From Sabellastarte sp. h YS-2021 (Eukaryota; Annelida; Polychaeta; Sabellida; Sabellidae): 64,000 nucleotides of DNA. The translations under genes and the position numbers were made by a program. The notes beneath the pieces were generated by a model that was given only the letters and a program-made list of their open reading frames with translations, was not told the origin of the DNA and made no database searches. Every line of letters begins with the position of its first letter. Within the stretch, counting starts at the first letter, position 1. Positions 1-64,000 of the stretch are shown piece after piece. Where the stretch lies: assembly GCA_964017235.1 (NCBI GenBank), contig OZ024927.1, positions 27,857,160 to 27,921,159 of the forward strand. The letters are read 5' to 3'.

Positions 1-2094
1 GCCTGTAAGGTGGAGCATGTAAACATTGTCATATGTATGATGGCTGACTCCTGACCGGACACAAGGAAACTTGTTCGATTGTGAACCACATTTTTTCTTG
101 CTGTTCAAAAGACCCATTTGATTTGTCTGTAACCAGCAATTTTGGCCACAGCAATTTTCTGTAGCCCGTAGTACTGCAACCAGTAAAAAACCGGCAGGCT
201 AGGCTGACCATTGAATTTAGTTACTGGTCTACTAACTAGATAGCCCCCAAGTGGTCTGCCGGTCGGTTCCGGCCCTTTGAAACCAGTATGAAAAGGGCAA
301 GACAGCAATTGCACCTGATAGCAGGTCAGTAGTCTCTGTAACCAGCTGGTGTGAAGAAAAAACTGCTCAGTGAAAACTGTATAGCGAGAAACCGGTTGGT
401 GAGCTCTGCAACCGACTGAAGCAGTTTCTGTGTAGGAAAAAACTTCCTGTTAGGGACTACACATTATTAGGCCTGTCATCAATCTTAGGCCGGTGAATAG
501 GCTGCTGATGAGGAGTGGTCAGCTGGTAGGAGACCTTTGGGTTGGTGATTCTTAGTGCTGGTTGGTAAGGCAAGAAGGCTTGTAGCCGGCTAATATGAAG
601 CAAGCTGTTTAGTGCAGGCTGTGCCACCGGTAACTGGTCGGTACACTCTGCAACCAGTTGACAAAACTGTACCAGGCTGTGTAGCCGGTACCCTGCCGGT
701 ACACTGTAACCAGTTGTTAAAGCTACTGTATAAGGCTGTGTAGCCGGTCGGTACACTGTAACCAGTTGTTGAAGTAACTGTACAAGGCTGTTTAGCCGGT
801 AGTCGGTTGGTACATTCTGTAACCAGTTGTTGAAGCAAGTGTACAAGGTAGTGTACAAGGCTGTGTAGCTGGTCGGTACACTGTAACCAGTTGTTGAAGT
901 AAAACTACACTAATTAAAATATTTCTTTGTAAGAAACTCACGTCTTCTCTGTAGATTTGACAGTTGGTGGGAAAGCCCTTGTGAGCTATATTTAGAAATA
1001 AATGTTGGTCGGTGTGTCACGTGACCAGTTTGCTGGTCGGAGCGTGATTGGCTGATTGAAAACGAAGATCAGCTTCGTCACCTGGTCAGTGAAACACGTG
1101 ACCAGCTTCGGGGAGATGCCGTCACTGGTCGCGTTCTTTCCATTTATTACAGTAAACGTGAGCTGACTGGTTGACTGATGCTTGTAGCAGAGAAGTCTGT
1201 ACCAGTGCGCTGGAGGTGAATTCCAGGAACAAAGAATGCACTTCCGACCTTCTTGTTCGGTGAATCACGTGATTAACTTCGTGACCTGGTTGGTGCATCA
1301 CGTGACCAGCTTCGCGATTTGGAAGAAAGGACACACGATTGGCTGACTGACGTCAGAGGTCGCGTTCTTTCAGCTGGCCGGCCGGCTGATGCTTAAAAGC
1401 AAAGAAGCCTGGACCAGTGCACTCTGTAGATGAAGTCCTGGCCGGTCTGAAGTCGATTCTTCTTCTCAGCCGGCTGTACACTCAAACCAGTTTCCTGGCC
1501 ATCCACTGCCCTTACTACCGACACAAGTGCCGGGTCCATAAGGGTGGGACTGAGAGTGAAGTTCCTTCTATGTAGCTCTGAAGAAATCTGAAGAATTCAT
1601 CTCATGCTTCTGATGAAAAAACACTAATACTCGAGCTGGCTGGTGTCTTAACCTGTGCGCTCTGATGAAGAATGCACCTTCATGGGGATTCCCTTGTGGA
1701 TTGAGGTTTTCCGTGATATCTTGGTACTAGGAAAGACGTTTCTATGGTGACTGTAGCTGAAAGGTTATAGACGGCACAAAAGACACGGATAAAAAAATAC
1801 CTGTAAGGAATTCCTCAATAATGACGATCTGCCCCTAACAACACAATGGTTGAATGGGAGGAAACTAGCAAGATGGCAGCCTTCATATTTCTCGTCGATT
1901 ACTGCCCTATCATCAACACTAAATTGAGTTAACTAGGGAGCGTTTCCAGCAGATTTCTAAATGTATATCTGTGCTTGATCAGAAGATAACACTTCTACAC
2001 AGAAAAACCCCACATATAAGGTTAAAAATCCGTCATAATGCACACTCTTCTTTAAAATATCTGGAGATTGTTGAAAACACGTTAACACAGTACA
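1..2094. repeat. Decayed ACCGGT-rich repetitive region
   Basis: No gene is supported here. The stretch is dense in short related words (accagtt, gccggt, ggtcggt, cacgtgacc) recurring at irregular spacing. Similar wording returns at 39300-40600, beside a DIRS relic in one case and a DIRS terminus in the other. I infer old DIRS-associated or other repeat material. The open frames in it are low-complexity and do not resemble known proteins. Confidence 0.45.
652..895. repeat. Minisatellite, about 52-64 bp unit, 4 copies
   Basis: Each unit begins aaccagttgttgaag or a close variant, runs through actgtacaaggctgtgtagc, and ends with ggtcggtacactgt. Four successive units and part of a fifth are readable. 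Unit length varies because one unit carries an internal duplication of the gtgtacaagg word. Confidence 0.75.
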
Positions 2095-2295
2095 CGCGCC
2101 AAACGAAAAAGATGCTATGACGTCAAGTTGTCTAGACAGGAAGGAAGTACGAGGCGCCATCTGGGGAGTGCACAGTACTACGGACCGGCCAGCCGGTGGA
2201 AACACAGGACGTCTTTTTCTGACGTTTGGCGGGCCGGTCTGCGCCGACCGGTTTAGCAAATTGTCCATTGGATAGGATGTATTAACGCAATAAAA
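2095..2295. mobile_element. Solitary DIRS1-like terminal repeat fragment
   Basis: The segment starts cgcgccaaacgaaaaagatg and ends gatgtattaacgcaataaaa. The same two words bound the right-hand ends of the DIRS elements at 31329-37518 and 24441-28091. Between them it shares the ggacgtctttttctgacgtttggcg block and an accgg-rich stretch. No recombinase or reverse transcriptase is recognisable next to it, so this is an orphan end of a broken, old copy. Confidence 0.7.
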
Positions 2296-2327
2296 ATACC
2301 ATGTTCTTAATCTACAAAAAAAAAAAC

Positions 2328-2665
2328 AAGTGTCAGAGATGCCCCAAAAGGCGGGTTGCACAGGCAGCAATAAACCAATTTCGAAAGCAACTTAGCCATG
2401 ATAGTGCTCTATGTCCCTGTCAAGTTTGAATTCGATTGGACAAAGCGTTTTCCAGTTAAAGTCTGGAAATGGAAATGTTGATGGACAGACAAACGGACAA
2501 AAAACGACAAACAAGCGGAAGGAATTACACCAATTCCGAAAGCAACTTAGCTATGATGGTGATCTATATCCCTGTCAAGTTTGAATTCGATTGGACAAAG
2601 CACTTTCGAGTTAAGAGTCTGGAAATGAAAATGTTGACTGACAGACGGACGGTGGTTGGTTGCTA
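2328..2665. repeat. Tandem repeat, about 157 bp unit (gacggacaaacgg type)
   Basis: Two units of the pattern caatttcgaaagcaacttag, ccctgtcaagtttgaattcg, attggacaaagcgtttt, then a run of gacagacaaacggacaaa. The left edge carries gtcagagatgccccaaaagg, also found at 42848 and 53796 at the head of the same repeat. That suggests a dispersed element with a fixed left end. The open frame through it is only a by-product. Confidence 0.7.
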
Positions 2666-3514
2666 ATTTTCATAAAATGAAAGACATTATTGATGTTAAA
2701 ACAGAATTGCTGGACAGTCAGTTTCCAATCAATTATCCAGTGCTCAACCGAAACTAGTAAGGATAATTATGTAAAATTTCTCTACTTCCATACATGAATA
2801 CTTTCCAGAAACATTGTTACAATTTAATATTCTAGAAAGACCTCTGACATTCTTTTATCAACCACACTGAAAAGGTAGATGCAATATGAACACTGGTAGA
2901 TGCAATATGAACATAATTAATTCACTGCTACTGACAAAAGGCAAGAAACTGCATTTGGAATAATTTTGTAAAGGGCAATGGCACAACACACAATGGAGAC
3001 ACAAACATCAAACTAGAGGATCGCTCGCAAAAAAAAAAGATAATGTTTTTGCATAGCAAAAACAAAGCGTCCCGAAAAGGAAAAAAGGTGAGTGCTAAAG
3101 TATTAAGAAAATGCTTCGTTTCTAGCCTTATACTGTTGTGGCAACCAAAGTCAGCACAGTCTGCTCTATCTAGCACGGTTTTCAAGATATAAGCATTTTT
3201 GTGTTTTGCAAAAAATTAAAAAATTAAAAATGTCCGCTATATTTGGCGAGACAAAAATATTTTGAAAATTGGCATGGCTACTCTGCAGAGATACCCAGCA
3301 GGTCCAAAATTTTCTTGAGTTCGCTCCATATAGCACGGTTTTCGAGATATTAGCATTTTTGTGTTTTGCAAAAACTTTGAAAATTCAAAATGGCCACCAT
3401 TTTTGGGGAGACAAAAATTTTTTATCAAGACCACTGCCGTGGTGTGTATCTCCCGCCGAGCATTAAAGCAAAATAGCTTTTCCGAGATATTCACAATTTT
3501 TCATTTTCATGTGT

Positions 3515-6045
3515 GAAAGGTCTTCCAAAAGTAGGTGAATGAGTTATTTGAGAAAAATTGGCTATCTGCAATACTATTAAGAGATAATTCACATTTACTG
3601 ATTTTGAGTAGGTGAATAATTATCTATGGGTCTGAAACTTCACCAAGTGAAAGCTCTCCCAAAAGTAGGTGAATGAGTTATTTGAGAAAAATTGGCTATC
3701 TGCAATACTTTTAGAGATAATTCGCATTTACTCATTTTGAGTAGGTGAGTAATTAGCTACGGGTCTGAAACTTCACCATGTGAAAGCTCTCCCACAAGTA
3801 GATGAATGAGTATTTGATAAAAATTGGGTATCCGCAATACTTTTACAGATAATTAGCATTTACTCATTTTGAGTAGGTGAATAAATAGCCATGGGTCTGA
3901 AACTTCACCAAGTGAAAGCTCTGCCAAAAGTAGGTGAATGAGTTATTTGAGAAAAATTGGCTATCTGCAATACTTTTAGAGATAATTCAACATATTTTAC
4001 AAAACTCCTTTAAATTGAATAGTTTTGCTGTTAAAGTGAAAGCTCTCCCAAAAGTAGGTGAATGAGTTATTTGAGAAAAATTGGCTATCTGCAATACTTT
4101 TAGAGATAATTCACATTTACTCATTTTCAGTAGGTGAATAATTAGCTATGGGTCTGAAACTTCACCAAGTGAAAGCTCTCCCAAAAGTAGGTGAATGAGT
4201 TATTTGAGAAAAATTGGCTATCTGCAATACTTTTAGAGATAATTCGCATTTACTCATTTTGAGTAGGTGAGTAATTAGCTATGGGTCTGAAACTTCACCA
4301 AGTGAAAGCTCTCCCAAAAGTAGGTGAATGAGTTATTTGAGAAAAATTGGCTATCTGCAATACTTTTAGAGATAATTCACATTTACTCATTTTGAGTAGG
4401 TGAGTAATTAGCTATGGGTCTGAAACTTCACCAAGTGAAAGCTCTCCCAAAAGTAGGTGAATGATTAATTTGACAAAAATTGGCTATCTGCAATACTTTT
4501 AGAGATAATTCGCATTTACTCATTTTGAGTAGGTGAGTAATTAGCTATGGGTCTGAAACTTCAGCAAGTGAAAGCTCTCCCAAAAGTAGGTGAATGAGTT
4601 ATTTGAGAAAAATTGGCTATCTGCAATACTTTTAGAGATAATTCGCATTTACTCATTTTGAGTAGGTGAGTAATTAGCTATGGGTCTGAAACTTCACCAA
4701 GTGAAAGCTCTCCCAAAAGTAGGTGAATGAGTTATTTGAGAAAAATTGGCTATCTGCAATACTTTTAGAGATAATTCGCATTTACTCATTTTGAGTAGGT
4801 GAGTAATTAGCTATGGGTCTGAAACTTCACCATGTGAAAGCTCTCCCACAAGTAGATAAATGAGTTATTTGATAAAAATTGGGTATCCGCAATACTTTTA
4901 CAGATAATTAGCATTTACTCATTTTGAGTAGGTAAGTAATTAGCTATGGGTCTGAAACTTCACCATGTGAAAGCTCTTCCAAAAGTAGGTGAATGAGTTA
5001 TTTGAGAAAAATTGGCTATCTGCAATACTTTTAAGAGATAATTCGCATTTACTCATTTTGAGTAGGTGAGTAATCATCTACGGGTCTGAAACTTCACCAT
5101 ATGAAAGCTCTCCCAAAAGTACATGAATGAGTTATTTGATAAAAATTGGGTATCCGCAATAGTTTTTGAGATAATTAGCATTTACTCATTTTGAGTAGGT
5201 GAGTAATTAGCTACGGGTCTGAAACTTCACCAAGTGAAAGCTCTCCCAAAAGTAGGTGAATGAGTTATTTGAGAAAAATTGGCTATCTGCAATACTTTTA
5301 GAGATAATTCGCATTTACTCATTTTGAGTAGGTGAGTAATTAGCTATGGGTCTGAAACTTCACCAAGTGAAAGCTCTCCCAAAAGTAGGTGAATGAGTTA
5401 TTTGAGAAAAATTGGCTATCTGCAATACTTTTAGAGATAATTCACATTTACTCATTTTCAGTAGGTGAATAATTAGCTATGGGTCTGAAACTTCACCAAG
5501 TGAAAGCTCTCCCAAAAGTAGGTGAATGAGTTATTTGAGAAAAATTGGCTATCTGCAATACTTTTAGAGATAATTCGCATTTACTCATTTTGAGTAGGTG
5601 AGTAATTAGCTATGGGTCTGAAACTTCACCATGTGAAAGCTCTCCCACAAGTAGGTGAATGAGTTATTTGATAAAAATTGGGTATCCGCAATACTTTTAC
5701 AGATAATTAGCATTTACTCATTTTGAGTAGGTAAATAATTAGCTATGGGTCTGAAACTTCACCATGTGAAAGCTCTCCCAAAAGTAGATGAATGAGTTAT
5801 TTGAGAAAAATTGGCTATCTGCAATACTTTTAGAGATAATTCACATTTACTCATTTTGAGTAGGTGAGTAATTGGCTATGGGTCTGAAACTTCACCATGT
5901 GAAAGCTCTAACAAAAGTAGGTGAATGAGTTATTTGAGAAAAATTGGCCATCTGCAATACTTTTAGAGGTAATTCGCATTTACTCTTTTTGAGTAGGTGA
6001 GCAATTAGCTATGGGTCTGAAACTTCACCAAGTGAAAGCTCTTTG
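3515..6045. repeat. 133-bp satellite array 1, about 19 units
   Basis: The unit reads approximately gtgaatgagttatttgagaa, attggctatctgcaatactt, ttactcattttgagtaggtg, agctatgggtctgaaacttc, then gtgaaagctctcccaaaag. Successive gaaagctctc words sit at 4171, 4304 and 4437, giving a 133-bp period. Most units differ by a few bases. One unit near 3990-4040 carries a foreign piece resembling the ~160-bp relatives (acaaaactcctttaaattga). Confidence 0.93.
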
Positions 6046-6510
6046 GGATAGCTGCTCTGCAGATAGCTGCTCTGCAGAGATACCCTGAAGATAAAAAATT
6101 TCGTCGAAATCGCTCTATGTAACACGGTTTTCGAAATATTAGCATTTTTGTGTTTTGCAATTTTTGCGCAAAAATTCGAAAATTCAAAATGGCCGCCATT
6201 TTTGGCAAGACAAAATTTTTTTGAAAATTAGCATGGCTACTCTGCAGAGATACCCTGTGGGTCAAAAATTTCGTCGAAATCACTCTATCTAGCACGGTTT
6301 TCGAGATATAAGCATTTTTGTGTTTTGCAATTTTTGCGAAAATTTCGAAAATTCAAAATGGCCGCCATTTTGGGCAAGACAAAAATTTTTTGAAAATTGG
6401 GAAAACTACTCCGCAGAGATACCCTGCGGGTCAAAAATTTTGTCGAAATCGCTCTATCTAGCACAGTTTTCGAGATATAAGCATTTTTGTGTTTTCCTTA
6501 TTTGGAAAAT
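6045..6510. repeat. 169-bp satellite units, about 3 copies
   Basis: The unit contains aaaatggccgccatttttgg, tggctactctgcagagatac, cctgtgggtcaaaaatttcg and tctagcacggttttcgagat. The gcaatttttgcg word recurs at 6157 and 6326, a 169-bp step. It lies within family A copy 1. Confidence 0.88.
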
Positions 6511-6886
6511 TCGTAATGATTAATTAATCATTAATTACTCGGCCATTTCTTGACCAATCAATGCCAAAATCTAATGATTTCCAGATTTTAATAGAATGAA
6601 TGTATTTGCCAAGTTTCAGGTGAATTGATAAAATTCCTTTCAAGTTATCATCCGGACAAGCTACCCCATCGAAAAAAGACATTTTTGGTCATGTGACCTC
6701 TCTGATTGGTTGAAATGTCACTGCAGCATATTCAAAAAAATTCCCCAAGGCTACTGCCTAAACCTGCCAAATTTGAAAAGAATCCGCCTAACGGTTACAG
6801 AGTTATAAGGAAAACAAAATGCGGAGCCGGCGGAGCCAGCGGAGCCGCCGGAGCCGGCGGAGCCAGATGCTCTCCCATACACAAAC

Positions 6887-6908
6887 AAGCGTCCCGCAAG
6901 GGACGCTT
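6887..6908. other. Terminal palindrome of family A copy 1
   Basis: A perfect 9-bp stem, aagcgtccc / gggacgctt, with a gcaa loop. It closes the element, and the next bases (aataag) are flanking DNA. The same structure with a ttgc loop closes copy 2 at 59157-59178. Confidence 0.85.
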
Positions 6909-7394
6909 AATAAGATTATAAGCCAATTTTTTTGCACATACAGTATTCCTCATACCTACAGAACATAAAACTGTACTGTCATGGGAACCTTCATCACTGT
7001 ACATTCTGAATCATAGGCACACAAGTGGCTTTTACCTTTGCTGAAATGCAAAACTTTGACAGAACAAATTAAGTCAAAAGTTAATTATTCCCGAATCAAA
7101 CTGTAAGCTTCTATGAAACTGTCTTTTGTAACAAAGTTGTGATGGGATTCTTTTCATTATATATCAAAGAAACACACCACCAAAGACACCATAAAAATAT
7201 ACTGTAATATTCTGAACCACCAGCCAAGTTCAAATCAACATCTGTATCAAATTGATGCCCAATTACAAATTTAAAGACTCCTTTCATTTTTCAACAATAG
7301 AGCCACTCTAAGTTTTTAAAATACTTAAAAACCCTGCAAAATCTTTTGGGAGTAAATTATACTGAAAATTAATTTAAATATGAACAAATATATG

Positions 7395-7585
7395 TTGGGG
7401 TTTACAGTTGCTTTCAACATGTGGAGGCAAGATCATGATTGATAGTTGAGGGAATGTATGAAAACATCAAATATCAGCTGGGCAAGAGTCAGCATTTTAA
7501 ACTACCATATTTCCCACAGAATGTTGGGCCCAGGCACATATCCATAACCTTAGAGACAGGAGGCAATGTTGTCACCCATTACAAC
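7395..7585 (-). mobile_element. Diverged SINE tail-like segment
   Basis: The order ggggtttacagttgctttca, then catgattgatagttgagg, parallels the tail of the better SINE at 10712-10951 (ggggttttacgtcgctttca, catgacgggtagttgga). The tRNA-like half is too eroded to recognise. Treated as an old copy of the same family. Confidence 0.4.
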
Positions 7586-10500
7586 ATTGTTCTTCACTCT
7601 AGCTCTACTATCAGTTGCATTGAGAAGTAGAACCTGAGAAGTGAAATTCTCCTTGGACAAAATAGAAAGTTTGAAAGAAATTCAGTATTCCCCTTATGTA
7701 GATGGCAGTAGCAATACTTACTGTATAAATATTTACAAAAGAATATAGTTCCTTTAGAATGAAATCAAACGGAAGACAAATGGGGCAATTAAACATATAA
7801 ATTACAGAAGATATGCGTGTGTTCCTATTATAAGGTCAAACAAGAAGGCACTAAGAAGATTATTTTGTAATCCATGGCAGGTAGATTTTGGTCAGCAGGT
7901 AATCCATTCTTACCTAGAAAATTCATACAGGAGATATTTTAGTGTAAAAGTGTAGGAAAAAGTGACAGTTGGAGAATAATCTTTATTTGTGCAAAATACA
8001 GTGCAAGCATTACTTATTTTCAAACACCAATATTAAAAAGGTATATTTTTTATCAGAAATTGTTACCTTAGTTCAAGAACTATTCAGCGGTCAATCTGCT
8101 GACTGACCTCACCACATGAATGACTCTGAAGTGAAACATTACGTTCTTATGAATAATGACCAGTTGAAAATAAACTAAGACATGGAAGCTCAAGTTATCA
8201 CCTGTTAAAAAGTCCATTTTTTGTTATAAACAGAGTAAAATACACAAAACAAAAATATACAATAGCCAAACCCGGCAGCCAAGAACCCCAGCTCAGAGGT
8301 ACAACTAAATGGGCAACATTGAGATTTGGAAAAATCTAAGGAAACAACTTAAGTTGCAAGAAGTATACAGAACCAACGAGATGTTGTCAGATTAAGAACT
8401 TTGATGTAGCTGAAGAAGGGGGAAACTATAAGATATAAGAGATATATGGCCTTTTTAGTGTGATGACCCCACCTGACCTTGAAGAGGGGGTCAAAGGTCA
8501 AACTTGACACTTGCAAAAGATTCGCCGGGCATGATTTCTCAGTAATTGTTTTCTCATTCAGAATCCCTAGGACTACCGATAAAGGAGATATTAGGCCTTT
8601 TTTTTGATATGACGACACCCCCCCCCCCCCTCGCCCCCCTATTTGACATTAAAGATTTGATATGGTGGCCACTTTCTTTTCCACATAAGGTAAAAATTAC
8701 TCTCAGGCCAGCTTTCCTAGCCATATACATTTTGTGCAAATCTAATAAAGCTAGCTGCAATATTTTAAGCTTAAGAACATATTAATCAGTGATTTTCAAA
8801 TGTGTGATTTTAAATGTGTCTTATGTGTCATTTAAATACACTGGAGACAGGGTTATACGTGTATGAAAGAATTCGATTTTTGATGGGCAGACTCAACTTT
8901 TGCCCCTACAATTTTATAATTGAGTTTGTTTTAAATCTTTGTGATTAAACACTAGAAATACTAAACTGGTCGTTTGATCTAGTTTAAATTCCCCAAATTC
9001 TTTGCATGTGTCTTGTTAGCTGACACAATGGAAGATGCACATACTATTAGATGATTCTAATTTGGTCTAGGCAATACAGCAACTTGTTTTTATCTTTTGA
9101 TTTGTCCAGGTGCTCCTATTTCAGGGAATCTACCTGGCTTGTACATACTACTCTTACCAGTTCTGGACACATATTGCATGTAGATAAAGTTTCAATAAAT
9201 AATGTATATTTTAAACTAGCACACACACAGAGCAGTGTTGTATGTATTATGGACAGAAATAAAACTGGTGGACAAGGCTGGAAACCCTGGTGCTTGTACA
9301 GATTTGAATGATCTAACCCAACTAAAAAACGACAAGGTGTTTTTGGACAAGGTGTTAATTTGAATCAGATGCTGATTTGAACCATGATGACTTTTTAGCT
9401 CCTCAAATTTCACTCATTAGAAAGGTATGCACTGAATCAGCAGGAATACTCACAGAAACACTAACTACACAATAACACACAATCAGTACTTCTAATAGTT
9501 TGTGTGAAATATAAAATTAGAAGAATAATTAAATGCTCATAGCACTACAGTAAACTCTTAACACGACACAGTGTGTATGCTATATAAATCATTGATGATT
9601 CTGAGATTCCATGTACATCTTTCAAAAATATAACCTCTGCAACATGAATGAATGTATACACACACAACTAGTATAATATCAACATGGTTCACATTCTTCT
9701 TCTGTTTCTTCAGAAAAAAATATCAAGTTTCTGCACACAAAACATAGGGCTGTAATAACTGCTTGAGTACACGGTAAGGAATACAGCCATTAATAATTTG
9801 AAGTATCAAATTGGTTGAAGCATACTCGTTTTTTTTTACATCAGCAGTTTTGCATATATTTACGAAGAAGTCGCCTAAAATTTCTCAATGTTTATGTGAC
9901 AGTAACACTAATATTTTGCCTGTTAAAAGCCAGGAAAAAGAATCGTCTTGTGAGAAGAGTAACGACAAGCAAGTACCATTCGTTTCAGCAAATATACGGA
10001 CTTAGTGGGTGAACATGTTGTTAATGCTGATGTTCACTGGGCACTGGTGTTTTCTTGAAATGTGAACTTTACTCCACCACCTTAACTTTCACCAATATTT
10101 ATCTGGCTCGAAAATCTATAAATTTAACTTGTTTGAATATATTAAAATAAGCAAACATATTTCAGTTAATTAATGAAAATATCATTCATTTTGTTTGAAT
10201 CACTGTGGTTTAATTTTCCTTTTTTAATATGACACTTTGAATACAGACAAAACCATAGCATAGGAAAACTGCACTCTACACCTTTTTTCTTCAATTTTAA
10301 TTGTATTTTACATTTAAAAAGATAACACATTGTGTTTCTTATCTGTAAATTGTACAATTCCTTGATGTACTGAACTTATATTCATAAGGTCAGCCAAATT
10401 CAGCAGAACTTATTTGTAACATAATAAAACCCCACACGTTACCATCACTTCTACAACATTTCTAACACTACAATCTATGCATTATACAGCATTCCCTTGA

Positions 10501-10711
10501 GTTAAAACGTAACAATGACAACAGTGATTCCACCAACTTCAACACCAGCAACATGGCAAGCTGACATTTTTCAAATAAAGGTTTACAAAATATAAATAAG
10601 TAAATAAGTTTTATTTCCAATAAAGAAACACATTTGGTATTTGACTTAATGTGACTTTACCAGTCCTTCAGTATCTTAAATTTCCACTTGCTATGCTTGG
10701 TTCTAAACTTG

Positions 10712-10951
10712 AAAGTATTTTATTTATTTGGGGTTTTACGTCGCTTTCAACACTGTACAGGTCATATCATGACGGGTAGTTGGAAGGGCAGAGGAAACCA
10801 GTACATACAGTTCGCTAGGGTTCTGTACTGTAAACTGCCGACCAACGGCAAGCAACTACTAGCTTTCCCACTTAAGGCCATGATGGGAATCAAACCCCGG
10901 CCTCAGAGGTGGGAGGCGAGAGTGTTACCACTCTGCCACCGTGGCCCCTTA
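10712..10951 (-). mobile_element. tRNA-derived SINE (mollusc-type)
   Basis: Read on the minus strand, it begins ggggccacggtggcagagtg and contains an A-box (tggcagagtgg, 10930-10940) and a B-box (ggtttgattcc, 10886-10896, one base from the canonical ggttcgattcc). A non-tRNA body follows, then a tail with gacgtaaaaccccaaataaa. An 8-bp direct repeat, taaacttg, flanks it at 10704-10711 and 10952-10959, consistent with a target-site duplication. The layout fits the V-SINE-type RUDI family described in molluscs, but I cannot confirm the family name. The open reading frame across it is spurious. Confidence 0.8.
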
Positions 10952-12540
10952 AACTTGGTAGTAAGATGTATAAAATATTAATATACATACATACATACAT
11001 CATCAAAGTAGTTTTTTTATATACAAACAGTTCCAAGATATTGATACATTCATAATGAAAGAGTGAATGGTTAGCAATGTCTTCAATAATTCAGTGAATC
11101 TACAATTGTTATATGGCCAATACTTTGCCTGATATGTCTACATGTATTTGTATGACATCTGAAAACATTTAATAAGCAATCTGTTCTGACCCATTATCTT
11201 TCTTTTTGTATTTCAATACTCCATCCCTAACAAATAGACTACCAATGGAAATGCATATAAATCAGTATACTTCTTCCTGACAAAAAGACAAAAGTTCATT
11301 TGTGGTGTTTCTTGCCTTTAGGGTTAACTGCAATGACAAAGTTATTGAGCGAATATTCAATTTTTGAGGTCATTTTCACTATCACAAAATTACAGCTTTT
11401 TTATTACTGCTTTATATCAAACTGCCTCTTATTACACTTTGCAAACCTTCTATAAAATATCAGGGAAGAGGACACAGTCAAAACTAAGTGTACCTTAGGA
11501 CACACAACTGGAGTGATTCTGTACTTAGATCTATTGGTAGCAGAAAATGGAGTAATTAAATCTGTACCTGCACTTACTATGGTGACCTTGTAAAGAAAAT
11601 CTAATATCTATTGATGTTCATCAATAAAGAATGAGGTTAAATCAACCGACTCTGCACTGGCACACACTCACCCATACAGTAAGGGCATTGACAGGAAAAC
11701 AATCCAATAAACAGTAACATGTCAGAAACTGCTGATCAGGGTCAAATAAAACCAGTGTTTGACACTAAGAAGTAATGTATGCTGGACCAATGGGCCAGTA
11801 ACTCTTGATATCTACTGGTCCTTTAGATTTTGTGGTGGTCATTAATTATGAAAAATAAAAGCACACTATTTTATTCAATGTCTCAAGTGAAAGTGTTGAA
11901 TACAATCTACTGGCAAAAGGGGCCAGTAACTTTTAAACTCTCCAAGTCCTTAGAAAATTCTACTGGCCACAGACCAGGGGGACAGCATTACAGTCAAACA
12001 CTGCCTAAAACTGTAGACACCATGAATAGAAACATTCTTAAAAAGGCTATTGTTACACAGTCTGACATATGAAAATAACTTTGTAATAATTTCTATACAA
12101 TGGTATTCTTAACATCAAATTGATTTCTTTGTAAAACCTGCTCAGTAAAGATAATTACTGATTAGGCCCGAAACAGCTTTAACAGTAGTGTTCGTGTGTA
12201 GGGGTGGGTTTGTGTGTGTAATAATTACTGAATGGATTCTACTTCAAAAAACAAACAAAAACAAAAAACCCAGCACTTCCTGAGAATTGAGGTGGTGTAC
12301 CCTTTACTATTATGTGTATTGGCTCTTTAGTGGTATTCAAACTGGAATGGAAGATTGTATGTAACTTCTCAAACTGATCACACTGTGCAGGCAATATGAA
12401 CAGAAAACTGGATTCTGCTTTTATAAACACATTTCTTTGCCAGAAATATACAACCAATAAAGCACTACAATAAGAAACGCCTGTTACATCTTTGGTAATA
12501 TTACAAGCAATGTAATTCAACGGACACACATTTTTACCCA

Positions 12541-12573
12541 GGTGGGGTAGGGTAGGGTGGGGGTGGGGGGTGA
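12541..12573 (+). repeat. G-rich tract, possible quadruplex
   Basis: Runs of ggtggggtagggtagggtgg and following gggggtggggggtg give at least four closely spaced G-runs of three or more. No gene is near enough to assign a role. Confidence 0.45.
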
Positions 12574-14295
12574 TTGGGTAGGGTTGCCATGAGCAGTACA
12601 TTTTATACTTAAGTACTCTATGGCCAATACTCTACTCTTTCCTAAGTACTCGTTTTCAATGATGACAAAAACTAAAATTGACCAGTTTACTGAAAAAAAT
12701 TTCTGTAAATTTAATTTCCATTTGTTATCGCTTCTACAGTGAAATTAGACTACAAACCATGGCAGGTGTTTTACAGCACTAAATTATTGTTAAAATGTGA
12801 TACAATCATGAAAAATGCTGCAATATTCATGTTATATCTGAACTGACAGAACTTGATCTACAATATACAATGTCACATGTTAATTTGTTCAATTCACAAA
12901 TTTAACTCAGCTTTAAACTCATTATGGAAAATTTATAGCAGATATAATATTTACTTTAAGAAACGAGGCTACTATGCATATTAATTGGCTCTTCATAACT
13001 TTCCCATCTTATACCAATCTCATTTTTCCATCTCCATCCGATTACCCAACACTCGCCACTCCATTCTCCTACGGTCAGGGAAACATGGTTGTCAAATAGT
13101 TGCATGCTTTATTTAAGACACCTTAAATTTTTCCTGTGCAGGGATTAACTATTGAAAAAAACTGGTTAAATTATACAACTTATATAGGTATATAATTTGG
13201 CTTAAACACCAATTAACTATGACTTAATATTGCCATTATAATCCTTCTCGCTTATGCTGGAAAATTGATATTCATGTTGTCAACTTGTCACTGACCATTT
13301 TTGAGACATAAACTTAGTCCCAGAGTGCAGAGTTCTACAACTATGCCAGCTATGTGCCAACTGTAACTTGACACTGTAACCAGATTATTGTTTAGTCTGA
13401 AATGATACCTTAATGTTAAACAGAATCAAAATACAAACTCAAGTAATCATGTACGATTTAGTCTATTTTCAACAACTTAATTGTTGAGAAAGTTGCCATG
13501 GAAAGAAGTGTTTTCTCAATAGAGTTCACCCGTTAACTTGTTCCTATATCAACAAAAGGGGAACAAAGAGGAACTTAATATCCCACCTCAGGGTAGGACT
13601 CAGGTGCAGAAAAAATTCTTACCACAGGGGAATGAAGGCACCTGTATGCTCGACTCTTACGAGGACACATATTTATAGAACTGAAATATAGGCATTCACT
13701 AAATGCATGAATAAAGCGGTTTTCAATCATATGGTACATATTTTCATAAGCCGATGATAATAGATTTATTTGAAAACAGTTTTCATGTCAACATGGTATG
13801 GTAATTTGCAGCAGTTTTATTAGTTTTTTTTACTTTCTGAACACAAAATGCACAAGGCAAAAGCACTGGTTAGCAGTCAGACAGTTCATGACCATTACTT
13901 TAGTTCACCTATAGACTATATCTACATACCTGAAGTGTATTTGACAGAATATAAGAGACAACTGATCCTACCCAATGGTCAGTAATCCTGTGTGAATACT
14001 GATGTAAATGTGTGGAGCAGTTTCACTGAATTTACATGTGAAGCTATATAGACATATTATACCCAGAGCCAGAAATGTACTGAATCCTAAACTTTCACTT
14101 AACCTGAGGGAAAATACCCAACTGTCTGACACAATCTGTAAATTTCAAAGTTTTTCTCTTTCCCCAGATTTTAGCTTGAGAACAAAACTAGAGGAATGCT
14201 TTTGCTAACAAAAGCGAAGCGTCCCTTAAAGTTTAAAATGCTTTGTGGTTTTAATAAGCATGCTGTAAAGCTAAGAATGCACAAAGCTGCACCGT

Positions 14296-15400
14296 ATGCT
14301 TTCCCAATACCTCTTAATACATTCTGAAGCTATAAAAGCAACAATAAAGGAGATATAAGGCAAAAACTCCAAAGCAGCTATTTATGACCCCAGTTTGGCC
14401 CATAAGGGAGGGTCAGGGGGTAAAACTGACCGGCTATTTAGACTCTCCACATATGCTTTCCCAATACCTCTTAATACATTCTGAAGGTCTAAAAGCAACA
14501 ATAAAGGAGATATAAGTCAAAACTCCAAAGCAACTATTTTATGACCCCAGTTTGACCCATAAAGGGGGGTCGGGGATAAAACTGACCGGCTATTTAGATT
14601 CTCCACATATGCTTTCCCAATACCTCTTAATACATTCTGAAGCTATAAAAGCAACTATAAAGCAGATATAAGGCAAAAACTCCAAAGTAGCTATTTATGA
14701 CCCCAGTTTGGCCCATAAGGGGGGTGTAAAACTGACCGGCTATTTAGACTCTCCACATATTCTTTCTCAATACCTCATAATACATTCTGAAGCTATAAAA
14801 GCAACAATAAAGGAGATATAAGGCAAAAACTCCACAGCAGCTATTTATGACCCCAGTTTGGCCCGTAAGGGGGGGTCGGGGGGTAAAACTGACCGGCTAT
14901 TTAGACTCTCCACATATGCTTTCCCAATACCTCTTAATATATTCTGAAGCTATAAAAGCAACAATAAAGGAGATAAAGGCAAAAACTCAAAATCGGCTAT
15001 TTTATGACCCAAGTTTGACCCATAAGGAGGGGTTGGGGGGTAAAACTGACCGGCTATTTAGACTCTCCATATATGCTTTCCCAATACCTCTTAATACATT
15101 CTGAAGCTATAAAAGCAACAATAAAGGAGATATAAGGCAAAAACTCAAAATCAGCTATTTTATGACCCCAGTTTGACCCATAAGGGGGGGTCGGGGGGTA
15201 AAACTGACCAGCTATTTAGACTCTCCATATATGCTTTCCCAATACCTCTTAATACATTCTGAAGCTATAAAAGCAACAATAAAGGAGATATAAGGCAAAA
15301 ACTCAAAATCAGCTATTTTATGACCCCAGTTTGACCCATAAGGGGGGGCCGTGGGGTAAAACTGACCGGCTATTTAGACTCTCCACATATGGTTTCCTAT
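14296..15400. repeat. 157-bp tandem repeat, about 7 units
   Basis: Each unit runs atgctttcccaatacctctt, tacattctgaagctataaaa, aataaaggagatataaggca, tatgaccccagtttggccca, a G-run, then actgaccggctatttagact. Unit starts fall near 14296, 14451, 14606, 14757, 14912, 15070, 15229 and 15386. It is the core of the family B element. Confidence 0.9.
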
Positions 15401-15629
15401 TACCTCCCAGTACATTTTATAGCTCTAAATGCAATACTTAAGAAGATAATAGGGGGGTTGGCCTAAATTTAAGGCTTTCAGATTGGAAGGTGTCAGAAAA
15501 TCACTCATAAATGAGACATTTTTCAAGGGATTGCTCCCAAAATCTACTCAGCTCGCGTTTTCGATAGTACGAACAGGTGGGTCAAATTATAAGGCTCTGT
15601 AGCAAGTAGTTTTTTCCTGAACTGTGATG

Positions 15630-15650
15630 ACCGGGGGGGGGGGGGGGGTG
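15630..15650 (+). repeat. Poly-G tract
   Basis: An uninterrupted G run of about 18 bases inside the tail of the family B element. Length is likely to vary between individuals and to be unreliable in assembly. Confidence 0.8.
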
Positions 15651-15840
15651 TACTTTGATCATGTGACCTTCATAAAGGTCAAATTTAAGCATGCAGAAAA
15701 ATTTTCCCATGCCTAAGGTATATAACTGCCAAATATGGTTTGAAACCTTCTAATAATAAGGGAGATATTCAAGGGAGACCATAATGCGGCGGCGCGGAAA
15801 CTGAGGCGAAAACAAATAAGTGCCCTTTCAGGGACGCTTA

Positions 15841-16271
15841 ATTATCATAAATCCACTAAGATCAGGCATATTACATAAGAAATAAAAAGATTATGTGTGA
15901 CCTTGTTACTTAAGTATATAAGAAAGTATTTTTTATGACTGGACCCATAAATTATTTTCACCAGTTCAAAAGAGTAAACTCTATATTACAAAAGTAAATA
16001 AAAACATTTGGAACGTTTACAAAATTAGAATTACTACAATCAAATCAAACCAGTACAAGTATATAAAGATTCACCATGGCTACTTGGGCTTTAACACAAA
16101 CACAATCTTCTCTGACAGAAGAGACCATATTTATCAACAACAAACGTTACTGCGACATTCAATAACGAGAAATACATACTTCAAGAATGTAAAAGACCCA
16201 TTTACAAGAAATGTTTATATTAATACGATAATGTGAAGCAGTTCTTGGCAAATGCATGTTATATAGGAACG
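15841..16271 (-). other. Probable 3' untranslated region of UPRT
   Basis: This is the sequence directly downstream of the UPRT stop codon on the minus strand, up to the family B element. It is AT-rich with no open frame of note. I do not see a canonical aataaa signal in the sense orientation in this stretch, so the true transcript end may lie further left, beyond the repeat. Inferred from position only. Confidence 0.4.
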
Positions 16272-16378
16272 TCAGTCTGTCCCAAAATACTTCATACCAA
16301 AGTGGTTGGGCGCAACCACATGCATTTCTGAAGTTAGAATTTTCAGTTTGGGATATTCGTTTATCACAGTTTTTACAC
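16272..16378 (-). CDS. UPRT homologue, terminal coding exon
   Basis: This is the last coding exon of a uracil phosphoribosyltransferase-like protein. It is preceded on the minus strand by a pyrimidine-rich tract ending in an AG acceptor (tttgtttttcag). It opens in phase with the previous exon (G|GT = Gly) and encodes 34 residues beginning VKTVINEYPKLKILTSEM and ending HFGMKYFGTD before a TGA. The ending resembles, from memory, the animal UPRT C-terminus (APTHFGQKYFGTD in human). In bacterial UPRT the equivalent uracil-binding stretch is GDAGDR-FGT. Here, as in vertebrate homologues, the Asp-Ala-Gly-Asp core is not present. The family makes UMP from uracil and PRPP in microbes; enzyme activity of the animal proteins is doubtful. 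Confidence 0.93.
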
Positions 16379-16910
16379 CTGAAAAACAAAAATAAAGGCA
16401 TCTAAAATACTATTAATTAAAATTAACAATTTTTTCATGTACGCTTTTTATCTACCTTTGTATTATGTCTTGTAATTTTAGCATGCAAAATGGATGCTAT
16501 ACAATGAGTTAAATAATTTATTTGGTTATTACTCTGAGCTAATATAAAAAATTAACACACCAAAAGCCATCAGATTGTTTGGAGCTTTGTCAATCTGTAG
16601 TTGGAGGGCTACAGATAAGTTTGAGTAATGTACTTCTCATTTGTTTGAAAGGTGCTCCCCAGTTTAACATCGTTAAATGATGATTACCATAAAATACATA
16701 CATTTCCACTTAGGATTACCATGTTAAATAGTTGGAGAAATCGATGGTCCCCACAAAATACAGGAACACCCAGAGATCATATTTAATGACAGATGCAAAC
16801 ATACATATACTTTCTTCAAAAAAGCAATTAATTGAACATGAGCAATTTCTCTTAATTTATTATTTTCTAGAAAAAAATAATATTGCTTCACATAATGACT
16901 GTGTACTTAC
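16379..16910 (-). other. UPRT last intron (532 bp)
   Basis: Bounded on the minus strand by a gtaagtac donor after 16911 and a tttcag acceptor before 16378. It is AT-rich, with no recognisable repeat or gene. An open frame on the opposite strand ends in it and has no family features. Confidence 0.85.
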
Positions 16911-17009
16911 CACTGGGTGTACAGAAGAGATTGAGTACAATGATATTCTGCCCCTTCACTCCATGCTGAGTCAGCACTTCTAAGGCCTTGATCATAGTGT
17001 TCCCTGTAC
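16911..17009 (-). CDS. UPRT homologue, penultimate coding exon
   Basis: A 99-bp exon with an acceptor after acattatgtttcag on the minus strand and a strong donor (gtaagtac). With the flanking exons' phase it encodes STGNTMIKALEVLTQHGV followed by KGQNIIVLNLFCTPSG. The STGNT loop is the PRPP-binding segment of animal UPRT proteins, and the following helix and strand (IIVLNLF) match the Rossmann-like phosphoribosyltransferase core. Both junctions keep the frame without a stop, which supports a functional host gene rather than a processed copy. Confidence 0.94.
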
Positions 17010-17277
17010 CTGAAACATAATGTCATTTCAATTTCATTTTCATTTTCATCCTGTTATTTAACAGCATGATTGAATACAGTCGCCATACGTGCATCATTTT
17101 CAGGGTCATTGGGGTCTATTACTTGGTAATGATGGTATAGACTCCCCCTACTTTATGCCACCTATTAGTAATTACTAGTACATTTTAATTTTTTTTTTGC
17201 CTATGTTATTTTATAAATGCAAAAATGAAAGAAGTTTGAAAATTTTAATTACTTAAATGTAGCTTTTATAAGCTACA

Positions 17278-17426
17278 AGCTTACCATGTGGGACTTAATG
17301 CTGTTCTCGGGTTGCCACACCCGGGGCCAACGTCTTAGAAAAAAAGACAGTTCTTGTTAGCCACCGGATATACTGGTAGTTGTCGTCACGTGATAACTTC
17401 TGACCAATCGCCCTACTTTCTCGTTG
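17278..17426. repeat. DIRS copy 1 left inverted terminal repeat
   Basis: It starts agcttaccatgtgggactta and ends ccctactttctcgttg. The reverse complement is present at 23303-23451 with no difference that I can see, including a matching run of seven A/T. The two ends are thought to be regenerated together during retrotransposition, so identity suggests a recent insertion. Confidence 0.93.
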
Positions 17427-17486
17427 AAATTTTCTAAAACCTACCTCTCAGCTGTAAACAGCGGGGAGGCAGGGTGGGACTCTTCT

Positions 17487-17590
17487 AAGTCCCACATGGT
17501 AAGCTTGTAGCTTATAAAAGCTACATTTAAGTAATTAAAATTTTCAATTTTATTACGCTACAATAGCTTACCATGTGGGACTTAATGCTG
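17487..17590. repeat. DIRS copy 1 internal complementary region
   Basis: The first part (aagtcccacatggtaagctt onward to 17547) is the reverse complement of the outer left end, 17236-17296. The second part (ttttattacgctacaatagc onward) is the complement of the outer right end, up to about 23470. In DIRS elements this internal copy of both ends templates completion of the termini and formation of the circular intermediate. Confidence 0.9.
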
Positions 17591-17916
17591 AATTCAACCG
17601 CCCGGTGGCGGGATTACAGCTGAGACTGGAAGATATGTGATTTTTTCGAAGATTTTGAATTAATATGTAAAGAATAGTGCCAGAAATACCAGTCTGAGTC
17701 CCATTTACAGTGCCCCGATCCCGAAGATCGGGCCTGTAACGAGCCAAAAACCTAAGTAAAATGAGGGACAGTGCTGAAAACTGTCTAGATGTTTGAATGT
17801 AGGACGGAAGTGCAGCAGTGCTCACTTGAGGTCTAAGGGTCCCTGAGGGCCCTTCACGAGTGACTGACCAACCCAATGGTTGGACATCTCATAAATTTTT
17901 GCCACTTGATATGAGA

Positions 17917-20568
17917 TTAATGACAACTTAATAAGTCCTTAATACAAATTACTTGATAACCAAAAAACAAAAATGACCTTACCCGTAACATCTTGAAGGT
18001 AAAGGAATACCTTGATCCTGGGAGAGACTCCTGAAGACTTGGTTGTAGCGGATGTGGGTCCCCCCCCCCCCCCCCCCCCCCCCCCCTTTTTTCTTTCCGA
18101 GGACAACTGGTCTGAGGGGAAGGATCTAGGACTTGTGCCGCCACTACGGGTCCCAGATACATATTGTTGTCGGTGTCCGACCAAGTAAGGTCTTTTAGGT
18201 AAAAATTTGTAAATGTGTTGTGAGCTTTCCAGTGACAGGCTTGCATGATTTGGTCCACCGATACCCCACCATAAAAGGCCTTAGAGGCCGCGAAGGCCCG
18301 GATGTCATGCGCTTTAACTTGGACCAAGTCCCAGGCTTGTTGGTCTGCTTGTTTGTAACAAAGTAGGATGGTTTGTTTCAACCAGGAAGAGAGAGTAGCA
18401 GGTCTGATGTCTGAGGTATGTCCTTTCTTGAAGGAGATAAAAAGGAGGGAACGAGACCCTCTCAGGTCTTTGGTTCTGTCCAGATAATACCTCAGGGCCC
18501 GTACCGGACACAGGGTCCTGTCTTCTTTAAATTGTCTATCTACAATGGTAGTCAAAGCAGGAATAGTCACCGGAGACACACTTTGAGAACCTTCTCTTGC
18601 TAGTTGGTTTTTGGCTATGAAATCAGAAGAAGGGAACAAGGCAACCTTTTCCCATTGGCCTAGATTAGATACTTTGTTTGCGACCCAGGCATGGATTTCG
18701 CTGCGGCGTTTGCCGGAGGCCAAAGCTAGCAAGAAAGCAGTTTTGAGAGTAAGATGTTTGAGGTCTGTGTCTTTCATGGGCTCAAAGGGTGCTTTTGTGA
18801 GCTCGTTGAGGACAACAGAGAGGTTCCACTTCGGTAAATTTCTGGAACTTTTTGGACGATCCCTGTGAAAACTGGAGAGTAACCTATGAAGGTCTGCATT
18901 ATGTGCAATATGGTGGGCCGTTGGGCCCAAAGTGTCAACGATTGCAGTCCTGTAACCATCAATGGTCGAGGGGCGCCTGTTTAGGTCTTGGTACAGGTAC
19001 ATGAAAAAATCTGAGATTTGTTTCACAGATGGAGTGGAGAAATCCACCGAATTTTCTCTGCACCATTTTTCAAATAGGGCCCACTTTGACTTGTAGATGG
19101 TCCTTGTTGATGACCGCTGAGGAGCAGCAATTCTCTCTGCCACCTCCACAGAGAAGCCTTGTTCTTGGGAGTTGTCCGCTCCTAGACACCAGGCGTGGAG
19201 GTTCAGCTGTTGTGGGTTGTTGTGGAACACATACTTGTGGGACTGTTTGAGTAGGGTCGTTGACAATGGGATTTGTAGTGGGATCTCTGTTGAGAGCTGC
19301 ACTAGGTCCCAAAACCAGGGCATCCCTGGCCAGCCTGGGGCTATTACGATGATCAGGCAATGGCATTGCTTGATCTTTTGGATCACCTTGTGAAGGAGAG
19401 CCGTAGGAAGGTAAGTATAGGCCGTGAGGTTCGTCCAGTTTATGTTTAGAGCATCTATGTCCCAAGCCTTTGGGTCTGGGACAGGAGATACGTACAGTGG
19501 AAGTTTGTGGTTCAGGTGAGTGGCAAATAAGTCTACATGAGGTGTGAACCACTTCTGGCAGATCTGTTTGAACATCTGCGGATGCAGAGACCATTCTGTT
19601 GACTGCACTTGGTTGGACCTGGACCGCAGGTCAGCCATCACATTCAGGCACCCTGGGATGTGCCTGGCTTTCAATGTTATGTGGTAGTGATGGCACCAGG
19701 TCATGATCTTCCACAGGAGAGCACACATCTCTGCTGAGTGAGTTCCTCCTTGTTTGTTGATGTAGGCTACCACTGTTGAGTTGTCTGTCGCAACTAGAAC
19801 TGTTTGGTTCTGGCACTGGTCCTTGAAGTCTCGAAGGGCCAGGGAGACCGCCTTCAATTCTAGGACATTTATGTGTAGCCTTTTTTCCCGATCTGACCAC
19901 AGACCCCTTGTAGAATTTAGATCTAAGTGAGCGCCCCAACCTTTGTTTGAGGCGTCGGTAAGGAGTTGGATACTGTGGTCTTTGGGATGAAGGTCTGCAC
20001 CTTTCATCACATTTGGGGGATTTTGCCACCAATCTAGGTGGGCTGCAATGGCTTCTGTCCAAGGAAGGAGGTTGTCCAGCGACTGAGGATATCTCCAGTG
20101 CTCCTTGAGATGAAACGGAAAGGGCCTCATGTGAAGGCGTCCCTCCGGGACCATTTTCTCCGTTGAGGCTAGCAACACAATTAGCGACATCAAACATCTT
20201 GCAGTCCAAACACGTTTTGACTTGAGGAGTAGGATCAAATCCTGGAGTTTGAGCCATCTCTCTTGAGTGTGTTTTACAAGGGCTGAATTTAGATGGTACT
20301 CGTAGCCCACGAACGAAAACACCTGAGTAGGTTTCAGTTCTGATTTTTCCTGATTTATTATCCACCCAAAGGACTGGGTTAGGTCTACCACCGCCTGAGT
20401 GTTCACTTGGGCTTCCTCCTGAGACTGGGACCTGATCAGCCAGTCGTCCAGGTATTGGTGAATTCTGAGTCCTCTTGAGAGGGCCATTAGTTTCACTTCC
20501 TTTACGATCATTGTAAAGACCTGGGGGGCTGTGGCCAGTCCGAACGGGAGGGAGGTAAACTGGAACAC
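17917..20568 (-). CDS. DIRS copy 1 reverse transcriptase (part), RNase H and tyrosine recombinase
   Basis: A long minus-strand frame. Near its start are LPFGLATAPQVF and HQYLDDWLIRS, the reverse transcriptase thumb-side motifs with the YLDD active site. Next comes RNase H (LTDASNKGWGAHLD, HINVLELKAVSLAL, ATDNSTVVAYINKQGG). Then a conserved DIRS linker follows (VDLFATHLNHKLP, APGWPGMPWFWDLV). The tyrosine recombinase has ALASGKRRSEIHAW with the first catalytic Arg, HDIRAF (His-x-x-Arg), and ACHWKAHNTFTNFYLKD with the nucleophilic Tyr. The recombinase integrates a circular DNA copy. The frame covers most of the element's second half; the element as a whole is judged broken. Confidence 0.9.
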   Translation of the reverse strand: MFQFTSLPFGLATAPQVFTMIVKEVKLMALSRGLRIHQYLDDWLIRSQSQEEAQVNTQAVVDLTQSFGWIINQEKSELKPTQVFSFVGYEYHLNSALVKHTQERWLKLQDLILLLKSKRVWTARCLMSLIVLLASTEKMVPEGRLHMRPFPFHLKEHWRYPQSLDNLLPWTEAIAAHLDWWQNPPNVMKGADLHPKDHSIQLLTDASNKGWGAHLDLNSTRGLWSDREKRLHINVLELKAVSLALRDFKDQCQNQTVLVATDNSTVVAYINKQGGTHSAEMCALLWKIMTWCHHYHITLKARHIPGCLNVMADLRSRSNQVQSTEWSLHPQMFKQICQKWFTPHVDLFATHLNHKLPLYVSPVPDPKAWDIDALNINWTNLTAYTYLPTALLHKVIQKIKQCHCLIIVIAPGWPGMPWFWDLVQLSTEIPLQIPLSTTLLKQSHKYVFHNNPQQLNLHAWCLGADNSQEQGFSVEVAERIAAPQRSSTRTIYKSKWALFEKWCRENSVDFSTPSVKQISDFFMYLYQDLNRRPSTIDGYRTAIVDTLGPTAHHIAHNADLHRLLSSFHRDRPKSSRNLPKWNLSVVLNELTKAPFEPMKDTDLKHLTLKTAFLLALASGKRRSEIHAWVANKVSNLGQWEKVALFPSSDFIAKNQLAREGSQSVSPVTIPALTTIVDRQFKEDRTLCPVRALRYYLDRTKDLRGSRSLLFISFKKGHTSDIRPATLSSWLKQTILLCYKQADQQAWDLVQVKAHDIRAFAASKAFYGGVSVDQIMQACHWKAHNTFTNFYLKDLTWSDTDNNMYLGPVVAAQVLDPSPQTSCPRKEKRGGGGGGGGDPHPLQPSLQESLPGSRYSFTFKMLRVRSFLFFGYQVICIKDLLSCH
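18060..18086. repeat. Poly-C tract (A-then-G purine run on the element's sense strand)
   Basis: Twenty-seven C bases followed by ttttttctttc. On the coding strand this reads as an A-rich run followed by a long G run, shortly after the recombinase Tyr motif. DIRS copy 3 has the same arrangement at 31825-31847. Confidence 0.85.
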
Positions 20569-21175
20569 CTGAGCCTTGTAGCAAAACCTTAGGTATTTCC
20601 TTGAGTTTGGGTGGATGGGGATGTGTAGGTACTAGGAACAGGCGACTGTAAAACCCGAGAGATTTTACATTTTCCACCCTTTCGATTGCGTTCTTTGACA
20701 GGAGAGACTGGATACAAGTGGCCAAGGCTTGGTCTTTTTGCTGGGCCTTAAACTCTGACAGGATCAGAGGAAATCTGACCAAGTTTGGCTTTGAAAGGAA
20801 CGGCAGTACGTAGCCATTGGTGATAATGTTTAACACGTTTTGAGAACATTTGTTTGTTAGCCAGTCTCTCCTGAAAGAACGGAGGCGACCTCCTACTGGT
20901 GGACTGAGTGAGGCTTTGGAGGAGTCATTGGGAATGGGGGTTTCCACGCCCCCTTCCCCTATTGTGGGGTCGAAAACGACCCCTGGAGCCTCTGAAGTTG
21001 GGTTTTCCCCTTCCTGAGGAAAACGATTGGTTACTGCTTTGAGAGGAATTGCCCCCATAGGGGCGTTTCCTGTAGGAGCCTCTTTTCTTGTGGGGACCAC
21101 GAAAGGGCTTATTCTGGTAGGGTGCGAAACCCTGAGAGTCTTTTGAGGTGCCTTTTTTGAGAAGGAAGTCTTCAC
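20569..21175 (-). pseudogene. DIRS copy 1 reverse transcriptase, N-terminal part
   Basis: Minus-strand sequence with VGGRLRSFRRDWLTN, NGYVLPFLSKPNLVRFPL and FYSRLFLVP. These match the start of the reverse transcriptase in DIRS copies 2 and 3 (VGGRLQNFWKIW, GYVLPFKVRPPL, FFNRLFIVPKPN). Part of the broken element. Confidence 0.75.
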
Positions 21176-23146
21176 CTTCCTTCACAAGTTGAGACTCGAA
21201 CAAGGACGGGTCCCAAAAGGACGAGTTCCTAAGTTCTTGACGTCTCGTTTCCCCTAATTGTGGATGTAAGAGAGTCATTTCGGCTTCGCGCCTGAGCAAG
21301 CCGGTATTAGCCATAGAGTATAACTCCCTCTGGAATATATGGGCTAGAGATTTGCTGAGACAGGTGAGGGCCCTGTGTTGAATAAGGACTGTCTTATTCC
21401 AGAAATCCATGTACTCAGCGACTTCCTCATATCCGCTCTTTGCTGCTTTCTCAGGATTGGCACCTTTCTGAATCTGAGACTTAATCTTCTTGACAGTTGA
21501 CTTGATGCTATGTTGACACTTCTCCAGGGAAGCATTGCAAGAAGACGAAGTTTTTGCAAAGGCAGCGGTAAAATTGAGGGTTGAGATATTTTGTCTAGCC
21601 TGATGTTCCAGCTCCTTGAGAACTGGCAGGGGAACTTTGGCTACAGGGGAACCCAGAGGGTTTAGGAGTAATACAGATCTTGGCAAAGTCCGTATTCAAC
21701 TCCTGAATTTTATCCTGAAAAGTGGGCTGTCCCACCCTGTACCACTTAGAAGTGGAAGGAGGAGGCTTGACATATTTGCCCTCAGATAAATTGGCAGCCT
21801 TAAATTTATCAAAGGCGTCCTTGATAACTGAGCTGAGTGGTAGAATAGAGGAAGGACCTCTAGGTCTGAGCTCTTGACGGCCTTTTTCATCGTCCAGACC
21901 CAACACTGAAGTTGAAGACCTAGGCATAGATTCCCTGGGGTCAGGGAGTGAAAAAATACGCCTGAAGGTGTCGACTTCTTCAGCGTATTGTGAGGGCATG
22001 TCAGACAGAGCTACTTCCCTATAATAAGGGGGGTCTGGATCATGTTGTGGAAGGTCTTGATCAGAAGCAGCCCCTGAGGGCTGAGCCCTAGAGGGTTTAG
22101 AAGACCTGTGTCTGGCTGCAGGGGACTGATCTTCCCCTGAAGATGATGACACATATCTGGACCTTGACTTGTGTTTGCTCTTATCAGAGTGCTTTTTAGA
22201 TCTGGAAGAAGGGATCCAAGGTTCGTCGGAATCCTCATCTAGTTGGTCCGAGGCAGATCTCGGATCAACTGGCTGCCTATGGCTATGCTTTTTGTGAGAG
22301 TACGAGACCTCTTTCGGTGGTACTACAGAGGGAGCAACGATCCGAGGTATCTTGGTTGAGTACTAGACGAGGAGGGAGTGCTGGACCGGAGTCCACATCC
22401 ATTGCCTCGGTATGTATATTAGTACTAGATCTCGGAGGGGGTAGGTCCAGATTAACAGCATTATCACTGGATGTACCAGGCTTGGAAGCAGTAAACGAGG
22501 ATTCTACCTCAGTTGTCTTTTTAGAAGCCAACTCCTCTCGAAGTGACTGGAAAGCTTCCAACATGGATGCCTGGAAAGAACCCATTTGTTGCTGTAAATG
22601 GATATTTAAGGAATCACCCAGGGATTTTTCAATATTTTTCTGAATTTTGTTTTGTAAAGCTGTACCTGGGGTGGGTGGGACAGACTTGGCTGGAGTTTTT
22701 AAAGATAAAGAACTGAAGGCAAGGGGCTGAGGACGGGGGGGTGAGGTGAAAAGATTGTCAGCAGCACTCTCGAGGTCTGCATTTGAGCCAGTGAAGGAAT
22801 CCCCGTTGCCTTCGCCCAAAAGATCTAGTTCATCATCTTTGGAACTAGTTTCCGCCTTTTGTTTTTTAAGATAACGTTTCCTGTGCTGAATTTTCTTCAT
22901 CTGTTCATCTGTGAAAGATGTACAGATATCACAGGGAGTTTCGAAGGTGACACAGGGGTCATCTCCCTTGCCAGCCTCCCTACAGGTAGGGCAGTAGTTG
23001 TGTAGGTCGAAACTGAAACAAAAGTGGCGGCATTTCTGAGCTCTCAGTTTGTCTTTATTCGTTTGGTGGAGAGACATTTTAACGCAATAAAAGACGTCTA
23101 ATATAAATTGCCTGTACCGAGGAAAACTCAAAACACGCGAAAGCAA
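20925..23146 (-). pseudogene. DIRS copy 1 ORF1 (Gag-like) region
   Basis: The first element protein, read from the right. Its N-terminus has a Cys/His cluster (CRHFCFSFDLHNYCPTC, then CDICTSFTDEQ) aligned with the ORF1 start of copies 2 and 3. Its far end is Arg-Gly rich (RGSRGRFRPHNRGRGRG), suggesting nucleic-acid binding. The middle is Ser/Pro-rich and poorly conserved. The region spans several frames, with a small number of breaks, so it is called a fossil. Confidence 0.75.
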
Positions 23147-23302
23147 GAAAGATACTTATCCTGTGAAAATAAGAATTTTACAGAATGATCTATGATATAT
23201 ATTAAAAGAAATATCCAAATATTAGCCTCCAACAATAAGTAAAGACTGAGAAATAAATGAAAATGTCTGTATATTTACAAACTGCTACCAGTCAATCATG
23301 GC

Positions 23303-23451
23303 CAACGAGAAAGTAGGGCGATTGGTCAGAAGTTATCACGTGACGACAACTACCAGTATATCCGGTGGCTAACAAGAACTGTCTTTTTTTCTAAGACGTT
23401 GGCCCCGGGTGTGGCAACCCGAGAACAGCATTAAGTCCCACATGGTAAGCT
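23303..23451. repeat. DIRS copy 1 right inverted terminal repeat
   Basis: Reverse complement of 17278-17426. The outer end continues to about 23470 (ctgttgtagcgtaacaaaat) and is represented in the internal complementary region. Confidence 0.93.
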
Positions 23452-23539
23452 GTTGTAGCGTAACAAAATCTATATTTTTCAAACCTCAGATACAGTGTAA
23501 TACATAATTATGTTTAATTTTTAACATCAACATATCTTA

Positions 23540-23830
23540 AAAAATAGCATCAGAAATGCCTATATCCTACAGCCTGGGGAAGTAGCACTGACACCATGAA
23601 TTATAGAGGAGGTGTAACAGTACAAAGATCAGGAGACTTTCAGAACAGACAGCTTATAAAGTTGAGAAATCTATTAACAGAACTATAGCTGTATCCTACA
23701 GCCTGGGGAAGTAGCACTGACACCATGAATTATAGAGGAAGTGCAACAGTACAAAGACCAGGAGACTTTCAGAACAGAGAGCTTATAAAGCTGAGAAATC
23801 TATTAACAGAACTATAGCTGTCAACAGATA
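23540..23830. repeat. Tandem duplication, about 129 bp, two copies
   Basis: The phrase tatcctacagcctggggaag, then accatgaattatagagga, occurs at about 23562 and again at about 23691, with the following gtacaaagaccaggagactt also repeated. A related block lies at 43585-43700 (catcagagatgcccgtaccc). It belongs to the dispersed tandem-core repeats of this genome. Confidence 0.8.
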
Positions 23831-24002
23831 TAGCACAAATAGTTCAAAGTACCAATAATAACCAGTAGCTGCAATCCACATATCTTTGTGATAGGCGAAA
23901 TATGTCTCATATTACCTGGTCATGATTTTAAAGGTCATTACGGCAAGGCCAAAGTTCAAGTCAAGGTCACACCATGATATTGCATACTTACATCCCCCAA
24001 CC

Positions 24003-24440
24003 AAGTATCAATCAATCAATCAATCAATCAGTTGTCCACATGCTTAATCTCCGTATCAACGGATTCTAAGGCACACCATCCAATTCATAAGGCATAAGTC
24101 ATAAGACATTAGACATGTTCCGAGTCGTTCCCAGAGAGGTCGTCCGGTGTTCGGTAGTAAGAAGCTATGGTGGGAATGATTTCTGAAATAGGTAGGTTTT
24201 GAGTCGACTTTTGAAACTGGAGAGATTTGGAGCACTGCGTATATCATATGGAAGATCATGCCATAACTTAGGGGCATCATATGAAAAACTATTGTTAAAA
24301 TGGACCTTTGATTTATGGATGGAAGCACAGTAAGAGGGAACCTGAAGGAACAAATTTTTGGGATTGGAACGTCTTGTATTCATGGCAGATTTGTACAAGG
24401 GGAGATATGGTGCAAAATACTTAGGCTGGCCAGTGGTGAG
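24003..24440 (-). mobile_element. LINE 3' end (CR1/L2-like), left piece
   Basis: The minus strand encodes the C-terminal tail of a non-LTR reverse transcriptase ORF2: PKYFAPYLPLYKSAMNTRRS, SYDAPKLWHDLPYDIRSA, FKSRLKTYLFQKSFPP, then a stop. A short 3' untranslated region follows, and a tgat-repeat tail at 24009-24029. Tandem short 3' tails and this FKSRLKT-LF ending are typical of CR1/L2-group LINEs; the clade cannot be fixed. The other piece of the same LINE is at 28092-28250, across the inserted DIRS. Confidence 0.85.
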
Positions 24441-25910
24441 GTACATGCGGAGGCGACCCAGCCAGACTTGCTTCTCTGTGGCTGTCAAGAGACCTATGAG
24501 GGACATAAACTGCCTGACCGTGCAGGAGTCCCTGTTCTTTACCAAGAGAAGTTTTGCCTTTAATGTCTCCCAGCGCTCTGACGTGGGTAGAACCCGTCCC
24601 GTCAGGAGATCGAACTGGTAGCCTACGAAATTGAACACTTGCTGGGGTACCAGTTCTGACTTCTCCAAGTTGACCACCCAACCTAATTCGCGGCAGAGGG
24701 CCAAGAGGGTCTGGGTATTTCGTTGGCAGGTTTCCGGGCACGGGGCTCTGAGCAACCAGTCGTCTAGGTACTGGTGGATTCTTATACCCTTTGTTTGAGC
24801 CAACAATTTCACCTCCTTTACCACCTTGGTAAATTCCAACGGAGCCGTGGCTAGTCCGAATGGAAGGGCTGTGAACTGATATGCCTTGCTGTTCAAAAAG
24901 AACCTGAGGTATTTTCTGGATCTGGGATGGATGGGGATATGAAAGTAAGCGTCGCTGAAATCCAGTGACGTGACCCATTCCCCTTTTTGTAAGGAGACCC
25001 TTATGGTTTCCGGTGTTTCCATCTTGAAAGTGTTTGTTTGGAGATAAAGGTTTAACTGGCTGAGGTCCAAAATGGGTCTCCACTTTTTGTTGGGTTTTGG
25101 GACCAAGAACAACCGGTTGTAAAAGGACAGGGAGGTCCGTACAACCACCTTTTCGACTACCAACTTTTTTCTTAGTGCAACCAAGGCCTCTGACAGAGCC
25201 CGGCTTCTTACCGGATTTGCATAACCACTTGTGATGAGAGGAAACCGTGTCAAAGGGGGCCTCATTTTGAACGGTAGGGTATAACCCTCCTTCAAAATGG
25301 AGACTACCCTGGGATTTGCCCCTAGTTCTTGCCACTTTGGCCAAAAGGTCTGTAGTCTCCCCCCTACACCCAACTCTTTGACAACATTGGGGACATTTGG
25401 AACAGGTTTGGCAGAAAGACAATGATTTACAAAAGAAGCACCTTTGACAAGCTTTATTTCTGTCTTTTTCACCACGGGTCTTATACCTTTCTTTTGCGGA
25501 AGCCCTTTTGAAATTGCATACTGAGCATGAGTTGCAACATGACAAGATACAAGAGGATTTGAAGGTTTTGGAACAGTGTTTAAAGAAGGAACTTTGACTA
25601 TTGTCTGAACATTTAAACTGTCCTGAACCACAGGTTGTACAGTCTGCTTTACTAACTTTGACGTTTTCCCCACATTTACTGATTTCTGAATGGGAGGAAA
25701 CATGCTGTAATTGTCATTTAAAACCTTTATATCCCTTGGAACGAGAGAAACGAGGGTTAGAACCCCTTCCTCTGCCACGTCCTCTATTCCTAGGCCTACT
25801 AAATTGCCTCCATGGTTGTTGTTCTTGTTCCGTACCGGTAGACCTTTGATCCCTTCTGTCATAAGGCCGGTATCTGTTGGCTGTCCTCCAACCGGACTGC
25901 TGTGAAGCAC
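24441..25910 (-). pseudogene. DIRS copy 2 reverse transcriptase
   Basis: Motifs in order: VGGRLQTFWPKWQELG, FYNRLFLVPKPNKKWRPILD, SLDFSDAYFHIPIHPRSRKY (motif A), LPFGLATAPLEFTKVVKEV (motif B), HQYLDDWLLRA (YLDD, motif C), FVGYQFDL, and SLIGLLTATEKQVWLGRL. It is close to copy 3 and less close to copy 1. The open frame happens to run on into the LINE tail, so the last 90 or so residues of that frame are LINE, not DIRS. It overlaps the end of ORF1 in another frame, as is usual in this family. Confidence 0.88.
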
Positions 25911-27777
25911 CCGGACCGGGTCTCAGAGCAGAACCGGAAGCCTCATGCTTGATGATATCCTGTTCAGCAGTGGCAATGACTGCGTCGGGAAAGAGGCCAT
26001 AGCCAAACATTGGAGCATTTCTAAGATGTAACCATGTATCTTGCTTGACACCAGGCTTCATATGTTCTAGATAAGCATCACGTCGGATCAAGATAAGATT
26101 AGCAAGATGCACAAACACACTGTCCGCGAGATGTTGCAAAGCCGTGCCCATGGCAACAGAGACACTTTGGTGAAAGGCCATAAGATCCTTGAGGTCGTTC
26201 AGGGCACCAGACACTTCCTTAGGGGCTTTGCCCTTGTTGATGCGGGAACATAACATGGCAACATGACTAGACATTTTATCTTGCAACTCACTAGCGCACC
26301 GGTTGAACCCTGCAGCATTGTTAACGATATATGAGTTCTCCCTAGCGCACTTCTCCCACCTTCTGAGGTATTCCTGTGAAATGGGCCTAGAAGGAGGGCC
26401 TGCAGCTGGATAGGCCGAAGCCTTAGTAAGCCTTGGAAACTGAGAATTGAGTTTCGCTTCTGTATTATGCCAACTGAAGAGTTTTCTACCCGGTCTGTGG
26501 GGGCCATCTTGTTTAATGGTATACATCTGATACCATCTTGCCTGTGACTTGGGGATCTTCACAAACTGGTCTTTTTTCAGTCCGGCCGAGTCTTGGGCCC
26601 TTGAAGGGTAGCCTTCTGCCACAACTGTATTGAGTCGCTCCAACTTCTGGCAGAGCCAGTCATCCGGCGGCATTTCAACTGAAATACGGGCAGGCCTTTT
26701 AGGATTCTTACCCTTCCAAGGGTTATTGGATTTATCCGGCTCATTCAAGTCACTTTCAAAGTCCGGTATGTGAGTCCACCCCATGAAGGAACGAACCGAC
26801 CTTACAGTTTCTCTGTAGTTCATCTCTTCGGTTTGCTCAGGGTGTTCCAGAGTATCAGAGGAAATCTCACCTTCGTCAGAGTCAGAGTGCACAGACGACA
26901 CATCAGAACCGGCCAAAGGGTCATCAAAATCAATGTCGTCCGGTTCCGGTGGAAGATTGAATGTACCGGGGAAAGCAGAAGCTGAAGATGAAGTTGTAGG
27001 CTTAGCTAAAAACAGGTCACCAGCAGAACCGGCTTGGTCATCTTCCGGTGTAAGGGTGACTGAAGATGCCGGAGGGGCTTTCTTCTGTACTGTAGCCTGC
27101 GTTACACTCTCCGGACCGGAGGTGCCCAAAGCAGGGACCGGCTTATCCAAGGGAACCGGTTTATCAGCTATCTTGACTGACTTCTTATGTTTTTTGTCTT
27201 TAGTTTTCTTAGGTTTATCCTCCCCAGATTTAACAACGGCCTCCTGCACTGCCGGGGACTCCACCGGACCGGTGGGCCGGGCAGCCGGGGCAATAAAGGG
27301 GGATTCAGAAGGCACAGCTTTTGAACTTGAAGGGTTCACCGCCATCTTGGGGGTGGAGAAAACATTGCCTCTACTCAACAAGGCTTCTACACGTGCAAAT
27401 TGCTCTGCCCATTTATCATTCATCAGAGAAAACTGTTCTGCTGTAACAAAAGTGGCAGGATGAGATGTACTCTGAGGAGGGGCAGTAAAAGTTGGCTCCG
27501 CAGAAGAATCCACGGAAGCAATGACTTCAACTTCTTTAGGGGAAACTAAAATACCTGCTTTACGGTCTTTTCTGATTCTGTAAGAAGGGGTAGAAATCAA
27601 CTCCTTTTGTTCATCAGAGAAGGAATCGCACACACTACACTGTTTGTCTTTAACACAAGGGTCATCCCCAATGCCTTTATCGCGACAACGCGCGCATTTC
27701 TTGTGCAAATCAAAGGCGGCCATAACGTGGCCACAAGACCCCCGCCTTTGTCCTTTCTTTTCCCCTGGTGAATCCAT
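25714..27777 (-). CDS. DIRS copy 2 ORF1 (Gag-like)
   Basis: A 687-residue frame. The N-terminus RGSCGHVMAAFDLHKKCARC, then CRDKGIGDDPC and CSVCDSFSDEQ, forms a Cys/His cluster likely to bind zinc. The middle is acidic and Ser/Pro-rich. A conserved block follows (NYRETVRSVRSFMGWTHIPD, MPPDDWLCQKLERLN, KSQARWYQMY). The C-terminus is Arg-Gly rich (RGRGRGRGSNPRF). Copy 3 shows the same order. The protein is presumed to coat the element RNA. Confidence 0.85.
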   Translation of the reverse strand: MDSPGEKKGQRRGSCGHVMAAFDLHKKCARCRDKGIGDDPCVKDKQCSVCDSFSDEQKELISTPSYRIRKDRKAGILVSPKEVEVIASVDSSAEPTFTAPPQSTSHPATFVTAEQFSLMNDKWAEQFARVEALLSRGNVFSTPKMAVNPSSSKAVPSESPFIAPAARPTGPVESPAVQEAVVKSGEDKPKKTKDKKHKKSVKIADKPVPLDKPVPALGTSGPESVTQATVQKKAPPASSVTLTPEDDQAGSAGDLFLAKPTTSSSASAFPGTFNLPPEPDDIDFDDPLAGSDVSSVHSDSDEGEISSDTLEHPEQTEEMNYRETVRSVRSFMGWTHIPDFESDLNEPDKSNNPWKGKNPKRPARISVEMPPDDWLCQKLERLNTVVAEGYPSRAQDSAGLKKDQFVKIPKSQARWYQMYTIKQDGPHRPGRKLFSWHNTEAKLNSQFPRLTKASAYPAAGPPSRPISQEYLRRWEKCARENSYIVNNAAGFNRCASELQDKMSSHVAMLCSRINKGKAPKEVSGALNDLKDLMAFHQSVSVAMGTALQHLADSVFVHLANLILIRRDAYLEHMKPGVKQDTWLHLRNAPMFGYGLFPDAVIATAEQDIIKHEASGSALRPGPGASQQSGWRTANRYRPYDRRDQRSTGTEQEQQPWRQFSRPRNRGRGRGRGSNPRFSRSKGYKGFK

Positions 27778-28091
27778 GATATATATAGCACAAAACTACT
27801 AACACACTTTAAACAAATATCCAATCTAACACTAGTAAAAATTAAAAAAGTTTCTCTTAAACTTCAAGCGTTAACAAAATGGACGCGCCAAACAAAAAGA
27901 GGAAGAGCGCATGCGCGAGCATGCGCAGTATACCAGCAGGTTGGCTATACAGCCACCTGGCGAATGAACAGGACACTACCGGTCCCGGCCAGAGCCCAGC
28001 TCAGGACGTTTTTTTCTAACGTTTGGCGTGACCGGCAAGGCGCCGGACAAATGCATCTGTCCACTAGGTAAGATGTATTAACGCAATAAAA

Positions 28092-28250
28092 CTAGGGTTT
28101 TGAAGATAATACGTTGTCTAATGGGTAGCCAATGAAGTGTCCCAAGGGTGGATGTAATGTGAGTGTACTTTGAAGCACCAGTGACAAACCGTGCAAGAGC
28201 ATTTTGAACATATTGGAGCCTTGTAGCATTTCGGGATGACATTTCGGGAT
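28092..28250 (-). mobile_element. LINE fragment, right piece
   Basis: The minus strand reads RLQYVQNALARFVTGASKYT, then LGTLHWLPIRQRIIFKTLVL. This is the block (VQNA-AR, LHWLPI, RI-FK) that precedes the APKYL/PKYF segment in CR1/L2-type LINE proteins. The very next LINE residues are found at 24440, on the far side of DIRS copy 2. The two pieces therefore belong to one LINE split by that insertion. Confidence 0.85.
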
Positions 28251-28490
28251 ATCTTTACACCTTATATTTTCTGAGATATTGCCTGGACAAGACTTTACAG
28301 GGTTCACATCAGTATGGAAAGGTCAAAGTTCAATTCCAAGGTCACACTATGATACTGTGTGCCAACCAATGCATCAGTTTCCTGCTGAGATATAGCCCAG
28401 ACAACATTTTTCCTGCCTCTGCCCGATCGGACAGCATGGGTGAAAACAATACCTGCACAGCTTTTAAAGTCTGTGGGGGGAAAAAGTCAA
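28250..28490. repeat. aaggtcaa-type repeat scrap
   Basis: Contains ggtcaaagttcaattccaag, gtcacactatgatactgtgt, gagatatagcccagacaaca and a ctgcccgatcgg stretch. The same order occurs at 23935-24002 and, as a tandem array, at 44080-44530. Confidence 0.65.
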
Positions 28491-28497
28491 CACCTAC

Positions 28498-28659
28498 TCA
28501 TGATGGGGTACATGAGCAGTACTTTCCTCTTGTGGATGTCGGGTGGAAACTTGGCGTAGAACACTTTTGCTTCGTGAGTTTCCTCATCACTCTGTATCAA
28601 TATTTTGCCAATCCGGATAGACCTGCAGCAGTCTCTCAGACCCTTCTCCATTGCCTCTC
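28498..28659 (-). CDS. UPRT homologue, antepenultimate coding exon
   Basis: A 162-bp exon preceded on the minus strand by a pyrimidine tract and acceptor (tttgtttttcag). With the phase fixed by the next exon it encodes EAMEKGLRDCCRSIRIGKIL, IQSDEETHEAKVFYAKFPPD and IHKRKVLLMYPIM. From memory this is nearly the same as vertebrate UPRT (GEAMEQGLRDCCRSIRIGKI, AKVYYAKFPPDI, LLMYPILSTGNT). The first codon is split, requiring the previous exon to end in G, as expected for ...MRSG|GEAM. That exon was not found in the window to the right. Expected length for the family is roughly 250-310 residues; the three exons here cover about the last 120. Confidence 0.94.
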
Positions 28660-29600
28660 CTGAAAAACAAAAGAAAACATAAATGCAAATTTCTACCAAT
28701 CACAATCATCGACAGGGAAATTTGGAGCTTCCAGATTTCTTGTTCAGCTTCTGCATTCCTCCAGCTGGTGGGCATTCCTGCATGCAATAGATGCAAAAAA
28801 TACATAAGTATCTGAGACTAGCATTCAACTCATATAACAAATGGGATAATAATTGACACGAGTTTGTGATATACTATACAGTATAAAATATTCTGATGTT
28901 TATGAAAGATATTATCTTATTATCTTTATATTACCTTCATACATTATTCTACAATACAAACCACCTACATTTGTAACAAATATTCTATCTCTTTTGAGAG
29001 ATTCATCTTTGTGGGCTGAACTAATGCACTGGAATCATGAGCTAAAAATCTATTTCTCAGCATTTGAATTCATTTAATGGACCTTATTTACATCATCTGG
29101 CATACAAGTGGTATTGTACATGTTAACATTTCCTTGTCAATTTATTCAATGCATTTATGAACTTTATCAATTTATCAATCTTTTCAGTCTGAAGTGGCCT
29201 GACTACATACAAAAATAGAATTGAAATCTGTCAATTTTTTTACCAACTTCCTTAAATTTCTTTCACATATTATAGCACTGAAACCAAATACCACACTCAA
29301 CATTTTTAAACAGCAAAACATAGAATATTATGTGATTTTAATCTATTCTCAGATTTTAATCTATTCTCAAACAAGAAACCCAGCTAGATGTGTTTCTTGA
29401 CAAGAATCTGACAGGGGGAGACAGAGAAAATACAGTGGAAATGTGGGATCATATATGCATGATACATGGCCTGTCTTTAAGAAATCTTGCCACCTTTAAT
29501 GTTATATTTATAGAATATTTTACACACTGTTAGTGGATTTAGTGACATAAGACATGAAATTATCAGTAACTACAAGAAGTAAGGAATTAGACCAGATGAG
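28660..29600. other. UPRT upstream intron or flank, no gene seen
   Basis: AT-rich sequence immediately upstream of the UPRT exon. I looked for the expected preceding exon (a sequence ending NCGVSIMRS before a gt donor on the minus strand) and did not find it. No repeat of note. Confidence 0.5.
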
Positions 29601-29607
29601 TAAAAAC

Positions 29608-30297
29608 AAGAGCACTCAGAGAGTGCAGACCTCGCCAAAGCAGCTCAGTCCCCCAATGCTGTGTCTATTCCATATAATAATTCCTGGGCTTGGAAAACCT
29701 ACCATTAGCATTGATATTGTATTTTTTACACTTTGTTCCTTGTTCCATTTCAGACATTCAATGAAAATTTCATCCAAATCCATCAATAACTTTTTGAGTT
29801 ATCTTCCTTTAAAAAACACCTCTATCCAGAAGATCCAGACAATGATCCGGATCACACCCAAAATCTAATCACTTCTTCCTTGTCCCAATTTGGACATGTC
29901 CTGAAGATTTCATCGGAATCCGTCCATAACTATTCGAATTATCTTCCTTTAAAGAATTCAGGGATCCAGAAGATCCAGACGGTGATCCGGATCACTCCAA
30001 AAATCTTGTCACTTCTTCCTTTATCGATTTCTCATATATCCTGAAAATTTCATCAAAATTCCTCCATAAGTTTTTGAGCTATCTTTCTTTAAAATTAAAT
30101 TTCATGGATCCAGAAGATCCAGACAGTGATCCAAATCACTCCCAAAATCTAATCACTTCTTCCTTTTCATATTCTGAAAATTTTATCAAAATCCACCAAT
30201 AAGTTTTTGAGTTATCTTGTTCACAAACAAACAGACGGACAGACAATGGACAGAAAAACCCAGGCAAAAACATAACCTCCTTGGCAGAGGTGATGAA
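29608..30297. mobile_element. Palindrome-bounded element with tandem core
   Basis: The left side begins caagagcactcagagagtgc, containing the palindrome gcactc-aga-gagtgc (29612-29626), followed by gacctcgccaaag. The right side ends acctccttggcagaggtgat, a stem acctc/gaggt whose ttggc-aggt echoes the left gacctcgccaa in inverse orientation. Between them the block gatccagacagtgatccgga, then cttcttcctttgtcccaatt, then gttatcttcctttaaa recurs about four times at roughly 130-150 bp. This is the same design as the Helentron-like families, though the class is uncertain. Confidence 0.5.
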
Positions 30298-30457
30298 GAA
30301 CAAGACAATAGAGACGGAAGGAAATAGTCATTAAATTTGGAGAAAATCCAGATCATACTCTTGATACAAAAACATTCTGAATGTCCAAAAATCACATTTT
30401 CACTAAATGTTTGTTTTAAAAAGTCTTCAAGAGATCTTCACGAAATGTTTTATGTAG

Positions 30458-31170
30458 ATAGCAATTTTTGCAAAAAAAAAATTCGAAAATTCAAAATGGC
30501 CGTCATTTTTGGCAAAACAAATTTTTTTTGAAAATTGGCATGGCTACTCTGCAGAGATACCCTGTGGTTCAAAAATTTCATCGAAATCACTCTATCTAGC
30601 ACTATTTTCAAGATATAAGCATTTATGTGTTTTGCAATTTTTGCGAAAAATTCGAAAATTCAAAATGGCCGCCATTTTTGGCAAGAGAAAATTTTTTTGA
30701 AAACTGGGATAGCTACTCATACAGATATATCCTGTAGATCAAAAATTTCATCGAAATCGCTCTATCTAGCACCATTTTCGAGATACAAGCATTTTTTGTG
30801 TTTGGTGAAAAATTCGAAATTTCAAAATGGCTGCCACTTTTGGCGAGATAAAAATTTTTTGAAATTAGGATAGATTCTCTGCAGAGATACCCTGGGGTCA
30901 AAAATTTCGTCGAAATCGCTCTATCTAGCACGGTTTTCGAGATATAAACGTTTTTGTGTTTTGCAATTTTTGCGAAAAATTAAGAAAAATCAAAATGGCC
31001 GCCATTTTTGGCGAGACAAAAATTTTTTGAAATAGGATAGCTACTCTGCAGAGATACCCTGGGGTCAAAAATTTCGTCGAAATCGCTCTATCTAGCACGG
31101 TTTTCAAGATATAAGCATTTTTGTGTTTTCCTTATTTGGAAAATTCGCAATGATTAATTAATCATTAATT
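30458..31170. repeat. 169-bp satellite array with family A tail start
   Basis: About four units with aaaatggccgccatttttgg, gctactctgcagagataccc and tctagcacggttttcgagat. They are followed by ttttccttatttggaaaatt and taattaatcattaattactc, which is the beginning of the family A tail (compare 6494 and 58772). The tail stops at about 31170 without the terminal palindrome, so this is a truncated family A remnant. Confidence 0.85.
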
Positions 31171-31364
31171 ACTCAGCCATTTCTTAACCAACCAATCAAG
31201 TATTACAGCTGAAGAGCTTAGATTTGCACATGATTTACATTAAAAAGAAGGATAACTAAGTTTATGTTAATTTTGAAGTTATGTCAGCAAGGTAGGACAA
31301 GAATAGGACAAATTTCATATAAAGAGATTTGCAAATTTTAATTAGTAAATTAAATTTTTATTAG

Positions 31365-31540
31365 TTAATACCTTACCTACCAGACGATAGCTATAGCCCG
31401 GCGCCAGCCGGTCCCGCCAAACGAAAGAAAAGACGTCCTGGGTTTCACCCCCGGCAGGACCGGTACACTACACTCCACTCGCCAGGTGGCCTAGTTCCTG
31501 CTTCACTCGCCAGAGGGACGTGACGTCATAGCATCTTTTT
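31365..31540. repeat. DIRS copy 3 left inverted terminal repeat
   Basis: ttacctaccagacgatagct through gtgacgtcatagcatctttt is the reverse complement of 37335-37500. No mismatch is visible over about 165 bases. Confidence 0.92.
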
Positions 31541-31597
31541 TGTCCCTAAGGTTGAATTGTAAGGCTGAAAGCGGGGAAGGTTGGGTGGGAATTTCCC

Positions 31598-31694
31598 GTC
31601 TGGTAGGTAAGGTATTAACTAATAAAAATTTAATTTACTAATTAAAATTTGCAATTTCATTGCGTTAATACATCTTACCTACCAGACGATAGCT
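31598..31694. repeat. DIRS copy 3 internal complementary region
   Basis: gtctggtaggtaaggtatta to aattaaaatttgc is the complement of the outer left end (31331-31385). The continuing caatttcattgcgttaatac and cttacctaccagacgatagc is the complement of the outer right end (to about 37516). It matches the DIRS copy 1 design. Confidence 0.9.
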
Positions 31695-31824
31695 AGAATA
31701 ACTACCCAGTGGAAGGAGGGCAGCCTTCTGAGGATTAGAGAGAACTCTTATATTGTGCTTAGGTGCGAGGTTCTAGCCCCTTTTGCGGAGACATGTTAGT
31801 CTCGAGGGTAACTAGACCCACCTG

Positions 31825-31847
31825 CCCCCCCCCCCCCCCCCCTTTTT
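31825..31847. repeat. Poly-C tract near the recombinase end of DIRS copy 3
   Basis: Eighteen C bases followed by five T. On the coding strand this is A5 then G18, lying some 200 bases after the recombinase stop. Copy 1 has the equivalent A-then-G run. Confidence 0.85.
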
Positions 31848-32054
31848 GACTGCTCTGAGGGGAGGAAGAGAGTAAGAGTTCAAGGCAAAGAAATTCCACG
31901 GTTAACCTGGAAGAGTGGGGAAAGTCCTATACCCAGAGGATTATTCTGAAGTAAACGACTTTGAGAAGCCAAGGTCAAGGCTAAAGGTGAGCCTATACCT
32001 AAAACTAACTAGTATGTACACTATATAAAATTATATACAAAGAAGCTTAGGGGA

Positions 32055-33110
32055 CTAGTGGTGGATCTGCTGGGCAGCCACCACAGGACCCAAGTGAAAA
32101 AGCTCCTTATCTGCCCAGGCAACATCCTTAAGGTAAAACTGTGTAAAGGTGTTGTGGGACTTCCAGTGGCATGCTGCTAGAATCTGGTCCAGAGATATGC
32201 CACCTTGAAAGGCTTTGGAGGCCGCAAAGGCCCTAACATCATGGGCCTTAACCTGATGTAAGGTCAAGGAATCTTGGTCAGAGAGATCATAACACAACAC
32301 TACTGTTTGTTTGATCCAGGATGAGATAGTGGCAGGAGAGATGTCCTTGTTAAAACCTTGTTTGAATGAAACAAAAACTAACTCCTTTCCCGTTCTTAGG
32401 TCCTGCGTTTTGTCCAGGTAGTAGCGAAGAGCCCGAACGGGGCAAAGGGATCTGTCTTCCTTTAAAGACTTATCCAGAGTGGGGGCTAAGGCCGGGATGA
32501 CCACAGGGGCCACGCACTCTGGTCCCTCTTTTGCCAAGTGATTTTTCGCCAAGAAGCTTGGTCAAGGGTAGAGGGAAACTTTGGACCAATCAGCTTGGTG
32601 TCTGATATTTTTGTTTAACCAAGCATGAATCTCACTCCTGCGTTTTCCCGAAGCCAGGGCTAGGAGAAAAACAGTTTTGAAAGTAAGGTGCTTCAGAGAA
32701 GCCTTTCTGAGTGGTTCAAAAGGCGCTTTTGTAAGCTGGTGTAAAACCAGGGAGAGGTTCCAAGCAGGAACCCCCCGGCGCCCTTTGGGTCTATCTCTGT
32801 GAAAACTGTCTAACAGTCTAGTCAAATTGTCATCCTTGCCAACATTAACCGAGGCATTTCCCAGTTTGTCTGAAATGGCTGACCTGTAACCATCGATAGT
32901 GCTGGGCTGGAGATTCTTCTCCTGGAAAAGATGCAGGAGGAAATCTGCTATTTGTTTTATAGATGGGTTCCTGAAGTCCACCTGACTTGTTTCGCACCAT
33001 CTAACAAAAAGGGCCCACTTTGCCTCGTAGACTGCTCTGGTTGAACGTCTTTGAGGCGCCTCAATTCTTGCCGCCACTGGGCTAGAAAACCCTTGCTCCT
33101 TGATGGTCTG
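32055..33110 (-). pseudogene. DIRS copy 3 tyrosine recombinase region
   Basis: Minus-strand coding with AARIEAPQRRSTRAVYEAKW, PSIKQIADFLLHLFQEKNLQ, STIDGYRSAISDKLG, LALASGKRRSEIHAW (catalytic Arg), KAHDVRAFAASKAFQGG (His-x-x-Arg) and ACHWKSHNTFTQFYLKDVAW (Tyr nucleophile). It lies in a frame overlapping the end of the RNase H frame, a known DIRS arrangement. Part of a fossil element. Confidence 0.85.
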
Positions 33111-35524
33111 GGCTCTAGGAGCCAGGCATGGAGGTTTAAGCTTGTCAGATCCCTGTGACGTGCCTTGTTGAAAGGTTGGGTCACTAGATCTGGATGGTGT
33201 GGAAGACAAAGAGGAACCATGGCCGACAGCTCCACTAGGTCCCAAAACCAAGGCATGTTTGGCCATCCCGGAGCAATCAGGATTGCTCTGTGATACCAAT
33301 GGTCTGACAGCTTGCTGACCACCTTCCCCATCAGAGACACTGGGGGAAAGAGGTACATGTCCAGGTTTTCCCAGGACAGCGTCAGAGCGTCCACTGACCA
33401 GGCCTTCGGGTCTGGAATTGGGGACACAAACCGGACTAGTTTGCAGTTGTACCTTGTTGCAAACATGTCCACTTGGGGATAATGCCAAGTTCGGCAAAGG
33501 GTGTCGAAGATCTCCTGATGGAGGGACCACTCTGTCTGAATGACCTGTCCCTGGCGAGACAACTTGTCTGCAATTACATTCAGACGGCCCGGAATATGTC
33601 TGGCCTTCAGTACTGTTTGTCTGAGATTGCACCAACATAGGAGCCGCCAAAGAAGGGCACACAGTGAACCTGACCTCATACCTCCCTCCTTGTTGATGTA
33701 TGCCACAACTGTGGTGTTGTCTGTGGCAATCAGGACGACCTTTCCTTGCACTAAGTGTTGGAATCTTTTTAGTGCTAACAACACGGCCTTTAGCTCTAAG
33801 AAGTTTATGTGTAATTTGCTTTCGGGTACTGACCAAGTCCCGCTTGCTGTGAAGTCGCCTAAGTGAGCACCCCAGCCTTCTTTTGAGGCGTCTGTAAAGA
33901 TTTGTATTGCGTGTTGTAGGGGGTGTAAGGGTTGACCCTTTAGGACCTTTGACTCCTGGGTCCACCACTGCAGGTGCTGATGGAGAGACCTCGGAATTGG
34001 GATCTCTTTTTCCAGAGATTCCGGGACTCTCCAGTGCTTCTTGAGGTGCCACTGAATAGGTCTCATGTGCAGTCTGCCTAGGGTCACCTGTTTTTCTGTC
34101 GCAGTGAGAAGGCCTATAAGAGACATGAAAGTTCTCACTTGGCAAGATCTCCTCTGCAATAGCCCTGTTATTTTTTGTTGAAGGGCTTCCCAACGGTTTT
34201 GAGTCGGTCTGACCAGTCCGTTGAGCAGGTCGTACTGGTAGCCTACAAAGTCGAAGACTTGTTGGGGTTCCAGTTCTGATTTTTGCATGTTTACCATCCA
34301 GCCCAACTCCTGGCAAAGGGCTAGGAGGGACTGGGTTCCCTGGTGGCAAGATTCTTTGGTAGGGGCTCGAATCAACCAGTCGTCTAGGTACTGGTGGATT
34401 CTTATACCCCGTGACTGAGCCATTAACTTGACCTCTTTGACCACAGCAGTGAACTCCATGGGAGCTGTTGAGAGGCCAAAGGGAAGAGCCCGAAACTGGT
34501 ACGACTGGTTCTGGAAGTGGAACCTGAGGAATTTTCGGGATGTGAAGTGGATTGGAATGTGGAAGTAGGCGTCGCTGAAATCTATTGATGACACCCACTC
34601 GCCTTGTTGTAGAGAGGTCCGGATTGACTCTGGAGTCTCCATTTTGAATGTTTTTACGCATAAAAACTGATTTAGAGTACTGAGATCCAAGATTGGCCGC
34701 CACTTTTGGTTCGGCTTTGGGACAATGAACAATCTGTTGAAAAAGGCTAGTGAGGTTCGAACCCTGACCCTCTCTACTGCCTTTTTCTTGATCAGAGCTT
34801 GCACTGCTTCTTGTAAGTGGGAGTCTCTGGTGGGGTTTGCATAGCCGCTTACTATCAGGGGTTCCCTTATTAAGGGAGGTCTGACCTTGAAGGGAAGCAC
34901 ATAGCCCTTTTTCAAAATGGATACTACCTTCGGGTTTGCACCCTTGAGAGCCCATATTTTCCAAAAATTTTGTAGGCGTCCCCCTACTGATTGGACATTT
35001 GCAACACTGAGGACATTTGACACACTTGGGGCAAAGACACAGTGATTTACAAAAGAAGCACTTTTCACATACTTTATTGTATTTTGTGAGTTTAAGATTG
35101 GACTTATGCCTTTCTTTTGTGGCTGCCTGATGTTTTTTACAGAAAGTACATGATGAACAACATTGTGACAATTTACAGAGTCTTTCACAAGAACAGGAAG
35201 ACTTGTCTTTGTTACATTTACAACACCAAACTCCGGACAGGATGTTACTTCCGGAGGAACTTTGCAGTGATTGTCATTTATACGCCTTAGCATCTCTGGC
35301 AGGGCGCGAACCGCGACCGGGTTGACCACCCCTGCCTCTGCCACGGGCTCTCCCGCGATTGCCAAATGTTTTCCATGCAGGCATCTCTTTGCCGGGAGCC
35401 CCGGAGTTTCCAGAATCGTCCTGTTTCCATGTTGAATATGGCTGGTAACGGTGTTGCTTTTTCTGAGTGCCGGCGAACCCACCACGGCCCGGACCGGGCT
35501 GGTTGGTACGCTTATGTGACTCAA
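32957..35524 (-). CDS. DIRS copy 3 reverse transcriptase and RNase H
   Basis: 855 residues. Reverse transcriptase: VGGRLQNFWKIWALKG, FFNRLFIVPKPNQKWRPILD, SIDFSDAYFHIPIHFTSR, LPFGLSTAPMEFTAVVKEV, HQYLDDWLIRA. RNase H: FTDASKEGWGAHLGDF, HINFLELKAVLLALKRF, ATDNTTVVAYINKEGG. The DIRS-specific linker follows (VDMFATRYNCKLVRFVSPIP, APGWPNMPWFWDLVELS). Other authors relate this segment to a Dam-type methyltransferase region; I see no catalytic methylase motif I would vouch for. The frame overlaps ORF1 upstream and the recombinase downstream. Confidence 0.92.
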   Translation of the reverse strand: MSHISVPTSPVRAVVGSPALRKSNTVTSHIQHGNRTILETPGLPAKRCLHGKHLAIAGEPVAEAGVVNPVAVRALPEMLRRINDNHCKVPPEVTSCPEFGVVNVTKTSLPVLVKDSVNCHNVVHHVLSVKNIRQPQKKGISPILNSQNTIKYVKSASFVNHCVFAPSVSNVLSVANVQSVGGRLQNFWKIWALKGANPKVVSILKKGYVLPFKVRPPLIREPLIVSGYANPTRDSHLQEAVQALIKKKAVERVRVRTSLAFFNRLFIVPKPNQKWRPILDLSTLNQFLCVKTFKMETPESIRTSLQQGEWVSSIDFSDAYFHIPIHFTSRKFLRFHFQNQSYQFRALPFGLSTAPMEFTAVVKEVKLMAQSRGIRIHQYLDDWLIRAPTKESCHQGTQSLLALCQELGWMVNMQKSELEPQQVFDFVGYQYDLLNGLVRPTQNRWEALQQKITGLLQRRSCQVRTFMSLIGLLTATEKQVTLGRLHMRPIQWHLKKHWRVPESLEKEIPIPRSLHQHLQWWTQESKVLKGQPLHPLQHAIQIFTDASKEGWGAHLGDFTASGTWSVPESKLHINFLELKAVLLALKRFQHLVQGKVVLIATDNTTVVAYINKEGGMRSGSLCALLWRLLCWCNLRQTVLKARHIPGRLNVIADKLSRQGQVIQTEWSLHQEIFDTLCRTWHYPQVDMFATRYNCKLVRFVSPIPDPKAWSVDALTLSWENLDMYLFPPVSLMGKVVSKLSDHWYHRAILIAPGWPNMPWFWDLVELSAMVPLCLPHHPDLVTQPFNKARHRDLTSLNLHAWLLEPRPSRSKGFLAQWRQELRRLKDVQPEQSTRQSGPFLLDGAKQVRWTSGTHL

Positions 35525-37217
35525 ATGCTGCTATTTCATCTTCCGCCCTCCGGATAATGTCGTCCGGAAACAAAGCCCTGGTTTGCAGAGGACAGTTCCT
35601 GAGAGAGGAAAAGGTATCTGGCTTGACGCCAGCTTTTAGGTGCTCAAGATAAGAATCCCTCCTGACCAGAGTTAAATTAGCCATTTGTATAAAAGTGAAA
35701 TCTGAGAGGTGTTGGAGGGATTTGCCAACCGCAAAACTCACATTTTGGTTGAATGCAGACAGGAAATGTAATTCATCAAGTGCACCTTGAGCTTTTGTGG
35801 AAGATTTTCCTTTTCCCAACTCTGTCTGAAGAATTTGTAACTGTTCTTGAAACGAGTCCTGTATCTTGGTGATGCACCTATTGAAACCAGCGGACTGGTT
35901 ACAAATATAACTGGTCTCTTTTGCTGCTTTCTCCCACTTCCGGAGCGTATCCTGAGCAATAGGGCGGGAGGTGGGTTGGGATGAAGCAAGAGCAGGTTTA
36001 CCAATTCGGGCAAAGGAACTGTTCAACTTCGCCGCGTCATTGGGCCAAGTAGTAACATATTTTCCCGGCCTAGTGATATCTTTATTTTCAGCGGGATGAA
36101 TACCGTACCACCTTGCCTGAGATTTGGGGGGGCGGAGATACTGATCAACATGAAGTCCACCCGGTTCCGTAGACTTGGACGGGTAACCTTCTATGAGGAC
36201 GAGATTTAAATTTTCAAGCTTCTTACAAAGCCAGTCCTCTGGTGGTAAGTCGATAGAGACCTTGCCTACAGGTTGTGCCCGGTGGCCAATCCAGGGATTG
36301 TCTGACTTGGAACTTGGAGTATACTCAAGATCTGGGATATGCGACCAGCCCATGAAAGCACGTACTCCCCTAACAGTCTCTCTGTAATTTTGATCTTCGC
36401 TCAATGTCTTATCCAAATCTGGAGATTCTTGATCAGGAAGGTCAGTGACGTCTTCTTGGTCAGATACCTCACCTTCTTCAAAGTGCTCCGGAGCTGACTT
36501 GAACAAGCTGGATTGCGGAGGAGGTTGAGGCAAAGCAGAGGCCACCGGGCCGGAAGAACTCTGTTGAGAGAATACCGGTTCCGGGTCCTGTTCAGAGTAA
36601 AGGCCTTCTAGAGGAGACGTCCTAGATATTGAGCTGGTAGTGACAGTGGCACTAGGTTTTATCCTATCCGGGCCAAAAGCCGGGGCGGCTTGGCCGGAAG
36701 GGACAGATGATAAGAGAAAGGGTGCCTGAGAAAGAGCTCCCGCGGGAGCTTGGTGCGGTACCGGTGCCTTGACCGGTGAGAAGGAAGGTTGAGGTGAAGG
36801 ACGCTGCCCCAAAGTAATGAGTGCTTCCAGACGGGCCATACGTACTGACCACTTTTCGTCCAAGTCTTTTAACTCTTGGCGGAACATAGGTGGAGGTAAA
36901 GAGAGATCTTGTTCAGCAACATGGGGTGGAGAAGTTGAAGCAACTTCCTGAGATTCCACCTGCGACATGATAGTGACAGTGGACGGATCCACAAGGGCTT
37001 CTTTGGATTTAGATTTCTCCTTCCGCAGTTTGTACGTAGGGGTTGAAAGCTGGAGCAATTGTTCAGGGGTTAAAGTGTCACAAAACTCACACTGCAACTT
37101 TAAAACACACGGGTCTTGGCCCAACCCTTTATCTCTGCATCTGGCACAACGAGAATGAGGGTCAAAATTAGCCATGATATGCCCGCAGGCTCCTTTCCTT
37201 TGTCCTGGAGATGCCAT
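35274..37217 (-). CDS. DIRS copy 3 ORF1 (Gag-like)
   Basis: 647 residues. The N-terminal cluster is KGACGHIMANFDPHSRCARC, then CVLKLQCEFCDTL. The conserved middle is NYRETVRGVRAFMGWSHIPD, LPPEDWLCKKLENLN and KSQARWYGIHPAE. An Arg-Gly tail follows (RGRARGRGRGGQPGRGSRPA). Its first Met (MASPGQRKG) parallels MDSPGEKKG of copy 2, which supports the start. Confidence 0.9.
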   Translation of the reverse strand: MASPGQRKGACGHIMANFDPHSRCARCRDKGLGQDPCVLKLQCEFCDTLTPEQLLQLSTPTYKLRKEKSKSKEALVDPSTVTIMSQVESQEVASTSPPHVAEQDLSLPPPMFRQELKDLDEKWSVRMARLEALITLGQRPSPQPSFSPVKAPVPHQAPAGALSQAPFLLSSVPSGQAAPAFGPDRIKPSATVTTSSISRTSPLEGLYSEQDPEPVFSQQSSSGPVASALPQPPPQSSLFKSAPEHFEEGEVSDQEDVTDLPDQESPDLDKTLSEDQNYRETVRGVRAFMGWSHIPDLEYTPSSKSDNPWIGHRAQPVGKVSIDLPPEDWLCKKLENLNLVLIEGYPSKSTEPGGLHVDQYLRPPKSQARWYGIHPAENKDITRPGKYVTTWPNDAAKLNSSFARIGKPALASSQPTSRPIAQDTLRKWEKAAKETSYICNQSAGFNRCITKIQDSFQEQLQILQTELGKGKSSTKAQGALDELHFLSAFNQNVSFAVGKSLQHLSDFTFIQMANLTLVRRDSYLEHLKAGVKPDTFSSLRNCPLQTRALFPDDIIRRAEDEIAAFESHKRTNQPGPGRGGFAGTQKKQHRYQPYSTWKQDDSGNSGAPGKEMPAWKTFGNRGRARGRGRGGQPGRGSRPARDAKAYK

Positions 37218-37334
37218 GGTAGTTTATCCAACTAACTGACAAATCGTAACACAAAACACACTGTATAAATTAAGAACTACTCAAAATAAAAAGAGTTTCC
37301 AAAAATTCAAACTTTGAATATCGCGCCAAACGAA

Positions 37335-37511
37335 AAAGATGCTATGACGTCACGTCCCTCTGGCGAGTGAAGCAGGAACTAGGCCACCTGGCGAGTGGAG
37401 TGTAGTGTACCGGTCCTGCCGGGGGTGAAACCCAGGACGTCTTTTCTTTCGTTTGGCGGGACCGGCTGGCGCCGGGCTATAGCTATCGTCTGGTAGGTAA
37501 GATGTATTAAC
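37335..37511. repeat. DIRS copy 3 right inverted terminal repeat
   Basis: Inverse of 31365-31540. The outermost gatgtattaacgcaatgaaa matches the ends of copy 2 and of the fragment at 2095-2295 (cgcaataaaa). Confidence 0.92.
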
Positions 37512-37607
37512 GCAATGAAAAATCACTTTCCAAACAATCATTTATCATCTGTTTGATCTTAATGCAGACTGGGACGAGGTAGTGATGAGAGTCATGTTAC
37601 ATAGTTT

Positions 37608-38690
37608 CTGAGAACAAGACCACTGCAGTGGCATTACCTCTCACTGGGGACCAAAAAACACAAAATGATAAACAAATATGAAGTCATAGCTCTGAAAAGA
37701 CGTCATGAAACAGAATATCAACTACACCAAAGACGTATCTGTGGACAGATACAAGATGTATCTTTGTCTATTTTTCAGAGGCCAATAAAGGATTACTCCT
37801 TACTCTCAGTACCCAGGGGGTCCAAAATTTGCCCCAAATCACCCATTTCTTACTGTTTTTGAGATAAACATTTTATATTTCCAACAAATTTCAAGATTGC
37901 GGAAAAAATTTGGAAAATCCTCAATTTAACAGAGGGAGTAGTCCTCAGTACTCACAGGATCCAATATATTGCCCAGAATCGCTCTAGCTCTTAACATTTT
38001 TGAGATAAATGATATTTCAATTTCCGTCACAATTCTTAAAATTTTAAATTTTCGAAGTCTTAAAGGACAAGTCCAAAGTACCCAAGAGGTCCAAATTTTT
38101 TTCAAAACTGATGTATCTCTAACAGTTTTCAACATAATCAACTTTTCCCATTTCTGGCAAAATTTAAGATGGCAGCTGCAATTTGGAAATCAAGATTTTT
38201 CGGAGACAGTACATCCAGAGATTATAGTAACCATGGGGTCCAAACTTTGCTTGAAATAAATCACTCTACTGTGTAACAATTTTCGTGATAATCAACACTT
38301 TCAATTTCCAGCAAAATTCAAGATGGTGGCTAGAATTAAAAAAAAAAAAATTGTTAGGCATTATTTACATGGTCTGTAGTAGCTTTAGGGTCCAATTTGA
38401 AACTGCTCTAACAATTTTCGAGATTATCAATATTTTCAATTTCCGGCTAGAATTTTTCAAAAACATTATATACAAGGTCTATAGCACCCATAGGGTCCAA
38501 AATTTGCTTAAAATCGCTCTATCTGTAATGGTTTTTGAGATAATTGACATTTTCCATTTCTAGCAAAATTTAAGGTAGAGACCAGAATTCAGAAAATTAA
38601 CAAATGTTTATGGGCATTATATCCAGAGGCTATAGTACCCACCTTAGAATCTTCTTGTATGTTGAGATTAAGCGCTATAAAGTCCAATTA
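37608..38690. repeat. ~150-bp tandem array, relative of the 169-bp satellite
   Basis: It starts with aacaagaccactgcagtggc, a palindrome-containing word like the ones at 3425, 56857 and 63577. It continues with diverged units holding ggtccaaaatttgctcaaaa, tcgctctatctctaacagtt, ttcgagataatcaacatttt and caaaattcaagatggtggcc. Each of these lines up with a part of the 169-bp unit. Confidence 0.75.
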
Positions 38691-39240
38691 GAACTAGACA
38701 TTGCGTCTTGACGCAGTGTATCTCCAGATGGAACATGGTTGAAGTGTGAATGTGTCGGGCTTGAGCCTTTTTCCTGGAGCACCAGGTCAGGATTCTCCAC
38801 AGTAGGGCACAAAAAGGGCCTGACTTACTCCCCCCCCCCACCTAAATAGGCAACAACCATGGTGTTGTCTGTAGCTATGGTAGCAATAAGGTTCAAGCAG
38901 AGGTCTTGGAAATCCTTTAGGGCCAAAAGACTGACTTGGTGCCAGATATTGCATGTGTAACTTGCTTCTGAAGGGGACCAGGTTCCCCTTGCAGTGTGTT
39001 CCCCTAAGTGAGCACTCACCCTTCTTGATACATCTGTACGGATTTGCAGAGCATATTTAAGTAGGTGTAATGGTTGACCACTTGACCTTGAAGCACATTA
39101 TCATCCTACAACCACCATTTTAGATGGGGTGGAGTGAACTGGGATCACCTTTTCTAGCGAGTCTGGTACCCTTCAGCTGTTCTTCAAGTGCCACTGTATC
39201 GGCCTCATGTAGAGGCAACCTAGGTGGACTTGCTTCTATA
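38690..39240 (-). mobile_element. Eroded DIRS relic (reverse transcriptase/RNase H)
   Basis: The minus strand still shows LLALKDFQDLC, IATDNTMVVAY and HLGEHTARGTWSPSEA, which align with LLALKRFQHL, IATDNTTVVAY and HLGDFTASGTWSVPES of copy 3. Near 39180 the ccactgtatcggcctcatgt stretch corresponds to the RLHMRPIQWHLK segment. Heavily broken, many changes, old. Confidence 0.75.
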
Positions 39241-39299
39241 TGGGTGTCAGTAACCCACACAACCCCACTGTGGAAAACACCAATAGCAATTTATGAGAA

Positions 39300-40600
39300 C
39301 TGTGACCCCTGGTCTGATTAACAGATAAATTTACCATTGCTTGAGTTGTGAAAACCGGCAAATGGGTTATAATCTTGAGGAGAAGACCGAGTTTGGAAAC
39401 TCGGGCCCCTGGTGTCAGCTGACACTGCTCACAGGCTCGGTAAAAGGCAAGCTGGGTGGCCAGTCTAGGAGGGTGATCACTGTATCTCACAGGAACTTGA
39501 AAAACTTGATGAACCTCCACAGTGGCTGATACAGCAGACTTCTTGCTGGCAGTAGGCTGACCAGTCCGGTTGAGTTCGGCATCTCACGGGGACTAGTAAC
39601 TGGCTGTTGTGGGGTCTGCTAACATAAGGCTGACAGGTAGTTGGACAAATCACGTTGGGAAAGTCTTCTTATCTATAATCACTTTCGATTAGGAGGTAGG
39701 AGGTCCTGACAGTAGGCTGGCTGACTGGTCTGGTAGGTTGAGACAGTCATGTCACCGAGACCAATGACTGGTACAAGAATTTTTTTGTCACCACTTTTCC
39801 TCGGGCAGTAACTGGTTGGTCTAACACTTTTGACCAGCTAGGAGTTCCTAACAGTAGGCTGGCTGACTGGTGTGGTAGGTTCAGACAAGTCATCTCACTA
39901 GAGCTGTTATCACTGGCGATTTCTGTAGATCGACGCTCACCTGTTAGATGCGAGTTGAACTTGAGTAAATGACACAAATATAAATAAAATAATAATATCC
40001 AAATATTGTCATCAAGGGATCAGCCATTATAACGTATTTATATTTTGTTGTCGGTTAAATTGTGCAGATATGTATGAGCACTTCATGGAACAGCCACATA
40101 AATAAAGGAAATAAAAAAACGACCATTGCTCATTGATTTTTTGTCTTTATGGTTAGATAAATTGCAAAAGTGCTGGTTTTACAACATGATTAGTATATCA
40201 TAATTTATTTCTTAAAAACTCGAGTTTACATTGCGTAAATTGATGTGGTCCCCAAATATCGCCACCGAGTTAAGACTCTAGTTTCGGTCAACTCGTTATA
40301 GCACTACATCTCACCAAGACCAATGACTGGTATAAGAATTTCTCTGTCACCAATTTCCTCGGGCAGTAACTGGTTGACCTGAGACAGCCACTTGGGCCCT
40401 AAAAAGGCTACTGCTGGTCTGTTAGCCAGTCCTGTGGACCTGCCCAGTACCAGTGCCTAACCGGCTATAGGTGAAGCAATGCTCTGTAACCAGTTCCTGT
40501 TGGCTCCACAGTTCTGCGAAAACCCATAGGAGCTGGCAGAACTGGGCAAATTAGACGACATCTCAGCAGGGGTAGGCTTATATGAAACAACTGCCTTCTG
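39300..40600. repeat. Old repeat region with duplicated ctggttgg-rich block
   Basis: The block gagaccaatgactggtacaa, then gtcacc-cttttcctcgggc, then agtaactggttg occurs at about 39756-39812 and again at about 40316-40373. Words such as gtaggctggctgactggt also recur. It resembles 1-2094 in vocabulary. No gene. Confidence 0.6.
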
Positions 40601-41690
40601 CCTATTCATAACTGTGTTATCAGCAGATTTTCTCTGTAACCAATAAGTCTGGATACTGCTACTCCATCATGTACTCAACCTCCAAAGCCATTTTCAATAG
40701 TTTCCGTGCAATACAGTCAGCAATAAGTGTGAAAATATCTCCAAAAATGGCCTCGGACAGGTACTGTGGAAGACCTGTGGATGACCTTCAATGAAGAGCT
40801 TCAAGGTCAAGTTTCTGCATGCTTATAGAGGACATATAGATATATTATATATACCAGCCATAGGATGATCTAACTTTCTGTATATGAGAACTGGGCCAAA
40901 ATTTGAAAAAATGGCCAAAATCTGACCTTTAAGAAGCCACCAGTGACCTTGAAATTGAAGGCCAAGGTCACAAAACAATAGTGTTTGTGGCATTGCCCAT
41001 ATATACCCACATACCAAATTTGAAAGCAAAATACAACAATAACAACTTGTGTCAGTGAAGAATGAGTCAAGACTTTAACTCTCTGCCTTATATTCACAGT
41101 ATAATAGTTGTGAATATTTCTATCTGAATATGTCCGTTCTCATTAGAGGCTGTGAGTGGGATAAGGGGATCACCTGAAGTACAAAATATGGAATCCTCTC
41201 AGATCCTGAGGATCAGATCCGGGATCCGGCGGATCGAATCAGATTTTTTGTATCTGACTATTAAAAAATTAATTTTTCAATTTTTAGTGACCAAATATTT
41301 TTTATGTGTAATTTTCAGTCATTTTCATCAGTTACTATACTATACTGAATAATGGGAATGTTGTTATTCACTCCATGAAGTACAATCCAGCGAGTAGTTG
41401 TGGATGTGTGAATTTTAACTTTTATTCCAGTTAAATATACAGGTGATAAATAATAAATGATAAAACTTATTTATTTGTTTTATTCTTTTGTCTTTGTTTA
41501 GTCATTCATTTCATAGTATGGTATTATCATGAATCTTGACAACTATAGACCTTTTTCCCAGTGGGAGCTGAGTTACACTCCCTTAAGTATTGTCTCATAC
41601 TGTGAATCATAGGAGTCCAGAGTGTGTCTGGTTCAGTCAAAATCCGCCTGGATGTGGTGGATAGGGGGGTGATTGTACCAAACTCATTCT
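40600..41690. other. No gene; aaggtca-type scrap and AT-rich DNA
   Basis: 40740-41110 contains gaccttcaatgaagagcttc, aaggtcaagtttctgcatgc and ccttgaaattgaaggccaag, resembling the aaggtca repeats elsewhere. 41180-41250 has several ggatcag/ggatccgg words close together. The rest is AT-rich without recognisable features. Confidence 0.5.
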
Positions 41691-41829
41691 TGTGGCACCA
41701 AATCAGATCACAGAACTCAATAGGATTGATTTTGTGAAAGATCTAACTGAAATATTTTTTAAGTTATTGTGTCTGAAAGGAAATCTCTGCGGCTGCGGCG
41801 TGACCGTACTCAATCCAAAGTATCCTCGA

Positions 41830-42575
41830 CTTTTGTCCGGGGATACAATTACCCAAAGGGTCCAAAATTTGCTCAAAATCGCTCTATCTCTAACAGTTTT
41901 CAAGGTAATTGATATTTCCACTAAAATTCAAGATGGTGGCCAGATAATCAACGGTTTCGATTTCCGGCAAGATGGTGAGTGGATTTTGGAAACTTAGAAA
42001 TTTTCAGAGGCATTATATCCAAGATCTATAGTACCCATAGGGTCCAAAATTTGCTCAAAATCGCTGTATCTCTAACATTTTTTGAGATCATCAACATTTT
42101 CTACTTCCGTCAATATTCAACATGGCAGTCAGAATTCGGAAAACAAAACATTTTTCAGAGACCTTATATCCAGTCTTTTGTACCCTTAGGGTCCAAAATA
42201 TGCTTAAAATCTCTGGATCTCTGATAGTTTCAAGATAATTGATATTTTCCATTTCTGGCAAAATTCAAGATAACAGACAGAATTCAGAAAATGAAACATT
42301 TTTCAGAGACATTATATCTAGGGTCTATAATACTGAAATCCAAAATTTGCTTGAAATTGCTCTATCTCCAATGGTTTTCTAGACAATCAACATTTTCCAT
42401 TTCTGGTAAAATTCAAGATGGTGCCCGGAATTTTTTACAGGTATAATATTCAGTGTCTGTATCACTCATAGGGTCCAAAATTTGTAAAAATTTGCTCAAA
42501 ATGGCTCTAACTGTAAAAGTTTTCGAGATAATCAATATTTTTAAATATCCAGCAAAATTCAAGATGGTAGCCACA
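41830..42575. repeat. ~150-bp tandem array, second block
   Basis: About five diverged units with agggtccaaaatttgctcaa, atcgctctatctctaacagt, gataattgatattttccatt, caaaattcaagatggtggcc and cagaggcattatatccaaga. Same family as 37780-38650. Confidence 0.8.
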
Positions 42576-43560
42576 GCTATTATTCAGTTAGCTATAGAGC
42601 TACAGCTCCAAAAATTTGCCATGACACAGGTCATGGAGACGTAGGTGAACAACATATGATATATCTCACAAAGAAACTGAAATTTCAATAATATTGAAGT
42701 TACAAGTCATTTACTCATTGGCAAAAAATACAGTTGTATTGAAGTTACAAGTAATTTACTCATTGGCAAAATATTGAAGTAGCTATTACTCAGCTACGGA
42801 GACACAGCAGTGAAAATTTACCATGACACAAAATATCAACAAGAGGGTCAGAGATGCCCCAAAAGGCGGGTTGCACAGGTAGCAATAAGGTTAGTGACTG
42901 CTGTAATGAAATTTAGAAACAAGGAAAGAAATGTTGGGACAAAAAAAACTTACAAACGAACAAACAGAATTACACCAATTTCGAAAACACCTTAGCTATG
43001 ATAGTGATCTATCTCCCTGTCAAGTTTGAATTTGATTAGACGAAGCATTTTTGAGCTACAGTCCGGAAACAGAATGTTGGCGGACAAACAAACGGACAAA
43101 AAATGGATAAACAAACGGACAACACATCAATTTCGAAAGCAACTTAGCTATGATAGTGATCTATCTCCCTGTCAAGCTTGAATTCGATTGGACAAAGCCT
43201 TTTCGAGTTAGAGTCCTTAAACCAAAATGTTTAAGGATGTCGGACACATCAATCCAACAGGCAGGCTGGTTACACACAACCCACCTAAAAAGTAGATGAA
43301 CAACATATTTCACCAAAAAACTCTAAATTTAATAGTGTTCAAGTTACAAGTGATTTACATACTGGCAAAATATCAAAGTAGCTATTACTCAGTTAGCTAT
43401 GGAACTAAAGCTCTGAAAATTTGCCTGTAAATCAATAGTATTGAAGTTGCAAATGACTCATTGGCAAAATGTCAAGGTACTTGAAGGTAGCTATTAATCG
43501 GTCAGCTTTAGGGTTACAGCTCTGAAAATTTGCCATGACACAGGTCATCAAAAAGAAGGC
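42575..43560. repeat. Mixed ~160-bp units and gacggacaaacgg repeat
   Basis: 42575-42840 and 43260-43560 hold relatives of the gtagctattactcagttagc unit. 42840-43250 holds the repeat headed by gtcagagatgccccaaaagg, with two units of tagctatgatagtgatctat, tccctgtcaagtttgaattt, attggacaaagc and gacaaacggacaaaa. Confidence 0.7.
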
Positions 43561-44080
43561 GAACAACCTATTTCATAAAAAATAGCATCAGAGATGCCCG
43601 TACCCCACAATCTAGGGAAATATTTTTTAACACCATGAGATATAGAAGCACTGTATCAGTACAAAGTTCAGGATACCTTCAGAGCACTGTCAGTTATATA
43701 AAGGTCCAAACAATGTTTAAATAGAGAAAATAATGTCTAAGAGAAAGATAATGCATGTAAAGATGAAGTATTAAAACAAGACAATTCAATAACAAGATGA
43801 CCACATTAATCAGTAAACTAAACATTACGACACTCATTATCTCCATCTGGCATGGCCGAATTATGGTTTGGATGTTTTAAATATTACCATACATATAGAA
43901 GTGGTAATACATTGAATCAATGCTTATGTGTGGTGTTGAAGCAAAGTCTGTGGCTCACTTGATGAAATTCCATCTGTTACAATTGGAAGTTGTAAAAGTA
44001 AAATTCTTATTGAATTCTAATATGACTTTAACAGTGCTTAATCTGCCTCCAAAGACACACCCAAAGGTGCAACAAGATTT
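43560..44080. other. Repeat scrap and AT-rich DNA, no gene
   Basis: 43585-43700 is related to the 129-bp duplication in the UPRT intron (catcagagatgcccgtaccc, caccatgagatatagaagc). The remainder shows nothing recognisable. Confidence 0.5.
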
Positions 44081-44530
44081 TAAAGGTCAAGGTCACTACG
44101 GCAAGGTCAAATCAAGGTCACACCATGATGCTGCACACCTACAACCCCTAATCAATGTCCCTACTAAGCATCAACTTCCTACACCTTACGGTTTCTGAGA
44201 TATAGCCCAGACAAGATTTTCAAACTCAAGGTCACTACGGCAAGGTCAAAGGTTAAATCAACGTCACACCATGACGTTGCCCACCTACATCCCCTAACCA
44301 ATGTCCCTATTAAGTATCAACTTTCTACACCTCACGGTTTCCAAGACATAGCCCGGACAAGATTTTCAAACTCAAGGTCACTACGGCAAGGTCAAATCAA
44401 GGTCGGATCATGACGTTGCACACCTACACTTCCTAACCAATGTCCCTACCAAGTATCAACTTCCTACAACTTACGGTTTCTGAGATACAGCCCGGACAAA
44501 CTTTTTCCCGCCGCCTGCCACCCCGCCCGA
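44080..44530. repeat. ~140-bp tandem repeat, three units
   Basis: Units carry aaggtcactacggcaaggtc, acaccatgatgctgcacacc, aatgtccctactaagtatca, ctacaccttacggtttctga and atagcccggacaagattttc. Starts are at about 44136, 44283 and 44422. It ends with cgcctgccaccccgcccgac, like the scrap at 28250-28490. Confidence 0.85.
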
Positions 44531-44929
44531 CCATCCAGATACAATGTGTGAAAACAATACAATGGGGTAAAAAACTCAATGAATAACCTATTTGAAAAGA
44601 TTGCCCTAACTGCAAAACTTCTAAAGATATTTCACATTTACTTCTTCTGTTATTTAGCTACAAATGAGACAAGGAAAGGTTTCCCGCCGCACTACATCAA
44701 AAAGTAGGTGAACAACATATTTGTAAAAAAAACCCTTTAAATTCAACAGTTTTGCTGTTATAAGTGATTTACTCAATGGAAAACCATGAAAGCAGCTATT
44801 ACTCAGTTAGTTATGGACCTACAGCTGTGAAACTTTGCCATGACACAGAACATTAAAAAGTAGCTCAACAACATATTTGACAACAAGATGGCCGCCAAAA
44901 GTGGCGAAAAATGAAATTTTTCCCCTTTG

Positions 44930-47900
44930 CATAGGTGAATGAGTTATTTGAGAAATACTGGCTATCTGCAATACTTCTAGAGATAATTCACATTTACTCA
45001 TTTTGAGTAGGTGAGTAATTATCTACAGGTCTAAAACTTCACCAAGTGAAAGCTCTTCCAAAAGTAGATGAATGAGTTATTTGATAAAAATTGGGTGTCC
45101 GCAATAGTTTTAGAGATAATTCGCATTTACTCATTTTGAGTAAGTGAGTAATTATGTACAGGTCTGAAACTTCACCATGTGAAAGCTCTCCCAAAAGTAG
45201 ATGAATGAGTTATTTGAGAAAAATTGGCTATCTACAATACTTTTAAGAGATAATTCGCATTTACTCATTTTGAGTAGGTGAGTAATTATCTACGGGTCTG
45301 AAACTTCACCATGTGAAAGCTCTCCCAAAAGTAGATGAATGACTTATTTCAGAAAAATTGGCTACCTGCAATACTTTTAGAGATAATTCGCATTTACTCA
45401 TTTTGAGTAGGTGAGTAATTATCTACGGGTCTGAAACTTCACCATGTGAAAGTTCTTCCAAAAGTAGGTGAATGAGTTATTTGAGAAAAATTGGCTATCT
45501 GCAATACTTTTAGCGATAACTCTCATTTACTCATTTTCAGTAGGTGAGTAATTAGCTATGGGTCTGAAACTTCACCATGTGAAAGCTCTTCCAAAAGTAG
45601 ATGAATGTGTTATTTGAGGAAAATTGGCTATCTACAATACTTTTAAGACATAATTCACATTTACTCATTTTGAGTAGGTGAGTAATTATCTACGGGTCTG
45701 AAACTTCACCATGCGAAAGCTCTCCCAAAAGTAGGTGAATGAGTTATTTGAGAAAAATTGGCTATCTGCAATACTTTTAGCAATAATTCGCATTTACTCA
45801 TTTTGAGTAGGTGAATAACTAGCTATGGGTCTGAAACTTCACCATGTGAAAGCTCTTAAAAAAGTAGGTGAATGAGTTATTTGAGAAAAATTGGCTATCT
45901 CCAATACTTTTAGAGATAATTCGCATTTACTCATTTTGAGTAGGTGAATAACTAGCTATGGGTCTGAAACTTCACCAAGTGAAAGCTCTCCCAAAAGTAG
46001 GTGAATGAGTTATTTGAGAAAATTTGGCTATCTGCAATACTTTTCGCGATAATTCGCATTTACTCATTTTCAGTAGGTGAGTAATTAGCTATGGGTCTGA
46101 AACTTCACCAAGTGAAAGCTCTCCCAAAAGTAGGTGAATGAGTTATTTGAGAAAAATTGGCTATCTGCAATACTTTTACAGATAATTCGCATTTACTCAT
46201 TTTCAGTAGGTGAGTAATTAGCTACAGGTCTGAAACTTCACCATGTGAAAGCTATTCCAAAAGTAGATGAATGAGTTATATGAGAAAAATTGGCTATCTG
46301 CAATACTTTCAGAGATAATTCGCATTTACTCATTTTGAGTAGGTGAATAATTTAGCTACGGGTCTGAAACTTCACCAAGTGAAAGCTCTCCCAAAAGTAG
46401 GTGAATGAGTTATTTGAGAAAAACTGGCTATCTGCAATACTTCTAGAGATAATTCGCATTTACTCATTTTGAGTAGGTGAGTAATTAGCTATGGGTGTAA
46501 AACTTCACAATGTGAAAGCTCTTCAAAAGTAGGTGAATGAGTTATTTGAGAAAAATTGGCTATCTGCAATACTTTTACAGATAATTCACATTTACTCATT
46601 TTGAGTAGGTGAGTAATTATCTACAGGTCTAAAACTTCACCAAGTGAAAGCTCTTCCAAAAGTAGATGAATGAGTTATTTGATAAAAATTGGGTGTCCGC
46701 AATAGTTTTAGAGATAATTCGCATTTACTCATTTTGAGTAAGTGAGTAATTATGTACAGGTCTGAAACTTCACCATGTGAAAGCTCTCCCAAAAGTAGAT
46801 GAATGAGTTATTTGAGAAAAATTGGCTATCTACAATACTTTTAAGAGATAATTCGCATTTACTCATTTTGAGTAGGTGAGTAATTATCTACGGGTCTGAA
46901 ACTTCACCATGTGAAAGCTCTCCCAAAAGTAGATGAATGACTTATTTCAGAAAAATTGGCTACCTGCAATACTTTTAGAGATAATTCGCATTTACTCATT
47001 TTGAGTAGGTGAGTAATTATCTACGGGTCTGAAACTTCACCATGTGAAAGTTCTTCCAAAAGTAGGTGAATGAGTTATTTGAGAAAAATTGGCTATCTGC
47101 AATACTTTTAGCGATAACTCTCATTTACTCATTTTCAGTAGGTGAGTAATTAGCTATGGGTCTGAAACTTCACCATGTGAAAGCTCTTCCAAAAGTAGAT
47201 GAATGTGTTATTTGAGGAAAATTGGCTATCTACAATACTTTTAAGAGATAATTCGCATTTACTCATTTTGAGTAGGTGAGTAATTATCTACGGGTCTGAA
47301 ACTTCACCATGCGAAAGCTCTCCCAAAAGTAGATGAATGAGTTATTTGAGAAAAATTGGCTATCTGCAATACTTTTAGCAATAATTCGCATTTACTCATT
47401 TTGAGTAGGTGAATAACTAGCTATGGGTCTGAAACTTCACCATGTGAAAGCTCTTAAAAAAGTAGGTGAATGAGTTATTTGAGAAAAATTGGCTATCTCC
47501 AATACTTTTAGAGATAATTCGCATTTACTCATTTTGAGTAGGTGAGTAATTAGCTATGGGTCTGAAACTTCACCAAGTGAAAGCTCTCCCAAAAGTAGGT
47601 GAATGAGTTATTTGAGAAAAATTGGCTATCTGCAATACTTTTCGCGATAATTCGCATTTACTCATTTTCAGTAGGTGAGTAATTAGCTATGGGTCTGAAA
47701 CTTCACCAAGTGAAAGCTCTCCCAAAAGTAGGTGAATGAGTTATTTGAGAAAAATTGGCTATCTGCAATACTTTTACAGATAATTCGCATTTACTCATTT
47801 TCAGTAGGTGAGTAATTAGCTACAGGTCTGAAACTTCACCATGTGAAAGCTATTCCAAAAGTAGATGAATGAGTTATATGAGAAAAATTGGCTATCTGCA

Positions 47901-48450
47901 ATACTTTCAGAGATAATTCGCATTTACTCATTTTGAGTAGGTGAATAATTTAGCTACGGGTCTGAAACTTCACCAAGTGAAAGCTCTCCCAAAAGTAGGT
48001 GAATGAGTTATTTGAGAAAAACTGGCTATCTGCAATACTTCTAGAGATAATTCGCATTTACTCATTTTGAGTAGGTGAGTAATTAGCTATGGGTGTAAAA
48101 CTTCACAATGTGAAAGCTCTTCAAAAGTAGGTGAATGAGTTATTTGAGAAAAATTGGCTATCTGCAATACTTTTACAGATAATTCGCGTTTACTCATTTT
48201 CAGTAGGTGAGTAATTAGCTACGGGTCTGAAACTTCACCATGTGAAAGCTCTTCCAAAAGTAGATGAATGAGTTATATGAGAAAAATTGGCTATCTGCAA
48301 TACTTTCAGAGATAATTCGCATTTACTCATTTTGAGTAGGTGAATAATTTAGCTACGGGTCTGAAACTTCACCAAGTGAAAGCTCTCCCAAAAGTAGGTG
48401 AATGAGTTATTTGAGAAAAATTGGCTATCTGCAATACTTCTAGAGATAAG
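44930..48450. repeat. 133-bp satellite array 2, about 26 units, with higher-order repeat
   Basis: The same 133-bp unit as array 1. Distinctive unit variants (ttgataaaaattgggtgtcc, gacttatttcagaaaaattg, aatgtgttatttgaggaaaa, gagttatatgagaaaaattg) recur in the same order 1,598 bp apart, about twelve units. The span 45023-46620 is repeated at 46621-48218 with only a handful of differences. The last three units are then repeated again. Confidence 0.92.
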
Positions 48451-48639
48451 CCGCCTGCCAAATATGAAAGAAATGGGGAAAGAAATGTGGACTGTAGGTT
48501 GCCAACAAGTAATATTCCACAATTTAGACATTTTTGTCTACTACAGGCCTAATTTAGACATAAACCCTACAATAGGTAAAGTGCTATTACTTACTCAAAA
48601 GTAGGCCAAAGTTCACCAAACCTTTTTCCCCTTAGCATA

Positions 48640-49745
48640 AGATACCCTTGTACTACCCTGTGGGTCAAAAATTCGCTCGAAATTGCTCTATCTCTTACGG
48701 TTTGCGAGATATTTGTGATTTTTCACATTTTCACTAACAGTAGCAATAAAGTAGCCATTACTCACTTGTACATTGAGCAACAGTTGTGAAACTTAAATAT
48801 GTTACAGTTCACAAAAAAGTAGATGAACAACATATTTGAGAGAAATACTGTAGCTGCAATACTTTTGAAGATGTAAGCCATTTACTCATTATGGTTATCA
48901 TTAAAAATTGAAAAAGTAGCTATTACTCACTTAGCTATGCAGATACACTTGCAAACTACTGACCATGTTGTAGCTGTGAAGAAAGTAGCTGAACATCATA
49001 TTGCAACAAAATTGTGTAGCTGCAATACTTTAGAAGATATAAGCCATTTACTCATTATGGTTATCATTAAAAATTGAAAAAGTAGCTATTACTCACTTAG
49101 CTATGCAGATACACTTGCAAACTACTGACCATGTTGTAGCTGTGAAGAAAGTAGCTGAACATCATATTGCAACAAAATTGTGTAGCTGCAATACTTTATA
49201 AGATATAAGCCATTTACTCATTATGGTTATCATTAAAATTAACAAAGTAGCTATTACTCACTTAGCTATGGAGATACACTTCCAAACTAGGGACCATGTT
49301 GTAGCTGTGGAGATAGTAGCTGAACAACATATTGGAACAAAATTGTGTAGCTGCAATACTTTTGAAGATATAAGCCATTTACTCATTGACAGTTATAAGT
49401 CATATAATGATATTAGGTAAAAGTGCTATTACTCAATCAAAAGTAGGCCAAAGTTCACCAAACCTTTTTCCTTTTAGCATAGGATACTGTTATATTACCC
49501 TGTGGGTCAAAAATTCACTCAAAATTGCTCTATCTCTTACGGTTTGCGAGATATTTGTCATTTTTCACATTTTCACCAAAAGTAGCAATAAAGTAGCCAT
49601 TACTCACTTGTACATCGAGCAACAGTTGTGAAACTTAAATATGTTATAGTTCACAAAAAAGTAGATGAACAACATATTTGAGAGAAATTGTGTAGCTGCA
49701 ATACTTTTGAAGATATAAACCATTTACTCGTTATGGTTATCATTA
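48640..49745. repeat. ~165-bp tandem array
   Basis: Near-identical units around 48877, 49042 and 49206 with agccatttactcattatggt, aagtagctattactcactta, gcaaactactgaccatgttg and acaaaattgtgtagctgcaa. They are bordered by pieces of the 169-bp-like unit (ccctgtgggtcaaaaattcg, ctatctcttacggtttgcga) at 48655 and 49497. Confidence 0.85.
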
Positions 49746-50560
49746 ACAAGAGGAGAGTGCCCGTGAACGGGCACTGTGTCAGCTGACAGAGTGTTTTTGA
49801 TTTGTGAAGGTGATTAGAGGACAGAATAATTATCAGGAAATTCCGAAGCTGACAGAAGAAAAGGATAAAAAAGTTGTGCCCTGTAAATGGTATTATGAAG
49901 GAAAATAACAAGGTAATTGTTTAAGTGTAAAAAATAGGTTAAAACATATTTAAAGAAATACTACAAATGCAATATCCTCGTTCGACCTTGAAGAAGGGGT
50001 CCAAGGTCAAACCACACAAATACATTCCCAGCCCATGATTTCCTATGGTTTACCATCCCAAACCTCTAGGACCAATTATAAATGAGTTATAAGCACTTTT
50101 AAGCTTGGCTGTCCTCATTTGACCTTGAAGGAGGGGTCCAAAGGTCAAATCTGACCATACCAAAAGATTTCGAGCCAATGATTTCCTATGGCCATCCCAA
50201 ATCTCTTTCACCAATAATAAGCGAGTTGTAGGCACTTTCAATTTTTGCTATCCTCATTTGACCTTGAAGGAGGGATCCAAGGTCAAATCGGACCATATCA
50301 ACAGATTCACAGCCCATGATTTCCTGTCTGTTTACCATCCCAAACCTCTGGGACCAATAATAAGCGAGTTATAAGCACTTTTAAGTTTGGCTATCCTTGT
50401 TTGACCTTGAAGGAGGGGTCATTGAAGGTCAAATCTGACCACACCAAAAGATTCCCACCCCATGATTTCCTACAGGTTGGTTTATCATCCCAAACCTCTA
50501 GGATCAATAATAAGGGAGATATAAGCACTTTTCATGACTGACAAAAAACACCTGTGGCGG
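49746..50560. mobile_element. Palindrome-headed element with ~139-bp tandem core
   Basis: The left end aacaagaggagagtgcccgt forms a stem agtgcccg-tgaa-cgggcact (49756-49775). About 200 bases later a fourfold repeat begins, of tcatttgaccttgaaggagg, catgatttcctatggtttac and gaccaataataagcgagtta, at 49976, 50112, 50251 and 50394. Same design as the Helentron-like families; the right end is not clear. A related single unit is at 8460-8600. Confidence 0.5.
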
Positions 50561-50699
50561 CCATCTTGTTTCTCAAAATGAGGCCAAAAATATTCCCAGA
50601 CAACATTTTATGGTTATTAATATATACTGCAAACTTAAGAAAGCTAGCTATAATATTTGTTTTCATCAGAGCAGTAATGGTGAAATCTCTCTCTACACA

Positions 50700-51850
50700 C
50701 TGCGGCTATCCAGTGGATACAATGATTTACTCAACAGTGAGAACCTGAAAGTAGCTATTGCTCAGCTATGCCATGACATAGAGGTCTGCAATTTCACTAT
50801 GTTATAGCTGACCAAAAATTCTGTGAATAACATATTTAACAAATTACTCTAAATGTAATAGTTTTCAAGTTACAACTGATTTACTCAACAGTGAGAACCT
50901 CAAAGGAACTATTACTCAGCTATGCAATGAGCTACATGTCTGAAATTTTACTATGTTATAGCTAACCCAAAAGTAGGTGAACAACATATTTAAGCAAACT
51001 ACTGTAAATGCAATAGTTTTCAAGCTACAACTGATTTACTCAATAGTGAGAACCTGAAAATAGCTATTGCTCCACTATGCCATGAGCTATAGGTCTGTAA
51101 TTTCACTATGTTATAGCTGACCCAAAAGTAGGTGAACAATATATTTTAACAAAATACTCCAAATGCAATATTTTTCAAGTTATAGCTGATTTACTCAACA
51201 GTCAGTACCTGAGAATAGCTATTGCTCAGTTGTGCCATGAGCTATAGGTCTATAATTTCACTATGTTATAGCTGACCCAAAAGTAGCTGAATAACATATT
51301 TGCACAAATTTCTGTAAATGCAATAGTTTTCCAATTATAACTGATTTACTCAACAGTGATAACCTAAAAGTAGCTATTACTCAGCTATGCCATGAGCTAC
51401 AGGTCTGAAATTTTACTATGTTATAGCTGACCCAAAAGTAGCTGAATAACATATTTATACGAAATTCTCTAAATGCAATAGTTTTCAAGTTATAACTGAT
51501 TTACTCAACAGTGATAACCTAAAAGTAGCTATTACTCAGCTATGCCATGAGCTACAGGTCTGAAATTTCACTATGTTATAGCTGGCCCAAAAGTAGCTGA
51601 ATAACATATTTATACGAAATTCTCTAAATGCAATAGTTTTTAAGTTACAAGTGATTTCACTCATAATGGAAGTTACTGAAAAGCCCAAAAGTAGCTATTA
51701 CTCACTTACTTAGCTATTGAGACAGACACCCAACTTACTCACCATATTGTAGCTATGAAAAAAGTAGCTGAACAACATATTTTCACAAAATGCTGTAAAT
51801 GCAACACTTTTGAAGTTATAAGTGATTTAGTGCATGATTTCATGAATTTT
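50700..51850. repeat. ~155-bp tandem array
   Basis: Six or seven units of atagctgacccaaaagtagg, gaacaacatatttaagcaaa, aatgcaatagttttcaagtt, tgatttactcaacagtgaga and gtagctattactcagctatg. The ttatagctga words fall at 51111, 51266, 51421 and 51576, a 155-bp period. Confidence 0.9.
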
Positions 51851-52200
51851 AATGCATTAAAAATTATTAAAAAAATTTATTAAAAAAAAATTAAGACAGA
51901 TCCAGGTCTCATACTCACACAAGAGAATCTACCTCTGGCGTAGACATATATGCAAGATATGAGAGAAATCCCTGCAATAGTCACTGAGAAAATTGTGATA
52001 AAAAGTTGAAATTTTCACACTTTTGGTGGGGGTACCCCCCTTGTAATGTCTCTAGCAAACAGACGAACAGACAGATTTGCATGCCTTGAACAATTTTTCA
52101 TCCTCGATAGATAAGGTATCTTTTAAAAAAAACAGCATGTCTCTAGGCCTTGTAGTTTTGGAGAAGAAGTTGTTCACGCGGATGCCCACGCCGCAGAGTG
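51850..52200. other. Short AT-rich linker, no gene
   Basis: It includes a ttaaaaattattaaaaaaatt stretch also seen at 55620-55660, and a word gggggtacccccctt. No coding or RNA feature is supported. Confidence 0.4.
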
Positions 52201-53450
52201 ATGACATAATTGAAGAAGTAGCTATTACTCACTTAGCTATGGAGATACACTTGAGTGATGACATAATTGAGTGATGACATAATTGAAGAAGTAGCTATTA
52301 CTCACTTAGCTATGGTCCGATACACTTGCAAACTACTGACCATGTTGTAGCTGTGGAGAAAGTAGCTGAACAACATATTGGAACAAAATTGTGTAGCCGC
52401 AATACTTTTGAAGATATAAGCCATTTTCTCATTGACAGTTATAAGTCATATAATGATATTAGGTAAAAGTGCTATTACTCACTCAAAAGTAGGCCAAAGT
52501 TCACCAAACCTTTTTCCTTTTAGCATAGAATGCTGTTGTATTACCCTGTGGGTCAAAAATTCGTAGCCATTACTCACTTGTACATTGAGCAACAGTTGTG
52601 AAACTTAAATATGTTACAGTTCACAAAAAAGTAGATGAACAACTTATTTGAGAGAAATTGTGTAGCTGCAATACTTTTGAAGATATAAGGCATTTACTCA
52701 TTATGGTTATCATTAAAAATTGACAAAGTAGCTATTACTCACTTAGCTATGGAGATACACTTCCAAACTACTGACCATGTTGTAGCTGTGGAGATAGTAG
52801 CTGAACAACATATTGGAACAAAATTGTGTAGCTGCAATACTTTTGAAGATATAAGCCATTTACTCATTATGGTTATCATCAAAGTAGCTATTACTCAGTT
52901 AGCTATGGAGTTACAGCTGTGAAAATTCACAATACAGTATATCCCAAAGGTAGATGAACAACATATTCGACAAAAATCCTCTATATTCAATAGTTTTTGA
53001 GTTATAAGTGACTTGCTCAATGGTCAAATGTTAAACTTAGTGTAGCTATTACTCAGCTAGCTATGGTGCTACACCTTGGAAACCTCACCATGATATAGTA
53101 CATGAAGGAGTTGTTCAACAACATATTTCAGGCCAATATTGTAAGTAACAGTTACAAAGACAAAATCAACTTACTCATTTTGCTCATTGTTAATAACAGA
53201 AAATAGCTATTACTCACTTAGCTATCAAGATAGACCCCTAAAAATGGTACCATCTTGTAGGCATGGAGAAAGTAGCTGAAGAACGTATTTTACAGAAACA
53301 CTCTAAATGCAATCGTTTTGGAGTTATGAGCACTTTACTCAAAGTAGCCACCATTGCTATTACTCACTTAGCTATGGTCCTAGGTCTGAAATAACAGCAT
53401 CAAATGAAAGGACATAAGCAATAAGGTCATAAAAAACATTGAAAAGGCCA
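52200..53450. repeat. ~165-bp tandem array, second block
   Basis: Relatives of 48640-49745 with attactcacttagctatgga, accatgttgtagctgtggag and gaacaacatattggaacaaa, plus diverged units to 53400. A short duplication, gagtgatgacataattga, occurs three times between 52196 and 52286. Confidence 0.8.
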
Positions 53451-53509
53451 AGGAGAAACAACCAGTGTGATGTACAGCCCTTTATACTTTATAAAACTCC
53501 ATAACACAC

Positions 53510-53572
53510 GAACACACGCACGGAATGCGTTTATAATCTCCCGCCCGGCGGGCCGGCGGGAGATAAAAATAG
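53510..53572. other. Palindromic element end, ctcccgcc-ggcgggag
   Basis: cacgaacacacgcacggaat, then ataatctcccgcc...ggcgggagat. The stem atctcccgcc/ggcgggagat matches similar ends at 55430-55455 and 62455-62490. Likely the right terminus of another Helentron-like family whose core is the tagctattactca arrays. Confidence 0.5.
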
Positions 53573-53784
53573 CTATTACTCATTTATTATATATGCAATG
53601 GAGCTCAAACTGTATCATCTTATAGCTAAGGACAAAATAGCTGAACAACACATTTTAGCAAAATACTCTAACTGCAATAGTTTTGGAGTTACAAAGGCTT
53701 TACTCATTAGTAAAAATTTTATAATAGCTATTACCTAGCTATTCAATGTGCAATGGGTCTGAAACTTTACTATGCGATAGCTTA

Positions 53785-54740
53785 TCAACAAGAGGGTCAG
53801 AGATGCCCCAAGCGGCAGGTTGCGCAGGAAATATTGACAGACAAACGGACAAAAAATGGACAAACGAAGAGACGGAAGTAGACCGATTTCCAAATCAACC
53901 TGGCTATGATGATCTCACTGTCAAGTTTGAATTCGATTGGACAAATAATTTTTTCGAGCAAGAGTCCAGAAATGAAAATGTTGACCCACAAACAGACGGA
54001 CAGAGTTACACCAATTTCGAAAGCAATCTAGCTATGATGGTGATCTATCTCCCTGTCAAGTTTGAATTCGATTGGACAAAGTATTTTTGAGTTAGAGTCC
54101 GGAAGCGGAAATGTTGATGGACAAACAAGACAAAAAACAGACAAACGACCAGACGGAATTACACCAATTTCGAAAGCAACTTAACTATGATGGTGATCTA
54201 CCTCCCTGTCAAGTTTGAATTCGATTGGACAAAGTGTTTTCGAGTTAGAGTCCGGAAATGGAAATGTTGACAGATAATCGGACAAAAACGGACAAACGAA
54301 AGGATGGAATTAAACCAATCTCGAAAGGAACCTAGCTAGGATGGTGATCTACCTTCCTGTCATTTAGTATCAAGTTTGAATTCGACTGAACAAAGCGTTT
54401 TCGAGTTAGAGTCCGGAAACGGAAATGTTGACGGACAGAAAGAAACAGACGGAATTACACCAATCTCGAAAGGAACCTAGCTATGATGGTGAGTTGAATA
54501 AAGCGTTTTTGAGTTGGAGTCAGGAAACGGACATGTTGACGGACAAACAGACAAAAAACGTACAAAGGAATGGGCAGAATAACCAATTTTGAAAGGAACC
54601 TAGCTATGAGGGTGATGTATGTCCCTGTCAAGTTTGAATTCGATTGGACAAAGCGTTTTTCAGTTAGCGTCCGGAAATGAAAAAGGTGGATGGACGGACA
54701 GACAGACGGACATCAGACACATCAATCTAATAGGCCGGTT
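53785..54740. repeat. gacggacaaacgg tandem array, about 6 units
   Basis: Headed by caagagggtcagagatgccc. Units contain caatttcgaaagcaacttag, tgatggtgatctatctccct, gtcaagtttgaattcgattg and gagttagagtccggaaatgg, then gacggacaaacggacaaa. Unit length is near 130-160 bp and irregular. Confidence 0.85.
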
Positions 54741-55660
54741 GATAACTAGATGAATAACATCTCCAAAAAGATTTGCCTAACTTTAATACTTTTGAAGACA
54801 TCTGACATTTACTTCTGTCATTATTTTGGTACAAATAACAAAATAGCTATTACTCACTTATGGCATGCAATAGAACTCCAAACTTATAATATGCCATCTT
54901 ACAGCTGAGGACAAAGTAGCTGAACAACATATTTTAGGAAAATACTCCAACTGCAAGAGTTTCAGAGTTATAAAGGCTTTACTCAACAGTCAGAATTTCA
55001 AAGTAGCTATTACTCAGCTACACAAGGTGGAACAGGTCTGAAACTTTACTATGTGATAGCTTACCAAAGAGTAAATGGATAACATATTTGAAAACATTTC
55101 CCTAACTTTAATACTTTTGAAGATATTTACTTCTTTCATTATTTTGCTACAGATAAGAAAATAGCTATTACTCACTTATGGCATGCAATAGAACTCCCAA
55201 CTATGTACCATCTTATAGCTAAGGACAAACTGCAATACTTTTGGAGTTATGGGTCCCTTACTCAAAGTAGCTAAAATTGCTATTACTCACTTATCTTTAG
55301 GCCTAAGTCCACAAAACCCAAAAATTTTCAAGGGCGTGAAAATTCATTAGGACAATCAATTGACAAATAATCTGTAGCAGTTTTGGAGAAATCTGTGTGA
55401 CACACTAACACACACATACAGGATGCATTTATAATCTCCTGGGCTTTAGCCCGGCGGAAGAAACATATAACTGAAAAAAAAAAAACAAGCATTCTGACGC
55501 ATGCATTTATCTCCCGCCATATAAATTAGATGTACTAAAGATAACATATTTTAACAAGGTGCTCTAAATGTAATACTTTTCAAGTTATAATTGATTTAGT
55601 GCATGATTTCATGAATTTTAATCCATTAAAAATTATTTAAAAAATTCATTAAAAAAATTT
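54740..55660. repeat. Diverged relatives of the 321-bp unit and palindromic ends
   Basis: 54760-55300 holds about two units like those at 60420-62270 (aaatagctattactcactta, tggcatgcaatagaactcca). 55350-55455 ends with atctcctgggctttagcccggcgg. 55500 has a further atctcccgcc scrap. Confidence 0.7.
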
Positions 55661-56438
55661 AGCATGTGAAAGCTCTCCAAAATGTAGGTTAATGAGTTAT
55701 TTGAGAAATATTGGCTATCTGCAATACTTTTAGTGATAATTAGGGATGGGTCGGTAGTTCCGGTATCTCGGTATCGAGAGCATTTTACTGAAATACCGTG
55801 ATGAAATTTTACAACCGCCACTTCGCTTGTTAGCACATATAATGGAAGGAAGAGTTAAAATATTAGAAACATACTCAAAATCTGAAGAAATTATAAGCTT
55901 TCCTCCCCAATTTTCATGCATTTGTAGACTTTATACAGTACTATCGATTACGTTGAGCAGAACTGCCATGTTTAGGTTATGACAATTTATAACCTCAGTT
56001 TCGCTTGTCAGCTTATATAACTGAAGGAAAACTTAAAATATTGGGAACAAACAAGAAATCTGAAGAAATTATAAACTTTTATCTCGTATTTCACACATTT
56101 GATCACTTTTATTGTGATGTCGTGAAGAGGAAACATCCATGTTTGTTTGGGGTTTACTAAAACGCGGAATCCCGGAATCGGTACGGTTTTGCATTGGTGA
56201 CCTCCCGATGTACATATTTTTCATACCGACCCATCCCTAGTGATAATAGGCAGTTACTCATTTTGAGTAGGTGAATAATTAGCTATGGGTCTGAAACTTC
56301 ACCAAGTGAAAGCTCTTCCAAAAGTAGGTGAATGAGTTATTTAAGAAAAATTGGATATCCCCAATACTTTTAGGGATAATTCACATTAGCTATGGGTCTG
56401 AAAATTCACCAATTGAAAGCTCTCCAAAATGTATGTGA
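55660..56438. repeat. 133-bp satellite units interrupted by a hAT-like element
   Basis: A unit beginning gtgaaagctctccaaaatgt is broken at 55740 and resumes at 56240. Two further units follow to 56438, where the family A copy 2 insertion begins. The array resumes at 59180. Confidence 0.85.
55741..56239. mobile_element. Non-autonomous hAT-like DNA transposon (499 bp)
   Basis: 16-bp terminal inverted repeats: tagggatgggtcggta at 55741-55756 and taccgacccatcccta at 56224-56239. Perfect 8-bp target duplication gtgataat at 55733-55740 and 56240-56247. An 8-bp duplication and a YAGGG-type terminus are the marks of the hAT superfamily. No transposase is encoded. Inside is a partial duplication (taatggaaggaagagttaaa / aactgaaggaaaacttaaaa). 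Confidence 0.92.
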
Positions 56439-57084
56439 ACTAGAGGATCGCTCGCAAAAAAAAAAGATAATGTTTTTGCATAGCAAAAACAAAGCGTCCC
56501 GAAAAGGATATAAAGGTGAGTGCTAAAGTATTAAGAAAATGCTTCGTTTCTAGCCTTATACTGTTGTGGCAACCAAAGTCAGCGCAGTCTGCTCTATCTA
56601 GCACGGTTTTCAAGATATAAGCATTTTTGTGTTTTGCAAAAAAATAAAAAAATGTCCGCTATATTTGGCGAGACAAAAATATTTTGAAAATTGGCATGGC
56701 TACTCTGCAGAGATACCCAGCAGGTCCAAAATTTTGTTGAGTTCACTCCATATAGCACGGTTTTCGAGATATAAGCATTTTTGTGTTTTGCAAAAACTTT
56801 GAAAATTCAAAATGGCCACCATTTTTGGGGAGACAATAATTTTTGTCAAGACCACTGCCGTGGTGTGTATTTCCCGCCGAGCATTAAAGCAGAAGAAATA
56901 GCTTTTCCGAGATATTCACAATTTTTCATTTTCGTGTGTGAAAGGTCTTCCAAAAGTAGGTGAATGAGTTATTTGAGAAAAATTGGCTATCTGCAATACT
57001 TTTTGAGATGATTCACATTTACTCATTTTCAGTAAGCGAGTAATTAGCTACAGGTCTGGAACTTCACCATGTGTTTTTTGTGTT

Positions 57085-58770
57085 TTGCAATTTTTGCGCA
57101 AAAATTCGAAAATTCAAAATGGCCGCCATTTTTGGCAAGACAAAATTTTTTTGAAAATTGGCATGGCTACTCTGCAGATACCCTGTGGGTCAAAAATTTC
57201 GTCGAAATCGCTCTATCTAGCACGGTTTTCGAGATATAAGCATTTTTGTGTTTTGCAATTTTGCGAAAAATTCGAAAATTCAAAATGGCCGCCATTTTTT
57301 GCGAGAAATTTTTTGTTTGAAAATTGGCATGGCTACTCTGCAGAGATACCCTGTGGGTCAAAAATTTCGTCGAAATCGCTCTATCTAGCAGGGTTTTTGA
57401 GATATAAGCATTTTTATGTTTTGCAATTTTTGCGAAAAATTCGAAAATTCAAAATGGCCGCCATTTTTGGCGAGACAAAATTTTTTTGAAAATTGGCATG
57501 GCTACTCTGCAGATATACCCTGTGGGTCAAAAATTTCGTCGAAATTGCTCTATCTAGCAGGGTTTTCGAGATATAAGCATTTTTATGTTTTGCAATTTTT
57601 GCGAAAAATTCGAAAATTCAAAATGGCCGCCATTTTTGGCGAGAAAATTTTTTTTTCAAAATTGCTATAACTACTCTGCAGAGATACCCTGCGGGTCAAA
57701 AATTTCGTCGAAATCGCTCTATCTAGCACGGTTTTCGAGATATAAGCATTTTTGTGTTTTGCAATTTTTGCGAAAATTTCGAAAATTCAAAATGGCCGCC
57801 ATTTTTGGCGAGACAAAAATTTTTTGAATATTGGGAAAAGTACTCCGCAGAGATATCCTGCGGGTCAAAAATTTTGTTGAAATTGCTCTATCTAGCACGG
57901 TTTTCGAGATATAAGCATTTTTATGTTTTGCAATTTTTGCGAAAAATTCGAAAATTCAAAATGGCCGCCATTTTGGGCGAGACAAAAGTTTTTTGAAAAC
58001 TGGGAAAATTACTCCGCAGAGATACCCTGTGGGTCAAAAATTTCGTCGAAATCGCTCTATCTAGCAGGGTTTTCGAGATATAAGCATTTTTATGTTTTGC
58101 AATTTTTGCGAAAAATTCGAAAATTCAAAATGGCCGCCATTTTTGGCGAGAAATTTTTTTTTTCAAAATTGCGATAACTACTCTGCAGAGATACCCTGCG
58201 GGTCAAAAATTTCGTCGAAATCGCTCTATCTAGCACGGTTTTCGAGATATAAGCATTTTTGTGTTTTGCAATTTTTGCGAAAATTTCGAAAATTCAAAAT
58301 GGCCGCCATTTTTGGCGAGACAAAAATTTTTTGAAAATTGGGAAAAGTACTCCGCAGAGATATCCTGTGGGTCAAAAATTTTGTCGAAATTGCTCTATCT
58401 AGCACGGTTTTTGAGATATAAGCATTTTTGTGTTTTGCAATTTTTGCGAAAATTTCGAAAATTCAAAATGGCCGCCATTTTGGGCGAGACAAAAATTTTT
58501 TGAAAATTGGGAAAAGTACTCCGCAGAGATATCCTGCGGGTCAAAAATTTTGTCGAAATTGCTCTATCTAGCACGGTTTTTGAGATATAAGCATTTTTGT
58601 GTTTTGCAATTTTTGCGAAAATTTCGAAAATTCAAAATGGCCGCCATTTTGGGCGAGACAAAAATTTTTTGAAAACTGAGAAAACTACTCCGCAGAGATA
58701 CCCTGCGGGTCAAAAATTTCGTCGAAATCGCTCTATCTAGCACGGTTTTCGAGATATAAGCATTTTTGTG
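57085..58770. repeat. 169-bp satellite array, about 10 units
   Basis: Start words at 57416, 57585, 57754, 57923, 58092, 58261 and 58430 are exactly 169 bp apart. Each unit has aaaatggccgccatttttgg and tctagcacggttttcgagat. Each gives an 80-residue open frame; since 169 is not a multiple of three, successive units fall in different frames and the frames overlap. Not a gene. Confidence 0.95.
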
Positions 58771-59100
58771 TTTTCCTTATTTGGAAAATTCGTAATGATT
58801 AATTAATCATTAATTACTCAGCCATTTCTTGACCAATCAATGCCAAAATCTAATGATTTCCAGATTTTAATAGAATGAATGTATTTGCCAAGTTTCAGGT
58901 GAATTGATCAAATTCCTTTCAAGTTATCATCCGGACAAGCTTCCCCATCGAAAAAAGACATTTTTGGTCATGTGACCTCTCTGATTGGTTGAAATGTCAC
59001 TGCAGCATATTCAAAAAAATTCCCCAAGGCTACTGCCTAAACCTGCCAAATTTGAAAAGAATCCGCCTAACGGTTACAGAGTTATAAGGAAAACAAAATG

Positions 59101-59137
59101 CGGAGCCGGCGGAGCCGCCGGAGCCGGCGGAGCCAGA
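59101..59137. repeat. gcggagcc minisatellite in the family A tail
   Basis: Repeats of cggagccggcggagccgccg just before the terminal palindrome. Copy 1 carries a longer version at 6821-6863, so the motif varies in length between copies. Confidence 0.8.
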
Positions 59138-59179
59138 AGCTCTCCCATACACAAACAAGCGTCCCTTGCGGGACGCTTA

Positions 59180-60260
59180 ATGAGTTATTTCAGTAATACT
59201 GGCTATCTGCAATACTTGTAGAGATAATTCGCATTTACTCATTTTGAGTAGGTGAATAATTAACTACGGGTGTGAAACTTCACCAAGTGAAAGCTCTCCC
59301 AAAAGTAGGTGAATGAGTTATTTGAGAAAAATTGGCTATCTGCAATACTTTTACAGATAATTCACATTTACTCATTTTGATTAGGTGAGTAATTAGCTAC
59401 AGGTCTGGAACTTCACCATGTGAAAGCTCTCCCAAAAGTAGATGAACGAGTAATTTGATAAAAATTGGATACCCGCAATACTTTTAGAGATAATTAGCAT
59501 TTACTCATTTTGAGGAGGTGAATAATTAGCTACGGCTCTGAAAATTCACCAAGTGAAAGCTCTCCCAGAAGTAGGTGAATGAGTTATTTGATAAAAATTG
59601 GCTATCTGCAATACTTTTACAGATAATTCACATTTACTCATTTTCAGTAGGTGAGTAATTAGCTACGGGTCTGAAACTTTACCATGTGAAAGCCCTCCCA
59701 AAAGTAGATGAATGAGTTATTTGAGAAAAATTGGCTATCTGCAATACTTTTTGAGATGATTCACATTTACTCATTTTCAGTAAGCGAGTAATTAGCTACA
59801 GGTCTGGAACTTCACCATGTGAAAGCCCTCTCAAAAGTAGATGAGTTATTTGAGAAAAATTGGATATCTGCAATACTTTTACAGATAATTCACATTTACT
59901 CATTTTGAGTAGGTGAGTAATTAGCTACGGGTCTGGAACTTCACCATGTGAAAGCTCTCCCAAAAGTAGATGAACGAGTAATTTGATAAAAATTGGATAT
60001 CCACAATACTTTTAGAGATAATTCGCATTTACTCATTTTGAGTAGATGAATAATTAGCTACAGGTCTGAAACTTCACCAAGTGAAAGCTCTTCCAAAAGT
60101 AGGTGAATGAGTTATTTGATAAAAATTGGATATCCGCAATACTTTTAGAGATAATTATCATTTACTCATTTTGAGTAGGTGAATAATTAGCTACGGGTCT
60201 GAAACTTCACCATGTGAAATCTCTCCCAAAAGTAGATGAAGCAGTTATTTGAGAAAAATT
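59180..60260. repeat. 133-bp satellite array 3, about 8 units
   Basis: Continues the array broken at 56438. Units show gtgaatgagttatttgagaa, tatctgcaatacttttacag, cattttgagtaggtgagtaa and ctacgggtctggaacttcac, somewhat more diverged than array 2. Confidence 0.88.
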
Positions 60261-60269
60261 ATGTCATTA

Positions 60270-62275
60270 TTTTGCCACAAATAAGAAAATAGCTATTACT
60301 CACTTATGGCATGCAATAGAACCCCAAACTATATGCATTTACCCTGCAATCACAATTTCAAAGTAGGTATTACTCGGCTATCCAATGTGCAACAGGTCTG
60401 AAACTTTACTATGTGACAGGTTATCAAAAACTAGATGAATAACATATTTGAAAATATTTCCCAAACTTTAATACTTTTGAAGATATTTGACATTTACTTA
60501 TGTTGTTATTTTGCTACAAATAAGAAAATAGCTATTACTCACTTATGGCATGCAATACAACCCCAAAATATATACCATCTTATAGTTAAGGACAAAGTAG
60601 CTGAACAACATATTTGAAGAAAAAGCTGTAACTGCAATAGTTTTGGAGTTACAATGGATTTACTCAACAGTCACAATTTCAAAGTAGTTATTACTTAGCT
60701 ATGCAATGTGCAACAGGTCTGAAACTTTACTATGTGATAGCTTACAAAAAAGTAGATGAATGACATATTTGAAAAAAATTCCGTAACTTTAATACTTCTG
60801 AAGATATTTGACATTTACTTATGTCATTATTTTGCTACTAATAAGAAAAAAGCTATTACTCACTTATGGCATACAATAGAACCCCAAACTACATGCCAGC
60901 TTATAGCTAAGGACAAAGTAGCTGAACAACATATTTGAAGAAAAAGCTGTAACTGCAATAGTTTCGGAGTTACAATGGATTTACTCAACAGTCACAATTT
61001 CAAAGTAGCTATTACTTAGCTATGCAATGTGCAACAGGTCTGAAACTTTACTATGTGATAGCTTACAAAAAAGTAGATGAATGACATATTTGAAAAGAAT
61101 TCCGTAACTTTAATACTTCTGAAGATATTTGACATTTACTTATGTCATTATTTTGCTACTAATAAGAAAAAAGCTATTACTCACTTATGGCATGCAATAG
61201 AACCCCAAACTACATGCCAGCTTATAGCTAAGGACAAAGTAGGTGAACAACATATTTTACGAAAATATTGTAACTGCAATAGTTTTGGAGTTACAATGGA
61301 TTTACTCAACTGTAGAATTTCAAAGTAGCTATTACTTAGCTATCCAATGTGCAACAGATCCGAAACTTTACTATGTGATAGCTTATGAAAAAGTAGATGG
61401 ATAACATATTTGAAAAGAATTCCCTAACTTTAATACTTTTGAAGATATTTGACATCTACTTATGTCATGATTTGGCTACAAATAACAAAATAGCTATTAC
61501 TAACTTATGGCATGCAATAGAACCCCAAACTATGTACCATCTTATAGCTAAGGACAAAGTAGCTGAACAACATATTTTAGGAAAATACTCTAACTGCAAT
61601 AGTTTTGGAGTTACAATGGCTTTACTCAACAGTCAGAATTTCAAAGTAGCTATAACTCAGCTATCCAAGGTGCAACAGGTCTGAAACTTTACTATGTTAT
61701 AGCTTACCAAAAAGTAGATGGACAACATATTTGAAAAGATTTCCCTAACTTTAATACTTTTGAAGATATTTGACATTTACTTCTTCTGTTATTTAGCTAC
61801 AAATGAGGAAATAGCTATTACTCACTTATGGCAAGCAATAGAACCCCAAACTATGTACCATCTTATAGCTAAGGACAAAGTAGCTGAACAACATATTTTT
61901 GGAAAATACTCTAACTGCAATAGTTTTGGAGTTACAATCGCTTTACTCACCAGTCAGAATTTCAAAGTAGCTATTACTCAGCTATCCAAGGTGCAACAGG
62001 TCTGAAACTTTAGTATGTGACAGCTTACCAAAAAGAAGATGGACAACATATTTGAAAAGATTTCCCTAACTTCAATACTTTTGAAGATATTTGACATTTA
62101 CTTCTTCTGTTATTTAGCTACAAATGAGAAAATAGCTATTACTCACTTATGGCATGCAATGGGACCCCAAACTATGTACCATCTTATAGCTAAGGACAAA
62201 GTAGCTGAACAACATATTTGAAGAAAAACTTGTTACTGCAATAGTTTTGAGTTATGAGCCCTTTACTCAAAGTAG
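60270..62275. repeat. 321-bp satellite array, about 6 units
   Basis: Unit: gataacatatttgaaaagat, aactttaatacttttgaaga, aaatagctattactcactta, ggcatgcaatagaaccccaa, aaagtagctgaacaacatat, gcaatagttttggagttaca, tttactcaacagtcagaatt. Start words recur at 60756, 61077, 61397, 61718 and 62039. Each unit is itself two diverged ~160-bp halves. The frame recurs because 321 is divisible by three, giving parallel 60-95 residue open frames that are not credible proteins. Confidence 0.93.
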
Positions 62276-62640
62276 CTAAGATTGCTATTACTCACTTATC
62301 TTTAGGCCTAAGTCAATAAAACCAAAAAAATTTTCAAGGGCATGAAAATTCATTGGGACAATTAATTTACAAAAAATCTGTAGCTGTAGCAGTTTTGGAG
62401 AAATCTGCATGACTAACTAACGCACGCACGCACGCACTCACAGACATCATTTCATAATCTCCCTCCCGGGCTAAAGCCCGGCGGGAGATAAAAAACAAAT
62501 AAAATATAATACAAACAATTTTGTTTTGATATGATAAGGGCTCAATTCATTGGGACAATTAATTTACAAAAAATCTGTAGCTGTAGCAGTTTTGGAGAAA
62601 TCTGCATGACTAACTAACGCACGCACGCACGCAAGCTGTC
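62275..62640. repeat. Palindromic end (ctcccgggctaaagcccggcgggag) and a 90-bp duplication
   Basis: The array ends with ataatctccctcccgggcta and aagcccggcgggagataaaa at 62454-62492. The block cattgggacaattaatttac, then gactaactaacgcacgcacg, is present at about 62350-62436 and again at 62550-62632, apparently exactly. The cgcacgca microsatellite lies in both. Confidence 0.75.
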
Positions 62641-63164
62641 ACATACTCAGCCTGTAAGCTGAGAGTCAAACATTGGATTATGCATGGATTTTGTGGAATT
62701 GGGCCTTCAGAATGTGCTGCTCTTCTAAAAGTGTAATTTCTAAATCTTTATAGAAGACAACTACTTAATTTTTTAATTTATGATAATGGATAACTTGCAA
62801 TATATCACTTGGTAATCTAAAGACTTGAAAAACCAAATACTGTTGGAAGGCAGGGTTTGATAATGAAGGCCACTGAAAACTGAAGATTCCTGTAGTTATA
62901 TACTAGAACCCTTCTGATGCTAAATCGAAAGAAAAACTTCGACTTGGCCAGGAAAACAAAATAACTGGCTAAACTCTGATAAAAAAGCCACAGAAGGACC
63001 TGATATCAATCTACTTAACAGTGTGACATTAACTATATGTTGACATAGGTTAATTGAAACTCATACCAGGCCATATTTGTTTAAATTTACAAGTAAATGC
63101 AAATACACAATTGGTTAGCACACTTGGAAAGCGACAAAGTTCAGTAATCCTTAACAAAAGCAAA
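62640..63164. other. Single-copy-looking DNA, no gene seen
   Basis: About 500 bases of AT-rich sequence between the palindromic repeat end and family A copy 3. No open frame over 60 residues, no splice-flanked conserved peptide and no repeat was recognised. Confidence 0.5.
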
Positions 63165-64000
63165 ACTAGAGGATCGCTCGCAAAAAAAAAAGATAATGTT
63201 TTTGCATAGCAAAAACAAAGCGTCCCGAAAAGGATATAAAGGTGAGTGCTAAAGTATTAAGAAAATGCTTCGTTTCTAGCCTTATACTGTTGTGGCAACC
63301 AAAGTCAGCGCAGTCTGCTCTATCTAGCACGGTTTTCAAGATATAAGCATTTTTGTGTTTTGCAAAAAATAAAAAAATTTAAAATGTCCGCTATATTTGG
63401 CGAGACAAAAATATTTTGAAAATTGGCATGGCTACTCTGCAGAGATACCCAGCAGGTCCAAAATTTTGTTGAGTTCACTCCATATAGCACGGTTTTCGAG
63501 ATATAAGCATTTTTGTGTTTTGCAAAAACTTTGAAAATTCAAAATGGCCACCATTTTTGGGGAGACAAAAATTTTTGTCAAGACCACTGCCGTGGTATGT
63601 ATCTCCCGCCGAGCATTAAAGCAGAAGAAATAGCTTTTCCGAGATATTCACAATTTTTCATTTTCGTGTGTGAAAGGTCTTCCAAAAGTAGGTGAATGAG
63701 TTATTTGAGAAAAATTGGCTATCTGCAATACTATTAAGAGATAATTCACATTTACTCATTTTGAGTAGGTGAATAATTATCTATGGGTCTGAAACTTCAC
63801 CAAGTGAAAGCTCTCCCAAAAGTAGGTGAAGTTATTTGAGAAAAATTGGCTATCTGCAATACTTTTAGAGATAATTCGCATTTACTCATTTTGAGTAGGT
63901 GAGTAATTAGCTATGGGTCTGAAACTTCACCATGTGAAAGCTCTCCCACAAGTAGATGAATGAGTATTTGAGAAAAATTGGGTATCCGCAATACTTTTAC
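63165..64000 (+). mobile_element. Helentron-like element, family A, copy 3 (runs off the window)
   Basis: Left end actagaggatcgctcgc, the tttttgcatagcaaaaa hairpin, subterminal aagcgtccc, diverged 169-bp units, the accactgccgtggt palindrome, then 133-bp units to the window edge. The left arm is nearly the same as copy 2. Its right end lies beyond 64000. Confidence 0.75.

Follow-up and report, generated by a model that had tools for sequence, protein, structure and literature searches.

How do mobile elements that share their ends come to carry unrelated satellite cores? The question is raised by a 64,000-nucleotide stretch of the genome of Sabellastarte sp. h YS-2021 (contig OZ024927.1; hereafter, the window), in which two families of elements, A and B, combine common ends with different tandem repeats. 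We consider it very probable that both families are HINEs (non-autonomous Helentrons), that family A is a composite produced by insertion of an element of another family, H, into a D-like element, and that cores are gained by nesting, with arrays changing in place. This reading builds on features observed directly, namely, the anatomy of the ends, the AA/TT context, the copy number, the homology of the A, B and D ends, the matching of end types, and the change of array length after insertion.

Families A and B are HINEs that lie on the minus strand of the window. Copy 1 of family A spans 3013..6908, with AA flanking both sides, and the B element spans 14188..15839; the region between them, 6909-14187, belongs to neither. 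Copy 2 of A occupies 56440..59178, and copy 3 (63166..64000) runs off the window end. The earlier note described a left arm, a tail layout and a terminal palindrome common to A and B, and all these features are present at the positions it gave, with the B palindrome being imperfect. The orientation had to be reversed: the elements are read on the minus strand, the "left arm" being the 3′ end (subterminal inverted repeat or subTIR, hairpin, CCTCTAG) and the "terminal palindrome" the 5′ subterminal repeat. The tip AACTAGAGG occurs at 3011, 14186, 56438 and 63164; its CTAG is compatible with the CTRR of canonical Helitrons. The 3′ end of A copy 1 (3013..3073) consists of the tip CTAGAGG, a hairpin at 3045-3063 (GTTTTTGC-ATA-GCAAAAAC; stem of 8-9 bp, fold z -2.95) and the subTIR at 3065-3073, and that of B (14188..14225) consists of the tip, a weaker hairpin at 14198-14215 (GCTTTTG-CTAA-CAAAAGC; stem of 7 bp, z -1.93) and the subTIR at 14217-14225. 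The 5′ regions (6500..6908 in A copy 1, with a variable GC-rich run, and 15449..15839 in B) contain CATGTGACC (at 6690, 15660 and, in copy 2, 58969) and CTGCCAAAT (at 6764, 15726, 59043 and, additionally, 48455) and end in palindromes at 6887-6908 (loop GCAA), 15818-15839 and 59157-59178 (loop TTGC). The B palindrome folds no better than shuffles (z 0.31), unlike the A palindrome (z -5.31).

The assignment to HINEs follows from this anatomy, which is as given in PMC4067079, the lack of long ORFs, the AA flanks, and the count of the 3′-end motif (9,887 occurrences, compared with 0 for the reversed control). The subTIR, AAGCGTCCC (at 3065 in A and 14217 in B), is found on both ends, with the 5′ copy located at the terminus in both families, and the hairpin lies between the subTIR and the 3′ tip. 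With 9 bp, the subTIR is below the published length, and its distance from the 3′ tip is 52 bp in A, inside the published range of 38-60 bp, and 29 bp in B, outside that range. In the sample, AA abuts 34 of 34 3′ tips and 44 of 44 5′ tips, the base adjoining the element being partly forced by the search patterns and the second base not, as expected for insertion with at least two Ts at each end; nested insertion sites were also found within the 133-bp unit. Among ORFs of at least 70 aa, the longest in A has 96 aa and that in B 85 aa, indicating no coding capacity. The alternative of a canonical Helitron (5′ TC, 3′ CTRR, A/T insertion) was rejected given the insertion at AA/TT and the 5′ terminus AAGCGTCCC. 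In PMC4067079, HINE-Mo and DINE-1 likewise have a 3′ subTIR with a hairpin and a T-rich target, with two Ts or more at either end, and HINE-Mo has a self-palindromic 5′ subTIR as well; the subTIRs of these elements are 12-15 bp long, whereas those of A and B are 9 bp long and accompany long satellite arrays, and their autonomous partner was not found in 20 flanks.

Autonomous Helentrons bear an endonuclease, according to PMC4067079, and the earlier note suggested a search for a Rep/helicase element with endonuclease that shares the ends of A and B. A PF14214 search gave 24 matches. No partner with A or B ends was found in the 20 downstream flanks of Rep/helicase loci that were examined (L029, L031-L036, L082-L094), some of which may stop before the element end, and in none of these flanks does a 3′ end bear the GGGACGCTT subTIR. 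The genome does contain Rep-helicase-endonuclease Helentrons, but with different ends. One of these, family C, has an open frame of 2,245 aa and ends that differ from those of A and B, with 25 matches, itself included, over the whole 400-aa query at 96-100%. The A 5′ end and B 5′ end in L083 and L093 were read as separate insertions. A and B would presumably be copied in trans by a Rep-helicase-endonuclease enzyme, along a rolling-circle, single-strand route, and inserted at TT.

Between these ends, A copy 1 carries a 133-bp satellite array of 19.1 units (3513..6042) and a 169-bp array of about 2.5 units (6047..6495), and B carries a 157-bp array of 7.4 units (14295..15448). At E 0.01, the 157-bp unit matches neither the 133-bp nor the 169-bp unit, which bears out the observation that the cores of the two families are unrelated. 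The numbers of units also differ between the A copies, as had been noticed: in copy 2, the 133-bp unit occurs once and the 169-bp unit about ten times. Arrays also lengthen or shorten in place, once the element has inserted: L041 and L042 are two descendants of one insertion and have 8 and 2 133-bp units, respectively, so that expansion does not need transposition.

Could the ends of A and B have converged on short motifs required by one enzyme, without common ancestry? The identical parts are only the 9-bp subTIR and the tip, and blastn alone yields a weak match between the tails (best E 0.02), but local alignment of the tails, over about 165 bp, scores 81, far above the best of 300 shuffles in two-base blocks (39), the arms score 52 compared with a shuffle maximum of 35, and the D tail is 71.5% identical to the A tail over 390 columns, which makes convergence very unlikely. 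Judging from these alignments, the ends of A and B (and D) are homologous; chance sharing, which the earlier note named as a way for its reading to fail, is contradicted by scores that exceed all 300 shuffles. Homologous ends with unrelated cores could also point to ends that actively swap cores, through recombination between elements with common arms that exchanges arrays, as one hypothesis has it for double-array elements in oyster (PMC7492417). The pairing of ends argues against this: when 3′ ends were matched one-to-one to 5′ ends in a sample of 80, 59 found a partner, and 58 of the 59 pairs were of the same type, with types assigned by eye from listings (pairing by nearest end gave 61 pairs, of which 60 were of one type, with two 5′ ends used twice). 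The exception, an apparently chimeric A-3′/B-5′ element at C1:18097826 with ends 2.0 kb apart, turned out to be an A copy whose 133-bp array contains an entire nested B element (L038). Furthermore, the 20 whole elements that were fetched, selected by size and type with D represented by two, have one core set for each end type, and recombination between arms would not set an H 3′ end exactly into a 169-bp unit, as found in A (see below). We regard present-day swapping of cores as highly improbable. In the sampled present-day copies, then, ends and cores occur in a fixed combination, with copy number varying, which is the outcome that the earlier note had named as refuting its proposal. Changes of core content are visible only between families (D vs A), where the sequence bears the signature of element-in-element insertion. 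What stands of the earlier proposal that the termini mobilise, swap and expand arrays is the dispersal of arrays by mobile elements and the variation in unit number; ongoing swapping is not supported, and expansion does not require transposition.

The 133-bp array of A copy 1 is preceded by diverged 169-bp units (3160..3425, 83% identical to the 169-bp unit) and by an apparent fossil 3′ end of the H family (3426..3508), with the tip CAAG at 3426-3429, the hairpin ACCACTGCCGTGGT at 3430-3443 and the subTIR ATCTCCCGCCG at 3448-3458; beyond the array, the 169-bp unit resumes at TTGGGATAGCT. The homology begins at CAAG; two H 3′ ends located outside A are 82% and 89% identical (E 6e-20 with L059 and 6e-27 with the L045 flank). 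The pattern that retrieved L059 forced CAAG and the subTIR, so that only the bases between and after these are independent there, and the L045 flank was not found in this way. An exact pattern for H ends outside A gave one hit, an A copy, and a looser pattern gave 281 hits that, by eye, are mostly H 5′ ends. Four of these loci were fetched: L059 contains the H 3′ end located outside A, L058 belongs to the A copies, L061 represents an H 5′ end, and L060 shows no match to the H-end module.

Of 18 A copies, 16 contain the H 3′ end, whereas none can be recognised in L043 and L056; it is set exactly into the 169-bp unit at GAAAA^TTGGG. In 13 of the 18, the 133-bp array is directly followed by TTGGG, the next bases of the 169-bp unit. 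With a fossil H 3′ end ahead of the array, fitted to the base within the 169-bp unit, nested insertion of an H element is the most likely source of the second satellite in A. Alternatively, repair or aberrant replication might have brought in the array as filler DNA taken from a satellite locus, without any H insertion, given that 133-bp arrays also occur outside A (window 44932-48449), that A lacks an H 5′ end, and that 14 of the 16 embedded H tips lack the AA before CAAG. This origin is unlikely, since the stretch homologous to H starts at the 3′ tip of a Helentron, along with its hairpin and subTIR, and, in two of the 16 copies (L038 and L045), the whole GAAAA of the 169-bp unit, with the expected AA, stands before the tip, the unit resuming at the next base.

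Under nested insertion, the ancestor of A would have been a D-like element bearing the 169-bp array only; both D-type relatives fetched carry 169-type units without the 133-bp unit. An H-family HINE would have entered this array, its 3′ end and 133-bp array being kept and its 5′ end lost, and the composite would then have spread to roughly 8,000 copies, with the nested core co-mobilised and arrays lengthening and shortening in place. Outside A, an H 5′ tail, 321-bp and 133-bp repeats follow in succession in L061, and an H arm adjoins the array at 44932 (85% over 52 columns, E 1e-12). Against this history, neither L059 nor the L045 flank runs on into 133-bp units. The 133-bp unit is related to the 321-, 155- and 166-bp units and unrelated to the 169- and 157-bp units. 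Resolution in the tree of 133-bp monomers is poor; those of A group together more strongly than under label shuffling, and the tree does not place them inside H monomers. Within the window, we infer a probable H-family element at 55486..62489 (minus strand), joining a 3′ end (CAAG...ATCTCCCGCC, 55486-55518), 133- and 321-bp cores and a 5′ palindrome (62457-62489). It is the host of a MITE-like insert and of A copy 2, which sits in the 133-bp array with flanks that align to the 133-bp unit.

Among perfect copies of the A 5′ palindrome, 5,264 have the loop TTGC and 677 its reverse complement, GCAA. In a tail tree of 34 copies, for which flipped copies were deliberately over-sampled, the 11 flipped ones are scattered (9 changes needed vs a shuffled mean of 9.5), and a single clade of flipped copies is rejected (p-AU 0.002). 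Five rows were omitted from this tree: one D, and four whose branches were long or whose tails were deleted. When these four are included, 12 changes are needed for 13 flipped of 38, and well-supported branches alone force only two changes in the 34-copy tree and one in the 38-copy tree. The 3′ hairpin loop is also inverted, in 246 copies, a number given without the matching standard-loop count and so not comparable between the ends. The terminal palindrome might be a recurrently inverted hairpin, and the end might pass through a hairpin intermediate in Helentron copying, a reading that we put forward tentatively and consider rather doubtful. Loop inversion resembles the flip-flop of hairpin-primed replicons. 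If this reading is correct, inversion in imperfect palindromes would put the outer arm in the place of the inner one and vice versa, from which new end specificities could arise, and inversion together with nesting would let one end family evolve both new ends and new satellites. Should the inverted loops prove to be linked to transposition, they would record in sequence the intermediate of Helentron copying, of which we know no direct demonstration.

The satellite-carrying principle is already known from the Cg_HINEs of Crassostrea gigas, which PMC7492417 describes as non-autonomous Helentrons with satellite cores and a TT target, including a 'group 2' with related flanks and unrelated repeats and two elements with two consecutive arrays. 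These features have counterparts in families A and B taken together, and the oyster authors likewise could not relate autonomous elements to Cg_HINEs. That study left open the origin of two-array elements, whereas the second array of A is bounded by a recognisable foreign Helentron 3′ end; additionally, in A, the palindrome loop is inverted in places and the 3′-end motif reaches about ten thousand copies. Shuffled oyster Helitron/satellite loci lie inside other elements and have several array types per element (PMC12628747); these are single scrambled loci, in contrast to A, a fixed composite amplified as a unit. The matches listed, seen in part, include no earlier account of loop inversion, or of an array bounded by a fossil Helentron 3′ end, and both look new. 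Family A is a readable case of double-array origin, with the incoming 3′ end still set base-exact in the older satellite unit, and its nesting seems to be a concrete case of satellites being passed around.

Type A accounts for 84 of 100 listed 3′ ends, and A-type pairs have a median length of 4.3 kb. By extrapolation, family A would comprise about 36 Mb, near 2% of the genome, if every 3′ end has a full element (a 5′ end is in reach for 59/80); at this size, the satellite and rolling-circle annotation categories would partly overlap.

Families A and B are present in the window as the earlier note described; both are HINEs (non-autonomous Helentrons). A, which carries satellite arrays, lies at 3013-6908, at 56440-59178 and, cut off where the window stops, from 63166 onwards; B, with a single array, lies at 14188-15839, and all have shared ends. 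On the minus strand, in which they read, these elements have at the 5' end the palindrome TTAAGCGTCCC..., which is perfect in A but not in B. A tail follows, holding a GC-rich run that varies, and then one array of satellite DNA or two, a second subterminal inverted repeat (subTIR), GGGACGCTT, a hairpin and the 3' tip CCTCTAG. The longest ORFs encode 96 aa (A) and 85 aa (B). HINEs show the same anatomy in PMC4067079, according to which the Helentron target supplies two or more Ts at both ends. In agreement with this T-rich target, AA adjoins the element in every 3' flank (34 of 34) and every 5' flank (44 of 44); in this sample, which includes two descendants of a single insertion (L041 and L042), the first A was forced by the search patterns at most places and the second was free (background AA frequency in the window, 0.11). 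The host sequence beside the 5' end reads AATNA, which is more specific than a plain TT target: of the 44 fetched flanks, 36 have T as the third base and 42 have A as the fifth.

The earlier note allowed that the shared ends might be due to chance. By sequence comparison, they are homologous, because the tails of A and of the A-related end type D are 71.5% identical over 390 columns, and the alignments of A with B score 81 for the tails (about 165 bp; maximum of 39 in 300 shuffles) and 52 for the arms, on the 3' side (maximum of 35). The 133- and 169-bp units of A do not match each other, and the 157-bp unit of B matches none of the other nine units compared; units of 321, 155 and 166 bp, which fill other parts of the window, are kin of the 133-bp unit.

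Across the genome (1.786 Gb, 647 contigs), the 3'-end pattern ACTAGAGG N5-60 AAGCGTCCC has 9,887 matches (5,084 forward, 4,803 reverse; none for the reversed control), the tail pattern CTGCCAAAT N60-150 GGGACGCTTA has 10,186 and the 5' palindrome pattern 11,411 (no control matches for either), the latter including the further type E (14 among the first 100 matches listed). Assigned by eye, the first 100 3' ends listed comprise 84 A, 14 B and 2 D. A-type 3' ends stand 7.6-7.7 kb apart at four places on a single strand (G000:C1:2390596, 2398327, 2405918 and 2413648) and probably belong to a tandem duplication holding an A element.

For the first 80 of these 3' ends, a 5' end was sought up to 12 kb away on the matching strand; the candidates were the first 100 palindromes listed, E excluded, and eight tail-only places. 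One-to-one pairing joined 59 and left 21 unpaired, with 51 A-A, 6 B-B, 1 D-D and 1 A-B pairs; a nearest-end rule yields 61 pairs, with two 5' ends used twice. Twenty elements, picked by type and moderate size, were read whole and mapped against the window modules. All 15 A elements run from the A arm through 133-bp units and then 169-type units to the A tail; the block preceding the array is absent in L056 and shortened in L043. The four B elements have the arm, 157-bp units and the B tail, with extra inserts in two; in the D elements (L037 and, outside the twenty, L095), the arm and tail are akin to those of A and the only units are of the 169 type. The A-B pair, L038, was rejected as a mixed-end element, since a whole B element sits there within the 133-bp array of an A element. 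The swapping of cores between ends proposed in the earlier note thus finds no example among these copies.

The boundary between the two arrays of A points to another origin of the core. At 3426-3458, where the diverged 169-bp units give way to the array of 133-bp units, lie CAAG, a small hairpin and ATCTCCCGCCG. From CAAG to the array start, this block aligns with 3' ends of the Helentron family H outside A, in L059 (82%, E 6e-20; retrieved with a pattern forcing CAAG and the subTIR) and in the L045 flank (89%, E 6e-27; retrieved without such a pattern); ahead of CAAG, the sequences are unrelated. H 5' palindromes with the subTIR of the embedded end occur at window 62457-62489 and elsewhere. 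133-bp units border on H sequence outside A, too: L061 has an H tail with 321-bp and 133-bp units, and at window 44932 a match to the L059 H arm (85%) stands immediately before an array of 133-bp units. The junctions fit to the base. The H end is present in 16 of 18 A copies; in two of them (L038 and L045) it is preceded by ATTTTTGAAAA, the run as it stands complete in the 169-bp unit, and in the other 14 the AAAA before it is partly or wholly gone. On the other side, the 133-bp array of 13 of the 18 copies stops at ...CTCT and gives way to TTGGG, with which that 169-bp unit continues; in the remaining five, the script missed this junction.

On the simplest reading, which we consider highly probable, a 169-bp unit in a D-like element received an H element at GAAAA^TTGGG; the insert would have lost its 5' end and the composite, A, would have multiplied. 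This nesting is weakest in that the 5' end of H is missing. The 133-bp array might instead have been captured as filler DNA, or cores might have been swapped between ends, but the intact left junction of the H end in the 169-bp unit (L038, L045) lowers both alternatives and slightly strengthens nesting. At the right end of L045, an A element lies directly beside the 3' tip of an H element, with only As between. A MITE-like insert with inverted ends GGGATGGGTCGGTA (by eye) lies at about 55743-56237, inside the 133-bp array of a probable H element.

Array length changes in place. L041 and L042 share 86 bases out of 90 in one flank and 88 out of 90 in the other, as counted by eye, and, given these common flanks, the two copies descend from one insertion via segmental duplication; nevertheless, L041 has 8.0 133-bp and 1.7 169-bp units, versus 2.0 and 3.7 in L042.

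The A palindrome occurs with its loop in both orientations, TTGC in 5,264 and GCAA in 677 (11.4%) of 5,941 exact copies, and the 3' hairpin loop is also found inverted (246 exact copies). Flipped loops (11 of 34 tails) need nine changes on the tail tree, about as many as with shuffled labels (9.5), and a single clade of flipped tails is rejected (p-AU 0.002, 34 tails). The tree resolves these near-identical tails poorly, and only two changes are forced by its well-supported branches. Template switching occurs at palindromes and could invert loops without any part in transposition. Type E (L096, L008, L010:183) has the palindrome AAGCGGCCC...GGGACGCTT and a 3' end to match, GGGCCGCTT...CCTAG; by eye, this palindrome differs at 3 positions from the inverted B palindrome and at 6 from B itself.

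The oyster elements of PMC7492417 are of the same kind as those described here: related flanks enclose repeats that are unrelated, pairing is consistent, double arrays occur and no autonomous relative is reported. Two details are additional to that work, namely, the fossil Helentron 3' end bounding the second array and the inverted palindrome loops; we found neither described in the portion seen of the literature on satellite-carrying and nested Helentrons, Mercenaria Helitrons and loop inversion. In M. mercenaria, satellites (about 10%) and rolling-circle elements (4-5%) are given as separate classes in PMC8905726.

The earlier note also called for a search for a Rep/helicase element, with endonuclease, that has A/B ends. 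An open frame of 2,245 aa encodes a Helitron N-terminal domain, a PIF1 helicase and an endonuclease/phosphatase domain scoring 24.0 bits, just below the 24.5 cut-off; its element (L030, L015, L029) has other ends, with the palindrome GGCGGGTTG at one and CCCTCTTG at the other, and similar ends at window 42838 and 53787 likewise differ from those of A and B. Ends like those of this autonomous, Rep-helicase-endonuclease Helentron family, C, are seen at window 2332, 42838 and 53787, L029:2952 and L030:1694. A 400-aa helicase-endonuclease query of family C has 25 matches at 96-100% over its length, which suggests recent activity. In 2 of 13 flanks downstream of decayed genes for a Helentron endonuclease, a 5' end lies within 1.5 kb, one of A and one of B (L083 at 1486, L093 at 154), which may be no more than chance. 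An inverted repeat pair, CTACCAGACGATAGCTATAG..., at about 31370-31470 and 37430-37500 of the window, possibly bounds a DNA transposon about 6 kb long.
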